Shown piece after piece: positions 1-64,000 of a stretch of 64,000 nucleotides of DNA. A program made the translations under genes and the position numbers. The notes under the pieces are model-generated. The model was not told the origin of the DNA. It saw only the letters and a list, made by a program, of their open reading frames with translations, and did not search any database. Numbering within the stretch: the first letter of the stretch is position 1; the number at the start of each line of letters is the position of its first letter. The DNA is from Alphaproteobacteria bacterium. Lineage in GTDB: Bacteria; Pseudomonadota; Alphaproteobacteria; Caulobacterales; Parvularculaceae. The stretch is taken from positions 1-64,000 of the forward strand of contig WGLS01000004.1 of the NCBI GenBank assembly GCA_016125455.1, read 5' to 3'.

Positions 1-5
1 CAAAA

Positions 6-310
6 CCTCGGACAAGGCACGCTTCTGTCCGATGAAATGTAACTTGCCGAACTTTGTGTTGAGCGTCCCGCTACTTCAGCTCAGACAAGCAATGCTGACG
101 TGAGCGTGAACTGGTGTCCTTACCGGAATTCGGCTACGCTCAGGGCGTGCACCGGAGCCGTGTCAACTGCAACGATGCGCCATGCGTGCATCATTCAATT
201 TGCCTACGGAACGAAGTTGCCGGAAACGATGACGGTAGTTTTCCACAGGTTTTTTTACAACACATTGATTAAAAAAATTATTTCAGCTCTTTCATCATCG
301 AGTGAGAATA
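6..310 (+). repeat. Dispersed repeat, copy A
   Basis: The stretch is AT-richer than its surroundings and holds no convincing gene. It aligns by eye with 21301-21618 (copy C) along its whole length and with 4234-4350 (copy B) over its last third. Shared blocks include the CCTCGGACAA hairpin arm at the left, CAGGGCGTGCA, ATTTGCNTACGGA, GACGGTAGTTTTCCAC and the right end TTTCATCATCGAGTG. All three copies lie in the same orientation. No transposase is visible, so the nature of the element is unknown. Confidence 0.65.
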
Positions 311-440
311 AGAGTGAGACGCATTTGCATATTAAGCCTTCACTTTCGAACAGCTTTGAAAAACATTATCGAATAAACCAAGCACGTGGCCAGAACCGGA
401 CCCGGGATGATAGCCGGGTCAAAGAACGTACTCAGAAAAT

Positions 441-468
441 CCTCCGTCCGCCAAGGGACGGACGGAGG
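441..468 (-). terminator. Hairpin terminator after the AhpD-like gene
   Basis: A perfect 10-bp inverted repeat (CCTCCGTCCG and CGGACGGAGG) with an 8-nt loop lies 15 bp past the stop of the minus-strand gene ending at 483. On the minus strand it is followed by ATTTTCT, which fits a rho-independent terminator. Confidence 0.6.
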
Positions 469-482
469 TCCTTGCTGATCTC

Positions 483-1046
483 TTAGGCCTGTTCGGCGCC
501 ATTGCGGGACGCCCGAACGGCGGGGAAGTCAATCTCTGTGCCCCCGACTGTGTTGACATAGTTGGTGAGCGTATTCAGGGCGACATGGGCAACGATTTCG
601 ACAATATCCGCGTCAGAAAATCCGGCGGCCCGGACTGCATCGACGCTGGCGGCCCTGACATGACCGCGGCGCTGGACTATCTCCGCTGCGAATTGAACCG
701 CCGCGTCGGCTTTGGCATCCGACGAGCGGGCCTCGCGCGCCGCGTCAATTTCGTCATCGGAAAGCTTTGCGACATTCCTGCCGAGATAGGTATGGGCCGC
801 AAGGCAGTAATTGCAGCCGTTCAGTTCCGCGACCGCGAGCGCGATTTGTTCGCGAATGGGGCTGGCGAGGACGCCCTTCCCGAGGGCGGCGTTGAGGCCG
901 AGATATCCCTCGAGTGCGGCTGGGCTGTTCGCCGTCAGGCGGAACAGGTTCGGCACGGAGCCGAGCTGGTTCTTGACGGCTTCGAGCAGGGGACGGGAGG
1001 CTTCCGGCGCCGTTTCGATGGTTTCCGGTGTGGTTATTCTGGACAT
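483..1046 (-). CDS. AhpD-like carboxymuconolactone decarboxylase family protein
   Basis: A 187-residue protein of the carboxymuconolactone decarboxylase/AhpD family, whose members are mostly small thiol peroxidases or redox proteins. The family motif is visible as Cys78-x-x-Cys81 with His85 (NGCNYCLAAH), which makes the peroxidase-like reading better than a decarboxylase. The ATG at 1046 is chosen because the family homology begins there; the longer open frame upstream overlaps the next gene and looks non-coding. It is the last gene of the minus-strand set with the ring-cleavage dioxygenase, SnoaL-like and DoxX genes and is followed by a hairpin terminator. The physiological substrate cannot be read from the sequence. 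Confidence 0.85.
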   Translation of the reverse strand: MSRITTPETIETAPEASRPLLEAVKNQLGSVPNLFRLTANSPAALEGYLGLNAALGKGVLASPIREQIALAVAELNGCNYCLAAHTYLGRNVAKLSDDEIDAAREARSSDAKADAAVQFAAEIVQRRGHVRAASVDAVRAAGFSDADIVEIVAHVALNTLTNYVNTVGGTEIDFPAVRASRNGAEQA

Positions 1047-1272
1047 TTCAAGTTTCCTTCTGGTTGGGTTGGGGATGAAAGCGCCTGGTTGCGGCTGACG
1101 GATCATCCGTCCACCACCGGCGGCGCAAGGCCGGGTCTCCGGCCCGATTTTCTGCAAAACGGCACCGCGCGCAGGTTTCGCTGCGTTATGGTCCGGACCT
1201 TGCGGCCAATCGGGTGGATCAGGTTCAGACGGGGCGCCACCTCGTTTAACGGCGGCCCGGCTTGAAAGAATG

Positions 1273-2154
1273 TCAGGCGGGCGCTTCGAACGCCGCTGTG
1301 TCACGGACAGGACGCTCGTGCCCAGCCGGCTCTTGAGTTGTGGCGAGGCGCTCAATCTGTCCGGGTTCGCCAAAGCCGTAGACATCCATGGCAAGGACAC
1401 CATAGGTCGTGCTCTGATGAATCCGAGCTGCAGCAGGAGACCCGGCGCCGGCGCCCATGGCGACAAACAGGGGATGAATGTGGTCCATGCTCGGATGATT
1501 GCGCGATCCGAATGGTCCGGACTCCACCGCTTCGAGCACGGCTTCAACTTCACCGGCGGCGATGCGCGCGGCTATCCAGTCAGCGAAAGTGCTGACCCAT
1601 GCGGGCGGCGGACTGTCATGTTCATAGTCGCCGTGGAAAAACGCGCCTAGATTATGCGTCGCGCCGCCGGAGCCGACGATGAGGATGTTCCGATTGCGCA
1701 GGGGCGCGAGCGCTTGGCCGAGCCGGTAATGCCCTAACGGGCTTTCGCTCATGTCGATCGAGAGCTGGACTACCGGAACGTCCGCCTGCGGAAATACCAG
1801 GCTGAGCGGCACCCAGGCGCCGTGATCGAAACCGCGCCGAGTTTGCAGGCGCGCCTCAAGGCCAGATATCGCCAGAAGATCAACAATATCGGCGGCGAGA
1901 TCAGGCGCGCCTGGCGCAGGGTAAGTAATCTCGTAGAGCGATGACGGGAAGCCGGCGAAATCATGGATGGTTTCCGGCTGCGGGTCGCTTGTGACCGCGA
2001 CGCCCCGGCAGACATGGTGCGCCGAGATCACGATGATGGCGCGGGGACGTTCAAGATGATGGCCGAGCTCTTTTAGATAGGACTGCGCTGGTGAGGCTTC
2101 GATGGCGAGCGTCGGCGCGCCGTGGGAAATGAACAAAGCTGGTTGTTGGGTCAT
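1273..2154 (-). CDS. LigB/DODA-type extradiol ring-cleavage dioxygenase
   Basis: A 293-residue member of the class III extradiol dioxygenase family (LigB, 4,5-DOPA dioxygenase, YgiD). These cytoplasmic enzymes use a non-haem metal to open catechol-type rings. Candidate metal ligands are His11 (FISHGAPT) and His46-His47 (ISAHH), and the C-terminal part carries the family-typical HPSMDHIHPLFVAMGAG stretch. The ATG at 2154 has an AGGAG ribosome site. The gene sits between the AhpD-like and SnoaL-like genes in a probable operon that also includes DoxX, diverging from a LysR regulator. That is a common arrangement for quinone or aromatic stress functions. The real substrate is unknown. Confidence 0.85.
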   Translation of the reverse strand: MTQQPALFISHGAPTLAIEASPAQSYLKELGHHLERPRAIIVISAHHVCRGVAVTSDPQPETIHDFAGFPSSLYEITYPAPGAPDLAADIVDLLAISGLEARLQTRRGFDHGAWVPLSLVFPQADVPVVQLSIDMSESPLGHYRLGQALAPLRNRNILIVGSGGATHNLGAFFHGDYEHDSPPPAWVSTFADWIAARIAAGEVEAVLEAVESGPFGSRNHPSMDHIHPLFVAMGAGAGSPAAARIHQSTTYGVLAMDVYGFGEPGQIERLATTQEPAGHERPVRDTAAFEAPA

Positions 2155-2226
2155 GATCAGTTCTCCTTTCGGGGAAACCGGCGCTTTCGGGAGGAAGGGG
2201 TTTCCCGAAAGCGCCGTTCGACGGGT

Positions 2227-2598
2227 TCAGCCGTAGTGAAAGACTTCGCGGACGACCTTGCCGTCCTTCCAGCTGCGCACGGCGACCTGGCGATAATTGC
2301 GCACGCCCCAGTCGCGATGGGTGAAATCAAAGCGCCAGTGCGAGAAGGTGACGCCATCGCCGAAGCCGGTAGCGAGGACTTCGGCGCCGCGGAACTCGGT
2401 GATAGCGGCGAAGAAGTCCTGCTCGCGCTGGCGATTGGCGGCCTTGCCGACCGTCGGTTCGCCGTCGTTCTCCTGCATGACGACATCGTCGGCGTAGTAG
2501 GTTTCGAAGGCTTCGAGCGCGTTGCCATCGAGAATGGCCTTGTTGAGGGCGGCGTCGAGCGCCTCGAGCGATTGCTGTTTCGAGTTGCGTCCAAACAT
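2227..2598 (-). CDS. SnoaL-like (NTF2 fold) protein
   Basis: A 123-residue protein with the layout of SnoaL/NTF2-like proteins: an N-terminal helix pair (SLEALDAALNKAILDGNALEAFETYYADDVVMQEND) followed by a small sheet ending in VREVFHYG. Such proteins bind small hydrophobic ligands or act as isomerases or cyclases, but no catalytic residue set can be named here. It lies 72 bp upstream (in transcription order) of the dioxygenase and 41 bp downstream of doxX, so co-transcription is likely. There is no signal peptide, so it should be cytoplasmic. Function is inferred from fold and context only. Confidence 0.75.
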   Translation of the reverse strand: MFGRNSKQQSLEALDAALNKAILDGNALEAFETYYADDVVMQENDGEPTVGKAANRQREQDFFAAITEFRGAEVLATGFGDGVTFSHWRFDFTHRDWGVRNYRQVAVRSWKDGKVVREVFHYG

Positions 2599-2639
2599 GG
2601 TCTGTTCCTTTTGATATAGGTTTTGCTGGTGGAAATGGC

Positions 2640-3062
2640 TTAGGCCTGCGGATTGCGCAGGCGGCGGATTGTTGTATTCAGGGCGAAGGTGCCGTCCCCG
2701 ATGAGGGCTTGTGCAAAAAGCGCTGCGATCAGGAAGGCAGGATATTCCCAGCCGCCGCCTTCATTCGTGAAGGCCCAGCCATTGGCGCCGTGAACGAAAG
2801 TGATCGTGCCGGCGAGCAGCGGGATCAGCGCGAGCGATACGGCCCGGGTGTAGATCCCGGCGATGAGGGCGAAGCCGCCCACGAGTTCGGCAAGGATCGT
2901 GGCGTGGGCGAAGACGCCCGGCAGGCCGAGGGATTCGAAATAGCCGACGGTCCCCGGCAGGGTGAATACAAAGATTTTCAGCCCTGCATGGGCGAGGAAC
3001 ATCGTGCCGAGCGATGCGCGCAGAACCGTGGCGCCATAGTCTTGGGCTTGCGGTTTGGTCAT
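2640..3062 (-). CDS. DoxX family membrane protein
   Basis: A 140-residue integral membrane protein of the DoxX family with four hydrophobic segments, near residues 12-32, 48-68, 73-93 and 105-125. The N-terminal pattern LRASLGTMFLAHAGLKI is typical of the family. DoxX proteins are small quinone-linked or redox-linked inner-membrane proteins that often accompany aromatic-degradation and oxidative-stress genes. It appears to be the first gene of the minus-strand operon doxX, SnoaL-like, dioxygenase, AhpD-like. It is transcribed divergently from the LysR regulator at 3186, which is the obvious candidate controller. Confidence 0.85.
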   Translation of the reverse strand: MTKPQAQDYGATVLRASLGTMFLAHAGLKIFVFTLPGTVGYFESLGLPGVFAHATILAELVGGFALIAGIYTRAVSLALIPLLAGTITFVHGANGWAFTNEGGGWEYPAFLIAALFAQALIGDGTFALNTTIRRLRNPQA

Positions 3063-3185
3063 GGATTAGTCCTTTCCTTGCTTGCGTGGATGAGAACTCC
3101 CCCGATCCACGCAACTCATATGAAGGATTGCTCGGGTCAGATAATCAGGGCATTTTGAATTTTATACGTTCTTCAGGAGAAACAA
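3063..3185. promoter_or_regulatory. Divergent control region between doxX and lysR
   Basis: This 123-bp gap separates two divergent genes and must hold both promoters and, by the usual LysR layout, the regulator's binding site. It is AT-richer than the flanks (for example TTTTGAATTTTATACG near 3150-3165). No specific T-N11-A site can be singled out with confidence. Confidence 0.5.
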
Positions 3186-4109
3186 TTGGACCGGCTAACC
3201 GCCATGGAAATTTTCGCCAAAGTGGTGGAGACCGGCTCCTTCGTTGCCGCTTCGGATGCGCTTGGCATCTCCCGGCCCATGGCGAGCAAGCACGTCGCGA
3301 GCCTTGAGGAGACGTTGGGAGTACGGCTCCTCAACAGGACCACGCGCCGACTGTCGCTGACCGAAGCAGGCCGGTCTTTCCATCTGCGCTGTCAGAACAT
3401 TTTCGAGGAAATCGATACGGCGATCGCGGAAGCCGGCAATCTGCAGGCCGAGGCGAAGGGCCAATTGCGCATCAATGCCCCGCTGACCTTTGGCCGGGCG
3501 CATCTCACGCCCGCTATTGCGTCCTTTCAGACAGAGCACCCGGAGATCACGATCGACCTGACCCTGAATGACCGGTTTGTGGACCTTGTCGATGAGGGAT
3601 TTGATCTCGCGATCCGGATTGGACGGCTTGCGGATTCAAGCCTTATCGCCCGCAAGCTCGCGCCGTGCCGGATGATGATTTGCGCCTCGCCGGACTATCT
3701 TGCGCGTCACGGCGCGCCGGCGCATCCATCGGAACTGGCCGACCGCAATTGTCTGATCTACGCCTACTTCAGCCAGGAAAAGCGCTGGAGCTTTGAGACG
3801 CCCGAAGGCGAGATTAGCGTGCCGGTGCAGGGCGACTTCCGGGTGAATTTCGGCGAGGCGGTGGTCGAGGCTGCGGTTGCTGGGCGCGGCATTATTCTGG
3901 AGCCGACCTTCACGCTTGCGCCGCACCTTGCGGCCGGACGGCTCCTACCCATCCTGACGGATTTCCGGCCGCGCGAGTTGACGGTTTACGCCGTCTATCC
4001 GGCCGCCAGGCTCTTGCCGAAGAAGGTGCGCGCTTTTGTCGATCATCTGACCGCAGTCTTTGGTGGGGAACCCTACTGGGATAAGGTCGCGGCGGAACTG
4101 ACGTTATAG
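3186..4109 (+). CDS. LysR-family transcriptional regulator
   Basis: A 307-residue LysR-type regulator. Residues 1-60 form the winged helix-turn-helix (FVAASDALGISRPMASKHVASLEE, then LLNRTTRRLSLTEAGR). Residues 88-295 form the substrate-binding domain, which in this family senses a small co-inducer. The TTG start at 3186 is preferred over the ATG at 3204 because AGGAG stands at the right distance from the TTG and the first residues (MDRLTAMEIFAKVVETGSF) match the usual family start. It is transcribed away from the doxX operon, which it probably controls. The ligand is unknown, though a phenolic or quinone compound would fit the neighbours. Confidence 0.9.
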   Translation: MDRLTAMEIFAKVVETGSFVAASDALGISRPMASKHVASLEETLGVRLLNRTTRRLSLTEAGRSFHLRCQNIFEEIDTAIAEAGNLQAEAKGQLRINAPLTFGRAHLTPAIASFQTEHPEITIDLTLNDRFVDLVDEGFDLAIRIGRLADSSLIARKLAPCRMMICASPDYLARHGAPAHPSELADRNCLIYAYFSQEKRWSFETPEGEISVPVQGDFRVNFGEAVVEAAVAGRGIILEPTFTLAPHLAAGRLLPILTDFRPRELTVYAVYPAARLLPKKVRAFVDHLTAVFGGEPYWDKVAAELTL

Positions 4110-4233
4110 GCATCTATTCACACAGTTTGTTGTTGCGGCAGCTGAGCAGGCAAGATGTTTTCTTCAAATTGTGGAGAGCGTCCAACGCTTCATGAAACAC
4201 CCGTCTGCAAGGGGCCACGGTTAATGCGGACCA
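4110..4233. other. Intergenic stretch with no gene seen
   Basis: Between the LysR stop and dispersed repeat copy B no coding pattern, tRNA or hairpin terminator is convincing. The region may hold a degraded left part of the repeat, since only its right third is recognisable downstream. Confidence 0.4.
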
Positions 4234-4350
4234 CAATTTGCCTGCGGAGCGTCCTTGCCGGAATCGACGACGGTAGTTTTCCACAACGTTTCCGCAAGAC
4301 GTTGAATCAAAACTATAATTTCTTCTCTTTCATCATCGAGTGGGAGTGAG
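4234..4350 (+). repeat. Dispersed repeat, copy B (right part)
   Basis: This shares CAATTTGCCTNCGGA, CCGGAA, GACGACGGTAGTTTTCCACAA and TCTCTTTCATCATCGAGTGGGAG with copies A (6-310) and C (21301-21618), in the same order and orientation. The left part with the hairpin is absent or too diverged to see. The copy lies between the LysR block and the 3' end of the twelve-gene array. Confidence 0.65.
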
Positions 4351-4509
4351 ATTGAGTATCATTGTCAAGTTCTATATTAACTGAGTAACAGTGCTTGAAC
4401 ATTCGTGTGTCTGAAGGTCGAGAAGTTCATCCAGAAAAGCGATCAGCGTGTCCATAAAGGCGTTGCGCCAGTCCTATTTACGCGTGGTATGCGGGAGGCT
4501 GGCGCAGGA
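4351..4509. other. Gap downstream of the tandem array
   Basis: About 160 bp between repeat copy B and the stop of the last array gene. No gene or strong terminator hairpin is evident here, although a 17-gene transcript is expected to end in or near this gap. Confidence 0.4.
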
Positions 4510-5223
4510 TCACTCTGTTGTCTCATCGCTAAAGGGCAGGGCGAGTAGCGAGTTTCCCCGTATGGTCGGGTCCTCTCGAACACAGCTCTTTTCTGGCCGG
4601 ATGTCTGCTTCCAGCCGACCTCGCAGACACCTCGCCCAGCTTGCCAAGCCCAGGACCTCACCGCGAAACTCGCGCAGACGATCCATGCTGGCCGCATATC
4701 GCGGTTTCAGTGCTGAACCATCCTCAGTATAAAAGTAGAGGGAGGCGACGCTCTCAAAGGGCAGGATTTCAGTCTCAACGAAGGTCACGTAGCGGACGTA
4801 TTTCTGGCCCACGCCTTCGAGTTCGGAATAATAATAGCTGAGGTCGAAGATGGTCACCGGATCGAACAGGCCTCCAATCTCCATCTGTTGCAGGACACCC
4901 CAGGTATCGGGGGCAGTATCAGCCCCTTCGATCCGGTAATAATAGGGGGCGGGATGCTCGCCTCTCTCAAAGGCCTCCGCCCATGCCGCAAGTCCCCGGT
5001 CGATCTCAAAAACCTGCTTGTCTTCCATCACGTAGATGGAGTCCGCGAGGTCAGTGGCAAGCGCCTGGATAATCTCGTCCCGCCTTTGCTCGGCTGTTCG
5101 CGCCTCGTTCCAGTTGCCGAGCTGGAGACCGAGGAACACACCGAGCACAACGATTAGGGTCTCGATCAGAACGGTGAACCAGTTCTGTTCCCGGACGGCG
5201 GCGGCGAGACGCTGGAGGATCAT
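4510..5223 (-). CDS. DUF6090-like membrane protein, array gene 12 (last, type A)
   Basis: A 237-residue protein, twelfth and last of the tandem paralogues in transcription order. It begins with the type A module (MILQRLAAAVREQNWFTV), a single membrane helix at about residues 17-37 and the motif QLGNWNEAR. The rest is mostly helical and predicted extracytoplasmic by the positive-inside rule. The usual mid-protein motif (SSG-x-L with LR-x-AL) is replaced by a diverged MEIGGLFDPVTIFDLSYYYSE. The C-terminus is unlike its sisters, with two Cys near residues 200 and 215 and no matching tail. Its start overlaps the stop of array gene 11 by ATGA. It is either specialised or the decaying end of the array. 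Function unknown. Confidence 0.8.
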   Translation of the reverse strand: MILQRLAAAVREQNWFTVLIETLIVVLGVFLGLQLGNWNEARTAEQRRDEIIQALATDLADSIYVMEDKQVFEIDRGLAAWAEAFERGEHPAPYYYRIEGADTAPDTWGVLQQMEIGGLFDPVTIFDLSYYYSELEGVGQKYVRYVTFVETEILPFESVASLYFYTEDGSALKPRYAASMDRLREFRGEVLGLASWARCLRGRLEADIRPEKSCVREDPTIRGNSLLALPFSDETTE

Positions 5224-5969
5224 AGGGCAGTCTCGCCTGTGATCTCGTCGCGGAGCGTAACGGCAATGGTGCGGAGGTCCTTCATGAGTTTGAGGTGACG
5301 GTTGGTGTAGATCCAGTAATTCCTCGCCGCTGCGAGCAGGGCCGGGTCCTCGGCAAAAAATGTGGCGAGTGCCTCGGGCGGCATTTCATCTATGGCCGAC
5401 AGACCTGCAGCCTGCTGGGAGGCGACAAGCGTCAGTCGGCTGTCCTTCATTTCGTCCTCGAAGTCGCGTGTGCTCTCGGCAATGGCGTAATAGCCCTGGA
5501 TACGGCGAAGGAGGGCCCTATCGCGCACGATTCCGGCGCCGCCTGTGTTGATCATGGTGTCATAGGTCAGCCTGTGGCCTTCAAGGGTCGTCAGGACAAA
5601 AAGGGCAAACCCGGCCGAGCCGGATACGGCGGGATCGAAAGGCTCGGAGGGCTCGATTTCGATGAGACCCCGAGCCGATGACACCACGTCTGGTAACGGA
5701 TTTCCTTCTGCTGTCTCCAGCAAGATCCCGAGCGCCGAAAGCCGGATGCCTGCGATCCGCGCGATCTCGTCGATCTCATCGATATCGTTTTCAAGGTCGG
5801 AGGCGATGCCTGCCAGATAGGCCTGTTCGAGGGTCCGGTTCTGACGCGCCTCGTTCCAGTTATTGACCTGCAGACCGATGAAAACGCCGAACACCACGAT
5901 CAGCGTCTCGATCACCACCGTGAACCAGTCCTGCTTGCGGATGGAGGTGGCGAGGCGTTGCAGGATCAT
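5220..5969 (-). CDS. DUF6090-like membrane protein, array gene 11 (type A)
   Basis: A 249-residue paralogue of the array. The N-terminal type A module (MILQRLATSIRKQDWFTV), the membrane helix and QVNNWNEAR are almost the same as in array genes 6 and 7. The body carries the family's central motif in the form INTGGAGIVRDRALLRRIQGYY. A patch of Glu/Asp with Ile heptads (LENDIDEIDEIARIAG) at residues 55-75 suggests a coiled coil just after the membrane. It is linked to both neighbours by ATGA overlaps, so it is expected to be translationally coupled. No enzyme motif is visible and the function is unknown. Confidence 0.8.
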   Translation of the reverse strand: MILQRLATSIRKQDWFTVVIETLIVVFGVFIGLQVNNWNEARQNRTLEQAYLAGIASDLENDIDEIDEIARIAGIRLSALGILLETAEGNPLPDVVSSARGLIEIEPSEPFDPAVSGSAGFALFVLTTLEGHRLTYDTMINTGGAGIVRDRALLRRIQGYYAIAESTRDFEDEMKDSRLTLVASQQAAGLSAIDEMPPEALATFFAEDPALLAAARNYWIYTNRHLKLMKDLRTIAVTLRDEITGETAL

Positions 5970-6694
5970 TTGGCGGCCTCCTTTTCATTCCTGATGAGCG
6001 TGAGGATTTCTTCGACATCCGCCTGCATGCCCGAATAGACAACATGTGCGTTATCGTGGGTCAGATAGGCGGTTTGTAATAGTGGCAGCAATGCCGGGTC
6101 GCTCAGGACCAGTTCTTCGTTAACAGACTTTGTTGCGCCAAGGCTGTCAAAACTATGCGAGGGCAGGCCCGTTGCCTCTAGTGTGCGGACCGCCATCAAC
6201 TTTTCGCCGAGCGCGGTCAGCGGCCGTTCGAATAATCTGAATTCCTGTCTGACCAGCGTGGCGTAATCGTCATATTCCGAGAGAGCACGGCGCAGCTCGA
6301 AATCTTTAATAAGATCGATGCGACCATCTGATTTCAGCTCCTGGAAGGTTGTGGATGGTCCTGGTGGCGTCCCTCCGCTCGCCGCCAGAGAAATATCGCT
6401 GGCAAGGCTTTCTTTCTCAAGCGCCTCATTCGAAATTCCGTGGATGAGCCGAGCGGTCGCCATAAGACTTGTTGCGTGCGCGGCCAGCGAGCGATCAGCA
6501 CGCGCATGGATTCTGGTGAAATCCTCCTCAAGTCGGTCGAGTATGAAAACCGCTTCGATCCTGTCCTTGCGCGCCGCATTCCACTCCTGCACCTGAAGGC
6601 CCATGAAAACGCCGACAACCACGATCAGAAAGTCCAGCGCCACGGCGAACCAGTTCTGGTCTTTCACATGTTGGGACAGCCGGCGGAGGATCAT
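5966..6694 (-). CDS. DUF6090-like membrane protein, array gene 10 (type B)
   Basis: A 242-residue paralogue. The start is placed at the ATGATCCT at 6694, not at an upstream ATG, because every array gene begins this way and the extra 21 upstream residues are the antisense-like tail of the neighbour. It has the type B module (MILRRLSQHVKDQNWFAV), then a membrane helix and QVQEWNAAR, a variant of the usual NWNE. The central motif reads FQELKSDGRIDLIKDFELRRALSEYD. The predicted topology is a short basic cytoplasmic start, one helix and a large helical outer domain. Function unknown. Confidence 0.8.
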   Translation of the reverse strand: MILRRLSQHVKDQNWFAVALDFLIVVVGVFMGLQVQEWNAARKDRIEAVFILDRLEEDFTRIHARADRSLAAHATSLMATARLIHGISNEALEKESLASDISLAASGGTPPGPSTTFQELKSDGRIDLIKDFELRRALSEYDDYATLVRQEFRLFERPLTALGEKLMAVRTLEATGLPSHSFDSLGATKSVNEELVLSDPALLPLLQTAYLTHDNAHVVYSGMQADVEEILTLIRNEKEAAK

Positions 6695-7431
6695 GGGGCA
6701 GTCTCGCCCAGCTGGTGCTGGATCGCAGTGATTCGATCGCGGATGCGTGTTCGCCACATCGTGTAAAGGCTGTGTACAAATACAAGCTGCTCGGCCGCAT
6801 TCATGAATTCCTCATCACTGGCCATGGCGTTAAAATCATACGCGCCAATGGCGGGGCTTTCGGCGTCCAGCTGGAGTAGGTCCGAGAAAAAAGGAGCACC
6901 GATATCGTATTGAAACGCTGCGGAAAAAGGTGCCTGCACACCAAATGCCATGTCCACAAAGTATTGCTGCGCGACGGCAAAGCGTTCCAGGAAATCTTCA
7001 TATGCGACGAGTTCGTTCAGCAGTTCCTTGTCACTCAGCAGGTTTGCCCGGCCGGATGACAAAAGCTCGGTGAACGTACCTGAGTGGTCGGCGCTGGTCT
7101 GAAAGGCCTGACCGAGAAAAAGCGCGCGCTCAAATGCAGGCACGTCCGACTCCGGCAGCTCGCCCGCCCGAAGGGCGCGCACCATTGCCTTAAGATCTGA
7201 CGCGATGGATTCGTGGTACATGAGGCTGCGCTGCGCGTCGTCTTCGATGCGATCAAAGTCGACACGAATTCTATCGACGATCCTCGTTTCCTCGGCTCGT
7301 TCCTGTCGAACCTCATTCCAGTTTGCGACCTGGATGGCGAGCAACACACCAATCACCACGATCACAAAGTCGAGCCCGACGGCGAACCAATTCTGGTCTT
7401 TAACATGCTGGGAGATGCGGCGGAGGATCAT
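6691..7431 (-). CDS. DUF6090-like membrane protein, array gene 9 (type B)
   Basis: A 246-residue paralogue with the type B start (MILRRISQHVKDQNWFAV), a membrane helix at residues 18-38 and QVANWNEVR. The central motif is well preserved as FTELLSSGRANLLSDKELLNELVAYE. It is one of two adjacent type B genes (with gene 10) placed inside a run of type A genes, so the array order is not a simple recent tandem duplication of one type. ATGA overlaps join it to genes 8 and 10. No catalytic residues can be named and the function is unknown. Confidence 0.8.
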   Translation of the reverse strand: MILRRISQHVKDQNWFAVGLDFVIVVIGVLLAIQVANWNEVRQERAEETRIVDRIRVDFDRIEDDAQRSLMYHESIASDLKAMVRALRAGELPESDVPAFERALFLGQAFQTSADHSGTFTELLSSGRANLLSDKELLNELVAYEDFLERFAVAQQYFVDMAFGVQAPFSAAFQYDIGAPFFSDLLQLDAESPAIGAYDFNAMASDEEFMNAAEQLVFVHSLYTMWRTRIRDRITAIQHQLGETAP

Positions 7432-8174
7432 GGCGATGTCCCCTCTGCATGCGTAATGTCGAGATGCTCGTCGAGCACCCGATGAAGCTCTGTGAGGCTG
7501 GCCGTCACCCGTGCATTATCGGCGACATGAAGTCCGAAATTGGTCTTGGCAAATTCGAAATCGTTCAGAAATTCGGGGTCGGTCTTCATGCCTTCCAGGT
7601 CACAACGAAACGTCGCCGTCGTCGGACGCTCTGCAACCACAGCAGGCGTAACAACCTGAATGAGGTCTGGATATTTTGAAGTCAGGACTTCGTCATTGCC
7701 GGAAATTCCGGCCTGGGAGTCACGTGCGCGCGACCGCGTCAGCAGGAACGCCTGCACCGCTTCAGAGACTTCTTTGTTCCGGAACAGGGAAAGTTGACCG
7801 GAAGATTGAAGCTCGATGAGGGCGGCCAGTTCATCAGTAGGATTTGACACCAGATATGTGTAGCCGACGCTCCCACATTCTTCGGTCGTGATCGCGCGGT
7901 CTTCCACACCAAACAGGACAGGCGCCAAGGAAATGAGCAGATCATTGAACATCTCTCGGTCCTGCGTCGTGGGACGGCGTGTTTGCAGGAGACGAACGAC
8001 GTCGTCATGCAGGCGACTTGTATATGACGCTTCAAGCTGGCGACGCCCTTGCTCCTGTGCCCACTGCTGGACCTGCAGACCCAGAAAGACACCCAGCACG
8101 ACGATCAGGGTTTCCACCGCGACAGTGAACCAGTCCTGCTTGCGGATGGAGGTGGCTAGGCGCTGGAGGATCAT
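7428..8174 (-). CDS. DUF6090-like membrane protein, array gene 8 (type A, motif variant)
   Basis: A 248-residue paralogue with the type A start (MILQRLATSIRKQDWFTV) and a membrane helix. The otherwise strongly conserved NWNE/NWND after the helix is replaced by QQWAQEQ. The central motif LIELQSSGQLSLFRNKEVSEAVQAF is intact. Two Cys occur (TEECGSVGY near residue 104 and TFRCDLEG near residue 200). A single Gln-rich loop around the variant motif makes it the best natural test of whether NWNE is needed. It is coupled to its neighbours by ATGA overlaps. Function unknown. Confidence 0.8.
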   Translation of the reverse strand: MILQRLATSIRKQDWFTVAVETLIVVLGVFLGLQVQQWAQEQGRRQLEASYTSRLHDDVVRLLQTRRPTTQDREMFNDLLISLAPVLFGVEDRAITTEECGSVGYTYLVSNPTDELAALIELQSSGQLSLFRNKEVSEAVQAFLLTRSRARDSQAGISGNDEVLTSKYPDLIQVVTPAVVAERPTTATFRCDLEGMKTDPEFLNDFEFAKTNFGLHVADNARVTASLTELHRVLDEHLDITHAEGTSP

Positions 8175-8920
8175 TGAGTTTTCTCCTCAGCGATCAGGCG
8201 CTCGATGTCTTCCGCCAGCCGCAATTGCTCCCGCGCGAGCGTTGATTGATTGATTTGTGAGCCCTGGAGAATGTTCAGCGCCGTCAAAATCTCGGGGTCG
8301 TTGAGGTATCGGTCTCGATCGAAGCTAATAATGTTCGAGCGGTCGTTTTCGAGAATGAAGGCATCATAGTCTTCCGGTGCATCCATATCGACAAGCGCAA
8401 ATAGAGTGTTCGTTGCATCATGCTGTTGCTCTCTGATCGTTCTCCACGCATCGCGGCCAATCACGGCAAACTCATCATAGGCAAACAAGGCCTGGCGCAG
8501 TTCGTCATTGCGCAAGATCTCAAGTGCGCCGCTTGACACCATTTCCTTGAACGCCGCTGGTGAGCCTGCCGGAACTCTGCCAGCAGTCATGTTGAGCACC
8601 GCATAAGCAAGCGTTTCATCATTCGGTAGGTCGGCATCAGGCGAGGCACGGTGCAGGCGAATGTTGTCAAGGAGAAGGTCCAGGCCGCGCGCCGACTGCG
8701 TGAACACGTCGACGCCGCCAGCCAGACGGTCGCGAATGACATCCATCTCGGAATCGAGCCGCTCAATGTAGCGCGCTTCACGAAGCCGGTCCTGCCGCGC
8801 CTCGTTCCAGTTGCCGAGCTGGATACCGAGAAACACGCCGAGCACCACGATCAGTGTCTCGATGAGGACGGTGAACCAGTCCTGTTTGCGGATGGCGGTG
8901 GAGAGACGCTGGAGGATCAT
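8171..8920 (-). CDS. DUF6090-like membrane protein, array gene 7 (type A)
   Basis: A 249-residue paralogue with the type A start (MILQRLSTAIRKQDWFTV), membrane helix and QLGNWNEAR. It matches the family pattern closely in the middle (FKEMVSSGALEILRNDELRQALFAYDEF), the part most like the Bacteroidota proteins grouped as DUF6090. The tail (LNILQGSQINQSTLAREQLRLAEDIERLIAEE) looks like a regular amphipathic helix. It is linked by ATGA overlaps to both sides. Its conserved middle makes it a good representative for profile searches. Function unknown. Confidence 0.82.
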   Translation of the reverse strand: MILQRLSTAIRKQDWFTVLIETLIVVLGVFLGIQLGNWNEARQDRLREARYIERLDSEMDVIRDRLAGGVDVFTQSARGLDLLLDNIRLHRASPDADLPNDETLAYAVLNMTAGRVPAGSPAAFKEMVSSGALEILRNDELRQALFAYDEFAVIGRDAWRTIREQQHDATNTLFALVDMDAPEDYDAFILENDRSNIISFDRDRYLNDPEILTALNILQGSQINQSTLAREQLRLAEDIERLIAEEKTQ

Positions 8921-9648
8921 GGGGCCAGTTCGTTCCCGATCATGGCCAGAAGCGCGCGCTGGGCATCTGCCACTTCGATCACCTGTTTGTTCGTGCCATT
9001 TGTATAGTAGCGGGCGGCGGACAGGGCTTTGCGAAATCGAAGATCCGAGCAGACGAATTTCTGGTCGAAACCAATATCGCCCCAGACGATGTCTACGTCT
9101 CCTTGCCTTGCGCCGGACAGCTTGTATTCGATCTGGCTTTCGACGTAGACCACGTGAGGATTTCCGCGTGCTAGCGTCGTTCGGAAAACCAGGTCAGCAG
9201 AATCGACAGCTTCTGTCATTGCGGTCACGGCATCGCGAATATCAGAATTGCTGATGAACTGGAATTTTCCTGTCGCATTCAATTCATTGATCACCCCGCG
9301 CACCAGTGCCGGCGGCAAGGATTTGCCCACGTGAAAAAAGGCATTTGCGACAGTGTCGCGATCCTCGATCGGGAACTCGCACCGTGAAAGGCGCTCAAGC
9401 GCCACGGTGATATTCCTGTCCTGACGATCCATGAACGCGATGCGCTGTTCATTCTGCTCGATGGACACGGAGATGTCCTCGGCGAGGCGCTCCAGATAGC
9501 CACGTTCGTCGATACGATTCTGACGCGCCTCGTTCCAGTTGTTGACCTGCAAACCGATGAACACACCGAAGACCACGATCAGCGTCTCGATCGCGACCGT
9601 GAACCAGTCCTGCTTGCGCAGTGCGGTGGTGAGACGGCGGAGGATCAT
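8917..9648 (-). CDS. DUF6090-like membrane protein, array gene 6 (type A/B boundary)
   Basis: A 243-residue paralogue. Its first residues mix the two subtypes: MILRRL as in type B, then TTALRKQDWFTV and ETLIVVFGVFIGLQ as in type A. That is what a crossover within the conserved start would give at the boundary between the upstream type B run and the downstream type A run. The central motif is weaker (INELNATGKFQFISNSDIRDAV). Cys occur at LSRCEFP and KFVCSDLRF. It is coupled by ATGA overlaps. Function unknown. Confidence 0.8.
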   Translation of the reverse strand: MILRRLTTALRKQDWFTVAIETLIVVFGVFIGLQVNNWNEARQNRIDERGYLERLAEDISVSIEQNEQRIAFMDRQDRNITVALERLSRCEFPIEDRDTVANAFFHVGKSLPPALVRGVINELNATGKFQFISNSDIRDAVTAMTEAVDSADLVFRTTLARGNPHVVYVESQIEYKLSGARQGDVDIVWGDIGFDQKFVCSDLRFRKALSAARYYTNGTNKQVIEVADAQRALLAMIGNELAP

Positions 9649-10406
9649 CGGGCTAGGGCCTCGTCGATGGCCGCTTGGGCGGCGTCAGAGTACCCAAGCG
9701 CGTCCGGCAACAGGACTTGCGCGACGACATTCTGGCCGATCCAGTATCTCAACTGATTTGCCAGGTCAGGCGAAGCGCGCATGTCTTCCAGCATTGCAGA
9801 CGTATCCATCGCCCGCAGCTCGTCGACGCAATCGCGCACCAGCTCCTCGAACACGTCATCGGGATACCGTATGCAATCGCGCCACAGCGCCTCGCTCACG
9901 TCGGGCGAGAAGTAACCGCGCACGGATTCCCGATAGGCCGGCGGCGACAGGTTCACGAAATTCCAGCCGTCGAGAAAACGGTACAGGTCCAGCAGCGTCT
10001 TGCGCCTTTCGGCATCACGCGGCAGCCCGAGCCGTTCCATTTCCTCGAATATCGTCAGGGTGCGCGGCGCGCCCCAAACCTGGCTGGCGTGGAAGAAGTC
10101 GACCAGCAGGTCGGCGCAGTCGTCGTCGCATGCCCGATCGCTTTCGAGATAGGCGAGTGCGCGTTTTCCGGTTTCCACGACGATATCGACGTAAACGATC
10201 TGATATTCCGTCACCCGCCGGTTCTGGGCGACCTCATCCTTTAGCTGGAGGAGATAATTGCGCTCAAGCCGATCAAGGGCGCGCGCATCGTTCCAGTTCG
10301 AAATCTGCAGACCGATGAACACGCCGAGCACCACGATCAGGAAATCCAGCGCGACGGCGACCCAGTTCTGGTCTTTTACATGCTGGGTGAGACGGCGCAG
10401 GATCAT
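9645..10406 (-). CDS. DUF6090-like membrane protein, array gene 5 (type B, Cys-rich)
   Basis: At 253 residues this is the longest array member. It has the type B start (MILRRLTQHVKDQNWVAV), a membrane helix and QISNWNDAR. The body is diverged: the central motif is only FEEMERLGLPRDAERRKTLLDLYRFLD. It contains four Cys, in DRACDDDCADLL and in RDCIRYP and VRDCVDE. Two disulfides are possible if the domain is extracytoplasmic, as the topology suggests. It is the last of the first type B run and overlaps its neighbours by ATGA. Function unknown. Confidence 0.8.
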   Translation of the reverse strand: MILRRLTQHVKDQNWVAVALDFLIVVLGVFIGLQISNWNDARALDRLERNYLLQLKDEVAQNRRVTEYQIVYVDIVVETGKRALAYLESDRACDDDCADLLVDFFHASQVWGAPRTLTIFEEMERLGLPRDAERRKTLLDLYRFLDGWNFVNLSPPAYRESVRGYFSPDVSEALWRDCIRYPDDVFEELVRDCVDELRAMDTSAMLEDMRASPDLANQLRYWIGQNVVAQVLLPDALGYSDAAQAAIDEALAR

Positions 10407-11125
10407 GGAGCCTCCCCGTCGCTGAGAAGAGACAGCACCGTTTCGGCCTGCTCCCGATGGATCACGAGCCAGTTGACGAGGTCGCGTCCATAGAAGATTT
10501 CCGCATTCGCGGCCCGTTCGAAAGCAGGCGCGGCCCGCATTGCCTCAACCCCAGCCATAATTTTCGCGACGGTTTCATCGCTGACATCAGTCAGATTTTC
10601 TACCGGGATGTCGCCGGGAATGTATTCCGCGAACAGGCGACGATAATCGCCGATCGGCTCTGCAAGAATGTCGACGGTGCGCCCATACTGGGAATAGTAG
10701 TCGGAAACGGCGTTGCGCAATTCAATGTTGGTCAGCAGCGTCAGCTTCCCCGACCCGATCAGCTCATCATAGGTCGCCCGGCGCGGCCCGGGCAGAGCCT
10801 TCCAGACCGTATATTCAAGACGCTGAGCCGCGTCCCTGCGATCGCCATCGAGGAGGTCTTCGATGGGGCCGTCACGCAACTTCACAAGCAGCTCTTGCTT
10901 GACCGTATAGAGGGCGATCATCTCATCCGTTCTGCGAATGTCATCCTGAAGATCGTCTGCAAGCCGCTGGCGATAAGTGGCTTCCTCAGCTCGATTGGCG
11001 ATGGCCTCGTTCCAATTGGTGATCTGGAACGCGATCAGGATACCGGCAACGACAATCAGGAAATCCAGCGCGACGGCGAACCAGTTCTGGTCCTTCACGT
11101 GCCTGGAGAGGCGTCGGAGGATCAT
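10403..11125 (-). CDS. DUF6090-like membrane protein, array gene 4 (type B)
   Basis: A 240-residue paralogue with the type B start (MILRRLSRHVKDQNWFAV). Its membrane helix is of the AGILIAFQ form, shared only with array gene 1, followed by QITNWNEA. The central motif is clear: YDELIGSGKLTLLTNIELRNAVSDYYSQY, close to the DUF6090 pattern. The similarity of its helix to gene 1, three genes away, hints at exchange between non-neighbouring copies. It is coupled by ATGA overlaps. Function unknown. Confidence 0.82.
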   Translation of the reverse strand: MILRRLSRHVKDQNWFAVALDFLIVVAGILIAFQITNWNEAIANRAEEATYRQRLADDLQDDIRRTDEMIALYTVKQELLVKLRDGPIEDLLDGDRRDAAQRLEYTVWKALPGPRRATYDELIGSGKLTLLTNIELRNAVSDYYSQYGRTVDILAEPIGDYRRLFAEYIPGDIPVENLTDVSDETVAKIMAGVEAMRAAPAFERAANAEIFYGRDLVNWLVIHREQAETVLSLLSDGEAP

Positions 11126-11862
11126 TGGGCGTACCCTTCTGCTTCAAGACGGGCGACGACTATTTCCGTTGCGGCATCAAGGGCATTCAAGAAATCGAGC
11201 GCGGCTGCTGTGATGCCGAGCCGAAGAACCAGAATATTGTCCAGCTGCCGGTTCGCCTGGATCATCTCCTGCGTATTCCTGAATGGGGACGGCGCGATGA
11301 ACGTCTCTGTCCATGCGTAGTGCTCGCCCATGGCACCAAATGCCAACTCCTCCATTGCGAATGGCACGAAAGCGAGATTGCGCTGTTCAAGCGCATCGAC
11401 TTCCAGTCGCCGATAGCTGGCGAGCGCCTGCTCCCAGGAGGCGAGGGGCTCGCGCAGGTTCAGGGACTCCAGCCGCCGCAGAGCGCCCCCCGCAACGAGT
11501 TCATCGAAAGTCGTCTGCTCTGCCGTGAAGACGAGGATGCTGAAGGAATTTATCAACATCCGGTCGACTTCTCTCATGTCGTCTGGCGGCGAGCCACCCG
11601 CTATGATCTGTCGGAGCGTAGCGATATCCGCCATTTGAGACTGAAGACGATCACGGTAGCCGTCAAAGCGCGAAAGGTTCTCAGTGAATTCGCCATGAAG
11701 GCTGCCGAGTTGTTCTCTCAGCTCGACATTCCGCGCCCGCGCCTCATTCCAGTTTGCGAGCTGGATGGCGATGAGCACACCCGCCACCACGATGAGGAAA
11801 TCAAGGACGACGGCGAACCAGTTCTGGTCCTTCACATGCTGGGAGAGACGGCGGAGGATCAT
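11122..11862 (-). CDS. DUF6090-like membrane protein, array gene 3 (type B)
   Basis: A 246-residue paralogue with the type B start (MILRRLSQHVKDQNWFAV), a membrane helix with AGVLIAIQ, then QLANWNEAR. The segment after the helix (VELREQLGSLHGEFTENLSRFDGYRDRLQSQ) has the spacing of a coiled coil, so oligomerisation is plausible. The central motif appears as FDELVAGGALRRLESLNLREPLASWE. There are no Cys and no enzyme motif. It is coupled by ATGA overlaps to genes 2 and 4. Function unknown. Confidence 0.8.
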   Translation of the reverse strand: MILRRLSQHVKDQNWFAVVLDFLIVVAGVLIAIQLANWNEARARNVELREQLGSLHGEFTENLSRFDGYRDRLQSQMADIATLRQIIAGGSPPDDMREVDRMLINSFSILVFTAEQTTFDELVAGGALRRLESLNLREPLASWEQALASYRRLEVDALEQRNLAFVPFAMEELAFGAMGEHYAWTETFIAPSPFRNTQEMIQANRQLDNILVLRLGITAAALDFLNALDAATEIVVARLEAEGYAQ

Positions 11863-12602
11863 CGGCCAGTCTCCGCTTCGATCAAGGCGAGAATGTCCCG
11901 GATGCTGTCGCGCTGAAGACGGCGTTGCGCCAGCGAGTTGTAGGCATTGGTTTCAAGGAGTTCGATCGCGACTTCCGCATAGGGGTCGCGGCGCATGCCG
12001 GCGACGTCGACGCTCAGCAACTCCTTTCGAATGCCGGACAGCGCGCTGTCATCGAACACGACTTGTGCCGAGAAATAGCGCTGAAGGACGGGAAATTGCC
12101 GGATATGGGTGTCGATCGACATTCGGGATATGTCGCGCATGATGTCCAGCGCGCGGTCATAGGCGGCGAGCCGGTCACGCAGATCCGAATTGCGCAGCGC
12201 GCTCAGCTGTCCTCCCGACAGCATTTCAAGATAGGTCGCCGATGTCTGCGGCGGCACTCTTTGCTGTGACAGCGCGTTCAGGGCGCGCGAGACCTGCGCC
12301 ACATCGACGGTGGCGTCGGCGAAGTCCTCATCGCTCATGCGCAGCAGAGGGAGCAGGTATGCCGCCCCCGCGATCATCTCGTCATAGACGACGAAATGCT
12401 CGCTCAACCGCTCGTCAATGCTGGCAAAATCGGCCTGCATCCGCTCGAGATAGACATGCTGCTGCTGGGCCTGCAGCCGCGCATCATTCCAGTTGCCAAG
12501 CTGAATGCCCACGAACACGCCCAGCACCACGATGATGAAATCGAGCGCCACGGCGAACCAGTTCTGGTCCTTCACGTGCTGGGTAACGCGGCGGAGGATC
12601 AT
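11859..12602 (-). CDS. DUF6090-like membrane protein, array gene 2 (type B)
   Basis: A 247-residue paralogue with the type B start (MILRRVTQHVKDQNWFAV), a membrane helix and QLGNWNDAR. The post-membrane segment is Gln-rich (QAQQQHVYLERMQADFASIDERLSEHF) and probably helical. The central motif is well kept: YLEMLSGGQLSALRNSDLRDRLAAYDRALDIM. It lies second in the array and overlaps genes 1 and 3 by ATGA. No partner or substrate can be read from the sequence. Function unknown. Confidence 0.8.
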   Translation of the reverse strand: MILRRVTQHVKDQNWFAVALDFIIVVLGVFVGIQLGNWNDARLQAQQQHVYLERMQADFASIDERLSEHFVVYDEMIAGAAYLLPLLRMSDEDFADATVDVAQVSRALNALSQQRVPPQTSATYLEMLSGGQLSALRNSDLRDRLAAYDRALDIMRDISRMSIDTHIRQFPVLQRYFSAQVVFDDSALSGIRKELLSVDVAGMRRDPYAEVAIELLETNAYNSLAQRRLQRDSIRDILALIEAETGR

Positions 12603-13339
12603 TGGCGCGCCTCCATTTCAGCACTTATCGCATTGCGCAAGCTTTCGGCGCGCGTCTCGATCCGGCTCATATTGACGTATTGCCACTGGCTGATGAAGGC
12701 GGCCATCTTCACGTAACCGAGAAATTCCGGGTCAGTGCGGGCGCGCTCGACGACGGCGCCAAAATCAGTCCGGTCGCCCAGCCCCAATCCGTTGTAGCGT
12801 AAATATCCGAGCATCGGCTGGATCTGCGAAAAGACGATGTCGTCCTCAGTCGCGTACTGTTCCAGCTGGTTGTAAAACTCGGTGAGGTCGCTGACGAGCC
12901 GCCGGTTGCGTATCACGCCGATCCTGCCCGTCTGGATCAACTCTTCAAATGTGCTGTCAGCAGCAACCAGGTAGACCGAGGTTGTCAATCCAGCATAGGG
13001 ATAGGGGACGAAGCCGGGATCGACGCGCGCCTCCTGGGAAATCTCGGGCCAGAATCGCGGGCGCTCATATTCCGGGTCGATCGCGGCCAAAATGCTTTCT
13101 GCGAGTGCCAAGCGCCCGAGAGTCGAGACCTTATTCTCCTGAACACGCGTAACATTCACCTCGAGGTCGCGGACGAGTTCAGCAAGATAGCGTTGCTCGT
13201 CGCGGCGGTCCTGCCGCGTCTCATTCCAGCCGGTGATCTGGAACGCAATCAGGATGCCCGCGACAACGATCAGGAAATCGAGCGCCACGGCAATCCAGTT
13301 CTGGTCCTTCACGTGCTTGGAGAGACGGCGGAGGATCAT
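12599..13339 (-). CDS. DUF6090-like membrane protein, array gene 1 (first, type B)
   Basis: A 246-residue paralogue, first of the twelve in transcription order. The start is set at the ATGATCCT at 13339, although an in-frame start lies 33 bp upstream, because the ATGA overlaps the stop of the SnoaL-like lipoprotein exactly as in the other junctions. It has the type B module (MILRRLSKHVKDQNWIAV), a helix of the AGILIAFQ form and QITGWNETR. The central motif is FEELIQTGRIGVIRNRRLVSDLTEFYNQLEQY. The overlap ties the array to the upstream MFS/DUF418/lipoprotein/cupin genes. Function unknown. Confidence 0.8.
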   Translation of the reverse strand: MILRRLSKHVKDQNWIAVALDFLIVVAGILIAFQITGWNETRQDRRDEQRYLAELVRDLEVNVTRVQENKVSTLGRLALAESILAAIDPEYERPRFWPEISQEARVDPGFVPYPYAGLTTSVYLVAADSTFEELIQTGRIGVIRNRRLVSDLTEFYNQLEQYATEDDIVFSQIQPMLGYLRYNGLGLGDRTDFGAVVERARTDPEFLGYVKMAAFISQWQYVNMSRIETRAESLRNAISAEMEARQ

Positions 13340-13848
13340 TGCAAACTGGGCGGCGTTTCCGCGAACGGACAATCGGGCAGCAATGCCCCGCCGACGGGAA
13401 GATCGGAATTGAAGATATCGGCTTCTATCAGCCAGTCACCATCGGGCTGACGGCGACGCACTTCGAGGAATTTGCCAAGGTCCACGCCGTACCCGCCGGC
13501 ACCGTCAGGTATGAAAACGCAAGAGCGCCCCCGCACATAGGCGAGATCTCCGCTGCCTTCGATTGCAGCAAGCTCAAACGCAATACGGAAACCTGCCTCA
13601 TACTCGTTCTCCCATGCGGCGATCGCATCCCGGCCTGTTACGGCTGAGCCATTGGGCGGCATCATCACCGCATCCGGCGTGAAAAGCATCGCCAGCGCCT
13701 CCCAATCATTGCGACTATAGGTCTCGACCCACTCTGCTAAGGCGGCCTCGATCGTGACACGGTTATCAGGCGAAAGTTCGGGCACGTGAGGCTGACAGGC
13801 TGTCAGGGCTGCAATGAACAGGACAGCGGCAAAGTTATGGGGTTTCAC
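13336..13848 (-). CDS. SnoaL/DUF4440-like lipoprotein
   Basis: A 170-residue protein with a short signal peptide ending in the lipobox LTAC (Cys18), so a lipid-anchored envelope protein is expected. The mature part is an NTF2-fold domain of the SnoaL/DUF4440 type: a helix (VTIEAALAEWVETYSRNDWEAL), then FTPDAVMMPPNGSAVTGRDAI and a C-terminal sheet (DGDWLIEADIFNSDLP). The GTG start overlaps the stop of the cupin gene (GTGA), and the stop overlaps array gene 1. The domain usually binds small molecules or acts as an oligomer partner. Its job here is unknown, but it is the gene directly coupled to the array. Confidence 0.8.
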   Translation of the reverse strand: MKPHNFAAVLFIAALTACQPHVPELSPDNRVTIEAALAEWVETYSRNDWEALAMLFTPDAVMMPPNGSAVTGRDAIAAWENEYEAGFRIAFELAAIEGSGDLAYVRGRSCVFIPDGAGGYGVDLGKFLEVRRRQPDGDWLIEADIFNSDLPVGGALLPDCPFAETPPSLQ

Positions 13849-14795
13849 TGTTCTTCTCCGGATGTCTCGGCATTGATCCAGTCCTGCCTGCGCGGGGCGA
13901 AGAACTCGATCACGATGCTGTCTTCGGTGAAGGTGTAGGCGTGAGGCGCGTTGGGCGGCAGGACGAGCATGTCCCCCGCGGCCAGCGAGACGCGCTGGTC
14001 GCCCGACACAACTTCAGCGGCTCCAGAGAGAAGGAGTGTGACCTGCTCATTGTAATGGCTGTGCATGGGCACCACGCCGCCCGCAGCAATTTCCCAGCGC
14101 GAAAAAGTGCTTTCAACGCCCGTCACGTATTGGCGGATGATGCCCGCCGCGACGGGCTCGCGCGGCAGATCAGTAAGGGTGAACTTCGACGCTTTGTCAC
14201 CCAGATCAGCTATATCTCTAGGGGTGATGCCGGTCCGTAACCCCTCATAATAGGTCACCAGAAAGTTTTCATCGACGTTTTGGACAATCGGGTCTGCCAT
14301 AAGATAAAGCTCAGACCCCTGCCAGCCGATTGCATTTTCACGCCACCAGTTCTTGGCGAGCGCAAAACCGAAATAGAAGGGCGCATTGTTTTGGATATGA
14401 AGCCTCACCCGGCGGTCATCAACCAGACCGCCGTCGCGCATCGTCATCAGATGCTCCCAGGTCATAACCCCAGCGACCATAATACCATCGAATGTGCGCA
14501 GCTCGGACGGTGTCAGGTCTTCAGGTGTGTAGACCGCCTTCATCCAGACCTCTGCCATATCCGGATTGGCAATGTGTTGTTCATAGCGGGCCTGAGCGGC
14601 AGCGCGTTCCGCTTCGAGACCGATCCGGCTAAGCGCCGCGTTCTGGCGGACCTCAAAAATCAGGACGATCAGGCCTAGCAGCACGCCGAGATTGGCCGCC
14701 AATGTCAGCCAGCGATTGAAGCGCTCGGAGGCCCAGCGAACGGGTTGCGGAGCCGGATTCCCATCGGGTGACTTTGAGGCGTTCGTGTCGATCAT
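13845..14795 (-). CDS. Membrane-anchored helical protein with C-terminal cupin
   Basis: A 316-residue protein of two parts. Residues about 22-45 are a membrane helix (LTLAANLGVLLGLIVLIFEV) followed by EVRQNAAL and a helical region to about residue 215; this layout recalls the array proteins but has no NWNE motif. Residues 225-310 are a cupin-2 barrel with candidate metal ligands HSHYNEQ and a later PPNAPHAYTF. The ATG at 14795 is chosen because a GGAG site precedes it and it begins just after the previous stop. Cupins bind small ligands or metals, so this could be a membrane sensor or enzyme for the compound handled by the operon. That is inference. Confidence 0.75.
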   Translation of the reverse strand: MIDTNASKSPDGNPAPQPVRWASERFNRWLTLAANLGVLLGLIVLIFEVRQNAALSRIGLEAERAAAQARYEQHIANPDMAEVWMKAVYTPEDLTPSELRTFDGIMVAGVMTWEHLMTMRDGGLVDDRRVRLHIQNNAPFYFGFALAKNWWRENAIGWQGSELYLMADPIVQNVDENFLVTYYEGLRTGITPRDIADLGDKASKFTLTDLPREPVAAGIIRQYVTGVESTFSRWEIAAGGVVPMHSHYNEQVTLLLSGAAEVVSGDQRVSLAAGDMLVLPPNAPHAYTFTEDSIVIEFFAPRRQDWINAETSGEEQ

Positions 14796-14817
14796 CTCGG
14801 CCAAACTCCAATTGCGC

Positions 14818-15657
14818 TCAATTCGAGACATCCCGCGCGATGTGCCAGACGCCATCGACTTTCCGCCAGAGGAGCGAGGCATACCCGCCAAACATGAGCG
14901 CACCATCGGCATCTAACACTTCGTAGCGCTGCAACTCGACAAACGCGTCCGGCGCGAGCCATTGGATGTCTACGACCTCGAGCACGCCGTCAGCTGCAGG
15001 GCTGTTCACGACAGCCTCCCAATATGCGGCCAGCTCGTTTGGCGTCGTGAACAGCGTATCGCCATCCGGCGAATAGACCGCATTGCTGGTGAAGAGCTTC
15101 AGCACCTCATTTGTGTCGTTGGTCTCGATTGCACGGAGGATCGTATCTGTGCGAGCTTGCAGCACGGCGGAGACATCTTCGTCGCCGACCATCGCTGCGG
15201 TGTGCGTCTCTGTGTCTGTATATTGCTGGAACGCGGTGATCTGGCCGCCCGGCACCGTGTAGGCATGCACGAAGGGCACATCCATTTCTGAGCCGGTGGC
15301 CTTGTAGGTGCCTGTGTAGCGCCCGAAGACAATGACGCGGTCATCCTCAACAACATATTCGGAGGGCGTCGCCGTGAACGCGTCCCATTCGGTGGCAAGC
15401 CGGACGAACAGGCCGTTCACGATCGCTTCGGGACCCTGATAGGGGTTCAGGTCTGAGTAGGGGTTTCCTTCAGCCTCCAGCCAGACGATTTCAGGCGACA
15501 TCCGACTGGTCGCCAAGGCGATGTCACCGGCGGCAAAACCCTCATAAACCGTTTCGACAGCAGGCTTTGCCAGGGCGGCTTCGTCTATTTGCGGAGCAAC
15601 CGTCGCACAGCCGGCCAGTAGAATGCTGCTAACCAAGCCTGACTTGCATATACGCAT
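14818..15657 (-). CDS. Lipoprotein with two NTF2/SnoaL-like domains
   Basis: A 279-residue lipoprotein with signal peptide and lipobox LAGC (Cys17). Two NTF2-fold domains follow, at about residues 28-150 (YEGFAAGDIALATSRMSPEIVWLEAEG) and 155-279 (ILRAIETNDTNEVLKLFTSNAVYSPDG), each with the helix-then-sheet pattern of the SnoaL/DUF4440 group. The start at 15657 is favoured over the longer frame by a good AGGAG site and the signal peptide. It sits 11 bp after the DUF418 gene and 22 bp before the cupin gene, so co-transcription is very likely. The ligand is unknown. Confidence 0.82.
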   Translation of the reverse strand: MRICKSGLVSSILLAGCATVAPQIDEAALAKPAVETVYEGFAAGDIALATSRMSPEIVWLEAEGNPYSDLNPYQGPEAIVNGLFVRLATEWDAFTATPSEYVVEDDRVIVFGRYTGTYKATGSEMDVPFVHAYTVPGGQITAFQQYTDTETHTAAMVGDEDVSAVLQARTDTILRAIETNDTNEVLKLFTSNAVYSPDGDTLFTTPNELAAYWEAVVNSPAADGVLEVVDIQWLAPDAFVELQRYEVLDADGALMFGGYASLLWRKVDGVWHIARDVSN

Positions 15658-15668
15658 GGCGGTCTCCT

Positions 15669-16931
15669 TTACGTTTTGATGGGTTGCGGAATTCGGCGCA
15701 TTGAGGGGAGCGTGCCGTAGGTCAGTGCGCGCCAGAGCCATTCTAGCGGGCCGAAAGCGAAGGCCTTCATCCAGACATGGCTGAAGACGATCTGTGCAGT
15801 GAAGAAAGCAATGACGAGGGGCAGGAAGGTCGAGATGCCCGCCTTGCCGGCGAGGCCCAGTCCAGGACCGACAGAGGTCAGGATCAGGATGATGGCCACG
15901 CTCTGCGAGACGTAATTGGTAAGGGCCATCTGGCCGACAGGCGCCAGGGGTTTGACCAGCCAGGCAACGGTTTTGCCATGAAAGATAAGGACCAGCGCAC
16001 AGACATATCCGGCTGCGATCAATGGTGTGGCAACCGCGTGGGCTGTGACCGCCAGCATTCCGAAAGCCAGGCCGTCAACCATGTCCTCGGTCAGCAGATG
16101 CGCCAGTTCAAGCAAGAACCCTGCGATGAGGCAGGGCCAGAGCCAGCGGCGAAACAGGGAGAGGTTCGTCGATGCGTTCTGAATCCAGCCCTTCCGCGCG
16201 ACCCATGCCCCCATGAAAAACCGGCCGAGCGCGTAGAAAACCCAGGCAACAAATCCGCCGGTGAGAAGCCATCCGAAGATGGTGTTCCTGGCCATAAGAG
16301 ACAGAAATGCCGGAAAGTCGCCCGACTGGGCTGCGGTCTGTTGGGCCAGAACGGTGGCGTCGGAACTGAATGCCTCCTCCAACTGGCCTGAAATACCGGC
16401 CACTTCGAAACCGTAATTGATCACAGGCTTTGCAAACAGAAGCAGCACAATACCGATCCAGAGCAGGGCGCGATCGGGAAACTTGCGGCAGAAGAAGAGG
16501 ATGAACGCAGCCGTGCCGTAAACGTGGAGAATGTCCCAGGCAAATAACCCGAACACATGAAGCCAGCCAAATAAGAGAAGGATGAAGGCGCGCCTCAGGT
16601 ACACGGCCTTGAACGGCGTGCCGCGGGCTTCAAGGCGCTCCATCTGGACCCAGAACCCCAGCCCGAACAGGAATGCGAACAGCGTATTGGCCTTGTCCGC
16701 GACGAAGAGTCGAACCCAGAAGGTGATCGTTTCGTTCAGGGAAGCGGATGGCAGCGCTGCAAGCTGGTCTGACGTGATCAGAATATCCTCGCCGCCAAAC
16801 TCGTAGATGTTGATCAGCATCACGCCGAACAGCGCGAAGCCGCGCAGCACGTCCATGACGGCGTAGCGTTCGCCCTTGGCCGTCGGTACTGCGGCGTCCC
16901 CCAACATGCGTGCGTCCCCCGACCCAGCCAT
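15669..16931 (-). CDS. DUF418 multi-pass membrane protein
   Basis: A 420-residue inner-membrane protein with about ten hydrophobic segments. The N-terminal signature RYAVMDVLRGFALFGVMLINIYEF and a C-terminal half with APVGQMALTNYVSQS and GPLEWLWRALTYG identify the DUF418 family, related to membrane acyltransferase-like proteins and often annotated YeiB-like. The start at 16931 is one base after the TGA of the MFS gene (TGACATG), which implies translational coupling. No substrate is established for the family. In this operon it could be an envelope-modifying or transport component. Confidence 0.88.
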   Translation of the reverse strand: MAGSGDARMLGDAAVPTAKGERYAVMDVLRGFALFGVMLINIYEFGGEDILITSDQLAALPSASLNETITFWVRLFVADKANTLFAFLFGLGFWVQMERLEARGTPFKAVYLRRAFILLLFGWLHVFGLFAWDILHVYGTAAFILFFCRKFPDRALLWIGIVLLLFAKPVINYGFEVAGISGQLEEAFSSDATVLAQQTAAQSGDFPAFLSLMARNTIFGWLLTGGFVAWVFYALGRFFMGAWVARKGWIQNASTNLSLFRRWLWPCLIAGFLLELAHLLTEDMVDGLAFGMLAVTAHAVATPLIAAGYVCALVLIFHGKTVAWLVKPLAPVGQMALTNYVSQSVAIILILTSVGPGLGLAGKAGISTFLPLVIAFFTAQIVFSHVWMKAFAFGPLEWLWRALTYGTLPSMRRIPQPIKT

Positions 16932-16932
16932 G

Positions 16933-18276
16933 TCAGTTTGTCTTGCTCTGCGGCGCATTCACCAGCCGCTCGTCACCGAACCGGCCGAGCAGGAAGAAGA
17001 CAATGCTGACCAGCGAGATTGCAGCGACGTAGAAGTAAGCACCGTCGTAGCCAAATTCCTCAACCACGAGGCCCGACCATCCGGACATTGCAGACCGGCC
17101 AAAATTCGGCACGGCCATGAACATTGCAAACAGACTGGCTGCGACAGCCGGATCGCAAATCCGCATGGCCCAAACGATAGAGACGACTTGAATGGTTGTT
17201 GCGAAGAACAGTTGGGCACTAAAAATGACCTTGAAAGTGGTGGTGTCCTGCCAGCTCGTATAGCTCAGACCGGCAAAAGCTGCGCACGCGATGAGCGCCA
17301 GCGTGACGCAGACCATCGACCAGCGCAGCCCGATCGTTTTTACCAGCACCGGGGCGGTCAGTGCGCCCGCGACGCCCAGGATAAATCCGCTCATGCTCGC
17401 AAAGTTGCTGTAGCCATCGCTGCTCCAGCCCAATTGCTGAACCGCCAGAGTGGGCGATACCGCGTCGGTAAATGCGTAGGTGGCTTGTGAAAGGGCGGAA
17501 GCAAGAAGAAAGAAAAGTGTCGCAGGCACAAATAGGCCGCGGGAAATGCCCTTGAAAATCGGCCACCAGGCTTCCTGTTGCCGCGCTTCGCACTCCGGCG
17601 AGGCCTGTCCAACACTCCACGGCATCAGACACTCGCCGGGGCGTTCTCGAAACAGCGCGACAAAAACCGAAACACCGACCACGAGTGCTGCAAGCAAAAG
17701 GCCCACCAGAGCAATCTGACCGGAGGCCAGAAACCGGCCGGCAACCGCGCCGGCGACGGCGATGCCCAGCCATTGCGCGGAGAACATGAAGCCATTGATC
17801 GTGGTACGCTCCTCGTGAGGGACGAGATCGACTGTCATTCCGTCCGTAGCCACATCGTTCAGCACGGCGCAGACGTTCAACAGGAAGCAAAGCGCCATCA
17901 GCAGACTGACCTCGTCGGCGGAGGGAGCCGCGACAGCAAAGGCTACAAGAGTTGTCGCCATCAGGATCTGCGCGATCATGATCCAGGCACGGCGCCGGCC
18001 CATGGGCCGGAACGTGAACCGATCCATCAGTAGCCCGCCAAAGAGTTTGAGGGACCAGGGCAACACCGCGATGCCAACAAAGGTGCCAACCGTGACAGGA
18101 GTTGCCCCATTGGCTGCGAGCCAGGCCGGTATTGCGATCAAGGCAAGACCAACGGGTACACCCTGCGTGAAATAGAGGAGTATGATCGCAGCAAAGCGCG
18201 CCTGCTTGCTTTCAGTCAGCGAAGGCCAGGCCCCCGCAGGAGTTGGCTCAGCGGGTAGGGAAAAACTGGATGGCAT
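16933..18276 (-). CDS. MFS transporter, AmpG/PAT-like
   Basis: A 447-residue major facilitator with twelve predicted membrane helices. The N-terminal part (LYFTQGVPVGLALIAIPAWLAANGATPVTVGTFVG) and the loop DRFTFRPMGRRRAWIM resemble the AmpG/peptide-acetyl-CoA transporter group. Members import muropeptides or related solutes, but the substrate cannot be predicted. It is the first gene of the long minus-strand operon, with a GGGGG ribosome site and about 200 bp of non-coding sequence upstream containing CGTCAA direct repeats. Downstream it is coupled to the DUF418 gene. Confidence 0.85.
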   Translation of the reverse strand: MPSSFSLPAEPTPAGAWPSLTESKQARFAAIILLYFTQGVPVGLALIAIPAWLAANGATPVTVGTFVGIAVLPWSLKLFGGLLMDRFTFRPMGRRRAWIMIAQILMATTLVAFAVAAPSADEVSLLMALCFLLNVCAVLNDVATDGMTVDLVPHEERTTINGFMFSAQWLGIAVAGAVAGRFLASGQIALVGLLLAALVVGVSVFVALFRERPGECLMPWSVGQASPECEARQQEAWWPIFKGISRGLFVPATLFFLLASALSQATYAFTDAVSPTLAVQQLGWSSDGYSNFASMSGFILGVAGALTAPVLVKTIGLRWSMVCVTLALIACAAFAGLSYTSWQDTTTFKVIFSAQLFFATTIQVVSIVWAMRICDPAVAASLFAMFMAVPNFGRSAMSGWSGLVVEEFGYDGAYFYVAAISLVSIVFFLLGRFGDERLVNAPQSKTN

Positions 18277-18405
18277 GCTGTTTGGCCCCCGACTAACAAG
18301 GCGTAGATTTCTTATTACCGGCGCAAACAGTCAGACTGCTGGGGCTCGCAAAACCCGGTTATTCTTAAAAATTTACTCAACTGAAGTGGACCTGCGCGGC
18401 TGAAA

Positions 18406-18439
18406 TCGTCAACGCCGTGAAGCGTCAAAAAAGCGTCAA
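18406..18439. promoter_or_regulatory. Candidate operator upstream of the 17-gene operon
   Basis: Three direct heptamers, TCGTCAA at 18406, GCGTCAA at 18422 and GCGTCAA at 18433, start 16 and 11 bp apart and lie 130-163 bp upstream of the MFS start. The same pattern with the same spacings precedes the RidA gene at 18928-18961. Heptamers 11 bp apart are the kind of site bound by SARP/OmpR-type winged-helix proteins, and such a regulator is encoded next door. Binding is inferred. Confidence 0.55.
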
Positions 18440-18482
18440 TTCCGTATCTCGCGATACGGCCCCCCCCAACCAAAGTGGCGAC

Positions 18483-18878
18483 TTAAGCCACCGCCGTCGC
18501 TTCAATCTCGATCATAAGCGCAGGGTCGTACAGCGCGGAGACCCCCAAAAGCGTGCATACCGGCTGAACGCCATCCGCCGCGAAGACCGGGATCATCTCC
18601 TCTGCCCTCTCCATGAAGAGCGCCACGTCGGTCGTGTAGATATTCATCCGCACCACATTGGTCGGCTGCATATCGGCCCCAGCCAGCGCGGCCTTGAGAC
18701 AGTCCCACGCCGCCTTGAACTGGGCGACGAGGTCGCCGGGGTGCAAGGCGCTGCCATCTGGCGCAGAGGCGGTCTGGCCGGAGAAATAGACAGTCCGCTC
18801 TTGCCCTTTCACCTCGATGGCGTGGTTCATGTTGAAATGCTGCATCCAGGGCGTCGGATTGACGGCGCGTTTCTGCAT
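18483..18878 (-). CDS. RidA family protein
   Basis: A 131-residue protein of the RidA/YjgF/UK114 family, typically trimeric cytoplasmic enzymes that hydrolyse reactive enamine/imine intermediates. The family segments are visible: VYFSGQTASAPDGS, the central TNVVRMNIYTTDV with the substrate-binding Arg, and the end VCTLLGVSALYDPALMIEIEATAVA. The ATG at 18878 is chosen over upstream ATGs because GGGGAG precedes it at a normal distance and the homology starts there. It lies between the large regulator and the 17-gene operon, all on the minus strand. Not every family member keeps deaminase activity, so the exact reaction is open. Confidence 0.88.
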   Translation of the reverse strand: MQKRAVNPTPWMQHFNMNHAIEVKGQERTVYFSGQTASAPDGSALHPGDLVAQFKAAWDCLKAALAGADMQPTNVVRMNIYTTDVALFMERAEEMIPVFAADGVQPVCTLLGVSALYDPALMIEIEATAVA

Positions 18879-18927
18879 CTTCGGCTCCCCGTTATTGCCA
18901 AAAGATGTCAGCGGCATGAACGCGATC

Positions 18928-18961
18928 GCGTCAACATTTCCCGGCGTCAATAAAGCGTCAA
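18928..18961. promoter_or_regulatory. Candidate operator upstream of RidA
   Basis: GCGTCAA occurs at 18928, 18944 and 18955, again spaced 16 and 11 bp, with the last two separated by 4 bp (TAAA). The array sits between the regulator stop (18973) and the RidA start (18878), 50-84 bp upstream of the gene. Read on the minus strand each heptamer is TTGACGC, so one copy could also serve as a -35 box. It matches the site at 18406-18439. Confidence 0.55.
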
Positions 18962-18972
18962 TTGCGACGCGA

Positions 18973-21048
18973 TCAACGCGGATCAGAGGGCATAAGATCC
19001 GGCCAGCCATAATTCTCCCAGGCTTCGACCAGGCCAATGTCTTCGGCAAAGGACATGAAATCCGGGTGCAGCCGGATGCGGTTCAACGGATCCACATCGG
19101 CCCAAAGATTCATCAACGCCGGCATGTTGGCCGGGTGGATGCGCTCGCGGAAAATCTTCATCGCAAGTTCGGCATGACCCATGAAAACGGCAGGCCACGC
19201 GACCGACGGGTCGTAAGGCTCAGGCAGGGTCTGGTGCAGCATGTCGATGAGATTGCAGTAGGTCTGGCGCGCGTCGGCATCGCCGCTGCAGATACCCTTG
19301 GCTGCTGTCAGCAGGTAGAAGTCGCGCGCTTCATTTGAAATTTCGGCCGCGCCGGGGGGCGACATAATCATGGTGCCGACAAACCTGCGCGCATCGTAAT
19401 AGGTCGCAACGGCCGCTTCATGCTCGCCCATGGCCGCCTGGACCAGTGCCAGGTGCAAGCCCGGCATGTTCAAATCGACCATCCGTTGGCCGGCCTTCAG
19501 CGCCTTATCGAAGTCGCCGAGATTGAGCTGCGCGATGCAGAGCATGGCGTAATTACGGGCATAGACCGGATCCTGATCAATCGCGTCCTCGATATAGGGC
19601 AGGGCGTCCCGGGTCCGACCAAGATACAACATGCAGGAGCCCAGCCGCATGGTGACGTCGGCATTGTTCGGCTCCAGGCGGTAGGCCTGCATGGCGTATT
19701 CGAGCGCCCGCGCGGGATTGAAACACGTCCATTCGTGAATGCTCAAAATAGCGTAGGCGTAGCCCTGACCGGGATTGAGCTCCAACGCCCGCCGCGCGAA
19801 GCCCGCTGCCTTTTCGGACCGCTCGACCCGGTTTAGACACGGTGTGTAGACGATGGTCGAAATGTAAGCTTCGGCAAGCGCTGTCCAGGCTTCGGCAAAG
19901 TCCGGGTCGAGTTGCAAGGCCTGCTCCAGAAGGTCGACGGCCTTGGCCAGCGCGCCGTCGATCATCGCTTTCTGGGTCAGCGAGCGTCCTTGCAGGTAGA
20001 GCGCGTAAGCATCGCGATTTGCCGTCATTCGACGTGGTACGCCGGTGATTCTTTCTGCGATCCCCAGCGCTTCACACAACCCCGCAAGAACGTTTCTGCC
20101 GATTACGCCCCGGTCGTTGAAGAACTCGGCTTCTGTCGCCTCGACGCGATCTGTCCAGACCTGGCGTCCGCTCGTCCCATCGAGCAAGCTGATGGTGAGG
20201 CTGACCCCCTGTGCGGACCGATATACGTTCCCCTCGACCAGATGAGAAACGCCCAGTCGCCCCGCGATTTCCGGTGCTGTTAGTCCCTGTCTGCAGACGG
20301 CCTCAATGGAGGTTCGTCCGGCAAGGGAAATGTCGGTCTGCATCGCCAGCTGCGCCGACAATTCATCTGCCGCCCCTTCCGCCAGGAAATAGTCGCCGCC
20401 CAGTTCGTTGCGCAGGGTAAACGGCAAAATAGCCAGGGTTGTCAGCGAGCGTGGCCGCACGGGGTGCGACCATTGCTGCCAAGCCATCCGAAGCGCATTC
20501 AGAGCGCCCGTCTCATTGCGTGTCTTCAGGTCAGACAGCAAATGTTCGACACCCCTGCGCAGGCGGTTCTCGACCTGTAATCTCTGCGCTTCGAGCCACA
20601 CTTCCAGGGCTTCGCCGTGGTCGATGTTTTCCAGCAAACGCTGGCCTGCAATCTGATTCAGGCTCCTGGTCGCCAGTTCCGCGTTACCTTGCGCGAGCGC
20701 CATTTCCAGCTGCTGCAGATCGGTGCGCACGACACCCGGGCGCAGCACGATCTGCGTGTTTGAAGTGTCCAGAACATCAAGCCCAAACCCTTGAAGCTCG
20801 CGATTAAGGTCATGAAGGCATTGTCGAAGGCTGGCGCGCGCTTGCGGGCGAAATCGACCCTCCCAAATCAGCTTGCTGAGGAACTCGCGCTGTAAAGGTT
20901 GATCCGGGCTGAGGCACAACATGGCCAGAAGGATACGCCCACGGCGGTTACTGACGTCCAGGACAGCGTTTTCCGCATTTTGGAAAACGACTTCGCCAAA
21001 CAATACAACCTGAATGGCAGGTGTGTAATTGAGGGCATCTTCTTGCAT
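18973..21048 (-). CDS. Winged-helix / TolB-like / TPR transcriptional regulator
   Basis: A 691-residue regulator. Residues about 10-100 resemble an OmpR/SARP-type winged helix (VSNRRGRILLAMLCLSPDQPLQREFLSKLIW and RASLRQCLHDLNREL), followed by a helical BTAD-like stretch. Residues about 200-330 match the TolB-like N-terminal fold often joined to such regulators (LTTLAILPFTLRNELGGDYFLAEGAADELSAQL). Residues 345-600 contain TPR-like repeats (LEQALQLDPDFAEAWTALAEAY; ARRALELNPGQGYAYAILS). It has no membrane helix, so it is cytoplasmic, unlike CadC. It precedes RidA and the operon on the same strand, and CGTCAA repeat sites before both suggest it controls them. The signal is unknown. Confidence 0.82.
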   Translation of the reverse strand: MQEDALNYTPAIQVVLFGEVVFQNAENAVLDVSNRRGRILLAMLCLSPDQPLQREFLSKLIWEGRFRPQARASLRQCLHDLNRELQGFGLDVLDTSNTQIVLRPGVVRTDLQQLEMALAQGNAELATRSLNQIAGQRLLENIDHGEALEVWLEAQRLQVENRLRRGVEHLLSDLKTRNETGALNALRMAWQQWSHPVRPRSLTTLAILPFTLRNELGGDYFLAEGAADELSAQLAMQTDISLAGRTSIEAVCRQGLTAPEIAGRLGVSHLVEGNVYRSAQGVSLTISLLDGTSGRQVWTDRVEATEAEFFNDRGVIGRNVLAGLCEALGIAERITGVPRRMTANRDAYALYLQGRSLTQKAMIDGALAKAVDLLEQALQLDPDFAEAWTALAEAYISTIVYTPCLNRVERSEKAAGFARRALELNPGQGYAYAILSIHEWTCFNPARALEYAMQAYRLEPNNADVTMRLGSCMLYLGRTRDALPYIEDAIDQDPVYARNYAMLCIAQLNLGDFDKALKAGQRMVDLNMPGLHLALVQAAMGEHEAAVATYYDARRFVGTMIMSPPGAAEISNEARDFYLLTAAKGICSGDADARQTYCNLIDMLHQTLPEPYDPSVAWPAVFMGHAELAMKIFRERIHPANMPALMNLWADVDPLNRIRLHPDFMSFAEDIGLVEAWENYGWPDLMPSDPR

Positions 21049-21055
21049 CTAATCC

Positions 21056-21270
21056 TCAGCAACAATTACATCGAAGAAGTACCTTAAGACCGATGAGGCG
21101 GCCCGCAACATGCAATGTATTAGCATCGACAGGGAATTCGTGGCCGGCCCCTTTGAGGTGGTTAAACCGGTTGGCTTCGACCATCCTTGAAATCGCGGTC
21201 GCGCTCACGCCGTTCTCCCGCAGTTCAACCGCCCGGGTGATCTTGTACTTGCAGAGATGGCCAAGGAGCC
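21056..21270 (-). pseudogene. Possible decayed coding fragment
   Basis: On the minus strand a frame stays open for about 70 codons with plausible protein composition (LCKYKITRAVELRENGVSATAISRM, then EANRFNHLKGAGHEFPVDANTLHVAGRLIGLKV). It has no start codon and runs into repeat copy C at its left end. It could be the 3' remnant of a gene cut by the repeat. I do not recognise the family, and chance remains possible. Confidence 0.25.
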
Positions 21271-21300
21271 TTTCCGGCTACGTGACGGACGGTGATGACG

Positions 21301-21349
21301 TGTGTTTCATATCCTCGGACAAGACGCGCTTTTGTCCGAGGATATGAAA
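21301..21349. repeat. Perfect 20-bp inverted repeat
   Basis: Arms at 21301-21320 (TGTTTCATATCCTCGGACAA) and 21330-21349 are exact reverse complements around a 9-nt loop. It forms the left edge of repeat copy C. Copy A keeps a shorter, degraded version (CTCGGACA...TGTCCGA). It could be a recombination end, a protein-binding palindrome or a strong RNA hairpin. Confidence 0.85.
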
Positions 21350-21618
21350 CATGCCACTTGGTATTCGTAGAGCGAGTGAGCAGGGTGGTCAGGTGAGCCG
21401 ATCCCGATGCAGAGGCAGTTGGAGCCCAGCCGAAGGTTGGCTTTGAGCAGGGCGTGCATCGGAATCGGGTCAATTGTAACGACGAACCATGCATGCATGA
21501 TTTGATTTGCGTACGGAGCGAGAGCGCCGGAATGGACGACGGTATTCTTCCGCAACTTTTTCGTAGTCCGCTGAATACAAGTAAGATTTTCTCTTCTTTC
21601 ATCATCGAGTGGGAGTAG
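21301..21618 (+). repeat. Dispersed repeat, copy C
   Basis: The most complete copy of the element also seen at 6-310 and 4234-4350. It runs from the 20-bp inverted repeat to TTTCATCATCGAGTGGGAG. Inner matches to copy A include CAGGGCGTGCATCGGA, CATGC-TGCATNATT and ATTTGCGTACGGAGCGA. The right end supplies the GTG that starts the serine hydrolase gene. No transposase or terminal duplication is visible. Confidence 0.65.
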
Positions 21619-22952
21619 TCGCGCGCATCGTCTGGGCCTTCGCGGCGCTCTTGCTCGCCGCGTGCGGAAATCCCGTCGCAAAGAACGCCGATGCGTTGAT
21701 GGACGACCTCGACACCCAAGGCGTGTTCACCGGCGCTGTGGTCATCGCAAAGAAAGGCGAGATCGTATATGAGCGCGGCTTCGGCATGGCTGATGCTTCG
21801 CGGCGATTTTCGCCGGATACGAACGCCGAGGCCGGATCTCTCGCAAAGACCGTGACGGCGACCGCAGTCCTGCTGCTCGAATCAGAAGGCGATATCGACC
21901 TTGATGCGGCGGCGAACACTTATGTCGCGGAATTTCCGTATCCGGAAGTCACAGTGCGCCATCTTCTCAGTCATTCGGCGGGCTTGCCTGATTACGACGC
22001 TTTTGAAGACCTCATCGAGAGCGCCGCGCCGACGGACAATATCTCCCTCCTGAAAGCAGCGGGAGAACGCCAGCCAGCGACAGCCTTCGCGCCGGGCTCC
22101 GAATTTGACTATTGCAATCTTTGCTATGACGCCCTCGCAGCAATTGTCGAGCACGTGTCAGGACAATCATTTATCGACTTTATCGCTGCGCGTTTCTTTT
22201 TGCCCGCCGGTATGACGGACACATATATCCGGCCCGCGAAGTTTGTAGACTGGCCTGGTCCGCGCGCGCTCGGCTACAAACTTCGCGGCGACAAAATCGA
22301 ACTGAATGATGTCTTTGACAACGAAGGTTTTTACGGCGGCGCGAACATCAATTTCACGTCGCGCGACCTAGCCCGGTGGATGATGCTTTGGGCGGAGAAC
22401 CACGCAGCCATCCCCCCAAGCGTCCGCAAAGCGGCGGTGCAGCCGGCGATCATCAACGACGCCGCCTCCGGCATTTCGCTCGGCAGCTGGTATTTCGGCG
22501 GCGACGGAGCGCATTGCTATTATACCGGCCATAATCAGGGCTTTCATGCGTTTGCCTATTGGGACTCGCGGGAAGAGATCGCAATCGCATTTATTTCAAA
22601 CAACACGATGATAGCGCCGATTCAGCCGGCCCTGGCTCGTTCGCTGATCGCTATCGCCGAGGGATGCAAGCCGCAACGCCTTGTGGTCGATACGCAGGAC
22701 GAAGCGGGCGAGGCTGACATCGCCGCCGTTGCCGGAGCCTACAAGGCAGATGCAGGACGCTCGTTTTCAATCCTAAACGAGTCCGGGCGGGCGTTTCTTG
22801 TGTTCTCAGAAGCGCCGCGCCTTCTGCTCTATCCGGTTGGATTCCATATTCTCTATGCGCCGGGCGCAGACATCTATCTGCTTTTCGATCCGTCCAATGA
22901 AGCCGTTGTCGTCTCCTCGGTTTTCGATGAATGGCAGGCCTACCGGCGCTGA
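21609..22952 (+). CDS. Beta-lactamase-related serine hydrolase (lipoprotein)
   Basis: A 447-residue envelope serine hydrolase of the class C beta-lactamase/penicillin-binding family. A signal peptide with lipobox LAAC (Cys19) is followed by the nucleophile motif Ser77-Leu-Ala-Lys80 (GSLAKT), a Tyr-x-Asn motif (DYCNLCYD) and a third motif near GHNQGF. A roughly 100-residue extra domain follows at the C-terminus. Family members cleave peptides, esters or D-amino-acid peptides; resistance is not implied. The only start that gives the signal peptide is the GTG at 21609, which lies inside the conserved right end of repeat copy C and has no good ribosome site, so expression may depend on the repeat. 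Confidence 0.85.
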   Translation: MGVVARIVWAFAALLLAACGNPVAKNADALMDDLDTQGVFTGAVVIAKKGEIVYERGFGMADASRRFSPDTNAEAGSLAKTVTATAVLLLESEGDIDLDAAANTYVAEFPYPEVTVRHLLSHSAGLPDYDAFEDLIESAAPTDNISLLKAAGERQPATAFAPGSEFDYCNLCYDALAAIVEHVSGQSFIDFIAARFFLPAGMTDTYIRPAKFVDWPGPRALGYKLRGDKIELNDVFDNEGFYGGANINFTSRDLARWMMLWAENHAAIPPSVRKAAVQPAIINDAASGISLGSWYFGGDGAHCYYTGHNQGFHAFAYWDSREEIAIAFISNNTMIAPIQPALARSLIAIAEGCKPQRLVVDTQDEAGEADIAAVAGAYKADAGRSFSILNESGRAFLVFSEAPRLLLYPVGFHILYAPGADIYLLFDPSNEAVVVSSVFDEWQAYRR

Positions 22953-22973
22953 CGCCGCCAGGAGCGCGGCGTC
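22951..22973 (+). terminator. Hairpin after the serine hydrolase
   Basis: An 8-bp perfect stem (GACGCCGC and GCGGCGTC) with a 7-nt loop starts at the stop codon. There is no clear T-run, so it is only a candidate terminator between convergent genes. Confidence 0.4.
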
Positions 22974-23077
22974 AACCGCTTTCTCCATGATGTGACGTGT
23001 GACGTCGAAGCCGACAGGTACGATTGAGCGGGAGTAACGAACGATGCTCGCGCTGAACGTTTCGCAAGCTTTCCCGG

Positions 23078-23554
23078 TCAGTCTTTCGCCGCGCGCGCCG
23101 TCGCAAGCACCGCCAGTAGGAAACTGCCGAGCGCGATCGCGACGCGGATCCAGTGAAGCCCCACCCATAATTCGATGACACCGACGATTTCGTCTGCTGA
23201 GTATTTTTCCATGAAAGCGGCGATGACGACCTGCACGTGATAGCCGGCTGTTATTGCGGCGTTCAAGAGCCAGAGTCCCAAAGACCAGGACCAAAGACGC
23301 CGGACCGGCGTTGCCTTTGGCGCCGCCAGCGCCGACGCTGCGAGCGCGTAAGTCTTTACGAGCGCGATCGGAATGATTGCGCAGGCGATTGCGAGCCAAT
23401 ACCTGGGGAACAGTTGAACAAGCTGTTCACCTGTCATCGCCGGGACAAGGTCGCCGAGACCCAGAAAGACGATCCCGAAGCTCAGTCCGACCATGAGCGC
23501 GCCGCCGGCGAAGAGGCCTGTCGCAATGACTGCGGTGAAGTAGGGTCGAGTCAT
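23078..23554 (-). CDS. Small four-helix membrane protein (DUF1772-like)
   Basis: A 158-residue integral membrane protein with four hydrophobic segments near residues 8-34, 52-74, 88-108 and 128-152. The spacing and the start (MTRPYFTAVIATGLFAGGALMVGLSFG) resemble DUF1772/anthrone-oxygenase-like proteins, but the match is by eye and not firm. An AGGAAA ribosome site precedes the ATG. It is downstream of the YdjM-like membrane gene on the same strand (126-bp gap), and both diverge from the TetR regulator, a possible controller. No function can be assigned. Confidence 0.6.
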   Translation of the reverse strand: MTRPYFTAVIATGLFAGGALMVGLSFGIVFLGLGDLVPAMTGEQLVQLFPRYWLAIACAIIPIALVKTYALAASALAAPKATPVRRLWSWSLGLWLLNAAITAGYHVQVVIAAFMEKYSADEIVGVIELWVGLHWIRVAIALGSFLLAVLATARAAKD

Positions 23555-23680
23555 TTTAAATTTTTTCCTGGTATTTGATGGCCTTGGCGAGGCAATGCAG
23601 GTAGCGCAGCCGCTTCTAATTTCGTGTCGGCGGCGCCGGTATGATCGCCTCGAACTTGGCCCTGCTCAGCTCTTGGGCGG

Positions 23681-24385
23681 TCAATTCTTCGCTGAAGAAG
23701 CGTCCACTCTTTGCACGAAGTAATAGAGGTAGAGCAGCATCCCCCAGTATATGAGCATCAGATTTGGGATCGTCGAAAGGAGGACTGACTCGATCTCCGG
23801 CAATCCGAGACGTTCCCGCCAGGAGGTTTCTGCGGCGCTCGCCATGAAAACGATGTTGAAGACGAAAATGCCGATGATCGCCGCCATATTGCCCGGCTTG
23901 CGAGCTACGCCTCGACGACGTTCCGTCCTGAAGAAGAAGAACAACAGGATCGCCGTAAACACGGCTTCATAAGCGACCGCAAGAAGCGGGACTGTTTTGT
24001 AGGCTGCAAATCCGACAGAGGGACTGTCCGGCCCGAATATGTTGTGCGGATATCCCCCGGCATAGTCGGCAAGATTGTGCGCCAAAAAGAGGAAGGCCGC
24101 GATGAGGCCAATCTTGTCGCTCTTGAAGCCCAGCCGACCGACGCCATAGAGAAAGACTATCCAGACAATGGTCGGAAGCAAATCATGATCGTACCTCATG
24201 TCAGGACTGAGATTCTGCAAGGTCATTTCGAGGATGTTCCTCGGCGTCGTCTGCTCAAGCCCGACAAGAGTAAAGATATGCCACAGCAGATCGGGAAGCA
24301 TGCTCGCGACCAGAAAGAAAAACAGAGTCTTTTTGTCGGTATGCTGATTTGCGACAAGGGCCGTCGCATAGTGACCCGCCAACAT
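23681..24385 (-). CDS. Multi-pass membrane protein (YdjM-like)
   Basis: A 234-residue integral membrane protein with about six hydrophobic segments. The N-terminus LAGHYATALVANQHTDKKT with an early His and the following SMLPDLLWHIF, RYDHDLLPTIVW and FLAHNLADYAGGYPHN resemble the conserved His/Asp pattern of the YdjM/DUF457 membrane hydrolase-like group. These residues could bind metal. The ATG at 24385 has an AAGGAAA site. It is transcribed away from the TetR gene across a 170-bp gap. Activity is not established. Confidence 0.65.
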   Translation of the reverse strand: MLAGHYATALVANQHTDKKTLFFFLVASMLPDLLWHIFTLVGLEQTTPRNILEMTLQNLSPDMRYDHDLLPTIVWIVFLYGVGRLGFKSDKIGLIAAFLFLAHNLADYAGGYPHNIFGPDSPSVGFAAYKTVPLLAVAYEAVFTAILLFFFFRTERRRGVARKPGNMAAIIGIFVFNIVFMASAAETSWRERLGLPEIESVLLSTIPNLMLIYWGMLLYLYYFVQRVDASSAKN

Positions 24386-24555
24386 GGTTCAGTTTCCTTC
24401 AATCAGCTTCACGCCCAGTTATGGAACAAGCATTCCAAAAAGCAAGGCCGAGGTTCGAACCTTTGAGGATTGGCTTGTTGATCGATAAAGTTGAGGTCCA
24501 CACTGGACCGGTGATCAGAAGAGCGAGACGTCCTGAAAAGAGGGCGGGATAACGA

Positions 24556-25158
24556 ATGGCAAGGCCGCGGTCTAAGTCGAGGGGAGAGCTGATTGGCGGC
24601 GCAATGAGGGTGTTCTGGAAGAACGGTTTCGCGTCCACATCAATCGAAGATCTGGTGAGCGCGACCGGCGTTGGACGCGGCGCGATCTACACGGATTTCG
24701 GCGGCAAGGAGGACCTCTACCGCCATAGTCTCGCGGCGTATAGAGCGAAGTTTGTCGACCCCGCTCTTGCGTTGCTCAATGATGGGGAAGACGGCCTCGA
24801 CGCAATTCGAGCCTATTTCGATTATTTCATTGCATTGCACAAGAGGCACGGCATGCCGGGTCCCGGTTGCTTCTTTGCGAACGCAATGACCGAACTCGCC
24901 CCCCATGATGCGAGCGTCAAAGACCTTGTGAACCAGCACGCGCAGGATTTGCGCGTTGGTTTCCGGATTGCGCTGAAACGCGCTGCGAAGGCGCACTCCG
25001 CGATCTTGTCAGCAGCGGAGCTTGAGGAGCTGGCAGGCTTCCTCTCGACCGCCAGCCAGGGCCTATGGTCCTATGGCCGGTCGATCGACGACATAGCGCA
25101 GCTTGAATGCTTTAAGAAAGCGCTGCTCAAGCTGCTGCACCTGCGCATGCAGTCATGA
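24556..25158 (+). CDS. TetR/AcrR-family transcriptional regulator
   Basis: A 200-residue TetR-type repressor. Residues 8-55 form the DNA-binding helix-turn-helix (IGGAMRVFWKNGFASTSIEDLVSATGVGRGAIYTDFGGKEDLY), one of the clearest signatures of the family. Residues 75-195 form the ligand-binding helical domain, including a PGPGCFFANAMTEL stretch common in the AcrR/NemR-like branch. The divergent minus-strand membrane protein genes are the likely targets. The inducer is unknown. Confidence 0.9.
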   Translation: MARPRSKSRGELIGGAMRVFWKNGFASTSIEDLVSATGVGRGAIYTDFGGKEDLYRHSLAAYRAKFVDPALALLNDGEDGLDAIRAYFDYFIALHKRHGMPGPGCFFANAMTELAPHDASVKDLVNQHAQDLRVGFRIALKRAAKAHSAILSAAELEELAGFLSTASQGLWSYGRSIDDIAQLECFKKALLKLLHLRMQS

Positions 25159-25256
25159 TGAGGGATGTCGTTTTTAGCAAAAAACATTCTTCGAAACTAG
25201 ATAGTATATGTCCGACAATATAGTTCCAAACGCGAAGAGATTATTACGCTAGTATT

Positions 25257-25277
25257 CCTGGCCGATTCTCGGTCAGG
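25257..25277. terminator. Weak hairpin at the edge of the photosynthesis cluster
   Basis: CCTGGCCGA and TCGGTCAGG can pair with one G-T wobble around a 3-nt loop in an AT-richer gap, about 20 bp past the stop of the minus-strand photoreceptor gene. There is no T-run, so the terminator role is tentative. Confidence 0.3.
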
Positions 25278-25295
25278 GCCACGCCTATGCTGCGG

Positions 25296-26477
25296 TCATC
25301 GCATTCCGGAAGGTCGCTCTCCGGACTCCTTTTCCAGTCGACGGACGGCGCGCCGCATGGCCCGACTGATTTCAATCGATGACCCGACGGATGCATCGGC
25401 GCCGACGGCCCGGCCGGCAAAGTTGTTTTCAAAGAACAGCCGGCCGCCAATGACGACCTGAAGGTTTGGGTTCAAAGAGGCATTCCGGGCGCGTTCGATG
25501 AAGCCGCGCAGGAACACGATGTCCTGCGGCGCGCCGAATACCCCGCTCGTCACAAGGTCAAGAACGTCGAACCACTTTTCCGACAAGGCTGCGAGCAACT
25601 CGTGTTCGCGCATCGGAAAGTAATGGCGTGGCCGCCACCCGTCCCGCCAGAGCACCCCGATATCAAGGACCGCGTTGATGGCGCGCGTTTCGCCCGGCAG
25701 CGGCGTGACAAGAATCGTCCATGCCTGGTCTGGAGACTTTTGCCGGGGCCCTAGTGTCCACAGGAGCCGACGCGACATGACATGCATGCGCATGACCGCA
25801 ACCGTCAGGCTCAGCGTATCGATCTCGTCTCGCGCCCAGAGATCGCCAAGACGGCGGGCCGCCCCTTCGATCAGGTTCACAAGGCCTTGAGGCTCTCTCA
25901 ACTCTTCAAGGGCGTTCCTGGCTTCGATGATCGGTTCGGCCGTCTCGAATGACGCCATGCGATCGGCGAAAGACTGGATGAGCTCGTCGGGGGCGTTTGG
26001 GTAAAGGCGCTGGGTGAGCGGATGGCCCGCATGCGTCCTGGCCGAACCAGTCAGCGCATCGAGCGTCGCGGCCAAATCGGTGGTTTCAAGCTTTGGTTGC
26101 GGCTGGATGCGGTTACCGTCGTCTGTCGGCGCGCGGCCTGCGCCGTCGCGTGACGAAGTCGCCTTTGCGCTGCGCTCGACGAGCAGAAGCGGCCAGCGGG
26201 CGAACAACCGCGCCGTTGCGGTTCGATTTACCAGTACCTCAACATCGGCATGCCGCGGGTCGCATTCGATCTTCGCGAACAGGCGTTCCACCGCGGCTTT
26301 CGGGCCTTCCAGCCATTGAATGAAGACATCGTCCCGATGCAGGAGCGCGGCTGTGATATCGGTCGCGGCGTTCGCTTCGCGCGCTATCGACACCAGCCGC
26401 GCGAGCTCGTCCAGGGCAAGATCATCCTTCGGACGGCTTCGATAAGCGATCAGGATAAGGTCGTGTGAGCGTCCCAT
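25296..26477 (-). CDS. AppA-like BLUF photoreceptor with SCHIC/B12-like domain
   Basis: A 393-residue blue-light sensor. Residues 5-100 are a BLUF domain that binds FAD; the key Tyr12 (LIAYRS), Asn36 (REANAATDIT) and Gln54 (FIQWLEG) are present. Residues about 215-375 resemble the cobalamin/haem-binding domain of AppA (TILVTPLPGETRAINAVLDIGVLWRDGWRP). In Rhodobacter, AppA is the light- and redox-responsive antirepressor of PpsR, and ppsR is in this cluster. The protein lacks the Cys-rich C-terminus of AppA (only one Cys overall), and Arg occupies the position of the ligand His of PpaA/AerR. The ATG at 26477 is preferred over a TTG start 78 bp upstream because the BLUF fold begins there. Confidence 0.85.
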   Translation of the reverse strand: MGRSHDLILIAYRSRPKDDLALDELARLVSIAREANAATDITAALLHRDDVFIQWLEGPKAAVERLFAKIECDPRHADVEVLVNRTATARLFARWPLLLVERSAKATSSRDGAGRAPTDDGNRIQPQPKLETTDLAATLDALTGSARTHAGHPLTQRLYPNAPDELIQSFADRMASFETAEPIIEARNALEELREPQGLVNLIEGAARRLGDLWARDEIDTLSLTVAVMRMHVMSRRLLWTLGPRQKSPDQAWTILVTPLPGETRAINAVLDIGVLWRDGWRPRHYFPMREHELLAALSEKWFDVLDLVTSGVFGAPQDIVFLRGFIERARNASLNPNLQVVIGGRLFFENNFAGRAVGADASVGSSIEISRAMRRAVRRLEKESGERPSGMR

Positions 26478-26733
26478 AAAGCGCAGGCGCCAGCCGTTTC
26501 GTCCCGTCCCCGGCGCCGCCGCGCGGTTGGATGTCGGTGAAACGCTTATCGTCAATCGTAAGCGGAAGCGGGCGGTCGCCCGTGCGGCGCTTGTCGAGGC
26601 CGAATGTCCGCGCCGCCGCCACGTGCGTCAAGCGCGGGACGCCGCAGACTGCAGCAAAGATTGATAGATTTCCCGGATGCCCGCGGCCCCGGCGCCGCCT
26701 ATTGCGCCACAACCAAATGGGGAAGAGTGAACT

Positions 26734-27948
26734 CTATGCGACGGCGCGCGCTAGCTGGCATTGCGACCAGATTTCCGAGAGCGCCCGGACGAGGCGATCA
26801 ATGTCGGCCGGGCTGTGCACCGGTGACGGCGTCAGGCGCAACCTTTCGGTGCCCTTGGGCACGGTTGGGTAATTGATGGGTTGCACGTAAATGCCGTGGT
26901 TCGCCATCAGCCAGTCGCTTATCCATTTGCACTTGACGGGATCTTTCACCATCACCGGCACAATGTGGCTGTCGTTCTCGAGGGTCGTGATGCCAATCAG
27001 GCGAAGCCTTCGGCGAACCTCTGCGACGCACGCCTGCTGCCCGCGGCGTTCGACATCGCTTTCTTTCAGGTGGCGGATGCTGGCGCACGCTCCAGCGGCA
27101 ACTGCAGGGGGAAGGGCGGTCGTAAAGATAAAGCCCGACGCGAAGCTGCGCACGAAGTCGCACAGCGCTGTCGACGCCGCGATGTAGCCGCCGAGAACGC
27201 CGTAGGCCTTGCCGAGCGTGCCTTCGATCACCGTCAGTCGATCCATCAGGCCTTCGCGTTCGGCAATGCCGCCGCCGCGCGGTCCATAGAGGCCGACGGC
27301 ATGGACTTCATCGAGATAGGTCATTGCGCCGAACTCGTCAGCGACGTCGCAGATTTCCTTGATCGGCGCGATGTCGCCATCCATCGAGTAAACGGACTCA
27401 AAGGCGATCAACTTCGGCGCATCCGGGTCCAGCACGGCCAGACGCCGGGCCAGGTCTTCCGGGTCGTTGTGCTTGAAGATGTGTTTCTCGCAGCGACTAT
27501 GGCGCACGCCTTCGATCATTGAGGCGTGATTGAGCGCATCCGACATGACGATGCACCCGGGGATCCGGCCGGCCAATGTTGACAGCGTGGCCCAGTTCGA
27601 GACGTAGCCTGAGGTAAAGATCAGCGCGGCCTCTTTGCCATGCAGATCCGCAAGCTCGCGCTCCAGCAAGACATGGTGATGGTTGGTGCCGGAGATGTTC
27701 CGTGTACCGCCGGCGCCCGCGCCGCAGCTGTCAAGGGCGTCGTGCATCGCCTCGAGCACCTTAGGATGCTGGCCCATGCCGAGATAATCGTTCGAGCACC
27801 AGACCGCGACCTCTTCCGGGGCGTCCGGATTATGGCAGGCGGCGACCGGGAAGGAGCCGCGCTTGCGTTCAATATCCGCAAATACCCGGTAGTTTCCTTC
27901 ATCTTTCAGCGCCCGAAGACGGTCTTCAAAGAATTGCTCAAAGTTCAT
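26734..27948 (-). CDS. 5-aminolevulinate synthase
   Basis: A 404-residue pyridoxal-phosphate enzyme that condenses glycine with succinyl-CoA to 5-aminolevulinate, the first step of tetrapyrrole synthesis in alphaproteobacteria. Signatures include [13 protein letters not shown], the glycine-rich [26 protein letters not shown] and the catalytic Lys near residue 246 in [13 protein letters not shown]. The ATG at 27948 overlaps the puhE stop by ATGA. The long frame upstream of it is a shadow of puhE. Sitting at the end of the puh-acsF-puhE operon, it links precursor supply to pigment synthesis. Confidence 0.96.
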
Positions 27949-28754
27949 GACGCGTCTCCAGGCAAGGGTTGCATGTCGTTTGTTATCGTCTTGTTTTTTC
28001 CGTCTTTCATGGCCCAGGACCAAAGAACGGAATCCGGTATCGGCGCGACGAGCGCCACATGTTCGAAAAGCGCGAGGCCGGCGAGGCTCGCCAGCAGGGC
28101 CCGGGACGTCCAGTGAAAGACGTCGCCCGGCGCGTCGTAGGCGCTCATGCCCATCCCGACGGTGACCGCGAGCGCAAAGCCGACGGCGCACAGTGACGCC
28201 GCCGCATTGCGGCTTGGGTGGAAATACGTCCCGAGATATTCGAGGTGATGCGGCAGGAACTCCCGCGACACGTTCGGGGCGCCAAAGAATATCATCAGCT
28301 TTGCGCTGAGGCGCATGACCCAGAGGAGAACGAACGTATGCAGAATTACCTGGTTGGCGGCGCCGGCGCTTACGGCCACCAAGACAAGAGCGTGGGCCGC
28401 GATCAACGCTTCGTGGTGGATGACCGTTTCGGCCGACGCAAAGAACCGCCGGACCGGCGAAAGGCCAGGGGGACAGGCGTCCCGGCGTGACCCGTTGACG
28501 TATCCGAGGAGAAATAGGGCTTCGTGGCAGCCCCAAACCAGAAGACCGATGGCAAAACCGGCATAGGCCGACACAGCGCCCGTCGCATCGCCCATAGCTG
28601 CGGCCGCTGCGGTGCCGACGAGGCCGAGCACAAGCGCGGCAATGGCCACGGCGTCAAACCGCCGCCGCGGTAGGCGGGTCAGCGCCAGGACGAAGCCCGT
28701 GCTGCCCCACCAGAGCAAAGCGGCGAAAGCGAGAGGAAGGAGAAACGCCATCAT
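27945..28754 (-). CDS. PuhE, photosynthetic complex assembly membrane protein
   Basis: A 269-residue integral membrane protein of the PuhE (DUF3623) family with about seven hydrophobic segments. Recognisable parts are [56 protein letters not shown] and the C-terminal [20 protein letters not shown]. In Rhodobacter, PuhE affects reaction-centre and bacteriochlorophyll levels, although the molecular role is not settled. It starts 37 bp after acsF and overlaps hemA by ATGA, the usual puhE-hemA order. Confidence 0.93.
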
Positions 28755-28791
28755 GCGTCCACAGCCTCGGTGTTGTTCAGCTCAGTGGGCC

Positions 28792-29883
28792 TCACCAGAT
28801 CGGCTCCAGTCGAACGTTGGAAGGCAATTCGTTCTCGATCGTGGGCATCAGGTACAACGCGACGAAAGTAGAGACGACGCGGACCCGCAGCGCGACGTTC
28901 CGGACGAACGCCATCGGGCCTTTCCTTGACTTGCCGTCCTCGATTGCATCCGCGAGCTTGCGCAGTTTTTCAAACTTCGCGCGGAACGCCGGATTGTTGA
29001 CGTCCAGCTCAACCGGGAAAATCTGCCGGGAAATCTCGGTGGTCAGATTGAAGACCTTGTAGTCGTACTCGGTAGGATCGACGCCAAGCGCCGCATGGAA
29101 CGCCGGCCGCCGATGGTCGCGCACGTACATTGTCGCGAACACCGCGAGCAGGAAAAACCTGACCCAAAGCCTATTGGCGCCGCGCAGGAGGTGAGGGTTC
29201 GCCTTCATCAGAAGAGCAAATGCTTCGCCATGACGGAACTCGTCATTGCACCACTCCCGGAACCATTTGAAGATCGGGTGGAAGCGCTTGTCCGGATGCT
29301 TTTCAAGCTGACGGAAGATCGTGATGTAGCGGGCGTAGCCGATCTTCTCGGAGAGGTAGACGCTGTAGAAGATGAACTTCGGCGAAAAGAATTGGTACTT
29401 TTTCGTTTTGGTCAGGAAGCCAAGATCGACGCCGATTCCGAAATCGCGCAGAACGAAGTTGATGAATCCGGCATGGCGCGCCTCGTCCCGGCTCATGTGC
29501 TTGAACAGCGCCTTGATGTCCGGGTTCTCAACGTGCTTGACAATTTCCTTGTAGAGAACGCATCCCGAAAATTCGGCTGTCAGGGAACTGACGAGAAAAT
29601 CGACGAACTCGTCGCGAAGGTCCTTCGGCAATGAGTTGAGGCAGTCGTCAAACTCGTCGGTTCGCTTGAAATGTCCCTTGTTTGGATCGCTCTCCAGTTC
29701 AGCGATCAGTTTGTCCCATTCTCGGCGCACCGGCGTGACGTCCATCGCGTCGAGCGCCTTGAAGTCGGTCGTGTAGAAACGCGGGCTCAGCATCGTCGTC
29801 GTGACGGCCGCCTCGGTGGTACGATAGGCGCTGCGGGCGTCATTCCCCGAAATAGCGTCGGCGGCCATGGTCGCAGTGGTCAT
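28792..29883 (-). CDS. Mg-protoporphyrin IX monomethyl ester (oxidative) cyclase
   Basis: A 363-residue membrane-associated diiron enzyme that uses oxygen to close ring E, turning Mg-protoporphyrin monomethyl ester into protochlorophyllide. The two Glu/His iron-binding signatures are visible as [12 protein letters not shown] and [14 protein letters not shown], with an earlier Glu in [13 protein letters not shown]. Its presence shows that bacteriochlorophyll can be made with oxygen; the anaerobic alternative bchE is not in this window. The start overlaps the upstream small orf stop by one base. The order puhC-orf-acsF-puhE-hemA is the classic alphaproteobacterial one. Confidence 0.96.
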
Positions 29884-30191
29884 TATAGTCTCCCGTCGGA
29901 AAAGCTGACTTCGTAGAGTTCCGTTAGTTGAAAGAAACTGGCGAGCCGTACCCTGAGTTTGGCGAGGACGCCGCCGCGCTCAAGTCTAGCCCGTCGCTTG
30001 AATGTCGCCGTATGGCCATAATCGATCCGGATCGGATCGCCGAAAACCGTGATCCTGTCACCGGCGGCAGGCAGGAGACCGTCGTCCAGGACGACATGCG
30101 CCTCAAGCGTTTCCTCGGTATGCCGAACGGTGACAGTGCATTCAGTGTCGATCCGCCGCCGACGGTTCTGTTCGCTGGCGTGAAAGGTCAT
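29883..30191 (-). CDS. Conserved photosynthesis-cluster orf between puhC and acsF
   Basis: A 102-residue protein at the position where a small conserved orf lies in many alphaproteobacterial photosynthesis clusters. It has no membrane helix. Two halves can be seen: a sheet-rich part ([21 protein letters not shown] and [21 protein letters not shown]) and a helical end ([24 protein letters not shown]). It overlaps puhC by ATGA and acsF by one base. The location suggests help with cyclase function or reaction-centre assembly, but no activity has been established that I can name. Confidence 0.85.
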
Positions 30192-30685
30192 TGGCTGGTT
30201 CCCGCCGTCTTGAACGCCGCTGCCACCGGCGCGAACTGGTCGACATTGCTTTTACCGAATGCATTGACTTCAATGCGTTCGCTCGTCGCCGGATCTTCAA
30301 GGATCAAGCGGCCGGCGGCGGTGCGGTGAAGGCGGATCGGCTGCTCCGGCCCCAGACCCTCAATCTCGCGCCGGAAGGCGAGGGAGCGAAGCGCCGTCCG
30401 CGCAAAGCCGGCCTCGCCGGGGCTGTAGGTCCAGATAAGCGCGCCGCTTTCGGCGTCGATGATCCGCACCGATCCACTGTCCCCGTCCGCAACTTTCAAC
30501 GTCAGGGTTTCGACAACCTCCTGCGGCGTGCGCGTCTGAAGGCCGGCGCCAGAGAAGCGCGCAACGAACACTGTCGCCGTCGTGATGACGACAAGGGCGC
30601 CGAGCGCGATCAGGGGCGCGCGATCGGAAATGATCTGCGATCCATCGGGTTGAGGTTTCTTTGTGGATGCGGCGGCGACGTTCAT
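30188..30685 (-). CDS. PuhC, photosynthetic complex assembly protein
   Basis: A 165-residue protein with a short cytoplasmic start, one membrane helix at about residues 26-44 (LIALGALVVITTATVFVA) and a periplasmic domain with DSGSVRIIDAESGALIWTYSPGEAGFARTALR, the PuhC pattern. It is needed for normal reaction-centre/LH1 levels in Rhodobacter. The ATG at 30685 has a GGGAG site; the longer frame runs into puhB in another frame and is not the gene. It lies 20 bp after puhB and overlaps the next orf. Confidence 0.92.
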   Translation of the reverse strand: MNVAAASTKKPQPDGSQIISDRAPLIALGALVVITTATVFVARFSGAGLQTRTPQEVVETLTLKVADGDSGSVRIIDAESGALIWTYSPGEAGFARTALRSLAFRREIEGLGPEQPIRLHRTAAGRLILEDPATSERIEVNAFGKSNVDQFAPVAAAFKTAGTSQ

Positions 30686-30705
30686 TGTTTCAATCTCCCG
30701 GAATG

Positions 30706-31407
30706 TCAGGCGACCGCGCCGGCTGCCTGCGCGCCGCCTGTCTGTCCCGCGGCGGGCTGGCGCCGTTGGTTCGCGCGCGACCCATCGGCGGCGAGGCGCA
30801 CCTTGTCCGGCGCATTCGCCTGCATGGCCGACGCGATAGCCGCGCACGCGGCGTCCGCATCCGCCGCTGACAGCGCCCGCAGCAGCGGCGTTGGCGCGCC
30901 AATCCGCAACGGCCTGGCGAAAGGCCACAGATGCAGATAGGGCGCGCCACCGCCTTTCGAGATATTGAGGGCGATATCAGTCGAGCCGCCTTTTCGCGCC
31001 GTCGCAACGGCTTCGATCTGCGCGAAAGGCAGGTTGATGAACTTCGGGATGGCGACGCCGTGGCGGATCATCACGCGCTTGGTCGTGACCGTGAAGATCG
31101 CTGCGCGCGACATCGCAAACCCGATAAAGCTCAGTATCCCAATCGCTAGCATTCCCGCAGCGATCATCGCGGCGCCGCGGGACATCGCCGCGCCGAGCGA
31201 TGCGCCGCCAGCCATGGCGTTCGCCGCCGACCACGCGCCGAAGGCCACGAAGTATGCCGCGACGAACCGGACATGGAAGGCGTGGACGACAAGTGCGATC
31301 GCATTTGGACGTCCCTGCCAGACAATATCCTCGCCCTCCGGCAGAGCCGCCGGCAGTCCAGGCGTCGTTTCCGTCGGCCCGTCGTCTTCATCGTGGAATA
31401 ACGGCAT
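30706..31407 (-). CDS. PuhB, photosynthetic complex assembly protein
   Basis: A 233-residue PH-domain-like membrane protein with hydrophobic segments near residues 40-60 and 75-110. The core (EDIVWQGRPNAIALVVHAFHVR and FTVTTKRVMIRHGVAIPKFINLPFAQIEAV) is diagnostic of PuhB, a reaction-centre assembly factor. The C-terminus is extended and rich in Ala and Gln. It starts 12 bp after puhA, within the operon puhA-puhB-puhC. Confidence 0.93.
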   Translation of the reverse strand: MPLFHDEDDGPTETTPGLPAALPEGEDIVWQGRPNAIALVVHAFHVRFVAAYFVAFGAWSAANAMAGGASLGAAMSRGAAMIAAGMLAIGILSFIGFAMSRAAIFTVTTKRVMIRHGVAIPKFINLPFAQIEAVATARKGGSTDIALNISKGGGAPYLHLWPFARPLRIGAPTPLLRALSAADADAACAAIASAMQANAPDKVRLAADGSRANQRRQPAAGQTGGAQAAGAVA

Positions 31408-31419
31408 GTCGGCGTCTCC

Positions 31420-32202
31420 TTAGATCAGCGATTCCGTGCGGGACGGGGTCGCATAGAGTTTTCCGCCGCCATAGAAGCCGGCGATCTTGTCTTCCTCCAG
31501 CCGCGTGACTTTTTCCGGCGACTTCGTCGTCGGCGCCATCGCAAACTGCTTGCCGAGGATGGCGTCGACTTCGACGCGCTTCCGGCCCTTGTTGATGACC
31601 GCGAACGTGATCGGCAGCAGCACCCGCCGGGAACCGGCCGCCGGCCCGGTGTCGACTTCGAGGTAGCGGAAGAGCGCTTCGGACTGGTCGATCCAGAGGT
31701 CCTTGACAACGCCGCCGGCCTGTCCGTCTGCGCCGTATACGGTCAGGCCGCGCGGATCGAGGTCATTCGAGGCGACCTTGTATTCCGGGTCCGTCCGCAT
31801 CGGCACAATGCGCGGGCGCCCGTCATTGGTGACGTCCGGGATGTCCATCCGCTGCGCGTAGGAGCCCGGTCCGACTCCCGCCTGCATCGGATCGCCCGTC
31901 GGCGTGACCGGCGCGCCAGCCCAGCTTGCCGTGCGAACGAGATTGTGACGGCGCGTGTCGCGCGGTCCGTGAGGCACGCTGACCTCACCCTGTCCATGGG
32001 GCAAGCGGAACGTTTTCGGCTGGGGGAACCAGACGACGCCTGAACCCTCAAGCTTGCCTGTCGTATCGGATTCCAGCGGATAGCCTTCGCGGCGACTCTC
32101 CTGCTGGAGATAGAAAACAAGTCCGAAGAAAAAGAGCGTAAAGAGCCACAAGGCGATGTCGACGAGATCGACCCCGCTAATGAATTCTCCACCGAAGATC
32201 AT
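31420..32202 (-). CDS. Reaction centre H subunit
   Basis: A 260-residue photosynthetic reaction-centre H chain. One membrane helix near residues 12-32 (DLVDIALWLFTLFFFGLVFYL) is followed by QQESRREGYPLE and a large cytoplasmic domain containing KTFRLPHG, YKVASNDLDPRGLTVYGADG and VLLPITFAVIN, as in known PuhA proteins. The H subunit caps the L/M pair on the cytoplasmic side and shapes proton delivery to QB. A GGAGGA ribosome site precedes the ATG. The partner pufL and pufM genes are not in this window. Confidence 0.96.
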   Translation of the reverse strand: MIFGGEFISGVDLVDIALWLFTLFFFGLVFYLQQESRREGYPLESDTTGKLEGSGVVWFPQPKTFRLPHGQGEVSVPHGPRDTRRHNLVRTASWAGAPVTPTGDPMQAGVGPGSYAQRMDIPDVTNDGRPRIVPMRTDPEYKVASNDLDPRGLTVYGADGQAGGVVKDLWIDQSEALFRYLEVDTGPAAGSRRVLLPITFAVINKGRKRVEVDAILGKQFAMAPTTKSPEKVTRLEEDKIAGFYGGGKLYATPSRTESLI

Positions 32203-32224
32203 AGCTGTTCCTCCTTCATGGACG

Positions 32225-33658
32225 CTATTGCGGGAATGCTGACAGATTGAAGCCGCGTCGGCGCGGCGGGGTTTCGCCGATCGCGTAGCGCGCGAGCGGC
32301 CCGATAATGGCTAGGCTGACGAAAAGCAGAAGTATTTCGACATGGTACACGAACACATAGCCGACGCTCTTGTCGGCGAGCGCCGGGCCAAGCTGGCCTG
32401 CGACGGCGAGCGAAGAAAGAATGTCCCGCACGCCCCCGCCGATGGCGATCGCTGCGCCAGCGCACGTGGCCTGGACCGCGCCCCACGCGCCAAGCGCTAT
32501 GCCGGACGCGTCATCTTTCGCCAGGTCCATGATGGCGGTCAGCGTGCAAACGGAAAATACGCCGCCGCCAAGACCGATAATGAAGACGCCGACCCGGAAG
32601 GCGAACGCTGAGCCAAGCGGCGCCGACAAAACGATTGCAGTGAATCCGAGCACGCCGAGAATGGCGCCCGCGCCCGCGAGGCGGAAGGGCTCTGCGCCTT
32701 TCTGCAGCTGCCGCGCAGCGAGCCCAAAACCGCAGATTGTGCCGATTGCGAAAATGGCCGTCAGCAGTGTTGTCTGGGATACCGACAACCCAAGCACCTC
32801 GGCGCCGAATGGTTCGAGAAGAACGTCCTGCATTGCAAAGCCCGCCGCGCCGACGCCAATGGCCGCAAGGATGCGCTTTGCGTCGCGCTGGGCGATGAAC
32901 GCCGCCCAACGTGCGGCGAACGATTCGCGGGGCCGGTCTTCAGCGGTGAGTTCGGCGTTCGGCGCTTCCTGCTTCCACAGCGCGATGACATTCAATGCGA
33001 TCACGACGACGGCCGTACCCTGAATGACCTTGATCAGCTTTAGTTCGGTGAAGTCGGACAGGAAGATGCCGAACATGCCGGCGCCGACCGCCATGCCAAC
33101 CAGCAGCATGACATATAGCAGGGCGACGACTTTGGGCCGGTCCGCATCCGGCGCAATATCGGTCGCGAGCGCCAGCCCGGATGTCTGCGTCGTGTGCATG
33201 CCGGCGCCGACCAGCAGAAATGCGAGCGCGCCGCCCGCCATTCCGATCCACGCCGCTTCCGGCGTTTGCGAGATCACAAGGAGCGCAAACGGCATGATCG
33301 CAAGGCCGCCGAACTGGAGCAGGCCGCCGAACCAGATGTAAGGGCCCCGTCGCCAGCCAATATGCGAAACGTGATTGTCGGATTTGTGGCCGATCAACGC
33401 CCGGAATGGCGCAAAGACGAGCGGCAACGCCACCATGGTCGCAACGAGGCTTGCCGGCACTGCAAGCTCAACGATCATCACCCGGTTTATCGAGCCTGTA
33501 AGCAGGGCGGTCACTATGCCGACCGAGACCTGGAACAGGGACAACCTGAGGAGTCGCGGCAGCGGCAACTGATCGCTCGCCGCATCGGCGAATGGCAGGA
33601 ACGCCCGGCTGACCCGGACCATCCTTCCTTCATTCGATGCTGGCGCGCGCGTTGTCAT
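32225..33658 (-). CDS. LhaA, PucC-family LH1 assembly protein
   Basis: A 477-residue membrane protein of the bacteriochlorophyll-delivery branch of the major facilitator family (LhaA/PucC/Bch2). It has about twelve helices, and the N-terminal part SINRVMIVELAVPASLVATMV plus IGHKSDNHVSHIGWRRGPYIWFGG is typical of LhaA. It assists assembly of light-harvesting complex 1. It overlaps bchM by ATGA and lies 22 bp upstream of puhA, the normal lhaA-puhA arrangement. Confidence 0.94.
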   Translation of the reverse strand: MTTRAPASNEGRMVRVSRAFLPFADAASDQLPLPRLLRLSLFQVSVGIVTALLTGSINRVMIVELAVPASLVATMVALPLVFAPFRALIGHKSDNHVSHIGWRRGPYIWFGGLLQFGGLAIMPFALLVISQTPEAAWIGMAGGALAFLLVGAGMHTTQTSGLALATDIAPDADRPKVVALLYVMLLVGMAVGAGMFGIFLSDFTELKLIKVIQGTAVVVIALNVIALWKQEAPNAELTAEDRPRESFAARWAAFIAQRDAKRILAAIGVGAAGFAMQDVLLEPFGAEVLGLSVSQTTLLTAIFAIGTICGFGLAARQLQKGAEPFRLAGAGAILGVLGFTAIVLSAPLGSAFAFRVGVFIIGLGGGVFSVCTLTAIMDLAKDDASGIALGAWGAVQATCAGAAIAIGGGVRDILSSLAVAGQLGPALADKSVGYVFVYHVEILLLFVSLAIIGPLARYAIGETPPRRRGFNLSAFPQ

Positions 33659-34476
33659 CCGGCAACTCCTTCGCGCCGGAGCTCTATGGCGTCAGATACG
33701 TAGAAACCGGTGTCCACGCGTTCAACCGATGCAACCCGCCAGTGGCGAAGCGAAGGATGCATCGAAATCCGTTTACGGACGTCGCCGCGGCCAACCGGCC
33801 GGATCGCCGGCGCACGGTCCGACTTCGGAAACAAGCCGCCGACGATGTGCATTGCCGCCAGAAGCGGCGTGCGCGGCGCATATGTCGCGACGACGCTGAC
33901 GCGCGAGCGCGCCGCCAGACGGGCAAGGGCGTCGACGATATCAATCGCGTCGTAGTGAATGAGCGAATCAAGCGCGACGACATGATCGAATGCTGGCGCG
34001 TCCCTTCGCTCTCCAGGTAGCCGGGCCAGCATATCGCCAGCGTGGAACTCCACGCTGCCCGGAAGTTCCCTGGCCGCCTCAATGGCGGATCCGGGCTCAG
34101 CCGGCGCGCCGCCAAGAACCGCATCGATGCGATCGCCGGCAAGCGCGATCAGCGTCGGCGACAGATCCACTGCGGTGACCGCCGCGCCGCGGCGAGCCGC
34201 TTCGATGGCGAACTGTCCGGGGCCGCAACCGGCATCCAGGATTCGCCTTCCGTCGAGCCGGCCGGGCAACCGCGACAGCGCAAGCGATCGCATGGCGTCG
34301 CGACCGGCCCGGACCTTCGCCCGAATGCCGCTTACCGCCTCTTCGGATGTCAACTTCGCCCAGGCATCCGCCGCGGTCTCGTCGAAATACGTCTTCAGCT
34401 CCGCCCGACGCGCTGCATAAGCGCCGTGGGGGGCGTCAAAGCCCATTGCCTCCGACATGTTCGTCACCGTCGCCAT
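33655..34476 (-). CDS. Mg-protoporphyrin IX O-methyltransferase
   Basis: A 273-residue SAM-dependent methyltransferase that methylates the ring C propionate of Mg-protoporphyrin IX. The SAM-binding motif ILDAGCGPGQFAIEAARRGA is at about residues 79-98, followed by VTAVDLSPTLIALA. The segment YFDETAADAWAKLTSEEAVSGIRAKVRAGRD is the usual BchM start. It follows bchL by 2 bp and precedes lhaA with an ATGA overlap, so it sits in the middle of the bchFNBHLM-lhaA-puh transcript. Confidence 0.95.
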   Translation of the reverse strand: MATVTNMSEAMGFDAPHGAYAARRAELKTYFDETAADAWAKLTSEEAVSGIRAKVRAGRDAMRSLALSRLPGRLDGRRILDAGCGPGQFAIEAARRGAAVTAVDLSPTLIALAGDRIDAVLGGAPAEPGSAIEAARELPGSVEFHAGDMLARLPGERRDAPAFDHVVALDSLIHYDAIDIVDALARLAARSRVSVVATYAPRTPLLAAMHIVGGLFPKSDRAPAIRPVGRGDVRKRISMHPSLRHWRVASVERVDTGFYVSDAIELRREGVAG

Positions 34477-34478
34477 GA

Positions 34479-39146
<4,668 letters not shown>

Positions 39147-39157
<11 letters not shown>

Positions 39158-40723
39158 AATGCGCCTTCGCTTCATAGAGAACATCGACGGTGATCGTTGA
39201 ATGTCCGTGGTCGGCGGCGAATTGCTCCGCGTTGCGGCGGGCCTTGCCGCGGACGAAGAACGGTATCTTGCGAAGTTCTTTTTCCGCGTCGACGGACCAG
39301 GTCTCGCCGGGGGCGGTTGCGTGGGTTTCCGGTTCCGTCAGCGAGATCTCCGCCGGCATGCTCTGTGCGGCCGTCTCTTGCCCCTGCGCGACTGAAACGC
39401 GGCCATGGGAAACATGCGACGGGCCGGCTTCGTCATTGAACTCGAAGTCTTCGCGAAACATCGCCAGGAGATGCTCTTCAAGCCCCATCACAAGAGGATG
39501 GATGAAGGCGTCGAACAGGACATTGGCGCCTTCCGGGCCAACATGCGGCGAATAGCGCGCCGGATAGTCCTGTACGTGGGCGGGCGCGGAGATAACTGCG
39601 CACGGAATGCCGAGGCGTTTGCCGATATGGCGTTCCATCTGCGTGCCGAGGATCAGCTCCGGCTGCAGCTCCGCTATCGCCGCTTCGACCTCCAGGTAGT
39701 CGTCCGTAATCAACGGTTCGACGCCATGCTTCTGCGCCGCCGTCCGGACCTGACGCGCCATTTCGCGGTTGTAGCAGCCGACCCCGACGACGTCGAAGGC
39801 CAGTTCGTCAGCCGCGACTGATGCGATCGCTGCAGCCTTCGCGCCTTCGCCGAAAACAAACACCCGCTTGCCAGTCAGATAGTTGGAATCGATCGACCGC
39901 GACCACCAGGGCAGGTTCGACGCCGCTGCGGCGGCGAGGGGGCGATCGAGAAGCTTTGCGATATCCTCAACAAACTGCCGCGTGCCAGCAACGCCGATAG
40001 GCGGAGTTGCGACGAAAGGCTGGCCGTATTCGCGCTCGAGCCACCGGGCGGTCGTTTCGCCGAGTTCCGGGTAGAGAACAACATTGAAGGTCGCTGCGCC
40101 GAGCCGGCGAATGTCATCAACGCCCGCGCCAAGCGGCGCGACGACGTTGATGTCGACGCCTATGTCCCGCAGCAGCCGCGTCAATTCGACTACGTCGTCG
40201 CGATGACGGAAGCCAAGCGCGCTCGGACCGAGAATGTTGCATGAGGAGCGACCATCAGGCCCAGGACGGTCTGCTATCGACGCCTTGTCAGCGAGATGTC
40301 GGACCACCTGATAGAAGGTTTCCGATGCGCCCCAATGCTCCTTGCGGGTGTACGACGGCAGTTCGACCGGAATGACCGGTATGCCAATGCCCGCCGCGCG
40401 GGCAAGGCCGCCAGGGTCGTCCTGAATGAGCTCAGCGGTGCACGAAGCGCCAACAATGATTGCGTCAGGCGAGAAGCGTTCCACGGCATCGATAACGGCG
40501 CGCTTGTAAATTTCGGCCGTATCCGAACCAAGATCCCGCGCCTCGAAGGTCGTGTAAGTGACCGGCGGGCGGGCGTTCCGGCGTTCAATCATCGTGAAGA
40601 GAAGATCGGCATAGGTATCGCCCTGGGGCGCATGAAGAATGAAATGAACCTTCTTCATCGCCGTTGCTATGCGCATGGCGCCAACGTGCGGCGGGCCTTC
40701 ATATGTCCAGACTGCAAGCTGCA

Positions 40724-40724
<1 letters not shown>
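39147..40724 (-). CDS. Light-independent protochlorophyllide reductase subunit B
   Basis: A 525-residue subunit of the NifK-like catalytic component that reduces ring D of protochlorophyllide without light. The N-terminus [20 protein letters not shown] is diagnostic, and [13 protein letters not shown] carries the Asp that serves as the unusual fourth ligand of the 4Fe-4S cluster shared with Bch[18 protein letters not shown] follows. Its start overlaps the bchN stop (TGATG). The C-terminal domain ([25 protein letters not shown]) binds the substrate edge. Confidence 0.96.
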
Positions 40725-42507
<1,783 letters not shown>

Positions 42508-42880
42508 CGTATCTGTCGCTTGCCGGCGTTGCCTGGGGCGGGTCTCACGTTCGGGGACGCGATCAACCAGCGCCTCGCCAAGATATGGAACTCCGTCTCA
42601 AATCAGCGCCGCGGCCTGCGTCGCCGGGGTTCCATCTTCGCATCCGTTGCATGTTCTTCGGCGCTGCGCGTTTCCTCCATGCCTGGCCCGTAGCGCGCGA
42701 GCCATTCGGCATTTGCGCTAGGCGATGCGAATGCCGGCGGTCGCCGCCGCCGGGCCCGGGCGTCCATCCGTCGCTGGAGCTTCGCCCGATGCATATCTTC
42801 TCTATGCGGAGCGAAAGCCAGGCCAGGCGCTTCGTAGGGACGGCCGTTCACCCTTGACGCTACAACTAGCCCTCAAAAAG

Positions 42881-42914
42881 TGTCAATCAAAATTGACGTC
42901 CAAAATGTTTGACA
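42881..42914 (-). promoter_or_regulatory. Double PpsR/CrtJ box upstream of bchF
   Basis: On the minus strand TGTCAAACATTTTGGACG runs into CGTCAATTTTGATTGACA, so two TGT-N12-ACA-like palindromes share the central ACGT and span 34 bp. The second also provides a TTGACA -35-like hexamer reading toward bchF. PpsR, encoded about 1.6 kb away, is the expected binder. The distance to the bchF start (about 370 bp) implies a long leader. Confidence 0.65.
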
Positions 42915-43074
42915 TGCAGGCCGGGTTGGGCGACGCTGCGTTCATCGTCCCGCGAAAGGCGAATTTGCGGGGAGCAGATGAAACGCTCTATGCGCCTAAT
43001 CCGAGCGGCGATTGTGCGGTGCGGCGAAACTTTTTTGAGTGATCTCGTCGGCGTCCGGTATCGCCCGGGCCCCC

Positions 43075-43122
43075 GGCATCTCCTGGGCCCGGCATCTCCT
43101 GGGCCCGGCATCTCCTGGGCTC
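43075..43122 (+). repeat. Three tandem 16-bp repeats
   Basis: GGCATCTCCTGGGCCC is repeated three times head to tail (43075-43090, 43091-43106, 43107-43122); the last copy ends GGCTC. Each unit contains a short palindrome, TCCTGGGCCCGGCA-type. The role is unknown. Confidence 0.9.
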
Positions 43123-43505
43123 CGTCGCCTGGATGGTGGCTTGCGAGGCTGCGCTGGCGGGGATCGGAGGTCTATGTAGGCGGCCTGGGAAGGCGCTTTG
43201 CCACTCGAACGGCGGGCGACGTGTCGGAGGGCAGTTTGTCGAGAGGCGGACCGGCGATAGCGTCGGACGACGATCGTGACGACAGGCGTTCGCGTTGGAA
43301 GGATCCACGACGTCGGTAAAGCGGACTCGAAACTGCAAGCGGCAACTTAGACTGAAGGCGAAAGCGAAACTCGAAGCGACGGGAAATCGAAACGAAGGAA
43401 CCCCAATCAGAGCGCGCCCGAGAATGTTTCTCGCAGGACGCAGCGCACTTAAGGGGCCGATCTTTGGCGGCGCAAATAGACGGTGACGTTGTGGGCGAAG
43501 GGCCG

Positions 43506-44516
43506 ATGAATTCTGGCGACGAGCACGGACTCCCACTCATGAAAGCCGCCGCCCGGGGCGGCGAGCGACGGATCGCTACGCCCAGTCTTGATCGCTTCAC
43601 TGGTGAGCTCGTTACGCGTCTGATGATGGCGCACATGCCTTTCGGAGGCATGACGAGCAACGATTTTCGCCTGAGCGGGTCGGCGGCAGTCACATGGCGC
43701 GACCGGCAGAAACCTTTTGTCCTCACGGCTGCCGAAGCCGACCAATTTGCGGTCGCTCTAATGCAGGAGACGCGAGGCGATGGGTCGGTCGATCATCGAG
43801 CGTCTGGCGCTCCGGGGGGCGTGATGCCCGGTGATCTTGCCGTTTCCGAAATCTCCCAATCCGAGTTTCTCCCGTCCGAGAAGGGCGATGGCCTGGCGGC
43901 GGCCAAGGATGTGCTGAATGCGTATCTGGCGCGGGGCATGTCGGTCGATGACGCGATTCGAAAGCTTTTCCCGGCGGCTGCGCGCCGTCTCGGTGACTGG
44001 TGGGAATCCGACGACGTCAGCTTTGCGGACGTTTCAATCGGCCTTTGCCGCCTGCACGGCCTGTTGCGCGACGACAGCTGGCGGCCCCACGCGGCGGCCA
44101 AGGCGCCCCGTGGCGCTGGCCGGGTCCTCCTAGGCTCCTTCGCCAATGATCAGCACTCATTTGGCCTTTCCCTGGTCGCTGACGCATTCCGCCGGGATGG
44201 CTGGCGCGTTGTTTTTGCCGGCGGCGCGTCACCTAACGTTCTGGCAGGCATTTTACGCGAAGGCCATTTCGACGCGCTCGCGATGTCAGCGTCGAATCAG
44301 CTGGCGCTCAAGGTCGCTGCAAGAACGATCGCGAGGCTTCGCAAGGCGTCCTGCAACAAACATGTTTTCGTGATCACCGGAGGTGCGGCCTTCGAGGCGC
44401 TAGGCGTTTCCCCTGAACGCCTTGGCGTCGATCTGATTTCGCAAGATCCAGAACACGCGGCGGCGGCAGCGCGGCAATTCGTCATGCAGGCGGCCGTACA
44501 TCGATCGACGGTATGA
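43506..44516 (+). CDS. PpaA/AerR cobalamin-binding antirepressor
   Basis: A 336-residue regulator of the PpaA/AerR family, which in purple bacteria binds cobalamin and modulates PpsR/CrtJ. The C-terminal B12-binding domain is clear: LLGSFANDQHSFGLSLVADAFRRDGWRVVFAGG with the expected ligand His, then AMSASNQLALKVAARTIARLRK and ITGGAAFEALG. The N-terminal 110 residues are variable. The ATG at 43506 is preferred to a TTG 42 bp upstream. The stop overlaps the ppsR start, so the two are coupled, matching their shared role. Confidence 0.9.
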   Translation: MNSGDEHGLPLMKAAARGGERRIATPSLDRFTGELVTRLMMAHMPFGGMTSNDFRLSGSAAVTWRDRQKPFVLTAAEADQFAVALMQETRGDGSVDHRASGAPGGVMPGDLAVSEISQSEFLPSEKGDGLAAAKDVLNAYLARGMSVDDAIRKLFPAAARRLGDWWESDDVSFADVSIGLCRLHGLLRDDSWRPHAAAKAPRGAGRVLLGSFANDQHSFGLSLVADAFRRDGWRVVFAGGASPNVLAGILREGHFDALAMSASNQLALKVAARTIARLRKASCNKHVFVITGGAAFEALGVSPERLGVDLISQDPEHAAAAARQFVMQAAVHRSTV

Positions 44517-45952
44517 TTATGAGCAACAGCGACGCACCTACAGCGTCTCGGCCGGCGTCCGGCAAGGCGAAGGTAGGCTTTCGCAATCCGAAGAAATCCT
44601 TTGCGGACGTCGATTCGGCGCTGGTCGCGCAGTTGATTTCCGCGGGCGTCGATGTCGCGTTCGTGATCGAGAACGGCGTCATCCTGGACTTTGCCGCTTC
44701 TGCGGCGGACCTCAACGTCGAAGATCCTGAGCGGTCCTGGCGCAATGCGCCTTTTGCCGACATCGTGACGCCGGAAAGCCGGCCGAAGGTCGAGACGATG
44801 CTATCGACCGGGGTCGGCGACGGCCGCTGGCGCCAGCTCAGTCACCCTTCGCCGGCGGGCTTTGACATCCCTGTCAACTACACCACTGTGCGCGTTGGCA
44901 AGACGAACCGCATCCTTGCGCTCGGCCAGGAAATGCGCTCCGTGGCAATTCTCCAGCAGCGCCTGGTGCGCACGCACCAGGAACTTGAACGGGAGTATGA
45001 TCGCCTTCGCCACGCGGAAGCCCGCTACCGTGATCTGTTTGATGCAATGTCCGAGCCTGTAGCGGTGCTCGATGCTGAGTCGCTGGTGATCCGCGAATTG
45101 AACCCGGCGGCGCGGACCCTTCTTGATGTTGGAGAAAACGAGGCCGGCGGGCCGTTCCTCGACAAGTTCGCCAAGGACGCCGGCAGGGCCATCGGCCGCA
45201 GCCTCGAGCGCGCGTTGGCGGTTGGCCATGCGGATGTCCATAAGCTCAGGATCAAGAGGCGAGGCGAGTGGACGCTCAGGGTTTCGGCGTTCCGGCATGA
45301 CGACTCGGTATCGCTGATCGTTCGCTTTGATGACGGTGACCGAAGTGGCCTCGCCGCAGACCGGACGGCGGACCTCACGCTTCAGAGCGTTGTCCAGAAC
45401 CTGCCAGACGCCCTTGTCATCACGACTTCGAGTCTGCGCGTGCTCCAGGTAAATGGCACTTTCCTGCGGATGATCCATTTGGTCGACGAACGCCGCGCGG
45501 TCGGCGATGACCTGGCGAATTGGCTCGGGCGATCTTCGACCGAACTCAACATGCTCATGTCAAACCTGAAGAATTATGGCGTCGTGCGGAACTTCGCGAC
45601 CGTGATCCGTGACCGTTTCGGCGTGGAAGAAGAGGTCGAGGTTTCCGCCGTTGCAGCGCCCGTGAATGGCGAGGCCGTGTATGGCTTTGCGATCCGGAAT
45701 ACGACGCGTCGACTGCCGGCCGGCCCGGACCTGCGAGCGCAATTGCCGAACTCCGTTGATCAGGTGACGAACCTTGTCGGGCGATTGCCGCTGAAGGAAA
45801 TCGTGCGTGAATCGACCGACCTGATAGAACGCTTGTGCATAGACGCAGCTTTGAAGATCGCCGATGATAACCGGGCCTCGGCGGCCGAAATCCTCGGGCT
45901 CAGCCGTCAAGGCCTCTATTCAAAGTTGAAGAGGTTCGGCATCGACGAGTAG
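44513..45952 (+). CDS. PpsR/CrtJ photosynthesis repressor
   Basis: A 479-residue repressor of photosynthesis genes. It has an N-terminal PAS-like domain (about residues 25-145), a Q-linker helix (QQRLVRTHQELEREYDRLRHAEARY), two more PAS domains (about 160-275 and 285-400) and a C-terminal Fis-type helix-turn-helix (ASAAEILGLSRQGLYSKLKRFGID). It binds TGT-N12-ACA sites, several of which occur in this window. It contains only one Cys, residue 442 just before the helix-turn-helix, so an intramolecular disulfide as proposed for Rhodobacter is not possible. It is coupled to ppaA by ATGA. Confidence 0.94.
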   Translation: MIMSNSDAPTASRPASGKAKVGFRNPKKSFADVDSALVAQLISAGVDVAFVIENGVILDFAASAADLNVEDPERSWRNAPFADIVTPESRPKVETMLSTGVGDGRWRQLSHPSPAGFDIPVNYTTVRVGKTNRILALGQEMRSVAILQQRLVRTHQELEREYDRLRHAEARYRDLFDAMSEPVAVLDAESLVIRELNPAARTLLDVGENEAGGPFLDKFAKDAGRAIGRSLERALAVGHADVHKLRIKRRGEWTLRVSAFRHDDSVSLIVRFDDGDRSGLAADRTADLTLQSVVQNLPDALVITTSSLRVLQVNGTFLRMIHLVDERRAVGDDLANWLGRSSTELNMLMSNLKNYGVVRNFATVIRDRFGVEEEVEVSAVAAPVNGEAVYGFAIRNTTRRLPAGPDLRAQLPNSVDQVTNLVGRLPLKEIVRESTDLIERLCIDAALKIADDNRASAAEILGLSRQGLYSKLKRFGIDE

Positions 45953-45978
45953 ACGCCAGCAATTTTTACGCCCATCGG

Positions 45979-45996
45979 TGTCAATTGAAATTGACG
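45979..45996 (+). promoter_or_regulatory. PpsR box upstream of bchG
   Basis: TGTCAATTGAAATTGACG is a near-perfect TGT-N12-ACA palindrome (ACG instead of ACA) in the 73-bp gap between ppsR and bchG, 30 bp before the bchG start. It suggests that bchG-bchP transcription is repressed by PpsR. Confidence 0.65.
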
Positions 45997-46025
45997 CTGA
46001 TGAGAGAGGCGCCTAACGTCACGTC

Positions 46026-46928
46026 GTGTCCGCGACGGAATTCATACCCCCAGCGAAGAACCTGCCGGCGCCTGCGGCCGTGCTGGAGCTGTTCAAGCCG
46101 GTAACGTGGTTCGCGCCGATGTGGGCATTTGCCTGCGGCGTCATTTCGGCCGGCGGCCCGGGGGCGGGCAGATGGGCGTATGTACTGGGCGGCGTCATTC
46201 TTGCGGGCCCCCTGGCCTGCGCCGCCAGTCAGGCAGTGAATGACTGGTTTGACCGACATGTCGACGCAATCAATGAACCTGGTCGTCCGATTCCATCCGG
46301 TCGCATTCCCGGTCGGTGGGGGCTTTACATAGCCCTTTTCTGGACGGCGACTTCGGTAGTGCTCGGGGCAGTGCTGGGCCTTTATGCCTTTATTGCGAGC
46401 CTGGTCGCTGCGGCGCTGGCCTGGGCTTACAGCGCGCCGCCCTTCCGCCTCAAGCGCAATGGATGGCTTGGCGCCGCGGCAGTCGGCGTCTCGTACGAAG
46501 GCGTCGCGTGGGTGACTGGCGCGGCCGTCGCCGTTCACAAGGCGCCATCTTCGCTGATCCTCGCGCTCGCGGCGCTGTATTCCATTGGCGCGCACGGCAT
46601 CATGACGCTCAATGATTTCAAGGCAATTGACGGCGATACGCGGACGGGCGTGCGCTCGCTGCCTGTGATGCTGGGGCCGCGCCGCGCCGCGCTCGTTGCG
46701 TGCGCGGTCATGATCGCGCCGCAGCTAGTCGTGATCGGACTTCTGGCGGCGGTCGGGCGGCCATGGTTTGCCGCAGGGATTGCCGGGCTTGCGCTTGCGC
46801 AATGCGCGCTCATGCCGACCCTCCTTGCCGATCCCAAGGCGAAAGCGCCTTGGTACAACGGGACGGGCGTATTATTGTTCGTACTCGGAATGATGGCGTC
46901 CGCCTTCGCCGTGCGCGGCATGGGTTAG
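46026..46928 (+). CDS. Bacteriochlorophyll synthase (geranylgeranyl transferase)
   Basis: A 300-residue UbiA-family membrane prenyltransferase that esterifies bacteriochlorophyllide a with geranylgeranyl diphosphate. The Asp-rich motifs are NDWFDRHVDAINEPGRPIPSG near residue 73 and DFKAIDGDTRTGVRSLPVMLG near residue 197. About nine helices are predicted. The start is GTG (VSATEFIPPAKNLP); no better start is available. It is the first gene of bchG-MFS-bchP, a conserved trio. Confidence 0.95.
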   Translation: MSATEFIPPAKNLPAPAAVLELFKPVTWFAPMWAFACGVISAGGPGAGRWAYVLGGVILAGPLACAASQAVNDWFDRHVDAINEPGRPIPSGRIPGRWGLYIALFWTATSVVLGAVLGLYAFIASLVAAALAWAYSAPPFRLKRNGWLGAAAVGVSYEGVAWVTGAAVAVHKAPSSLILALAALYSIGAHGIMTLNDFKAIDGDTRTGVRSLPVMLGPRRAALVACAVMIAPQLVVIGLLAAVGRPWFAAGIAGLALAQCALMPTLLADPKAKAPWYNGTGVLLFVLGMMASAFAVRGMG

Positions 46929-47022
46929 GCGTTGCGATCCCGAACGCGCCGCGCGTCAGGCGGCTTAAGCGCTCGATGAAGTGACGGCCTTTCGGCCGGC
47001 CAAACGGAAGAGGCGGAACAGG

Positions 47023-48441
47023 ATGTCAGCTTCGTCGGCGCAGCTCGACAACACAAACGCGGCGGGTGAGCTCGGCTGGCTTGGCGTCGTGCGGATTGGG
47101 CTCGTGCAAATGTCGCTCGGCGCGATCGTCATACTGACGACGTCGACGCTGAACCGCGTGATGGTCGTTGAACTTGCGATGCCGGCTGCAATCCCGGGCG
47201 CGCTTGTCGGCTGGCACTATGCGGTCCAGATGTCGAGACCCCGCTGGGGTTATGGCGCCGATATCGGCGGGGCTAGGGCGCCGTGGATCATTGGCGGCAT
47301 CGCGACGCTTGCCGCAGGGGCGGTGCTTGCTGCGGTGGCGGCCGCCCTCGCGGAATCAAATGTTGCGGCCGGCCTTACGCTGGCGGTCGCCGCCTTCACG
47401 ATAATTGGCGTCGGGGTCGGGGCCGCAGGCACTAATGCACTAGCGCTTCTTGCCGCGCGGACGCCGCCGGCGCGAAAAGCCGCCGCGGCGGCGATCGTCT
47501 GGATCATGATGATCTTCGGTTTTGTCCTGACCGCTGGAGTCGCCGGCGTATTCCTCGATCCGTTTTCGATGACGCGTCTGGTTGCGGTTTGCGCCGTTGT
47601 TGGCGCGCTTGCGACGATGCTGTCGATCCTTGCCACTTGGCGCCTGGAAACGCGAATGGCGTCGAATGCAGGCCCTGAGACGTCGGCAGCAAGCGCTTCA
47701 AGCACAATGTCAGGCAACAAGGCCGCGAAAATCGCCGGCGCGTCGGATTTCAAGTCCGCCCTTGTGGATGTCTGGCGCGATGACAAGGCGCGACGCTTTA
47801 CGATTTTCGTATTCGTCTCGATGCTTGCCTACAGCGCACAGGACCTGATCCTCGAGCCCTTCGCCGGGATTGTACACGGATTTTCACCTGGCGAATCGAC
47901 CAGGCTCGCCGGCGCGCAGAACGGCGGCGTTCTGATCGGCATGGTTGCGACGGCCATTGTCGGCACGATCGTTGGCAAATCGCGAGGTCGGTTCATGCGT
48001 CTATGGACTGTTGGCGGCTGTCTGGCGTCCGCGGCTGCGCTGGCGTTGCTTGCAATCGGCGCGGCGTTTGGCGGCGGCGCGCCTCTGACGATCAACGTCG
48101 TTGCGCTTGGCATGGCGAATGGCGCATTCGCCGTCGCTGCAATCGGATCGATGATGGCGCTCGCCAGCGTCGGCCAACAATCGCGCGAGGGCGTGCGCAT
48201 GGGCGTCTGGGGCGCAGCGCAGGCGATTGCTTTTGGCCTTGGCGGGTTTGTCGGCGCTGCTGCGGTGGATGTCGTTCGCGCCGTCATGGGGTCGCCGGAA
48301 CCCGCATTCGCAACCGTATTCGCGCTCGAAGCTGCGACCTTCGCCGTTGCCGCCATCCTCGCCGTGCGGGTTGGCGGAGGCGTCGCTGATCACGTGAAGT
48401 TGCCGGCAATGCCGTCAGTAGAAGGGCTCGCGGCCGAATAG
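47023..48441 (+). CDS. Bch2/PucC-family MFS protein
   Basis: A 472-residue membrane protein of the same bacteriochlorophyll-delivery branch as LhaA, with about twelve helices. Matching parts include STLNRVMVVELAMPAAIPGALVGWHY and DLILEPFAGIVHGFSPGEST. The gene between bchG and bchP in related clusters (orf428, bch2) has this position; it is thought to help pigment or light-harvesting assembly. The ATG at 47023 has an AGGCGGAACAGG site and is preferred to a GTG 42 bp upstream. Confidence 0.88.
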   Translation: MSASSAQLDNTNAAGELGWLGVVRIGLVQMSLGAIVILTTSTLNRVMVVELAMPAAIPGALVGWHYAVQMSRPRWGYGADIGGARAPWIIGGIATLAAGAVLAAVAAALAESNVAAGLTLAVAAFTIIGVGVGAAGTNALALLAARTPPARKAAAAAIVWIMMIFGFVLTAGVAGVFLDPFSMTRLVAVCAVVGALATMLSILATWRLETRMASNAGPETSAASASSTMSGNKAAKIAGASDFKSALVDVWRDDKARRFTIFVFVSMLAYSAQDLILEPFAGIVHGFSPGESTRLAGAQNGGVLIGMVATAIVGTIVGKSRGRFMRLWTVGGCLASAAALALLAIGAAFGGGAPLTINVVALGMANGAFAVAAIGSMMALASVGQQSREGVRMGVWGAAQAIAFGLGGFVGAAAVDVVRAVMGSPEPAFATVFALEAATFAVAAILAVRVGGGVADHVKLPAMPSVEGLAAE

Positions 48442-48460
48442 GCTGTAAGGGAGGAAGTGA

Positions 48461-49705
48461 ATGATGGACGAAATACTTCCCGAAGGGGCGGATGGCGTTG
48501 AGGTGTATGATGCGGTGATCGTGGGCGGCGGGCCGGCTGGCGCGACTGCCGCTGAGGATCTTGCGGCCAAGGGCTGGCGCGTCATGCTGCTGGATCGCAG
48601 TGACCGGATAAAGCCCTGCGGCGGCGCAATCCCACCGCGATTGATTCGCGACTTTGAGATCCCTGAGAATTTGATTGTCGCGCGCGCTACGTGCGCCCGG
48701 ATGGTCTCGCCGGCCGGCGCCGAAGTCGACATGCCCATCGACGGCGGCTCGGTTGGGATGGTCAACCGGGAAACTTTCGACGAGTGGCTGCGCGAGCGCG
48801 CGGTGCAGGCAGGCGCGCATCGCCGGAAGGGCGTGTTTCAGCGGCTCGAGCGCGATGCGCGGGGGCGGGCGATTGTCGTCTATCGCTCAAACGCCGACGA
48901 CAGCGAGCCGGTTGGTCATCGCGAGGAATTCAGCGTGGCGGCGCGTTTCGTGGTCGGCGCGGATGGCGCCCGGTCCAAGGTCGCCCAGCAGACCCTCGGC
49001 GACGGCGAGCATTTGCCCTGCGTGTTCGCCTACCACGAAATTGTCGCCGCGCCGAAGCCCGGTCACCCGGGCTACGAAGGAGATCGTTGCGACATCCATT
49101 ACAACGGCGTTTTGTCGCCCGACTTTTACGCATGGGTGTTTCCCCATGGGGACACGATGAGCGTTGGCGTTGGCAGCGCGCAAAAGGGTTTCTCCCTCCG
49201 CGGCGCGGTCAAGCGTCTGCGCGATGACGCGGGCTATGGCGGTGCGGCGACGGTCCGATGCGAAGGCGCGCCAATTCCGTTGAAGCCACGGAAGAAATGG
49301 GACAACGGCAAGGACGTGATTCTTGCCGGCGACGCCGCGGGATGCGTCGCGCCGGCGTCGGGCGAGGGCATCTACTACGCAATGCTGGGCGGCCGGAGCG
49401 CCGCTGACGCGATCGATGCCGCCATCAGGACCGGCAACTCGGCCGAACTTGCAAAGGCGCGCAAGCGATACATGAAGGAACACGGCAAGGTCTTCTTCAT
49501 TCTCGGCGTGATGCAGCATTTCTGGTACCGCAGCGACAAGCGGCGCGAGCGGTTCGTGAATATCTGCCGCGATCCTGACGTGCAGCGACTTACCTGGGAC
49601 GCGTACATGAACAAGCGACTGGCGCCTGCGAATCCCGCTGCGCACGTGCGAATTTTCCTCAAGGATCTTGCCCATCTCGTCGGGCTTGCGCCGGTCGGTC
49701 GATGA
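48461..49705 (+). CDS. Geranylgeranyl reductase
   Basis: A 414-residue FAD/NADPH-dependent enzyme that reduces the geranylgeranyl tail of bacteriochlorophyll to phytyl in three steps. The dinucleotide-binding motif VIVGGGPAGATAAEDLA is at residues 12-28, followed by DRSDRIKPCGGAIPPRLIRDFEIP, a BchP hallmark, and VILAGDAAGCVAPASGEGIYYAM. A GGAGG ribosome site precedes the ATG. It ends overlapping a small membrane-protein gene. Confidence 0.96.
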   Translation: MMDEILPEGADGVEVYDAVIVGGGPAGATAAEDLAAKGWRVMLLDRSDRIKPCGGAIPPRLIRDFEIPENLIVARATCARMVSPAGAEVDMPIDGGSVGMVNRETFDEWLRERAVQAGAHRRKGVFQRLERDARGRAIVVYRSNADDSEPVGHREEFSVAARFVVGADGARSKVAQQTLGDGEHLPCVFAYHEIVAAPKPGHPGYEGDRCDIHYNGVLSPDFYAWVFPHGDTMSVGVGSAQKGFSLRGAVKRLRDDAGYGGAATVRCEGAPIPLKPRKKWDNGKDVILAGDAAGCVAPASGEGIYYAMLGGRSAADAIDAAIRTGNSAELAKARKRYMKEHGKVFFILGVMQHFWYRSDKRRERFVNICRDPDVQRLTWDAYMNKRLAPANPAAHVRIFLKDLAHLVGLAPVGR

Positions 49706-49965
49706 TCGTGACGCCGGCGATGCTCGACGCGGTCCTTGGCCTCGTCATGCTGGAGGCGGCAGCGCTGGCGTTTTTATTGTTGCGTCGCAATCGGAACGCA
49801 TTATTGCCGCCGGTGTTGATGTTTCTGGCGGCCGGCGCATGTCTGATCTATGCGGTTCGCATTGCCCTTGGCGGCCAGCATTCGGCGCATCTTGCCGGTG
49901 CGCTATTGGGCGCATTTGCCTTTCACGCCGGCTTTCTCGTATTGCTTCTGAGACGGAGTGCGTAA
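49702..49965 (+). CDS. Small three-helix membrane protein after bchP
   Basis: An 87-residue hydrophobic protein with three membrane helices near residues 8-26, 35-54 and 62-82. It starts with ATGA overlapping the bchP stop, so it is translationally coupled to it. Its composition looks genuine (strong hydrophobic periodicity with RRNRN and RR loops). I do not recognise a family. Its position suggests a role in the membrane step of pigment or light-harvesting assembly, but that is inference. Confidence 0.7.
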   Translation: MIVTPAMLDAVLGLVMLEAAALAFLLLRRNRNALLPPVLMFLAAGACLIYAVRIALGGQHSAHLAGALLGAFAFHAGFLVLLLRRSA

Positions 49966-49969
49966 GTCG

Positions 49970-50092
49970 ATGAAAAGTGAAGGAAAGTCCACCTTCCTGG
50001 GCGGCTTCGGCGTAATCCGGATGGCCCTTGCGGCCGTAGTGCGAAACAAAGATTTCGCCCGAGAGGGCAACCATTCACTCGAGGGAGACTGA
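49970..50092 (+). CDS. Possible 40-residue orf before the cytochrome gene
   Basis: An ATG four bases after the previous stop opens a 40-codon frame (MKSEGKSTFLGGFGVIRMAL, then AAVVRNKDFAREGNHSLEGD). A GGAG lies about 11 bp upstream of the ATG. Its last codons (GGAGACTGA) double as the ribosome site of the cytochrome gene, and the frame fills the gap almost exactly. It may be a real small protein or a leader peptide. No homology is recognised. Confidence 0.4.
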   Translation: MKSEGKSTFLGGFGVIRMALAAVVRNKDFAREGNHSLEGD

Positions 50093-50099
50093 CCTTATC

Positions 50100-50933
50100 A
50101 TGCGTAAACCGATTGAAATGACTTTCCGCGCTTTCATTGGCGCGTCCGTGATCGCGCTTGCCGCCGCTTGCGGCGGCTCGTCGGAATCATCGGCGCAGGA
50201 AAGCGCTGCGGCGGCCGCCGAGGACGCCGAAGAGGCCATGGATGACGCCGCGGACGGCGCGACCGAAGCGATGGACGAAGCGGCCGACGCAGCCGGCGAT
50301 ATGGCTGATGACGTTGCCGATGAGGCGGACGACGCGGGCGATGAAGCCGGCTCGATGATGAATGACGCGGCCGAGAAGGCGGGCGACGCCATGAACGACG
50401 CGCGCGACGCTGCCGAAGGCGCAGTGGACGACGCCAAGGATGCGGCGGATGAAACCGCCGCTCGGGTGGCCGAGGGCGCTTCCAAGGTCGCGAACGCCGC
50501 GGGCGGCGCCGCGGCCGTGGCGGGTTCGGCTGTTTCAAACGCCGCGGCATCCGCCTCGGAAGAAACGGCTAAGATGGTGAATGCGTCAGCGTCGTCTGCC
50601 GACGTCAATGACGCCTACGCTGCGCTGACCGGCGATGCCGCCAAGGGCAAGCGCGTTTTCGTAAAGTGCATGTCGTGCCATTCCGTTCAGGAAGGCCAAA
50701 ATCGCGTCGGGCCGTCCCTGTACAACGTCGTCGGTCGGGAAGCGGGAACGGTTGAAGGTTACAACTATTCCACCGCAAACAAGTCGTCGGGCGTAACCTG
50801 GACGGAATCGAACCTGTTCGAATATCTTGAGGCCCCGCAGGAGTACATCAAGGGCACCAAAATGGTGTTTCCCGGACTGCCGAGCGAACAGGATCGCGCT
50901 GACGTCATCGCGTACCTGAAAAACCCATCCTAA
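50100..50933 (+). CDS. Lipid-anchored cytochrome c with long acidic Ala-rich linker
   Basis: A 277-residue envelope cytochrome. A signal peptide ends in a lipobox-like AAAC, so lipid anchoring is likely. Residues about 35-165 are an extraordinary Ala/Asp/Glu-rich, probably helical stretch with repeated DDA, DEA and DAA units. Residues 170-277 form a class I cytochrome c of the c2/mitochondrial type with Cys190-Met-Ser-Cys193-His194 and axial Met255 (KGTKMVFPGL). The location between bchP and bchI suggests an electron donor to the reaction centre, tethered like membrane-bound cytochrome cy but by another linker. This role is inferred. A strong terminator follows. Confidence 0.85.
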   Translation: MRKPIEMTFRAFIGASVIALAAACGGSSESSAQESAAAAAEDAEEAMDDAADGATEAMDEAADAAGDMADDVADEADDAGDEAGSMMNDAAEKAGDAMNDARDAAEGAVDDAKDAADETAARVAEGASKVANAAGGAAAVAGSAVSNAAASASEETAKMVNASASSADVNDAYAALTGDAAKGKRVFVKCMSCHSVQEGQNRVGPSLYNVVGREAGTVEGYNYSTANKSSGVTWTESNLFEYLEAPQEYIKGTKMVFPGLPSEQDRADVIAYLKNPS

Positions 50934-50957
50934 ATTCGTCCGCAAGGCGACGAACGG

Positions 50958-50985
50958 AAAAGCCGCTGGCCTGCCAGCGGCTTTT
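50958..50985 (+). terminator. Strong rho-independent terminator after the cytochrome
   Basis: A perfect 12-bp stem (AAAAGCCGCTGG and CCAGCGGCTTTT) with a CCTG loop, followed by further T residues, lies 24 bp past the cytochrome stop. It should end the bchG-to-cytochrome transcript and separate it from bchI-D-O. Confidence 0.88.
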
Positions 50986-51026
50986 TTCGTAGACTTGCGC
51001 CTCGAAAAAGTACGAAAGACTTTCAA

Positions 51027-51998
51027 TTGGCGGCCTTTCCCTTTTCTGCCATCGTTGGCCAGGATGACCTGAAACGAGCGCTTCTCCTTGCATCGGTCGA
51101 CCCGGGCATCGGGGGCGTTCTGGCCTTTGGCGACAGGGGCACAGGCAAGTCGACGGCAATCCGCGCGCTCGCGGCGCTGCTGCCCGACGTTCCGCTTTCG
51201 GATGATCCGGTTCTCAACGAGAGTGGGCGCTTTGGCGGGGCGTTTAAGCCTGCGCCCGTCGTCGATTTACCGCTCGGCGCGACTGAAGACCGCGTCGTCG
51301 GCGCGCTCGATCTGGAAGCGGCGCTGGTGCGCGGCGAGAAGCGCTTTCAACTTGGCCTTCTCGCGGACGCCCACAACGGCTTTCTGTACATCGACGAGGT
51401 GAACCTGCTGGAGGATCACCTCGTGGATGTCCTGCTTGATGTCGCGGCCTCAGGTGAGAACGTCGTTGAGCGGGAGGGCCTGAGCATCCGCCACGCGGCG
51501 CGGTTTGTCCTGGTTGGGAGCGGCAATCCTGAGGAGGGCGACCTGCGGCCGCAGCTTCTCGATCGTTTCGGTCTGGCTATCGACGTACGTACGCCGACGG
51601 AGATTGCCCAGAGACTGGACATCATCACGCGGCGTGACGCTTTCGAGACCGATCGAGAAGGATTCGCGAAGAAATGGCGGCGTAAGGACGCCGCTCTCCG
51701 CAACAGGATCGTCGAAGCGCGTGAGCGAATCGGCGCGATCGACATTCCGGAATCGGCGCTGACTGACATGGCGCGGCTTTGCGTCGCTCTCGGGACGGAT
51801 GGATTGCGCGGCGAACTCACGCTGATGCGGGCCGCTCGCGCGGATGCGGCGTTGAACGGTGACGAATCGGTCTCGCGCAAGAACGTTCGCGCTGTCGCGA
51901 CGGCCGCCCTGCGGCATCGCCTGCGCAAGGCGGCTGGCGACGACGTGGATGCGGGCGCTCGCGTGGCGCGCGCCGTCGCTGAAATTCTGGACGACTGA
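51027..51998 (+). CDS. Mg-chelatase subunit I
   Basis: A 323-residue AAA+ ATPase of Mg-chelatase. The Walker A motif GDRGTGKS is at residues 35-42 and Walker B is in GFLYIDEVNLLEDH; EREGLSIRHAARFVLVGSGNPEEGDLRPQLLDRFG is the usual BchI region. BchI and BchD form the ring that drives Mg insertion by BchH. The start is a TTG, the only start codon in the open frame before FPFSAIVGQ, about 40 bp after the terminator, with a weak ribosome site. It lies 2 bp upstream of bchD. Confidence 0.94.
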   Translation: MAAFPFSAIVGQDDLKRALLLASVDPGIGGVLAFGDRGTGKSTAIRALAALLPDVPLSDDPVLNESGRFGGAFKPAPVVDLPLGATEDRVVGALDLEAALVRGEKRFQLGLLADAHNGFLYIDEVNLLEDHLVDVLLDVAASGENVVEREGLSIRHAARFVLVGSGNPEEGDLRPQLLDRFGLAIDVRTPTEIAQRLDIITRRDAFETDREGFAKKWRRKDAALRNRIVEARERIGAIDIPESALTDMARLCVALGTDGLRGELTLMRAARADAALNGDESVSRKNVRAVATAALRHRLRKAAGDDVDAGARVARAVAEILDD

Positions 51999-52000
51999 AG

Positions 52001-53878
52001 ATGAGCGGTGCGCGCGGGGCGACGCCGGGCGGCGAGGCGAGCGACGCGGCAGCGGTCGAACCCGCGGCGCAAGCCGACCATGACCGGGAAGCATGGCGGC
52101 GCGCTGAAATTTGCGCCGCCCTTTGCCTGATCGACCCTGTCGGCCTGCCGGGAATTCGCTTGCGAGCCCGACCCGGGCCGGCGCGCGACGCTTTCATTGC
52201 GTCATTCTCGAAGCTTGCGCCTGGTCCGGTGCGGCGCCTGCCATTCAATGTGGAAGATGGTCGCCTCCTTGGCGGCGTTGATCTGTACGCGACGCTAGCG
52301 GCTGGGCGCCCGGTGAAGGTGGCGGGGTTGCTCGCGGAAGCAAACGGCGGAGCCATCATTGTAAAGATGGCCGAACGCCAACCTTTGGCGGTCGCAAGCG
52401 CGCTCGCCCGGACCATTGACGATGGCATGACCAGAGGCGAAGGCGCCGCCGGGGAATGCGCATGCGAGGCGCGTTTTGTCTCAGTCGTGCTGGACGAGGG
52501 CGCGGCGCCTGAGGAAGCGCCTCTCGATCTACTGCTCGCGCGCATCCCTTTTCACATCGGTCTTGATACTTTGCGCGCATCGACAAGTCGATGGGACTGG
52601 CGCGCGGATCAGAATGACATTCTGTCGGCTCAACGGCGGCTCGCTCAGGTGACAATGCCAAAGGAACTGGTCAAGGAAATCGCGGACGCGGCGGAGCGGC
52701 TTGGCGTCCTCGGTGTTCGACCCCTCTGGTTCGCTTTGCGCGCCGCCAAGGCGCACGCAGCGCTGGCCGGCCGGAATGCTGTTTTGATCGAGGACGCCGC
52801 CATCGCCAGTTTTCTCGCCCTGTCCTCCCATGCGACGGAAGGGCAAGCGACGCATCCGCCGTCGCCGCCGCCAGATTCCGACGATACCGATGCAGAGGAT
52901 CAAGAAAAGTCAGACACGAAGCGGAATGAAGGCCCGCCGCCGAATGATGGCGTCGACAAGACGAACGAAAACATCGACAAGATTGAGGCAAGTACGGATG
53001 ATCTGGCGGCAGTCGCGGTTGCAGCTGTTGCGGCGGGGTCCGTGTCGGGCGCGCTAAACCAGCTGAGGACCGGATCAATCATTGCAGCGGGCGGTCGGAA
53101 CGCCGCGGCAGGGAAGGCTGGCGAGTCCCGTCGTGCGCCCTCGGGCGGCCGGCGCGTCGGCGTGCGCCGCGGCGATCCGAGGCGAGGCGGTCGGCTGGAT
53201 TTGCCAGCGACCTTGCGCGCCGCAGCGCCCTGGTCGCGGCTGCGGCCGACGCCGAAAGGCGGCGTACTGATTGCTATTCGACCGTCCGATTTCCACGTGG
53301 AGGTGCGTGAACGCAAGCGCGGGGCGGCGATCATCTTTGTCGTCGATGCATCCGGGTCCGCCGCCTTTCAGCGGTTGAACGAAGCGAAAGGCGCGATCGA
53401 AGCTTTACTCGCGGATTGTTATGTACGTCGCGACGTTGTCGGCATGGTCGCTTTTCGCGGCGTAGCAGCGGAACTCGCGCTGCCGCCGACGCAGTCTCTT
53501 GCGCGCGCGAAACGCGCGCTTTCCGGCTTGCCTGGGGGGGGCGGCACGCCCCTTGCCGCCGGATTGCGTCTCGCTCTCGACGTCGCCGAACGGGAGCGTA
53601 CAAAGGGCCTGACGCCGCAGCTCGTCGTTCTGTCGGACGGTCGCGCAAACGTGGGCCTAGATGGCGAAGGCGGTCGCGACAAGGCGATGGCTGACGCCAA
53701 GAGCGAAGCGGCGCGTGTGGCGGCGGCGGGCGTCGCCTCGCTCTTTTTCGATACCGGTCGCAGGCGCGGCGATGCCGCTGAACAGGTCGCGACGGCTCTG
53801 CGCGCCGCTTATGTGCCGCTGCCGAGCGCTGACGTCGAATTGATCCGCGGTCAGGTTCGTTCTTCGATGGCGCCGTGA
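52001..53878 (+). CDS. Mg-chelatase subunit D
   Basis: A 625-residue partner of BchI. The N-terminal half is a degenerate AAA+ domain (residues about 30-260). The middle is acidic/Pro-rich (residues about 285-345), and the C-terminal half is a von Willebrand A domain with the MIDAS motif Asp-Ala-Ser-Gly-Ser near residue 448 (FVVDASGSAAFQRLNEAKGAIEALL). It is somewhat longer than the Rhodobacter protein, mostly because of the linker. It starts just after bchI and overlaps bchO. Confidence 0.95.
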   Translation: MSGARGATPGGEASDAAAVEPAAQADHDREAWRRAEICAALCLIDPVGLPGIRLRARPGPARDAFIASFSKLAPGPVRRLPFNVEDGRLLGGVDLYATLAAGRPVKVAGLLAEANGGAIIVKMAERQPLAVASALARTIDDGMTRGEGAAGECACEARFVSVVLDEGAAPEEAPLDLLLARIPFHIGLDTLRASTSRWDWRADQNDILSAQRRLAQVTMPKELVKEIADAAERLGVLGVRPLWFALRAAKAHAALAGRNAVLIEDAAIASFLALSSHATEGQATHPPSPPPDSDDTDAEDQEKSDTKRNEGPPPNDGVDKTNENIDKIEASTDDLAAVAVAAVAAGSVSGALNQLRTGSIIAAGGRNAAAGKAGESRRAPSGGRRVGVRRGDPRRGGRLDLPATLRAAAPWSRLRPTPKGGVLIAIRPSDFHVEVRERKRGAAIIFVVDASGSAAFQRLNEAKGAIEALLADCYVRRDVVGMVAFRGVAAELALPPTQSLARAKRALSGLPGGGGTPLAAGLRLALDVAERERTKGLTPQLVVLSDGRANVGLDGEGGRDKAMADAKSEAARVAAAGVASLFFDTGRRRGDAAEQVATALRAAYVPLPSADVELIRGQVRSSMAP

Positions 53879-54765
53879 TGGGAGACGCGGAGGGATCCTA
53901 TTTCCCGAACTGGTCCGTCGACGGCATCGACTGGCCGCTGCGGGAGTGGAGCGATTTCCTCGAAGCTGGGCGGCACAGGTGGCATATCCAGCGTCGCGGC
54001 AAAGGTCCGAAGATCCTCTTTCTTCATGGGACCGGCGCTGCGACCCATTCGTGGGCGCCGGTCGCGCGCATCTTGGCCGATCAGTTTGAGGTGCTCGTCC
54101 TCGATTTGCCCGGACACGGCTTCACGCGCTCGACCGGCTACGCCGCGCCGACGCTGCCAGGCGTTGCGGGCGCAGTCTCGGGTCTGTTGCAGGAGGCGGC
54201 GTTTTTCCCGGATGCGATTGTCGGCCATTCGGCCGGGGCCGCGATCATGTTGCAAATGGCGCTCGACCGTCATGTGCGGCCGCGCATCTCGATTGGCGTC
54301 AATTCGGCCCTGCAGCCATTTCCCGGACCAGCCCGGTATATCTTCCCGGCTGCGGCAAAGCTCCTGTTCCTTAATCCGTTTGCACCGTATTTGTTCGCCC
54401 AGCGCGGCGGGACTGAAGGCCGCGTGCGTCGTCTGATCGAGGGCACGGGCTCCCACCTCAAGCCGGACCAAATAGCGCCCTATGCAACGCTCCTGCGCCG
54501 TCCCGGACATATAGAGGGGGCCTTGCGGCTGATGGCAAACTGGGACCTGTCGACCTTGCAGCAGCGATTGCCGGAGGTCGACGCTGCCGTTCACCTCATC
54601 GCTTCGGCGAACGACCGCGCGGTGCCGCCGGCGGATCTTGAGGAGAACAGGCAATTGGTGCCTGGCGCCACGGCGACGCTCTTGCCGGATTATGGACACC
54701 TTGCGCACGAGGAAGCGCCAGCGGAGTTCGCCGCGCTCCTGCGGCGCATGGTCGACGGCGCGTAG
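53878..54765 (+). CDS. BchO, alpha/beta hydrolase of the Mg-chelatase operon
   Basis: A 295-residue alpha/beta hydrolase. The oxyanion motif FLHGTGAATHSWAPV, the nucleophile elbow IVGHSAGAAIML with its Ser, a later SANDRAVPP with the acid Asp and DYGHLAHEEAP with the His make a complete triad. BchO always accompanies bchI-bchD in purple bacteria, but its substrate is not settled. The ATG at 53878 overlaps the bchD stop (TGATG). Confidence 0.92.
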   Translation: MGDAEGSYFPNWSVDGIDWPLREWSDFLEAGRHRWHIQRRGKGPKILFLHGTGAATHSWAPVARILADQFEVLVLDLPGHGFTRSTGYAAPTLPGVAGAVSGLLQEAAFFPDAIVGHSAGAAIMLQMALDRHVRPRISIGVNSALQPFPGPARYIFPAAAKLLFLNPFAPYLFAQRGGTEGRVRRLIEGTGSHLKPDQIAPYATLLRRPGHIEGALRLMANWDLSTLQQRLPEVDAAVHLIASANDRAVPPADLEENRQLVPGATATLLPDYGHLAHEEAPAEFAALLRRMVDGA

Positions 54766-54892
54766 CCAGACGAACGCCGGCGGCTCACGAACCGGTTGCG
54801 CGGGCAAGCAATCGACATCCTGACAGAGCCGACGTAGGATTCACGCGGAGCGGCCCGGCGTCGCGATTGCCTGGAAAGGAACACTATTCGGC

Positions 54893-55048
54893 ATGGCGGA
54901 GTACTTCGGGATCATTGAAGCCGTCGGCGTATTTGCGATCGTTCTTGCCTTCGTCACGTACGAGATCGTCAAGACGGATCGAGAACTGAAGAAATCGCGC
55001 GGCGAAGACGCCACTGACGCGACGACTGAAAAATCAGCATCGGAATAG
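54893..55048 (+). CDS. 51-residue single-helix membrane protein
   Basis: A short frame: MAEYFGIIEAVGVFAIVLAF, then VTYEIVKTDRELKKSRGED and an acidic Thr/Ser-rich tail. One membrane helix (residues about 6-23) is followed by a charged, probably cytoplasmic tail. AAGGA stands about 13 bp upstream of the ATG. It follows bchO by 127 bp and ends 13 bp before the convergent crtC stop. The form is like a small accessory subunit of a membrane complex. No homologue is recalled with certainty. Confidence 0.6.
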   Translation: MAEYFGIIEAVGVFAIVLAFVTYEIVKTDRELKKSRGEDATDATTEKSASE

Positions 55049-55061
55049 TCGCCGCCTGACG

Positions 55062-55892
55062 CTAGGCCAGCCGTGGCATTCGGAACGGCAACAGCGACTT
55101 TACGATGCCGTTCCGCAGGCGAGGGCCGTCAAAAGATTCGTGAACGCCGATCCGCGCCTTGCCGAATATGTTCGTCGCGACCATCGACCGACTGTAAAAG
55201 GGCGTGTCCTCAAACGTCCGGACGATGCGCGCGCCGTCAGGATCGTCAGCCCGTGTACGCCGCTTGATGCGCCAGATCGGCGTTGACGGCAGGCCGGCGT
55301 CGAATTTCGGCTCGAACGCTTCGACCGAGCCTTTCGCGTCTACAAGATAAGCTGCCGCGAGGCGACCGCCATCCGCCAGATCCGTATTGTAGAGGATCGC
55401 AGTTCGCCCGCCGTCGACCTGGGTGCGGGACCAGTCCCAGAATTCGAAACCGTCTTCGAGGGGTTCATCGCCGTTATTGGTGTCAAAATATCCGTGGCCG
55501 GACCACCTTACGTTTGGCTCCGCGAAATCCACTGAAACCCGGGCGCTGGGGGCAAGCGGCCGCCAGCGATGCCGGCCGCGGCCGTCAATCAGGAAGGTCG
55601 TATCGCCAAGCGCATCGAAGCCGACCGATATCCGCCCCTTCACCGGCAGCGGCGCCGGCGCGCCGATTTCATTGACGTCAATGATGACCCTGTCGTCCTT
55701 CACGCGCATCATGCTGCCGCCGAGCTCGAATGTGTCCCGCCCGCGCGTCGAGTTGCGCCGACCCCTTTCGGTCATGGTCCATCGGCCATTCGGTCCGTAA
55801 AGGGCGACATTCAGCGCGACGTGGTTTTCCGGATCGCGCCGTCCGCTCCAGGCGTAATAGGGCGAGAAGACGCTTCCAACGAAGGCGATCAT
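55062..55892 (-). CDS. Carotenoid 1,2-hydratase
   Basis: A protein of the CrtC (hydroxyneurosporene synthase) family, which hydrates the psi-end of neurosporene/lycopene-type carotenoids. From the ATG at 55892 it has 276 residues beginning MIAFVGSVFSPYYAWSGRRD, close to the annotated length in Rhodobacter, with DPENHVALNVALYG and WTMTERGRR. The frame, however, is open well upstream and encodes PGGYLWWYVDALSDDGAYG, which also looks like the family, with no ATG, GTG or TTG between there and the end of crtD overlap. The true start is therefore unsettled. It lies directly downstream of crtD. Confidence 0.85.
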   Translation of the reverse strand: MIAFVGSVFSPYYAWSGRRDPENHVALNVALYGPNGRWTMTERGRRNSTRGRDTFELGGSMMRVKDDRVIIDVNEIGAPAPLPVKGRISVGFDALGDTTFLIDGRGRHRWRPLAPSARVSVDFAEPNVRWSGHGYFDTNNGDEPLEDGFEFWDWSRTQVDGGRTAILYNTDLADGGRLAAAYLVDAKGSVEAFEPKFDAGLPSTPIWRIKRRTRADDPDGARIVRTFEDTPFYSRSMVATNIFGKARIGVHESFDGPRLRNGIVKSLLPFRMPRLA

Positions 55893-55963
55893 GGTGAGCC
55901 CATATGCGCCGTCATCGCTGAGCGCGTCGACGTACCACCATAGATAGCCGCCAGGCGAAACCT

Positions 55964-57427
55964 TCAGGTCAAACCGAAGTCCGCCATCACGGCTCGCGCC
56001 GCTGTGAGCCCCGACAATGCCGCCATCGGCAGTCCGGAACCCGGATGGACGCTCCCGCCGGCGCAATAGAGCCGGCGCGCCTTGATCCGCACGCCTCGCC
56101 GCCGGAAAGGCGCGGTCCATCCATGGCTCGGCGGACCGAAAAGCGCGCCACCCGTCCGTGGATACCGTTCCGCGAATGTCGCCGGCGAATTCGACGTCGT
56201 CGAATGGGGCGAGGGATTCAGCGAAACGCCGCAACTGGAGATCCGGCGAAATGCGTTGTCCCGACATTGTTCAAGCTCCTCGTTCTCGTACGTTCGAACG
56301 TCGCCGTTTGACGGCGCGTTGATCAGGCAGAAAAAGCGCTCTTCGCCCGGCGGATCGTCCCCGGCGAACCGATCCGGAGCGAACAGGTAGGTCGTCGGGT
56401 CTTCTGGCGGCGCGCCCTCGTCGAATACCGCCTCGAACTCCTTGGCGTAGTCATCGGAGAAAAAAACATTGTGGGTCGAAAGCGCGCCGCGGGGCGCGGC
56501 GCCAAGAAACGACCACGTCATGGCGGATTGGCTTCGCTGAAGCGGTTTGGCGGCGCTTATCGCGGCGGCGTCGCCGGTGAAGACGATGGCGGACGCTTTA
56601 TGGCGCTCGCCGCCTTCGCCGATTACCGTGGCGTCGTCGCTCTGGGTGTCGCCAAGCCTCACGTCTGAGGAGTAGCGGAAATCCGCGCCGTTCCGCACCG
56701 CCTGCGCCTCAAACGCGTGCGCCAGCGCGGGCATGCCCCCATCGATTGACCAGACGCCTTGCTGTTCGACATAGGCGATGAGTTTGAGGGTCGATGACGC
56801 CCTGAATGGCGATGAGCCGCAATACGTCGCATACCTTGCGAAAAGCTGGCGTAGCCTTGGGTCGCGAAACCGCCGCACGAGCGAACGCCAATATGTTGTA
56901 TAGGGATCAAGTTGCAACAGCCCGATTGGCGATGCGCCAAGCATCATGCGGACGAAAGACGGAGAATCCAGGCGAAGGAAAGGTTCATAAAGCGTGCGCC
57001 AGGTCCGAGCCGCATCTTGCAGGAACGCGACATAGGCGTCGGCGTCGCGAGGGCCGCTGAATTCACGAATCGATTGAACGCTTGCATCGACATCTGCGAA
57101 CAGGTCGAGCCGTTCGCCGCCTGTCCAGAAATGTCTGGCGAGAATGTCCAGCGGATGCAACGACAGGGCGCTGTCGAGATCGCCGCCCGCGGCGGCGAAC
57201 GCCTCCGCAAAAATAGATCTCATCGTAAAGACGGTCGGTCCGGTGTCGACTTCCCGATTGCCGACCCGTTCGGCTCGAATCTTGCCGCCGCAGTGCGGCG
57301 CGCGTTCATGCACGGTCACGTTCGCATGCCGCGACAGTATCGCAGCGGCTACAAGCCCGGAAATTCCGGCCCCGACGACGATAAAGCTCTGTTTCTCGTC
57401 CGTGCTAACGCGCATGGCGGGGCCCAT
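55964..57427 (-). CDS. Hydroxyneurosporene / methoxyneurosporene desaturase
   Basis: A 487-residue FAD-dependent carotenoid desaturase. The nucleotide-binding motif FIVVGAGISGLVAAAILSRH is at the N-terminus, followed by VHERAPHCGGKIRAE and, near the end, LYCAGGSVHPGSGLPMAALSGLTAARAV, the CrtD/CrtI signature. It introduces the 3,4 double bond after CrtC hydration. The ATG at 57427 has an AAAGGAG site. It diverges from crtE across a region with a PpsR box, and CrtC is translated from the overlapping frame. Confidence 0.93.
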   Translation of the reverse strand: MGPAMRVSTDEKQSFIVVGAGISGLVAAAILSRHANVTVHERAPHCGGKIRAERVGNREVDTGPTVFTMRSIFAEAFAAAGGDLDSALSLHPLDILARHFWTGGERLDLFADVDASVQSIREFSGPRDADAYVAFLQDAARTWRTLYEPFLRLDSPSFVRMMLGASPIGLLQLDPYTTYWRSLVRRFRDPRLRQLFARYATYCGSSPFRASSTLKLIAYVEQQGVWSIDGGMPALAHAFEAQAVRNGADFRYSSDVRLGDTQSDDATVIGEGGERHKASAIVFTGDAAAISAAKPLQRSQSAMTWSFLGAAPRGALSTHNVFFSDDYAKEFEAVFDEGAPPEDPTTYLFAPDRFAGDDPPGEERFFCLINAPSNGDVRTYENEELEQCRDNAFRRISSCGVSLNPSPHSTTSNSPATFAERYPRTGGALFGPPSHGWTAPFRRRGVRIKARRLYCAGGSVHPGSGLPMAALSGLTAARAVMADFGLT

Positions 57428-57523
57428 TCGTCTCCTTTCGTTGCGCTGCGTCGCGGGCAGCGCGCCGCGGCAGGTCAGAACCCCGCAAGCGGCCGGGTGG
57501 AGCATCGCTCCCATCAACAAAAA

Positions 57524-57563
57524 TGTCCAAGCAAATTGACACGACACAATGTCACCCTAGAAT
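57524..57563 (+). promoter_or_regulatory. crtE promoter overlapped by PpsR box
   Basis: TGTCCAAGCAAATTGACA (57524-57541) is an exact TGT-N12-ACA PpsR site. Its right half contains TTGACA (57536-57541), which with TAGAAT at 57558-57563 and a 16-bp spacer makes a good sigma-70 promoter toward crtE. The site also lies 97 bp before crtD, so it can control both directions. Confidence 0.75.
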
Positions 57564-57581
57564 GTCAAATCAGGAGCCGCC

Positions 57582-58493
57582 ATGAACGCTGCCGAACTGA
57601 TCGAAAAAGGCCTGGAGCGCGCCTTCGACCGCGCCGCGGAAGCGAGGTCGTCCCGGGACGAACCATCGACAGTTTGCCCCGGCATGCTCGCGGATGCTCT
57701 GCGATATGCGATTTTCGCCGGCGGTGCGCGCGTGCGACCAAAGCTTTGCCTCGCTGTCGCCGGCGCTTCCGCCGGGCCTGACTTGTGTGAAAAGGCGGTC
57801 GGAGTCGCTGCGGCGATCGAGCTGATCCACTGCGCTTCGCTCGTTCATGATGACCTTCCTTGCTTTGACGATGCGGACATCCGGCGTGGCGCCCCATCGC
57901 TGCATTGCGCATTTTCCGAATCGATGGCGGTGTTGGTCGGCGATGCGCTGATTGTCATGGCGTTTGATGCGGTCGGACGGGAATACGGCGATGATCCTGC
58001 GATTGGCATGAAGCTGGTGCGTGTCGTGGCCCGGTCCGCCGGCCCCCCGGCCGGTATCGTTTCCGGCCAGGCCTGGGAGGCGGAAGAGGCGATCGACCTG
58101 CGCGCCTACCATAGGTCAAAGACAGGCGCGCTGTTCGTTGCGGCCTGCGAAGCAGGGGCGATCTGCGTTGGCGGCGATCCTTCGCCATGGCGGATGCTTG
58201 GGCAGAGGCTTGGCGAGGCATATCAGGTTGCGGATGATATCCGGGACGTCGTCCTGCCAAGCGAACTGCTCGGCAAGCCGGCAGGGGCGGATCAGCGCCA
58301 TCGTCGGCCAAGTTCAGTCAGTTTCTTCGGACTCCAGGGGGCCGTGGAGCATCTTGCCGCCCTCATTGACGACGCCGTTGAGGCCGTGCCGGAAAGTCCG
58401 GGTGCGGACGCATTGAGATCGCTCGTGATTGCCCAGGCTGATCGGTTGATGGCCCATGTCGAGCACCGGGAAACGCGTGAGCGCCGGGCTTGA
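57582..58493 (+). CDS. Geranylgeranyl diphosphate synthase
   Basis: A 303-residue prenyl transferase that supplies geranylgeranyl diphosphate for carotenoids and for the bacteriochlorophyll tail. The first Asp-rich motif is HDDLPCFDDADIRRG near residue 88; the second is VADDIRDVVLP. A CAGGAG ribosome site precedes the ATG. It is the first gene of the plus-strand unit crtE-crtF-bchC-X-Y-Z, and crtF starts at or just beyond its end. Confidence 0.94.
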   Translation: MNAAELIEKGLERAFDRAAEARSSRDEPSTVCPGMLADALRYAIFAGGARVRPKLCLAVAGASAGPDLCEKAVGVAAAIELIHCASLVHDDLPCFDDADIRRGAPSLHCAFSESMAVLVGDALIVMAFDAVGREYGDDPAIGMKLVRVVARSAGPPAGIVSGQAWEAEEAIDLRAYHRSKTGALFVAACEAGAICVGGDPSPWRMLGQRLGEAYQVADDIRDVVLPSELLGKPAGADQRHRRPSSVSFFGLQGAVEHLAALIDDAVEAVPESPGADALRSLVIAQADRLMAHVEHRETRERRA

Positions 58494-59643
58494 GGCGACG
58501 GACAAGACGCCCATGACGGGGTCGTCGCCTGCGACGATCGGCGAACGGATTTTCAATTTTCGCAATCGGATCCTCATGGATCCGCGGTTTCAGAGACATG
58601 CGCCGTCCCTGCCGTTTGGCGGCTGGATGACGCGCCGCCGCACCCGTCAACTGTTCGATGTCTGCGCCGGCTTTGTCTATTCTCAGGTGCTCGCAGCCTG
58701 CGTCGAACTAGATCTCTTTCGAAAGCTCGAGGCGGGCGCCGTCGACATTGATAGGCTGGCCGTTTCCTGCGGGCTTGGCGAGGCGGCGATGCGGCGACTT
58801 TGCCTCGCGGCGCAATCGCTCGATCTGCTGGAAAGTCGACCGGAGGGCCGATTTGGGCTCGGCCAGCAGGGCGCGGCGCTGCTTGGCAACCCCTCCGTAT
58901 TCGCCATGATCCGTCATCATTCGATGCTTTATGCAGACCTCGTTGAGCCGGTCGAGATGCTGCGCCGCAAAAGAGGCGATACGAGGCTTGGGGATTACTG
59001 GGCCTATGCAGGGGCGAACGACGACAAGGCGTCGCTCTCGCCTGCGCGCACTGAGAGTTATTCCGGATTGATGGCGGATACGCAGGCGTTCATCGCCGAA
59101 GAGGTGATTCGCGCCTATCCTTTTAGTCGTCATCGACAGGTGCTTGATGTTGGCGGCGGTCTCGGCGTTTTTGTTTCAGCGCTGTTGAAATCCCACGCCA
59201 ACATATCCGCGACGGTCTTTGATCTGCCTGGCGTCGTCGGCGCCGCGGCCGACCGATTCGTCCGCGACGGGGTCGAATCCCGCGCGCGCGTCCAAGGCGG
59301 CGACTTTTACGCAGATCCCTTGCCCAAGGGCGCGGACCTCATTTCGCTTGTGCGTATTCTCCATGATCATGACGACGCTCAGGCGCGGGCACTTATTTGC
59401 GCCGCGAGCGATGCGTTGCCGGCGGGCGGGCGGATCCTGATTGCCGAACCTATGGCTGGCACACGCGGCGCCCGCGCTATGGGTGACGGATATTTCGGCA
59501 TTTATCTCTGGGCAATGGGGTCAGGCCGGCCACGGACAAAATCCGAGCTGCGCGACATGCTGCAGGCCGCCGGATTTCGGCGCGTTCGCGAGTGCGGAAC
59601 GCGGCAGCCGCTGCTGGTTCGCGTGCTCGTCGCTGAAAAATAA
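58456..59643 (+). CDS. Hydroxyneurosporene/demethylspheroidene O-methyltransferase
   Basis: A SAM-dependent methyltransferase that methylates the carotenoid 1-hydroxyl group made by CrtC. Residues 55-140 form the dimerisation/winged-helix part (RQLFDVCAGFVYSQVLAACVELDLF). The SAM-binding motif is QVLDVGGGLGVFVSALLKSH near residue 233, followed by LVRILHDHDD. The start is either the ATG at 58456, 38 bp inside crtE (395 residues, used here), or the ATG at 58513, 20 bp after the crtE stop (376 residues). No strong ribosome site decides between them. Confidence 0.9.
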   Translation: MSSTGKRVSAGLEATDKTPMTGSSPATIGERIFNFRNRILMDPRFQRHAPSLPFGGWMTRRRTRQLFDVCAGFVYSQVLAACVELDLFRKLEAGAVDIDRLAVSCGLGEAAMRRLCLAAQSLDLLESRPEGRFGLGQQGAALLGNPSVFAMIRHHSMLYADLVEPVEMLRRKRGDTRLGDYWAYAGANDDKASLSPARTESYSGLMADTQAFIAEEVIRAYPFSRHRQVLDVGGGLGVFVSALLKSHANISATVFDLPGVVGAAADRFVRDGVESRARVQGGDFYADPLPKGADLISLVRILHDHDDAQARALICAASDALPAGGRILIAEPMAGTRGARAMGDGYFGIYLWAMGSGRPRTKSELRDMLQAAGFRRVRECGTRQPLLVRVLVAEK

Positions 59644-59666
59644 AGCTGCGTCGCGCTTGAAACCAA

Positions 59667-59698
59667 TTGACATGGCAATGTGTCAACTTAAAGTGACA
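59667..59698 (+). promoter_or_regulatory. PpsR box and promoter region of bchC
   Basis: TGTCAACTTAAAGTGACA (59681-59698) is an exact and highly symmetric TGT-N12-ACA site. TTGACA at 59667 gives a possible -35 box and pairs with TGTCAA at 59681-59686 to form a second, interleaved inverted repeat with an 8-bp spacer. The start of bchC is about 48 bp downstream. Confidence 0.75.
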
Positions 59699-59745
59699 GA
59701 TTGAGGCGTCCGCACAGAATGACGACGCCTGGAGGAGGAGCGACG

Positions 59746-60696
59746 ATGGAGACCCTGTCCGCTCGAGCTGTTGTTTTCGACGAGCCACGACATCTGAAAC
59801 TCGCGCGATTGGAACTATCCGATCCGCAGCCGGGCGATGTCGTCGTCGAAACCGAATTCAGCGGCGTCAGCACAGGCACCGAACGGCTCCTTTGGTCGGG
59901 CGACATGCCGTTTTTTCCGGGTCTGTCCTATCCGCTTGTGCCGGGCTACGAGACTGTCGGCAGAGTGGTGCGTTCCGATGAGCGCCCGGACCTTGTTGGG
60001 CGGCGCGTCTTCGCCGGCGGCGCGCGTTGCTACAAAGCAGCAAGCGGACTGTTTGGCGCGACTGCCTCCCGTCTTGTTCTGCCTGCAGACAAAGTCATTC
60101 CTATCTCGTTTGAGAATGACGACGAGGCGGTCCTTCTGGCGCTAGCCGCAACGGCTTATCACGCGGTCGCAGGTTCTGCGCCGCCAGAACTGATCGTAGG
60201 TCATGGCGTGCTCGGAAGATTGCTGGCGCGCATTTGCATTGCCCTCGGCGCGCCAACGCCGGTTGTCTGGGAGATAAATCCGGAACGTGGCGACGCGGAC
60301 GGGTACCCGGTTATCGAGCCGGAACTTGATGGTCGCGTCGATTATGCCCGCATCTGCGACGTCAGCGGCGACCCGACCATTCTTGACAAGCTTATCGCGG
60401 CGCTCGCGCCCGGCGGCGAGATCACGCTGGCCGGCTTCTATTCGAAGCCGCTCGGATTCGCATTTCCGCCCGCGTTCATGAAGGAAGCGCGGATCCGCGT
60501 CGCCGCTGAATGGAAGCCGCAGGATCTTGCGGCGGTCGTCGGCCTGATTGACGCTGGCAAGCTCAGTCTCGGCGGTCTCATCACGCACCGGTTCGATCCG
60601 GCGGATGCGGAAGAAGCCTACCGGGTCGCATTTGAAGACCCGGCCTGCCTTAAATTGGTCCTTGATTGGAGAAAGCGCGATGTCCGCACCATTTGA
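59746..60696 (+). CDS. 3-hydroxyethyl bacteriochlorophyllide a dehydrogenase
   Basis: A 316-residue MDR-like oxidoreductase that oxidises the C3 hydroxyethyl group to acetyl in the last ring step of bacteriochlorophyll a. Recognisable parts are TEFSGVSTGTERLLWSGDMP, YPLVPGYETVGRVV and a shortened nucleotide-binding region (PPELIVGHGVLGRLLARICIALG). The ATG at 59746 has a strong GGAGGAGGAG site. It overlaps bchX by 17 bp. Confidence 0.94.
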   Translation: METLSARAVVFDEPRHLKLARLELSDPQPGDVVVETEFSGVSTGTERLLWSGDMPFFPGLSYPLVPGYETVGRVVRSDERPDLVGRRVFAGGARCYKAASGLFGATASRLVLPADKVIPISFENDDEAVLLALAATAYHAVAGSAPPELIVGHGVLGRLLARICIALGAPTPVVWEINPERGDADGYPVIEPELDGRVDYARICDVSGDPTILDKLIAALAPGGEITLAGFYSKPLGFAFPPAFMKEARIRVAAEWKPQDLAAVVGLIDAGKLSLGGLITHRFDPADAEEAYRVAFEDPACLKLVLDWRKRDVRTI

Positions 60697-61705
60697 CGAG
60701 AACCGCGCATCCGGCTCCGGGTGGTCGGATGACATGCGCAAGTCTCTGCAAGAAGAGGCCTCGCACGAGCCGGCGTCGGTTCCGAGCGGCGAGGTCAAGA
60801 AAGAAACCCAGATAATCGCGATTTATGGCAAAGGCGGAATTGGCAAGAGCTTCACGCTCGCCAACCTCAGCTACATGATGGCCCAGCAAGGCAAGAAGGT
60901 CCTGCTGATTGGCTGCGATCCGAAAAGCGATACCACATCGCTGCTATTTGGCGGTCGCGCATGCCCGACGATCATCGACACGTCGACGAAGCGGAAGCTG
61001 TCGGGCGAGGAGGTCACGATCTCGGACGTTTGCTTCAAGCGCGACGGCGTCTTCGCAATGGAGCTTGGAGGGCCGGAGGTTGGCCGCGGCTGCGGCGGAC
61101 GCGGCATCATTCACGGCTTCGAACTTCTCGAAAAGCTCGGCTTTCATGACTGGGACTTCGACTATGTTCTGCTCGACTTTCTCGGTGACGTCGTATGCGG
61201 AGGGTTTGGCCTGCCGATCGCTCGCGACATGTGCCAGAAGGTGATCGTCGTCGCATCGAACGATCTCCAGTCTCTCTATGTGGCGAACAATGTCTGTTCA
61301 GCGGTTGAATACTTCCGCAAGCTCGGCGGCAATGTCGGCGTCGCTGGCATGGTCGTGAACAAGGATGACGGCACCGGCGAAGCAAAGGCGTTTGCCGAAG
61401 CGGCCGGCATTCCATTGTTGTCGGCAATTCCCGCGGACGACGACATTCGTCGCAAGAGCGCAAATTACCAGATTGTAGGTCGTCCTGGCGATCGCTGGGG
61501 ACCAATGTTCGAGGAACTGGCGAAGAATGTTGGCGAAGCGCCGCCGGTGCGGCCTGCGCCCTTGTCGCAAGATGAGCTTCTTGGGCTCTTCTCGGCGTCC
61601 GAGACGGGTGCGGACTATCAGCTGCAGCCGGCGACGGATGCGGACCTGCGCGGCAAGGATGTCGCGACGCCAAAATCGCTCGAAATCGTATACGAGGAGA
61701 TTTGA
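60680..61705 (+). CDS. Chlorophyllide a reductase, iron protein subunit
   Basis: A 341-residue NifH/BchL-like ATPase that donates electrons to BchY-BchZ for reduction of ring B. It has the P-loop [17 protein letters not shown] near residues 48-64 and cluster Cys in VGRGCGGRGI and [12 protein letters not shown]. An N-terminal extension of about 40 residues and a C-terminal tail distinguish it from BchL. The start overlaps the end of bchC, and bchY begins 6 bp after the stop. Confidence 0.96.
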   Translation: MSAPFDENRASGSGWSDDMRKSLQEEASHEPASVPSGEVKKETQIIAIYGKGGIGKSFTLANLSYMMAQQGKKVLLIGCDPKSDTTSLLFGGRACPTIIDTSTKRKLSGEEVTISDVCFKRDGVFAMELGGPEVGRGCGGRGIIHGFELLEKLGFHDWDFDYVLLDFLGDVVCGGFGLPIARDMCQKVIVVASNDLQSLYVANNVCSAVEYFRKLGGNVGVAGMVVNKDDGTGEAKAFAEAAGIPLLSAIPADDDIRRKSANYQIVGRPGDRWGPMFEELAKNVGEAPPVRPAPLSQDELLGLFSASETGADYQLQPATDADLRGKDVATPKSLEIVYEEI

Positions 61706-61711
61706 TCGCTT

Positions 61712-63310
61712 ATGGCGACGACGCGCGCACACCCGGAAAAAACAGAGACTGAAGTCGTCTACGATGAGACGGCCGAGGTCGATGTTGAATGCGGATCGGC
61801 TGCCGCGTCGCAGGGGCCGGAAGCGGGCGGGGGAGGTTGTCATGCCGGCGCCGCGGAGATGCTGCGGGCAGCGAAGAACGCAGGCAAGAGCGAGCTCCTC
61901 GATCAGTACGCCAAGGATTACCCACAGGGACCGCACGACCAGCCACAGAGCATGTGTCCGGCGTTTGGATCGCTGCGTGTGGGGCTCAGGATGAAACGCA
62001 CGGCGACAATCCTGTCCGGCTCCGCCTGCTGCGTATATGGTTTGACCTTTACGTCCCATTTCTACGGCGCCAAGCGCTCCGTCGGCTACGTGCCGTTCAA
62101 TTCCGAGACGCTTGTCACCGGCAAGCTGTTCGAAGACATTCGCGACGCCGTTCACGCGATGGCTGATCCGGCCAAGTATGACGCCATTGTCGTTACCAAT
62201 CTTTGCGTCCCGACAGCCTCGGGCGTCCCGTTGCGTCTGCTGCCCAAGGAAATCAATGGCGTGCGGATTGTTGGCATTGACGTGCCAGGCTTCGGTGTGC
62301 CGACGCATGCCGAGGCGAAGGACGTGCTCGCTGGCGCCATGCTGCACTATGCCCGTGGAGAAGCCGAGGCGGGGCCGGTTCAACCTATGGCGAACCGTGC
62401 CGGCGACCGCCCGACGATCACGCTCCTCGGAGAAATGTTTCCGGCCGACCCTGTGGCAATTGGAATGTTGCTCGCGCCGCTGGGTCTTGCGGCGGGCCCC
62501 GTCGTGCCCACGCGTGAGTGGCGAGAGCTTTATGCGGCGCTCGATTGCGCGGCAGTCGCGGCGGTGCATCCCTTTTACGCATCGTCGATTCGAGAATTCC
62601 AGGCGGCGGGGCGACCCGTTGTCGGTTCGGCGCCGGTCGGCGTCGATGGAACGGCCGCGTGGCTGAGGTCGATCGGGACCGCCACAGGCGCGTCGGAAGC
62701 ATCAATTGGAGCCGCAATTGAACAGGCGGTCCGGCCGATCAAGGCAGCCCTTGAAGGCGCGCCGGTGAAAGGCCGAATCACCCTGTCCGGGTACGAAGGG
62801 TCGGAACTTCTGGTTGCGCGCCTGCTGATCGAGAGCGGCGCCGACGTTCGTTACGTTGGCACCGCCTGCCCGAAGACGAAGTGGTCTGACGCGGACCGTG
62901 AATGGCTCGAATCGAAGGGCGTTGAGGTGAGATTTCGCGCCTCGCTTGAACAGGACCTTGCGGCGCTTGAGGCCTTTGAGCCGGACCTCGCCATCGGAAC
63001 GACGCCTGTCGTTCAGAAGGCGAAGCAGAAAGCGACTCCGGCCCTGTACTTCACCAACCTGATTTCCGCCCGACCGTTGATGGGCGCTGCGGGCGCCGGG
63101 TCGCTCGCCCAGGTCGTCAATGCTGCCATTCAGGGGAAAGAGCGGTTCGAGACTATGCGCGACTTCTTCGAGGGCGTTGGCGCAGGCGATACGGCGGGCG
63201 TCTGGCAAGGCGACCCTGTGGTGAATGACAGCTTCCGCCAGAAGCAACGCCGCAAACTCGAAATCGACGCCAAGCGTCGTGCGGATCTGGAGGCGCCAGT
63301 AGGATGCTGA
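61712..63310 (+). CDS. Chlorophyllide a reductase subunit Y
   Basis: A 532-residue NifD-like subunit of chlorophyllide a reductase. Cys residues likely to bind the 4Fe-4S cluster are in [35 protein letters not shown] and [14 protein letters not shown]. The first 50 residues are a variable Gly/Ala-rich stretch. The stop overlaps the bchZ start (ATGCTGA). The complex reduces the C7-C8 bond to give the bacteriochlorin ring. Confidence 0.96.
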
Positions 63311-64000
63311 TTCAGGATCATGATCGCGCTGGCGGCTATTGGGGCTCTGTATACGTCTTTACGGCCGTAAAAGGGCTTCAAGTTGTCATTGATGGGCCAG
63401 TTGGCTGTGAGAATTTGCCGGTCACGTCGGTCCTTCATTATACGGACGCTTTGCCGCCGCACGAACTCCCGATCGTGGTGACGGGACTCGGCGAGGAAGA
63501 GCTAGGCAAAGAGGGAACAGAAGGCGCAATGAAGCGCGCCCGCGCATCCCTCGACCCCGAACTGCCGGCGGTCGTCGTAACGGGATCGATCGCCGAAATG
63601 ATCGGCGGCGGCGTCACGCCGGAAGGCTCCAATATTCAGCGCTTCCTGCCGCGGACGATTGATGAAGACCAATGGCAGAGCGCAGACCGCGCCTTGCTTT
63701 GGCTCTGGACGGAATATGGCCAGACCAAAGGCCGCAACCCGCGAGCAAGAAAGCGTGAAGCCGGCGACAAGCCGAAGGTCAACATCATCGGTCCGGCGTA
63801 TGGCATGTTCAACATGCCATCCGATCTCGCGGAGATTTGCCGACTGGTCGAAGGTCTCGGCGCGGAAGTGAACATGACGTTCCCGCTCGGCAGCCATATT
63901 GCGGATGTTCGCCGGCTGATCGATGCCGACGTCAACATCTGCATGTACCGGGAATATGGCCGGGCGCTTTGCGAGGCTTTGGGCAAGCCATACCTGCAGG
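63304..64000 (+). CDS. Chlorophyllide a reductase subunit Z (partial, runs off the window)
   Basis: The first 232 codons of bchZ, the NifK-like partner of BchY. The start is the ATG at 63304, seven bases inside bchY. The region [39 protein letters not shown] with its cluster Cys is diagnostic, followed by [12 protein letters not shown]. The frame is open to the last base; the full protein is normally close to 490 residues. By synteny the puf operon would be expected next. Confidence 0.95.

What the first reader, a model, noticed from the sequence alone, without database searches (positions are those of the whole stretch)
4510..13339. Twelve tandem DUF6090-like membrane proteins in one operon
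Seen: twelve consecutive genes of 237-253 codons, all minus strand, each with a near-constant N-terminus, one membrane helix, an NWNE-type motif and a diverged helical body that keeps a loose SSG-x-L / LR-x-AL centre. Known: DUF6090 proteins, mostly from Bacteroidota, share this layout but have no established function. Inference: a conserved anchor with twelve variable outer domains suggests a set of receptors, binders or hetero-oligomer subunits with diversified specificity. This is the strongest candidate here for an undescribed system.
Basis: partly seen in the sequence, partly recalled or inferred. Interest (0 to 1): 0.88.

Follow-up and report, generated by a model that had tools for sequence, protein, structure and literature searches.

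The report
Shuffling gene cassettes for periplasmic proteins
Twelve back-to-back genes in a bacterium encode membrane-anchored proteins that share one starting piece but have very different outer parts, and comparison with relatives suggests that such genes move between arrays one at a time, like swappable cassettes, for a purpose still unknown.

Summary
In detail: twelve minus-strand genes (237-253 aa) at 4510-13339, all 11 junctions overlapping by 4 nt (ATGA). They are divergent DUF6090-like proteins (4 of 12 pass the Pfam cut-off). Two models (pLDDT about 93) show an amphipathic helix, one transmembrane helix running into a stalk, and a helical bundle; charge and even cysteine counts (353 of 371) suggest a periplasmic body. 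The anchor is homogenised within arrays while bodies match other genomes. Relatives with body identity of 40% or more keep a related upstream neighbour in 11 of 212 cases, a downstream one in 7 of 187. In 11 of 15 hand-chosen pairs upstream homology ends at the start codon. Body dN/dS is 0.08-0.33 (37 pairs), so the predicted positive selection is absent; diversity comes from reshuffling and gain or loss of conserved body types, some apparently horizontal. Copy number is 0-29 in 41 genomes. Best reading: an integrase-free gene-cassette array with its shared 5' coding module as recombination homology (about 0.8); function perhaps a protective periplasmic repertoire against phage or toxins (about 0.35, untested).

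The parts
12599..13339 (-). gene 12, DUF6090-like, 246 aa, first of the array
   Evidence: PF19578 24.6 bits; overlaps 13336-13848 by 4 nt
11859..12602 (-). gene 11, DUF6090-like, 247 aa
11122..11862 (-). gene 10, DUF6090-like, 246 aa
10403..11125 (-). gene 9, DUF6090-like, 240 aa
   Evidence: PF19578 E 1.2e-9, 38.7 bits, residues 23-147
9645..10406 (-). gene 8, DUF6090-like, 253 aa; body relative 86.6% in L082 (record titled Henriciella sp.)
   Evidence: model pLDDT 93.8; C178 and C193 invariant in an alignment of 58
8917..9648 (-). gene 7, DUF6090-like, 243 aa
   Evidence: 23.6 bits
8171..8920 (-). gene 6, DUF6090-like, 249 aa; body relative 83.9% in L082
7428..8174 (-). gene 5, DUF6090-like, 248 aa
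6691..7431 (-). gene 4, DUF6090-like, 246 aa
   Evidence: model pLDDT 92.6
5966..6694 (-). gene 3, DUF6090-like, 242 aa (start corrected)
5220..5969 (-). gene 2, DUF6090-like, 249 aa
   Evidence: PF19578 31.2 bits
4510..5223 (-). gene 1, DUF6090-like, 237 aa, last gene, no clear SSG core
13214..13339 (-). example of the conserved 5' module (first 126 nt, here of gene 12; one begins every gene of the array)
   Evidence: pairwise nt identity of the 12 modules 0.56-0.88; homogenised within arrays
13336..13848 (-). DUF4440/SnoaL-like probable lipoprotein, coupled to gene 12 by a 4-nt overlap
   Evidence: LTAC lipobox read from the sequence
13845..14912 (-). 'VRQN' single-TM helical protein (my label) fused to a cupin; overlaps the SnoaL gene by 4 nt; recurring partner of arrays; true start possibly inside
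14818..15741 (-). double SnoaL/DUF4440 probable lipoprotein (true start probably inside)
15669..16958 (-). DUF418 membrane protein, probably same operon
   Evidence: a relative (51%) lies in the same 16-kb stretch as the G012 array (L055)
16933..18276 (-). MFS transporter, probable upstream end of the operon

Best explanation
This is an operonic gene-cassette array. Each cassette is one gene: a conserved 5' coding module (start codon, amphipathic helix, transmembrane helix) plus one of many divergent, individually conserved periplasmic helix-bundle bodies. Shown by sequence comparison: related bodies mostly sit singly among unrelated neighbours, bodies are under purifying selection, and the 5' module tends to match the resident array rather than the body's relatives. 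Inferred: homologous recombination or gene conversion in the shared 5' modules inserts, removes or swaps whole genes without breaking frame or translational coupling, because each stop codon overlaps the next start (ATGA); no dedicated recombinase is needed. Inferred and untested: the proteins form a repertoire of inner-membrane-anchored periplasmic binders exported by one common anchor, each body matching one external agent (a phage's injection machinery or a periplasm-acting toxin), kept or lost as the threats change. Confidence is about 0.8 for the cassette-array layer and about 0.35 for the protective function; the number given is for the two together, weighted.
For: Anchors cluster by genome, bodies do not: best N-terminal hit in the same genome 73 of 107, best body hit 35 of 103. 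Cross-genome body relatives: the own array has the more similar first 20 residues in 502 of 638 pairs (30-40% body identity), then 140/187, 87/103, 18/29, 16/24 and 2/8 in rising identity bins (pairs share genes, so not independent). Codon identity at same-residue sites of the anchor: within arrays 0.604 (0.401 expected from codon usage), other arrays of the genome 0.551 (0.382), other genomes 0.460 (0.359); within-array value above expectation in 49 of 51 arrays. Relatives with body identity >= 40% share a related upstream neighbour in 11 of 212 and downstream in 7 of 187; random pairs 2.4%. Upstream nucleotide identity averages 33-44% directly before the start codon in 11 of 15 hand-chosen pairs while the CDS stays high. 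Gene gaps are mostly -4 nt (213) or -1 nt (51) (duplicate loci included). Body dN/dS 0.08-0.33 (37 pairs). Body dS at most half of rpoB dS in 9 of 22 pairs, e.g. window vs L082 0.46 and 0.50 against 1.47. The family 5' end precedes an unrelated secreted protein in L041:5462-6343, and weakly in L092:7314-8180 and L070:7987-9240. Export: cysteine number even in 353 of 371; net charge higher before the TM than after in 358 of 371. Toxin-antitoxin genes sit in or beside some arrays.
Against: At the highest body identity (85-100%) the relative's N-terminus is usually the closer one (own array wins 2 of 8), so recent relatives mostly keep their anchor. Collinearity rises with identity: at >= 80% the upstream neighbours are relatives in 3 of 8 and downstream in 1 of 7. 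Of the 15 pairs two are collinear and two have intermediate upstream identity; one of the 15 lies within one genome. Some synonymous similarity of the anchor also exists between genomes. In 11 of 22 rpoB comparisons the body is not less diverged than rpoB. Several horizontal cases rest on small contigs of metagenome-assembled genomes that may be mis-binned. The G012 array shares VRQN and DUF418 relatives with the window, so neighbourhoods are not wholly random. For the protective function there is no direct evidence: 0 of 12 proteins match PADLOC at E <= 1, one window body finds nothing in phages or plasmids, and the viral-contig scan confirmed no relative.
Confidence: 0.5

Rival explanations
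1. Receptors or sensors: each body is a periplasmic four-helix-bundle ligand-binding domain that reports to a shared membrane partner through the common transmembrane helix.
For: Weak similarity to chemoreceptor ligand domains (MCP2201: Z 8.2, rmsd 3.0, 121 aligned for gene 8; Z 7.9, rmsd 3.0, 122 aligned for gene 4). D21, G28, Q34, W38 in or next to the TM are highly conserved. The gene-8 lineage has conserved R159 and R163 and two invariant cysteines.
Against: No output domain or second TM was seen in the window's 12 ORFs or the two models. Z under about 13 is common for helical bundles, and de novo designs score higher here. No single conserved TM face at 100 degrees per residue (permutation p 0.53). 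No partner gene at every array.
Confidence: 0.17
2. Hetero-oligomer subunits: the twelve assemble through the common anchor into a mixed periplasmic structure, and copy number tunes its composition.
For: Co-directional, translationally coupled genes with the same anchor and long stalk.
Against: Copy number 0-29 and mostly unconserved composition and order do not fit a defined complex; several genomes have a single match.
Confidence: 0.12
3. Accessory parts of a periplasmic stress or detoxification operon: the anchored bundles scaffold exported proteins such as SnoaL, cupin, peptidase and hydrolase proteins.
For: SnoaL/DUF4440 and cupin genes and the VRQN family recur beside or inside arrays; non-family cargo looks exported in 21 of 45 versus 95 of 381 control genes (Fisher p 0.004, crude in-house rule).
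Against: No one enzyme is present at all arrays examined. Five of the 21 'exported' calls are VRQN proteins with a TM helix, so the enrichment is overstated.
Confidence: 0.13
4. Mostly neutral expansion: a selfish or drifting tandem family kept similar at its 5' ends by gene conversion, with little function for individual copies.
For: Copy number swings, contig ends inside arrays, truncated members and module-only short ORFs (L099).
Against: Body dN/dS 0.08-0.33 and even cysteine counts indicate selected proteins.
Confidence: 0.08

Closest known systems
DUF6090 (Pfam PF19578)
   Same: N-terminal TM followed by an NWNE-like motif and the SSG/LR core; proteins over the cut-off (38-40 bits) with a different anchor lie beside these genes in L108 (record titled Marinicella) and L126 (titled Proteobacteria bacterium).
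   Different: 4 of 12 window proteins pass the cut-off; this group has a distinct Q-N-W anchor. No paper of the held library contains 'DUF6090'.
Integron gene-cassette arrays (superintegrons)
   Same: Operon-like arrays of single-gene units, shuffled, variable in length, with toxin-antitoxin cassettes (resemblance recalled; abstract beginnings in the listing).
   Different: No integron integrase over the cut-off in this genome, no room for attC sites where genes overlap, and the presumed recombination homology is coding DNA of one family.
Neisseria tpsA/tpsC cassettes
   Same: Recombination in related sequence; the authors propose that its main goal is collecting new ORFs for protection (PMC3848433, abstract and outline read).
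   Different: There shorter cassettes recombine with one toxin gene; here every unit is a complete coupled gene and no such toxin gene was noticed.
Chemoreceptor four-helix-bundle ligand domains
   Same: Periplasmic helical bundle following a TM helix.
   Different: No second TM, no signalling domain; fold match not above the level common for helical bundles.

Membership tests
DUF6090 (PF19578) | Score over the gathering cut-off (23.5 bits) | tested here: inconclusive
   4 of 12 over it (genes 2, 7, 9, 12), 2 more at E <= 0.001; in a wider set 26 of 70 at E <= 0.001
DUF6090 (PF19578) | N-terminal TM with N-W-N motif, then the SSG/LR core (layout partly recalled) | tested here: met
   W38 in 12 of 12, N39 in at least 90%; gene 1 lacks a clear SSG core
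Integron cassette array | IntI integrase | tested here: not met
   TIGR02249 not over cut-off in the genome (best 20.7 of 265 bits); assembly 96% complete
Integron cassette array | attC site after each gene | tested here: not met
   all 11 window junctions overlap by 4 nt; no attC search was run
Integron cassette array | Single genes occurring as independent, reshuffled units (a 'works like' feature) | tested here: met
   with the collinear exceptions named there
Chemoreceptor / sensor kinase | Second TM and cytoplasmic signalling domain | tested here: not met
   ORFs end after the bundle (models); no TM predictor was run
Chemoreceptor / sensor kinase | Four-helix-bundle ligand-binding fold | tested here: inconclusive
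   Z 8.2 and 7.9 to MCP2201, below the level that is informative for helical bundles
Known anti-phage defence system | Match to a PADLOC model | tested here: not met
   0 of 12 at E <= 1; concerns only systems described by 2023
Periplasm-facing single-pass membrane protein | N-in topology and disulphide-compatible cysteines | tested here: met
   charge rule 358 of 371; even cysteine number 353 of 371; no experiment
Interbacterial immunity or phage exclusion protein | Protects against a cognate agent | not testable with these tools
   needs challenge assays

The most novel reading that the evidence does not exclude
An integrase-free gene-capture platform: the conserved 5' coding module of one membrane-protein family serves at once as recombination site, translational coupler and export signal, so that single genes, including unrelated secreted ones, can be inserted in frame into an operon and exchanged between species, together forming a protective periplasmic repertoire.
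Probability: 0.3. Interest if true: 0.88.

Novelty: new variant of a known kind. Interest (0 to 1): 0.62.

Why it matters
If right, bacteria can run a gene-cassette array by homologous recombination alone, using protein-coding homology that also secures expression and export. It would also give a testable handle on a widespread family of unknown function: each body is a separate conserved solution to something that varies from strain to strain.

Tried and rejected
Positive selection in the body: rejected at whole-body scale (37 pairs); site models were not run. Synteny of the window locus in relatives: DNA of 13340-21100 matches only in scattered pieces, in 10 of 41 genomes including the own one; in two G002 (same genus) stretches tested, only the gene at 18973-21048 has a relative, and G012's array stretch holds relatives of the VRQN and DUF418 genes. 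Homology of the VRQN partner to this family: profile comparison probability 0.4, no support. PDB by sequence: one match, E 0.4. Foldseek best E 0.13 and 0.048, long coiled-coil-like chains; best VIA-align Z 11.1 and 10.8, designed bundles; no fold assigned. PHROGs: 1 of 18 members weakly like an Rz spanin (E 0.0033), judged a coiled-coil effect. NCBIfam: no match better than E 0.03. A conserved face on the TM helix: not seen at 100 degrees (p 0.53; the moment was larger at 110 degrees, not tested). Rfam on L099 and L106: none. Integron: no integrase over the cut-off. Papers: DUF6090 0 papers; others (12 of 83 listed; 2 of 3; 8 of 601) showed, in the titles and abstract beginnings listed, no account of this system, apart from the analogue PMC3848433, whose abstract and outline I read; other papers were seen only as listings.

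Limits: one search picked a wrong reading frame for rpoB of G051; one search repeats it with the frame corrected and is the one cited (22 pairs, 16 genome pairs). One search lists 38 pairs, one without a computable ratio; pairs share genes and one lies within a genome. The 15 pairs were chosen by hand from the high-identity list (16 named, one not in the set). Loci L060-L134 are the best 75 of 307 relatives found, not a random sample. In one search at most 9 candidates were scored per genome, so its counts are lower bounds. One search's pair test (244 own array, 115 relative, of 359) contained wrong starts and is replaced. The gene finder and the export rule are in-house and crude; one search's cargo list also holds a few truncated family members. 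Counts include duplicate loci, removed.
Full report
Observation. The twelve genes are there at the stated coordinates, with two starts corrected. Lengths are 237-253 aa and each of the 11 junctions overlaps by 4 nt, the TGA stop of one gene lying in the ATGA start of the next. Thirteen alignment columns are invariant, all within residues 1-38; full-length identity to gene 1 is 19-29%. Pfam DUF6090 passes its cut-off in 4 of 12. The operon probably continues upstream through a SnoaL lipoprotein, a VRQN-cupin protein, a double SnoaL, DUF418 and an MFS transporter to 18276 (inferred from strand and overlaps).

Copies elsewhere. The genome carries 30 matches at E <= 0.01: the 12 of the window, 12 on contig C25, 4 on C34 (at a contig end), and single ones on C20 and farther along C33. 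In 41 genomes (the own one included) 24 have matches at E <= 0.001, from 1 to 29 per genome, and 17 have none; within one genus group the counts were 2, 3, 1 and 28. In a sample of 289 genomes of the class 5 match, a lower bound because at most 9 candidates per genome were scored. A scan of genome contigs returned 75 loci, from the best 80 of 307, in records titled Parvularculaceae, Marinicaulis, Henriciella, Robiginitomaculum, Maricaulis and others, and in gammaproteobacteria such as Marinicella, Paraglaciecola and Wenzhouxiangella. The viral-contig scan confirmed no relative; tblastn of one body, gene 8, finds none in phages or plasmids.

Structure and place. AlphaFold models of gene 8 (pLDDT 93.8) and gene 4 (92.6) agree: helix 2-11, a kink, one helix of about 74 residues (15-88/89) that is TM plus stalk, shorter helices, and a long C-terminal helix (213-252; 207-243). 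PDB comparison gives only helical-bundle-level similarity. In 371 family proteins the net charge is higher before the TM than after it in 358, and the cysteine number is even (0, 2, 4) in 353, as expected for an exported, disulphide-forming body. In the gene-8 alignment of 58 two cysteines are invariant.

Cassette behaviour. (a) Arrays have their own anchor spelling, readable by eye: the window and the C25 array of the same genome differ. Best N-terminal match is in the same genome in 73 of 107, best body match in 35 of 103. For cross-genome body relatives the own-array N-terminus is more similar in 502/638, 140/187, 87/103, 18/29, 16/24 and 2/8 pairs by rising body identity; the last bin goes the other way, as expected if the newest relatives have not yet been converted, but it is also simply against the claim for recent cases. 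(b) Silent sites follow: codon identity 0.604 within arrays, 0.551 in other arrays of the genome, 0.460 between genomes, against codon-usage expectations 0.401, 0.382, 0.359, so more than shared protein constraint is probably at work. (c) Order is mostly not conserved: among body relatives at 40% or more, related upstream neighbours in 11 of 212 and downstream in 7 of 187, against 2.4% for random pairs; at 80% or more 3 of 8 and 1 of 7. (d) Edges are close to gene-exact: of 15 hand-chosen pairs, mean upstream identity is 33-44% in 11 (one of them next to a contig end, one within a genome), intermediate (54-59%) in 2 and high in 2 that are collinear; downstream, homology runs for about 30-180 nt, the reach of the next gene's 5' module, then drops in 13 of 15. 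(e) Clear anchor swaps on related bodies include L057:7611-8393 vs L058:7294-8097 (body aa 0.79, first 22 aa 0.36) and L069:3864-4628 vs L095:10729-11493 (0.86 vs 0.50). (f) The 5' end also heads unrelated secreted proteins: two with an HExxH motif read by eye (L041, L092; Pfam peptidase matches below cut-off) and a beta-propeller-like one with a lipobox (L070). L041 is the firmest (N-terminal E 6.7e-4; nucleotide identity 0.80 to a C25 array gene, median 0.58); L092 and L070 rest on weak scores (0.0077, 0.42) and identities of about 0.6.

Selection and transfer. Among 38 pairs with body identity of 74% or more, the 37 computable dN/dS values are 0.08-0.33. Against rpoB, in 22 pairs from 16 genome pairs the body is less diverged at silent sites in 11 and has at most half the dS in 9, e.g. 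window vs L082 0.46 and 0.50 against rpoB 1.47, and G006 vs G021 0.21 against 1.93; in the other 11 it is as diverged or more. G006's gene is on a 3.8-kb contig and may be mis-binned; window vs L082 is firmer, because L082 shares 94-96% bodies with a one-contig genome (G037).

Neighbours. Inside or coupled to arrays recur a VRQN single-TM family (25 examples aligned; no Pfam family found for the helical part), sometimes fused to cupin or SnoaL-type domains, SnoaL_2 and DUF4440 matches (7 of 27 other partners each), cupins, M20 peptidases, and toxin-antitoxin genes: CcdB in L110 and L122, ParD in L061 and L095, a PIN domain in L067 (the CcdA partners are named by eye, and the second L061 gene had no Pfam match). 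Non-family cargo looks exported in 21 of 45 against 95 of 381 controls (crude; 5 of the 21 are VRQN proteins).

Mechanism. Shown: array structure, homogenised anchors, mostly independent single-gene units, purifying selection, sequence signs of export. Inferred: recombination between 5' modules as the agent, horizontal spread. Speculative: protection against phage or periplasm-acting toxins; it fits strain-variable, apparently mobile, individually conserved periplasmic bodies, and resembles what the authors of PMC3848433 propose for Neisseria immunity ORFs (abstract), but nothing here tests it.

Novelty. DUF6090 appears in no paper of the held library, and the entries listed by three further searches show nothing like this system apart from that analogue. 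Tandem paralogues, gene conversion and cassette arrays are known kinds; the combination, with coding homology as the presumed exchange site, is a new variant.

Noticed in passing
L099:2188-2421, 6776-7009, 7779-7991, 7943-8224: Short ORFs consist of the family's first ~17 codons followed by related, apparently non-family sequence ending near a palindromic-looking repeat; the 53-nt module occurs 8 times in 10 kb. No Rfam match.
   Followed up: partly
L110:16905-17479; L122:9374-9976; L061:7189-7865; L095:11654-11938; L067:9221-9994: Toxin-antitoxin genes (CcdB with CcdA-like, ParD, PIN) sit in or beside arrays, as recalled for superintegrons.
   Followed up: partly
L108:10836-11651; L126:2011-2826 and 2830-3603: DUF6090 proteins of another anchor type (38-40 bits) lie next to the Q-N-W type.
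   Followed up: partly
window 13845-14912 and 24 further proteins of alignment A3: VRQN single-TM helical family without a Pfam model, modular with cupin and SnoaL-type domains, recurs beside arrays.
   Followed up: partly
L052:10392-17783; L056:1-1683; L107:8122-9993: Membrane proteins starting (E)LRRRNVFRVA or similar lie beside arrays, four in tandem in G032; the window gene 18973-21048 clustered with those of L052 and L056.
   Followed up: no
window 26734-63310: Genes that read as a bacteriochlorophyll/photosynthesis cluster follow the array region.
   Followed up: no
G000:C34 end, G021:C57, C58 and C89, G006:C50: Contigs end at or near arrays, so copy numbers in draft genomes are probably underestimates.
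   Followed up: no
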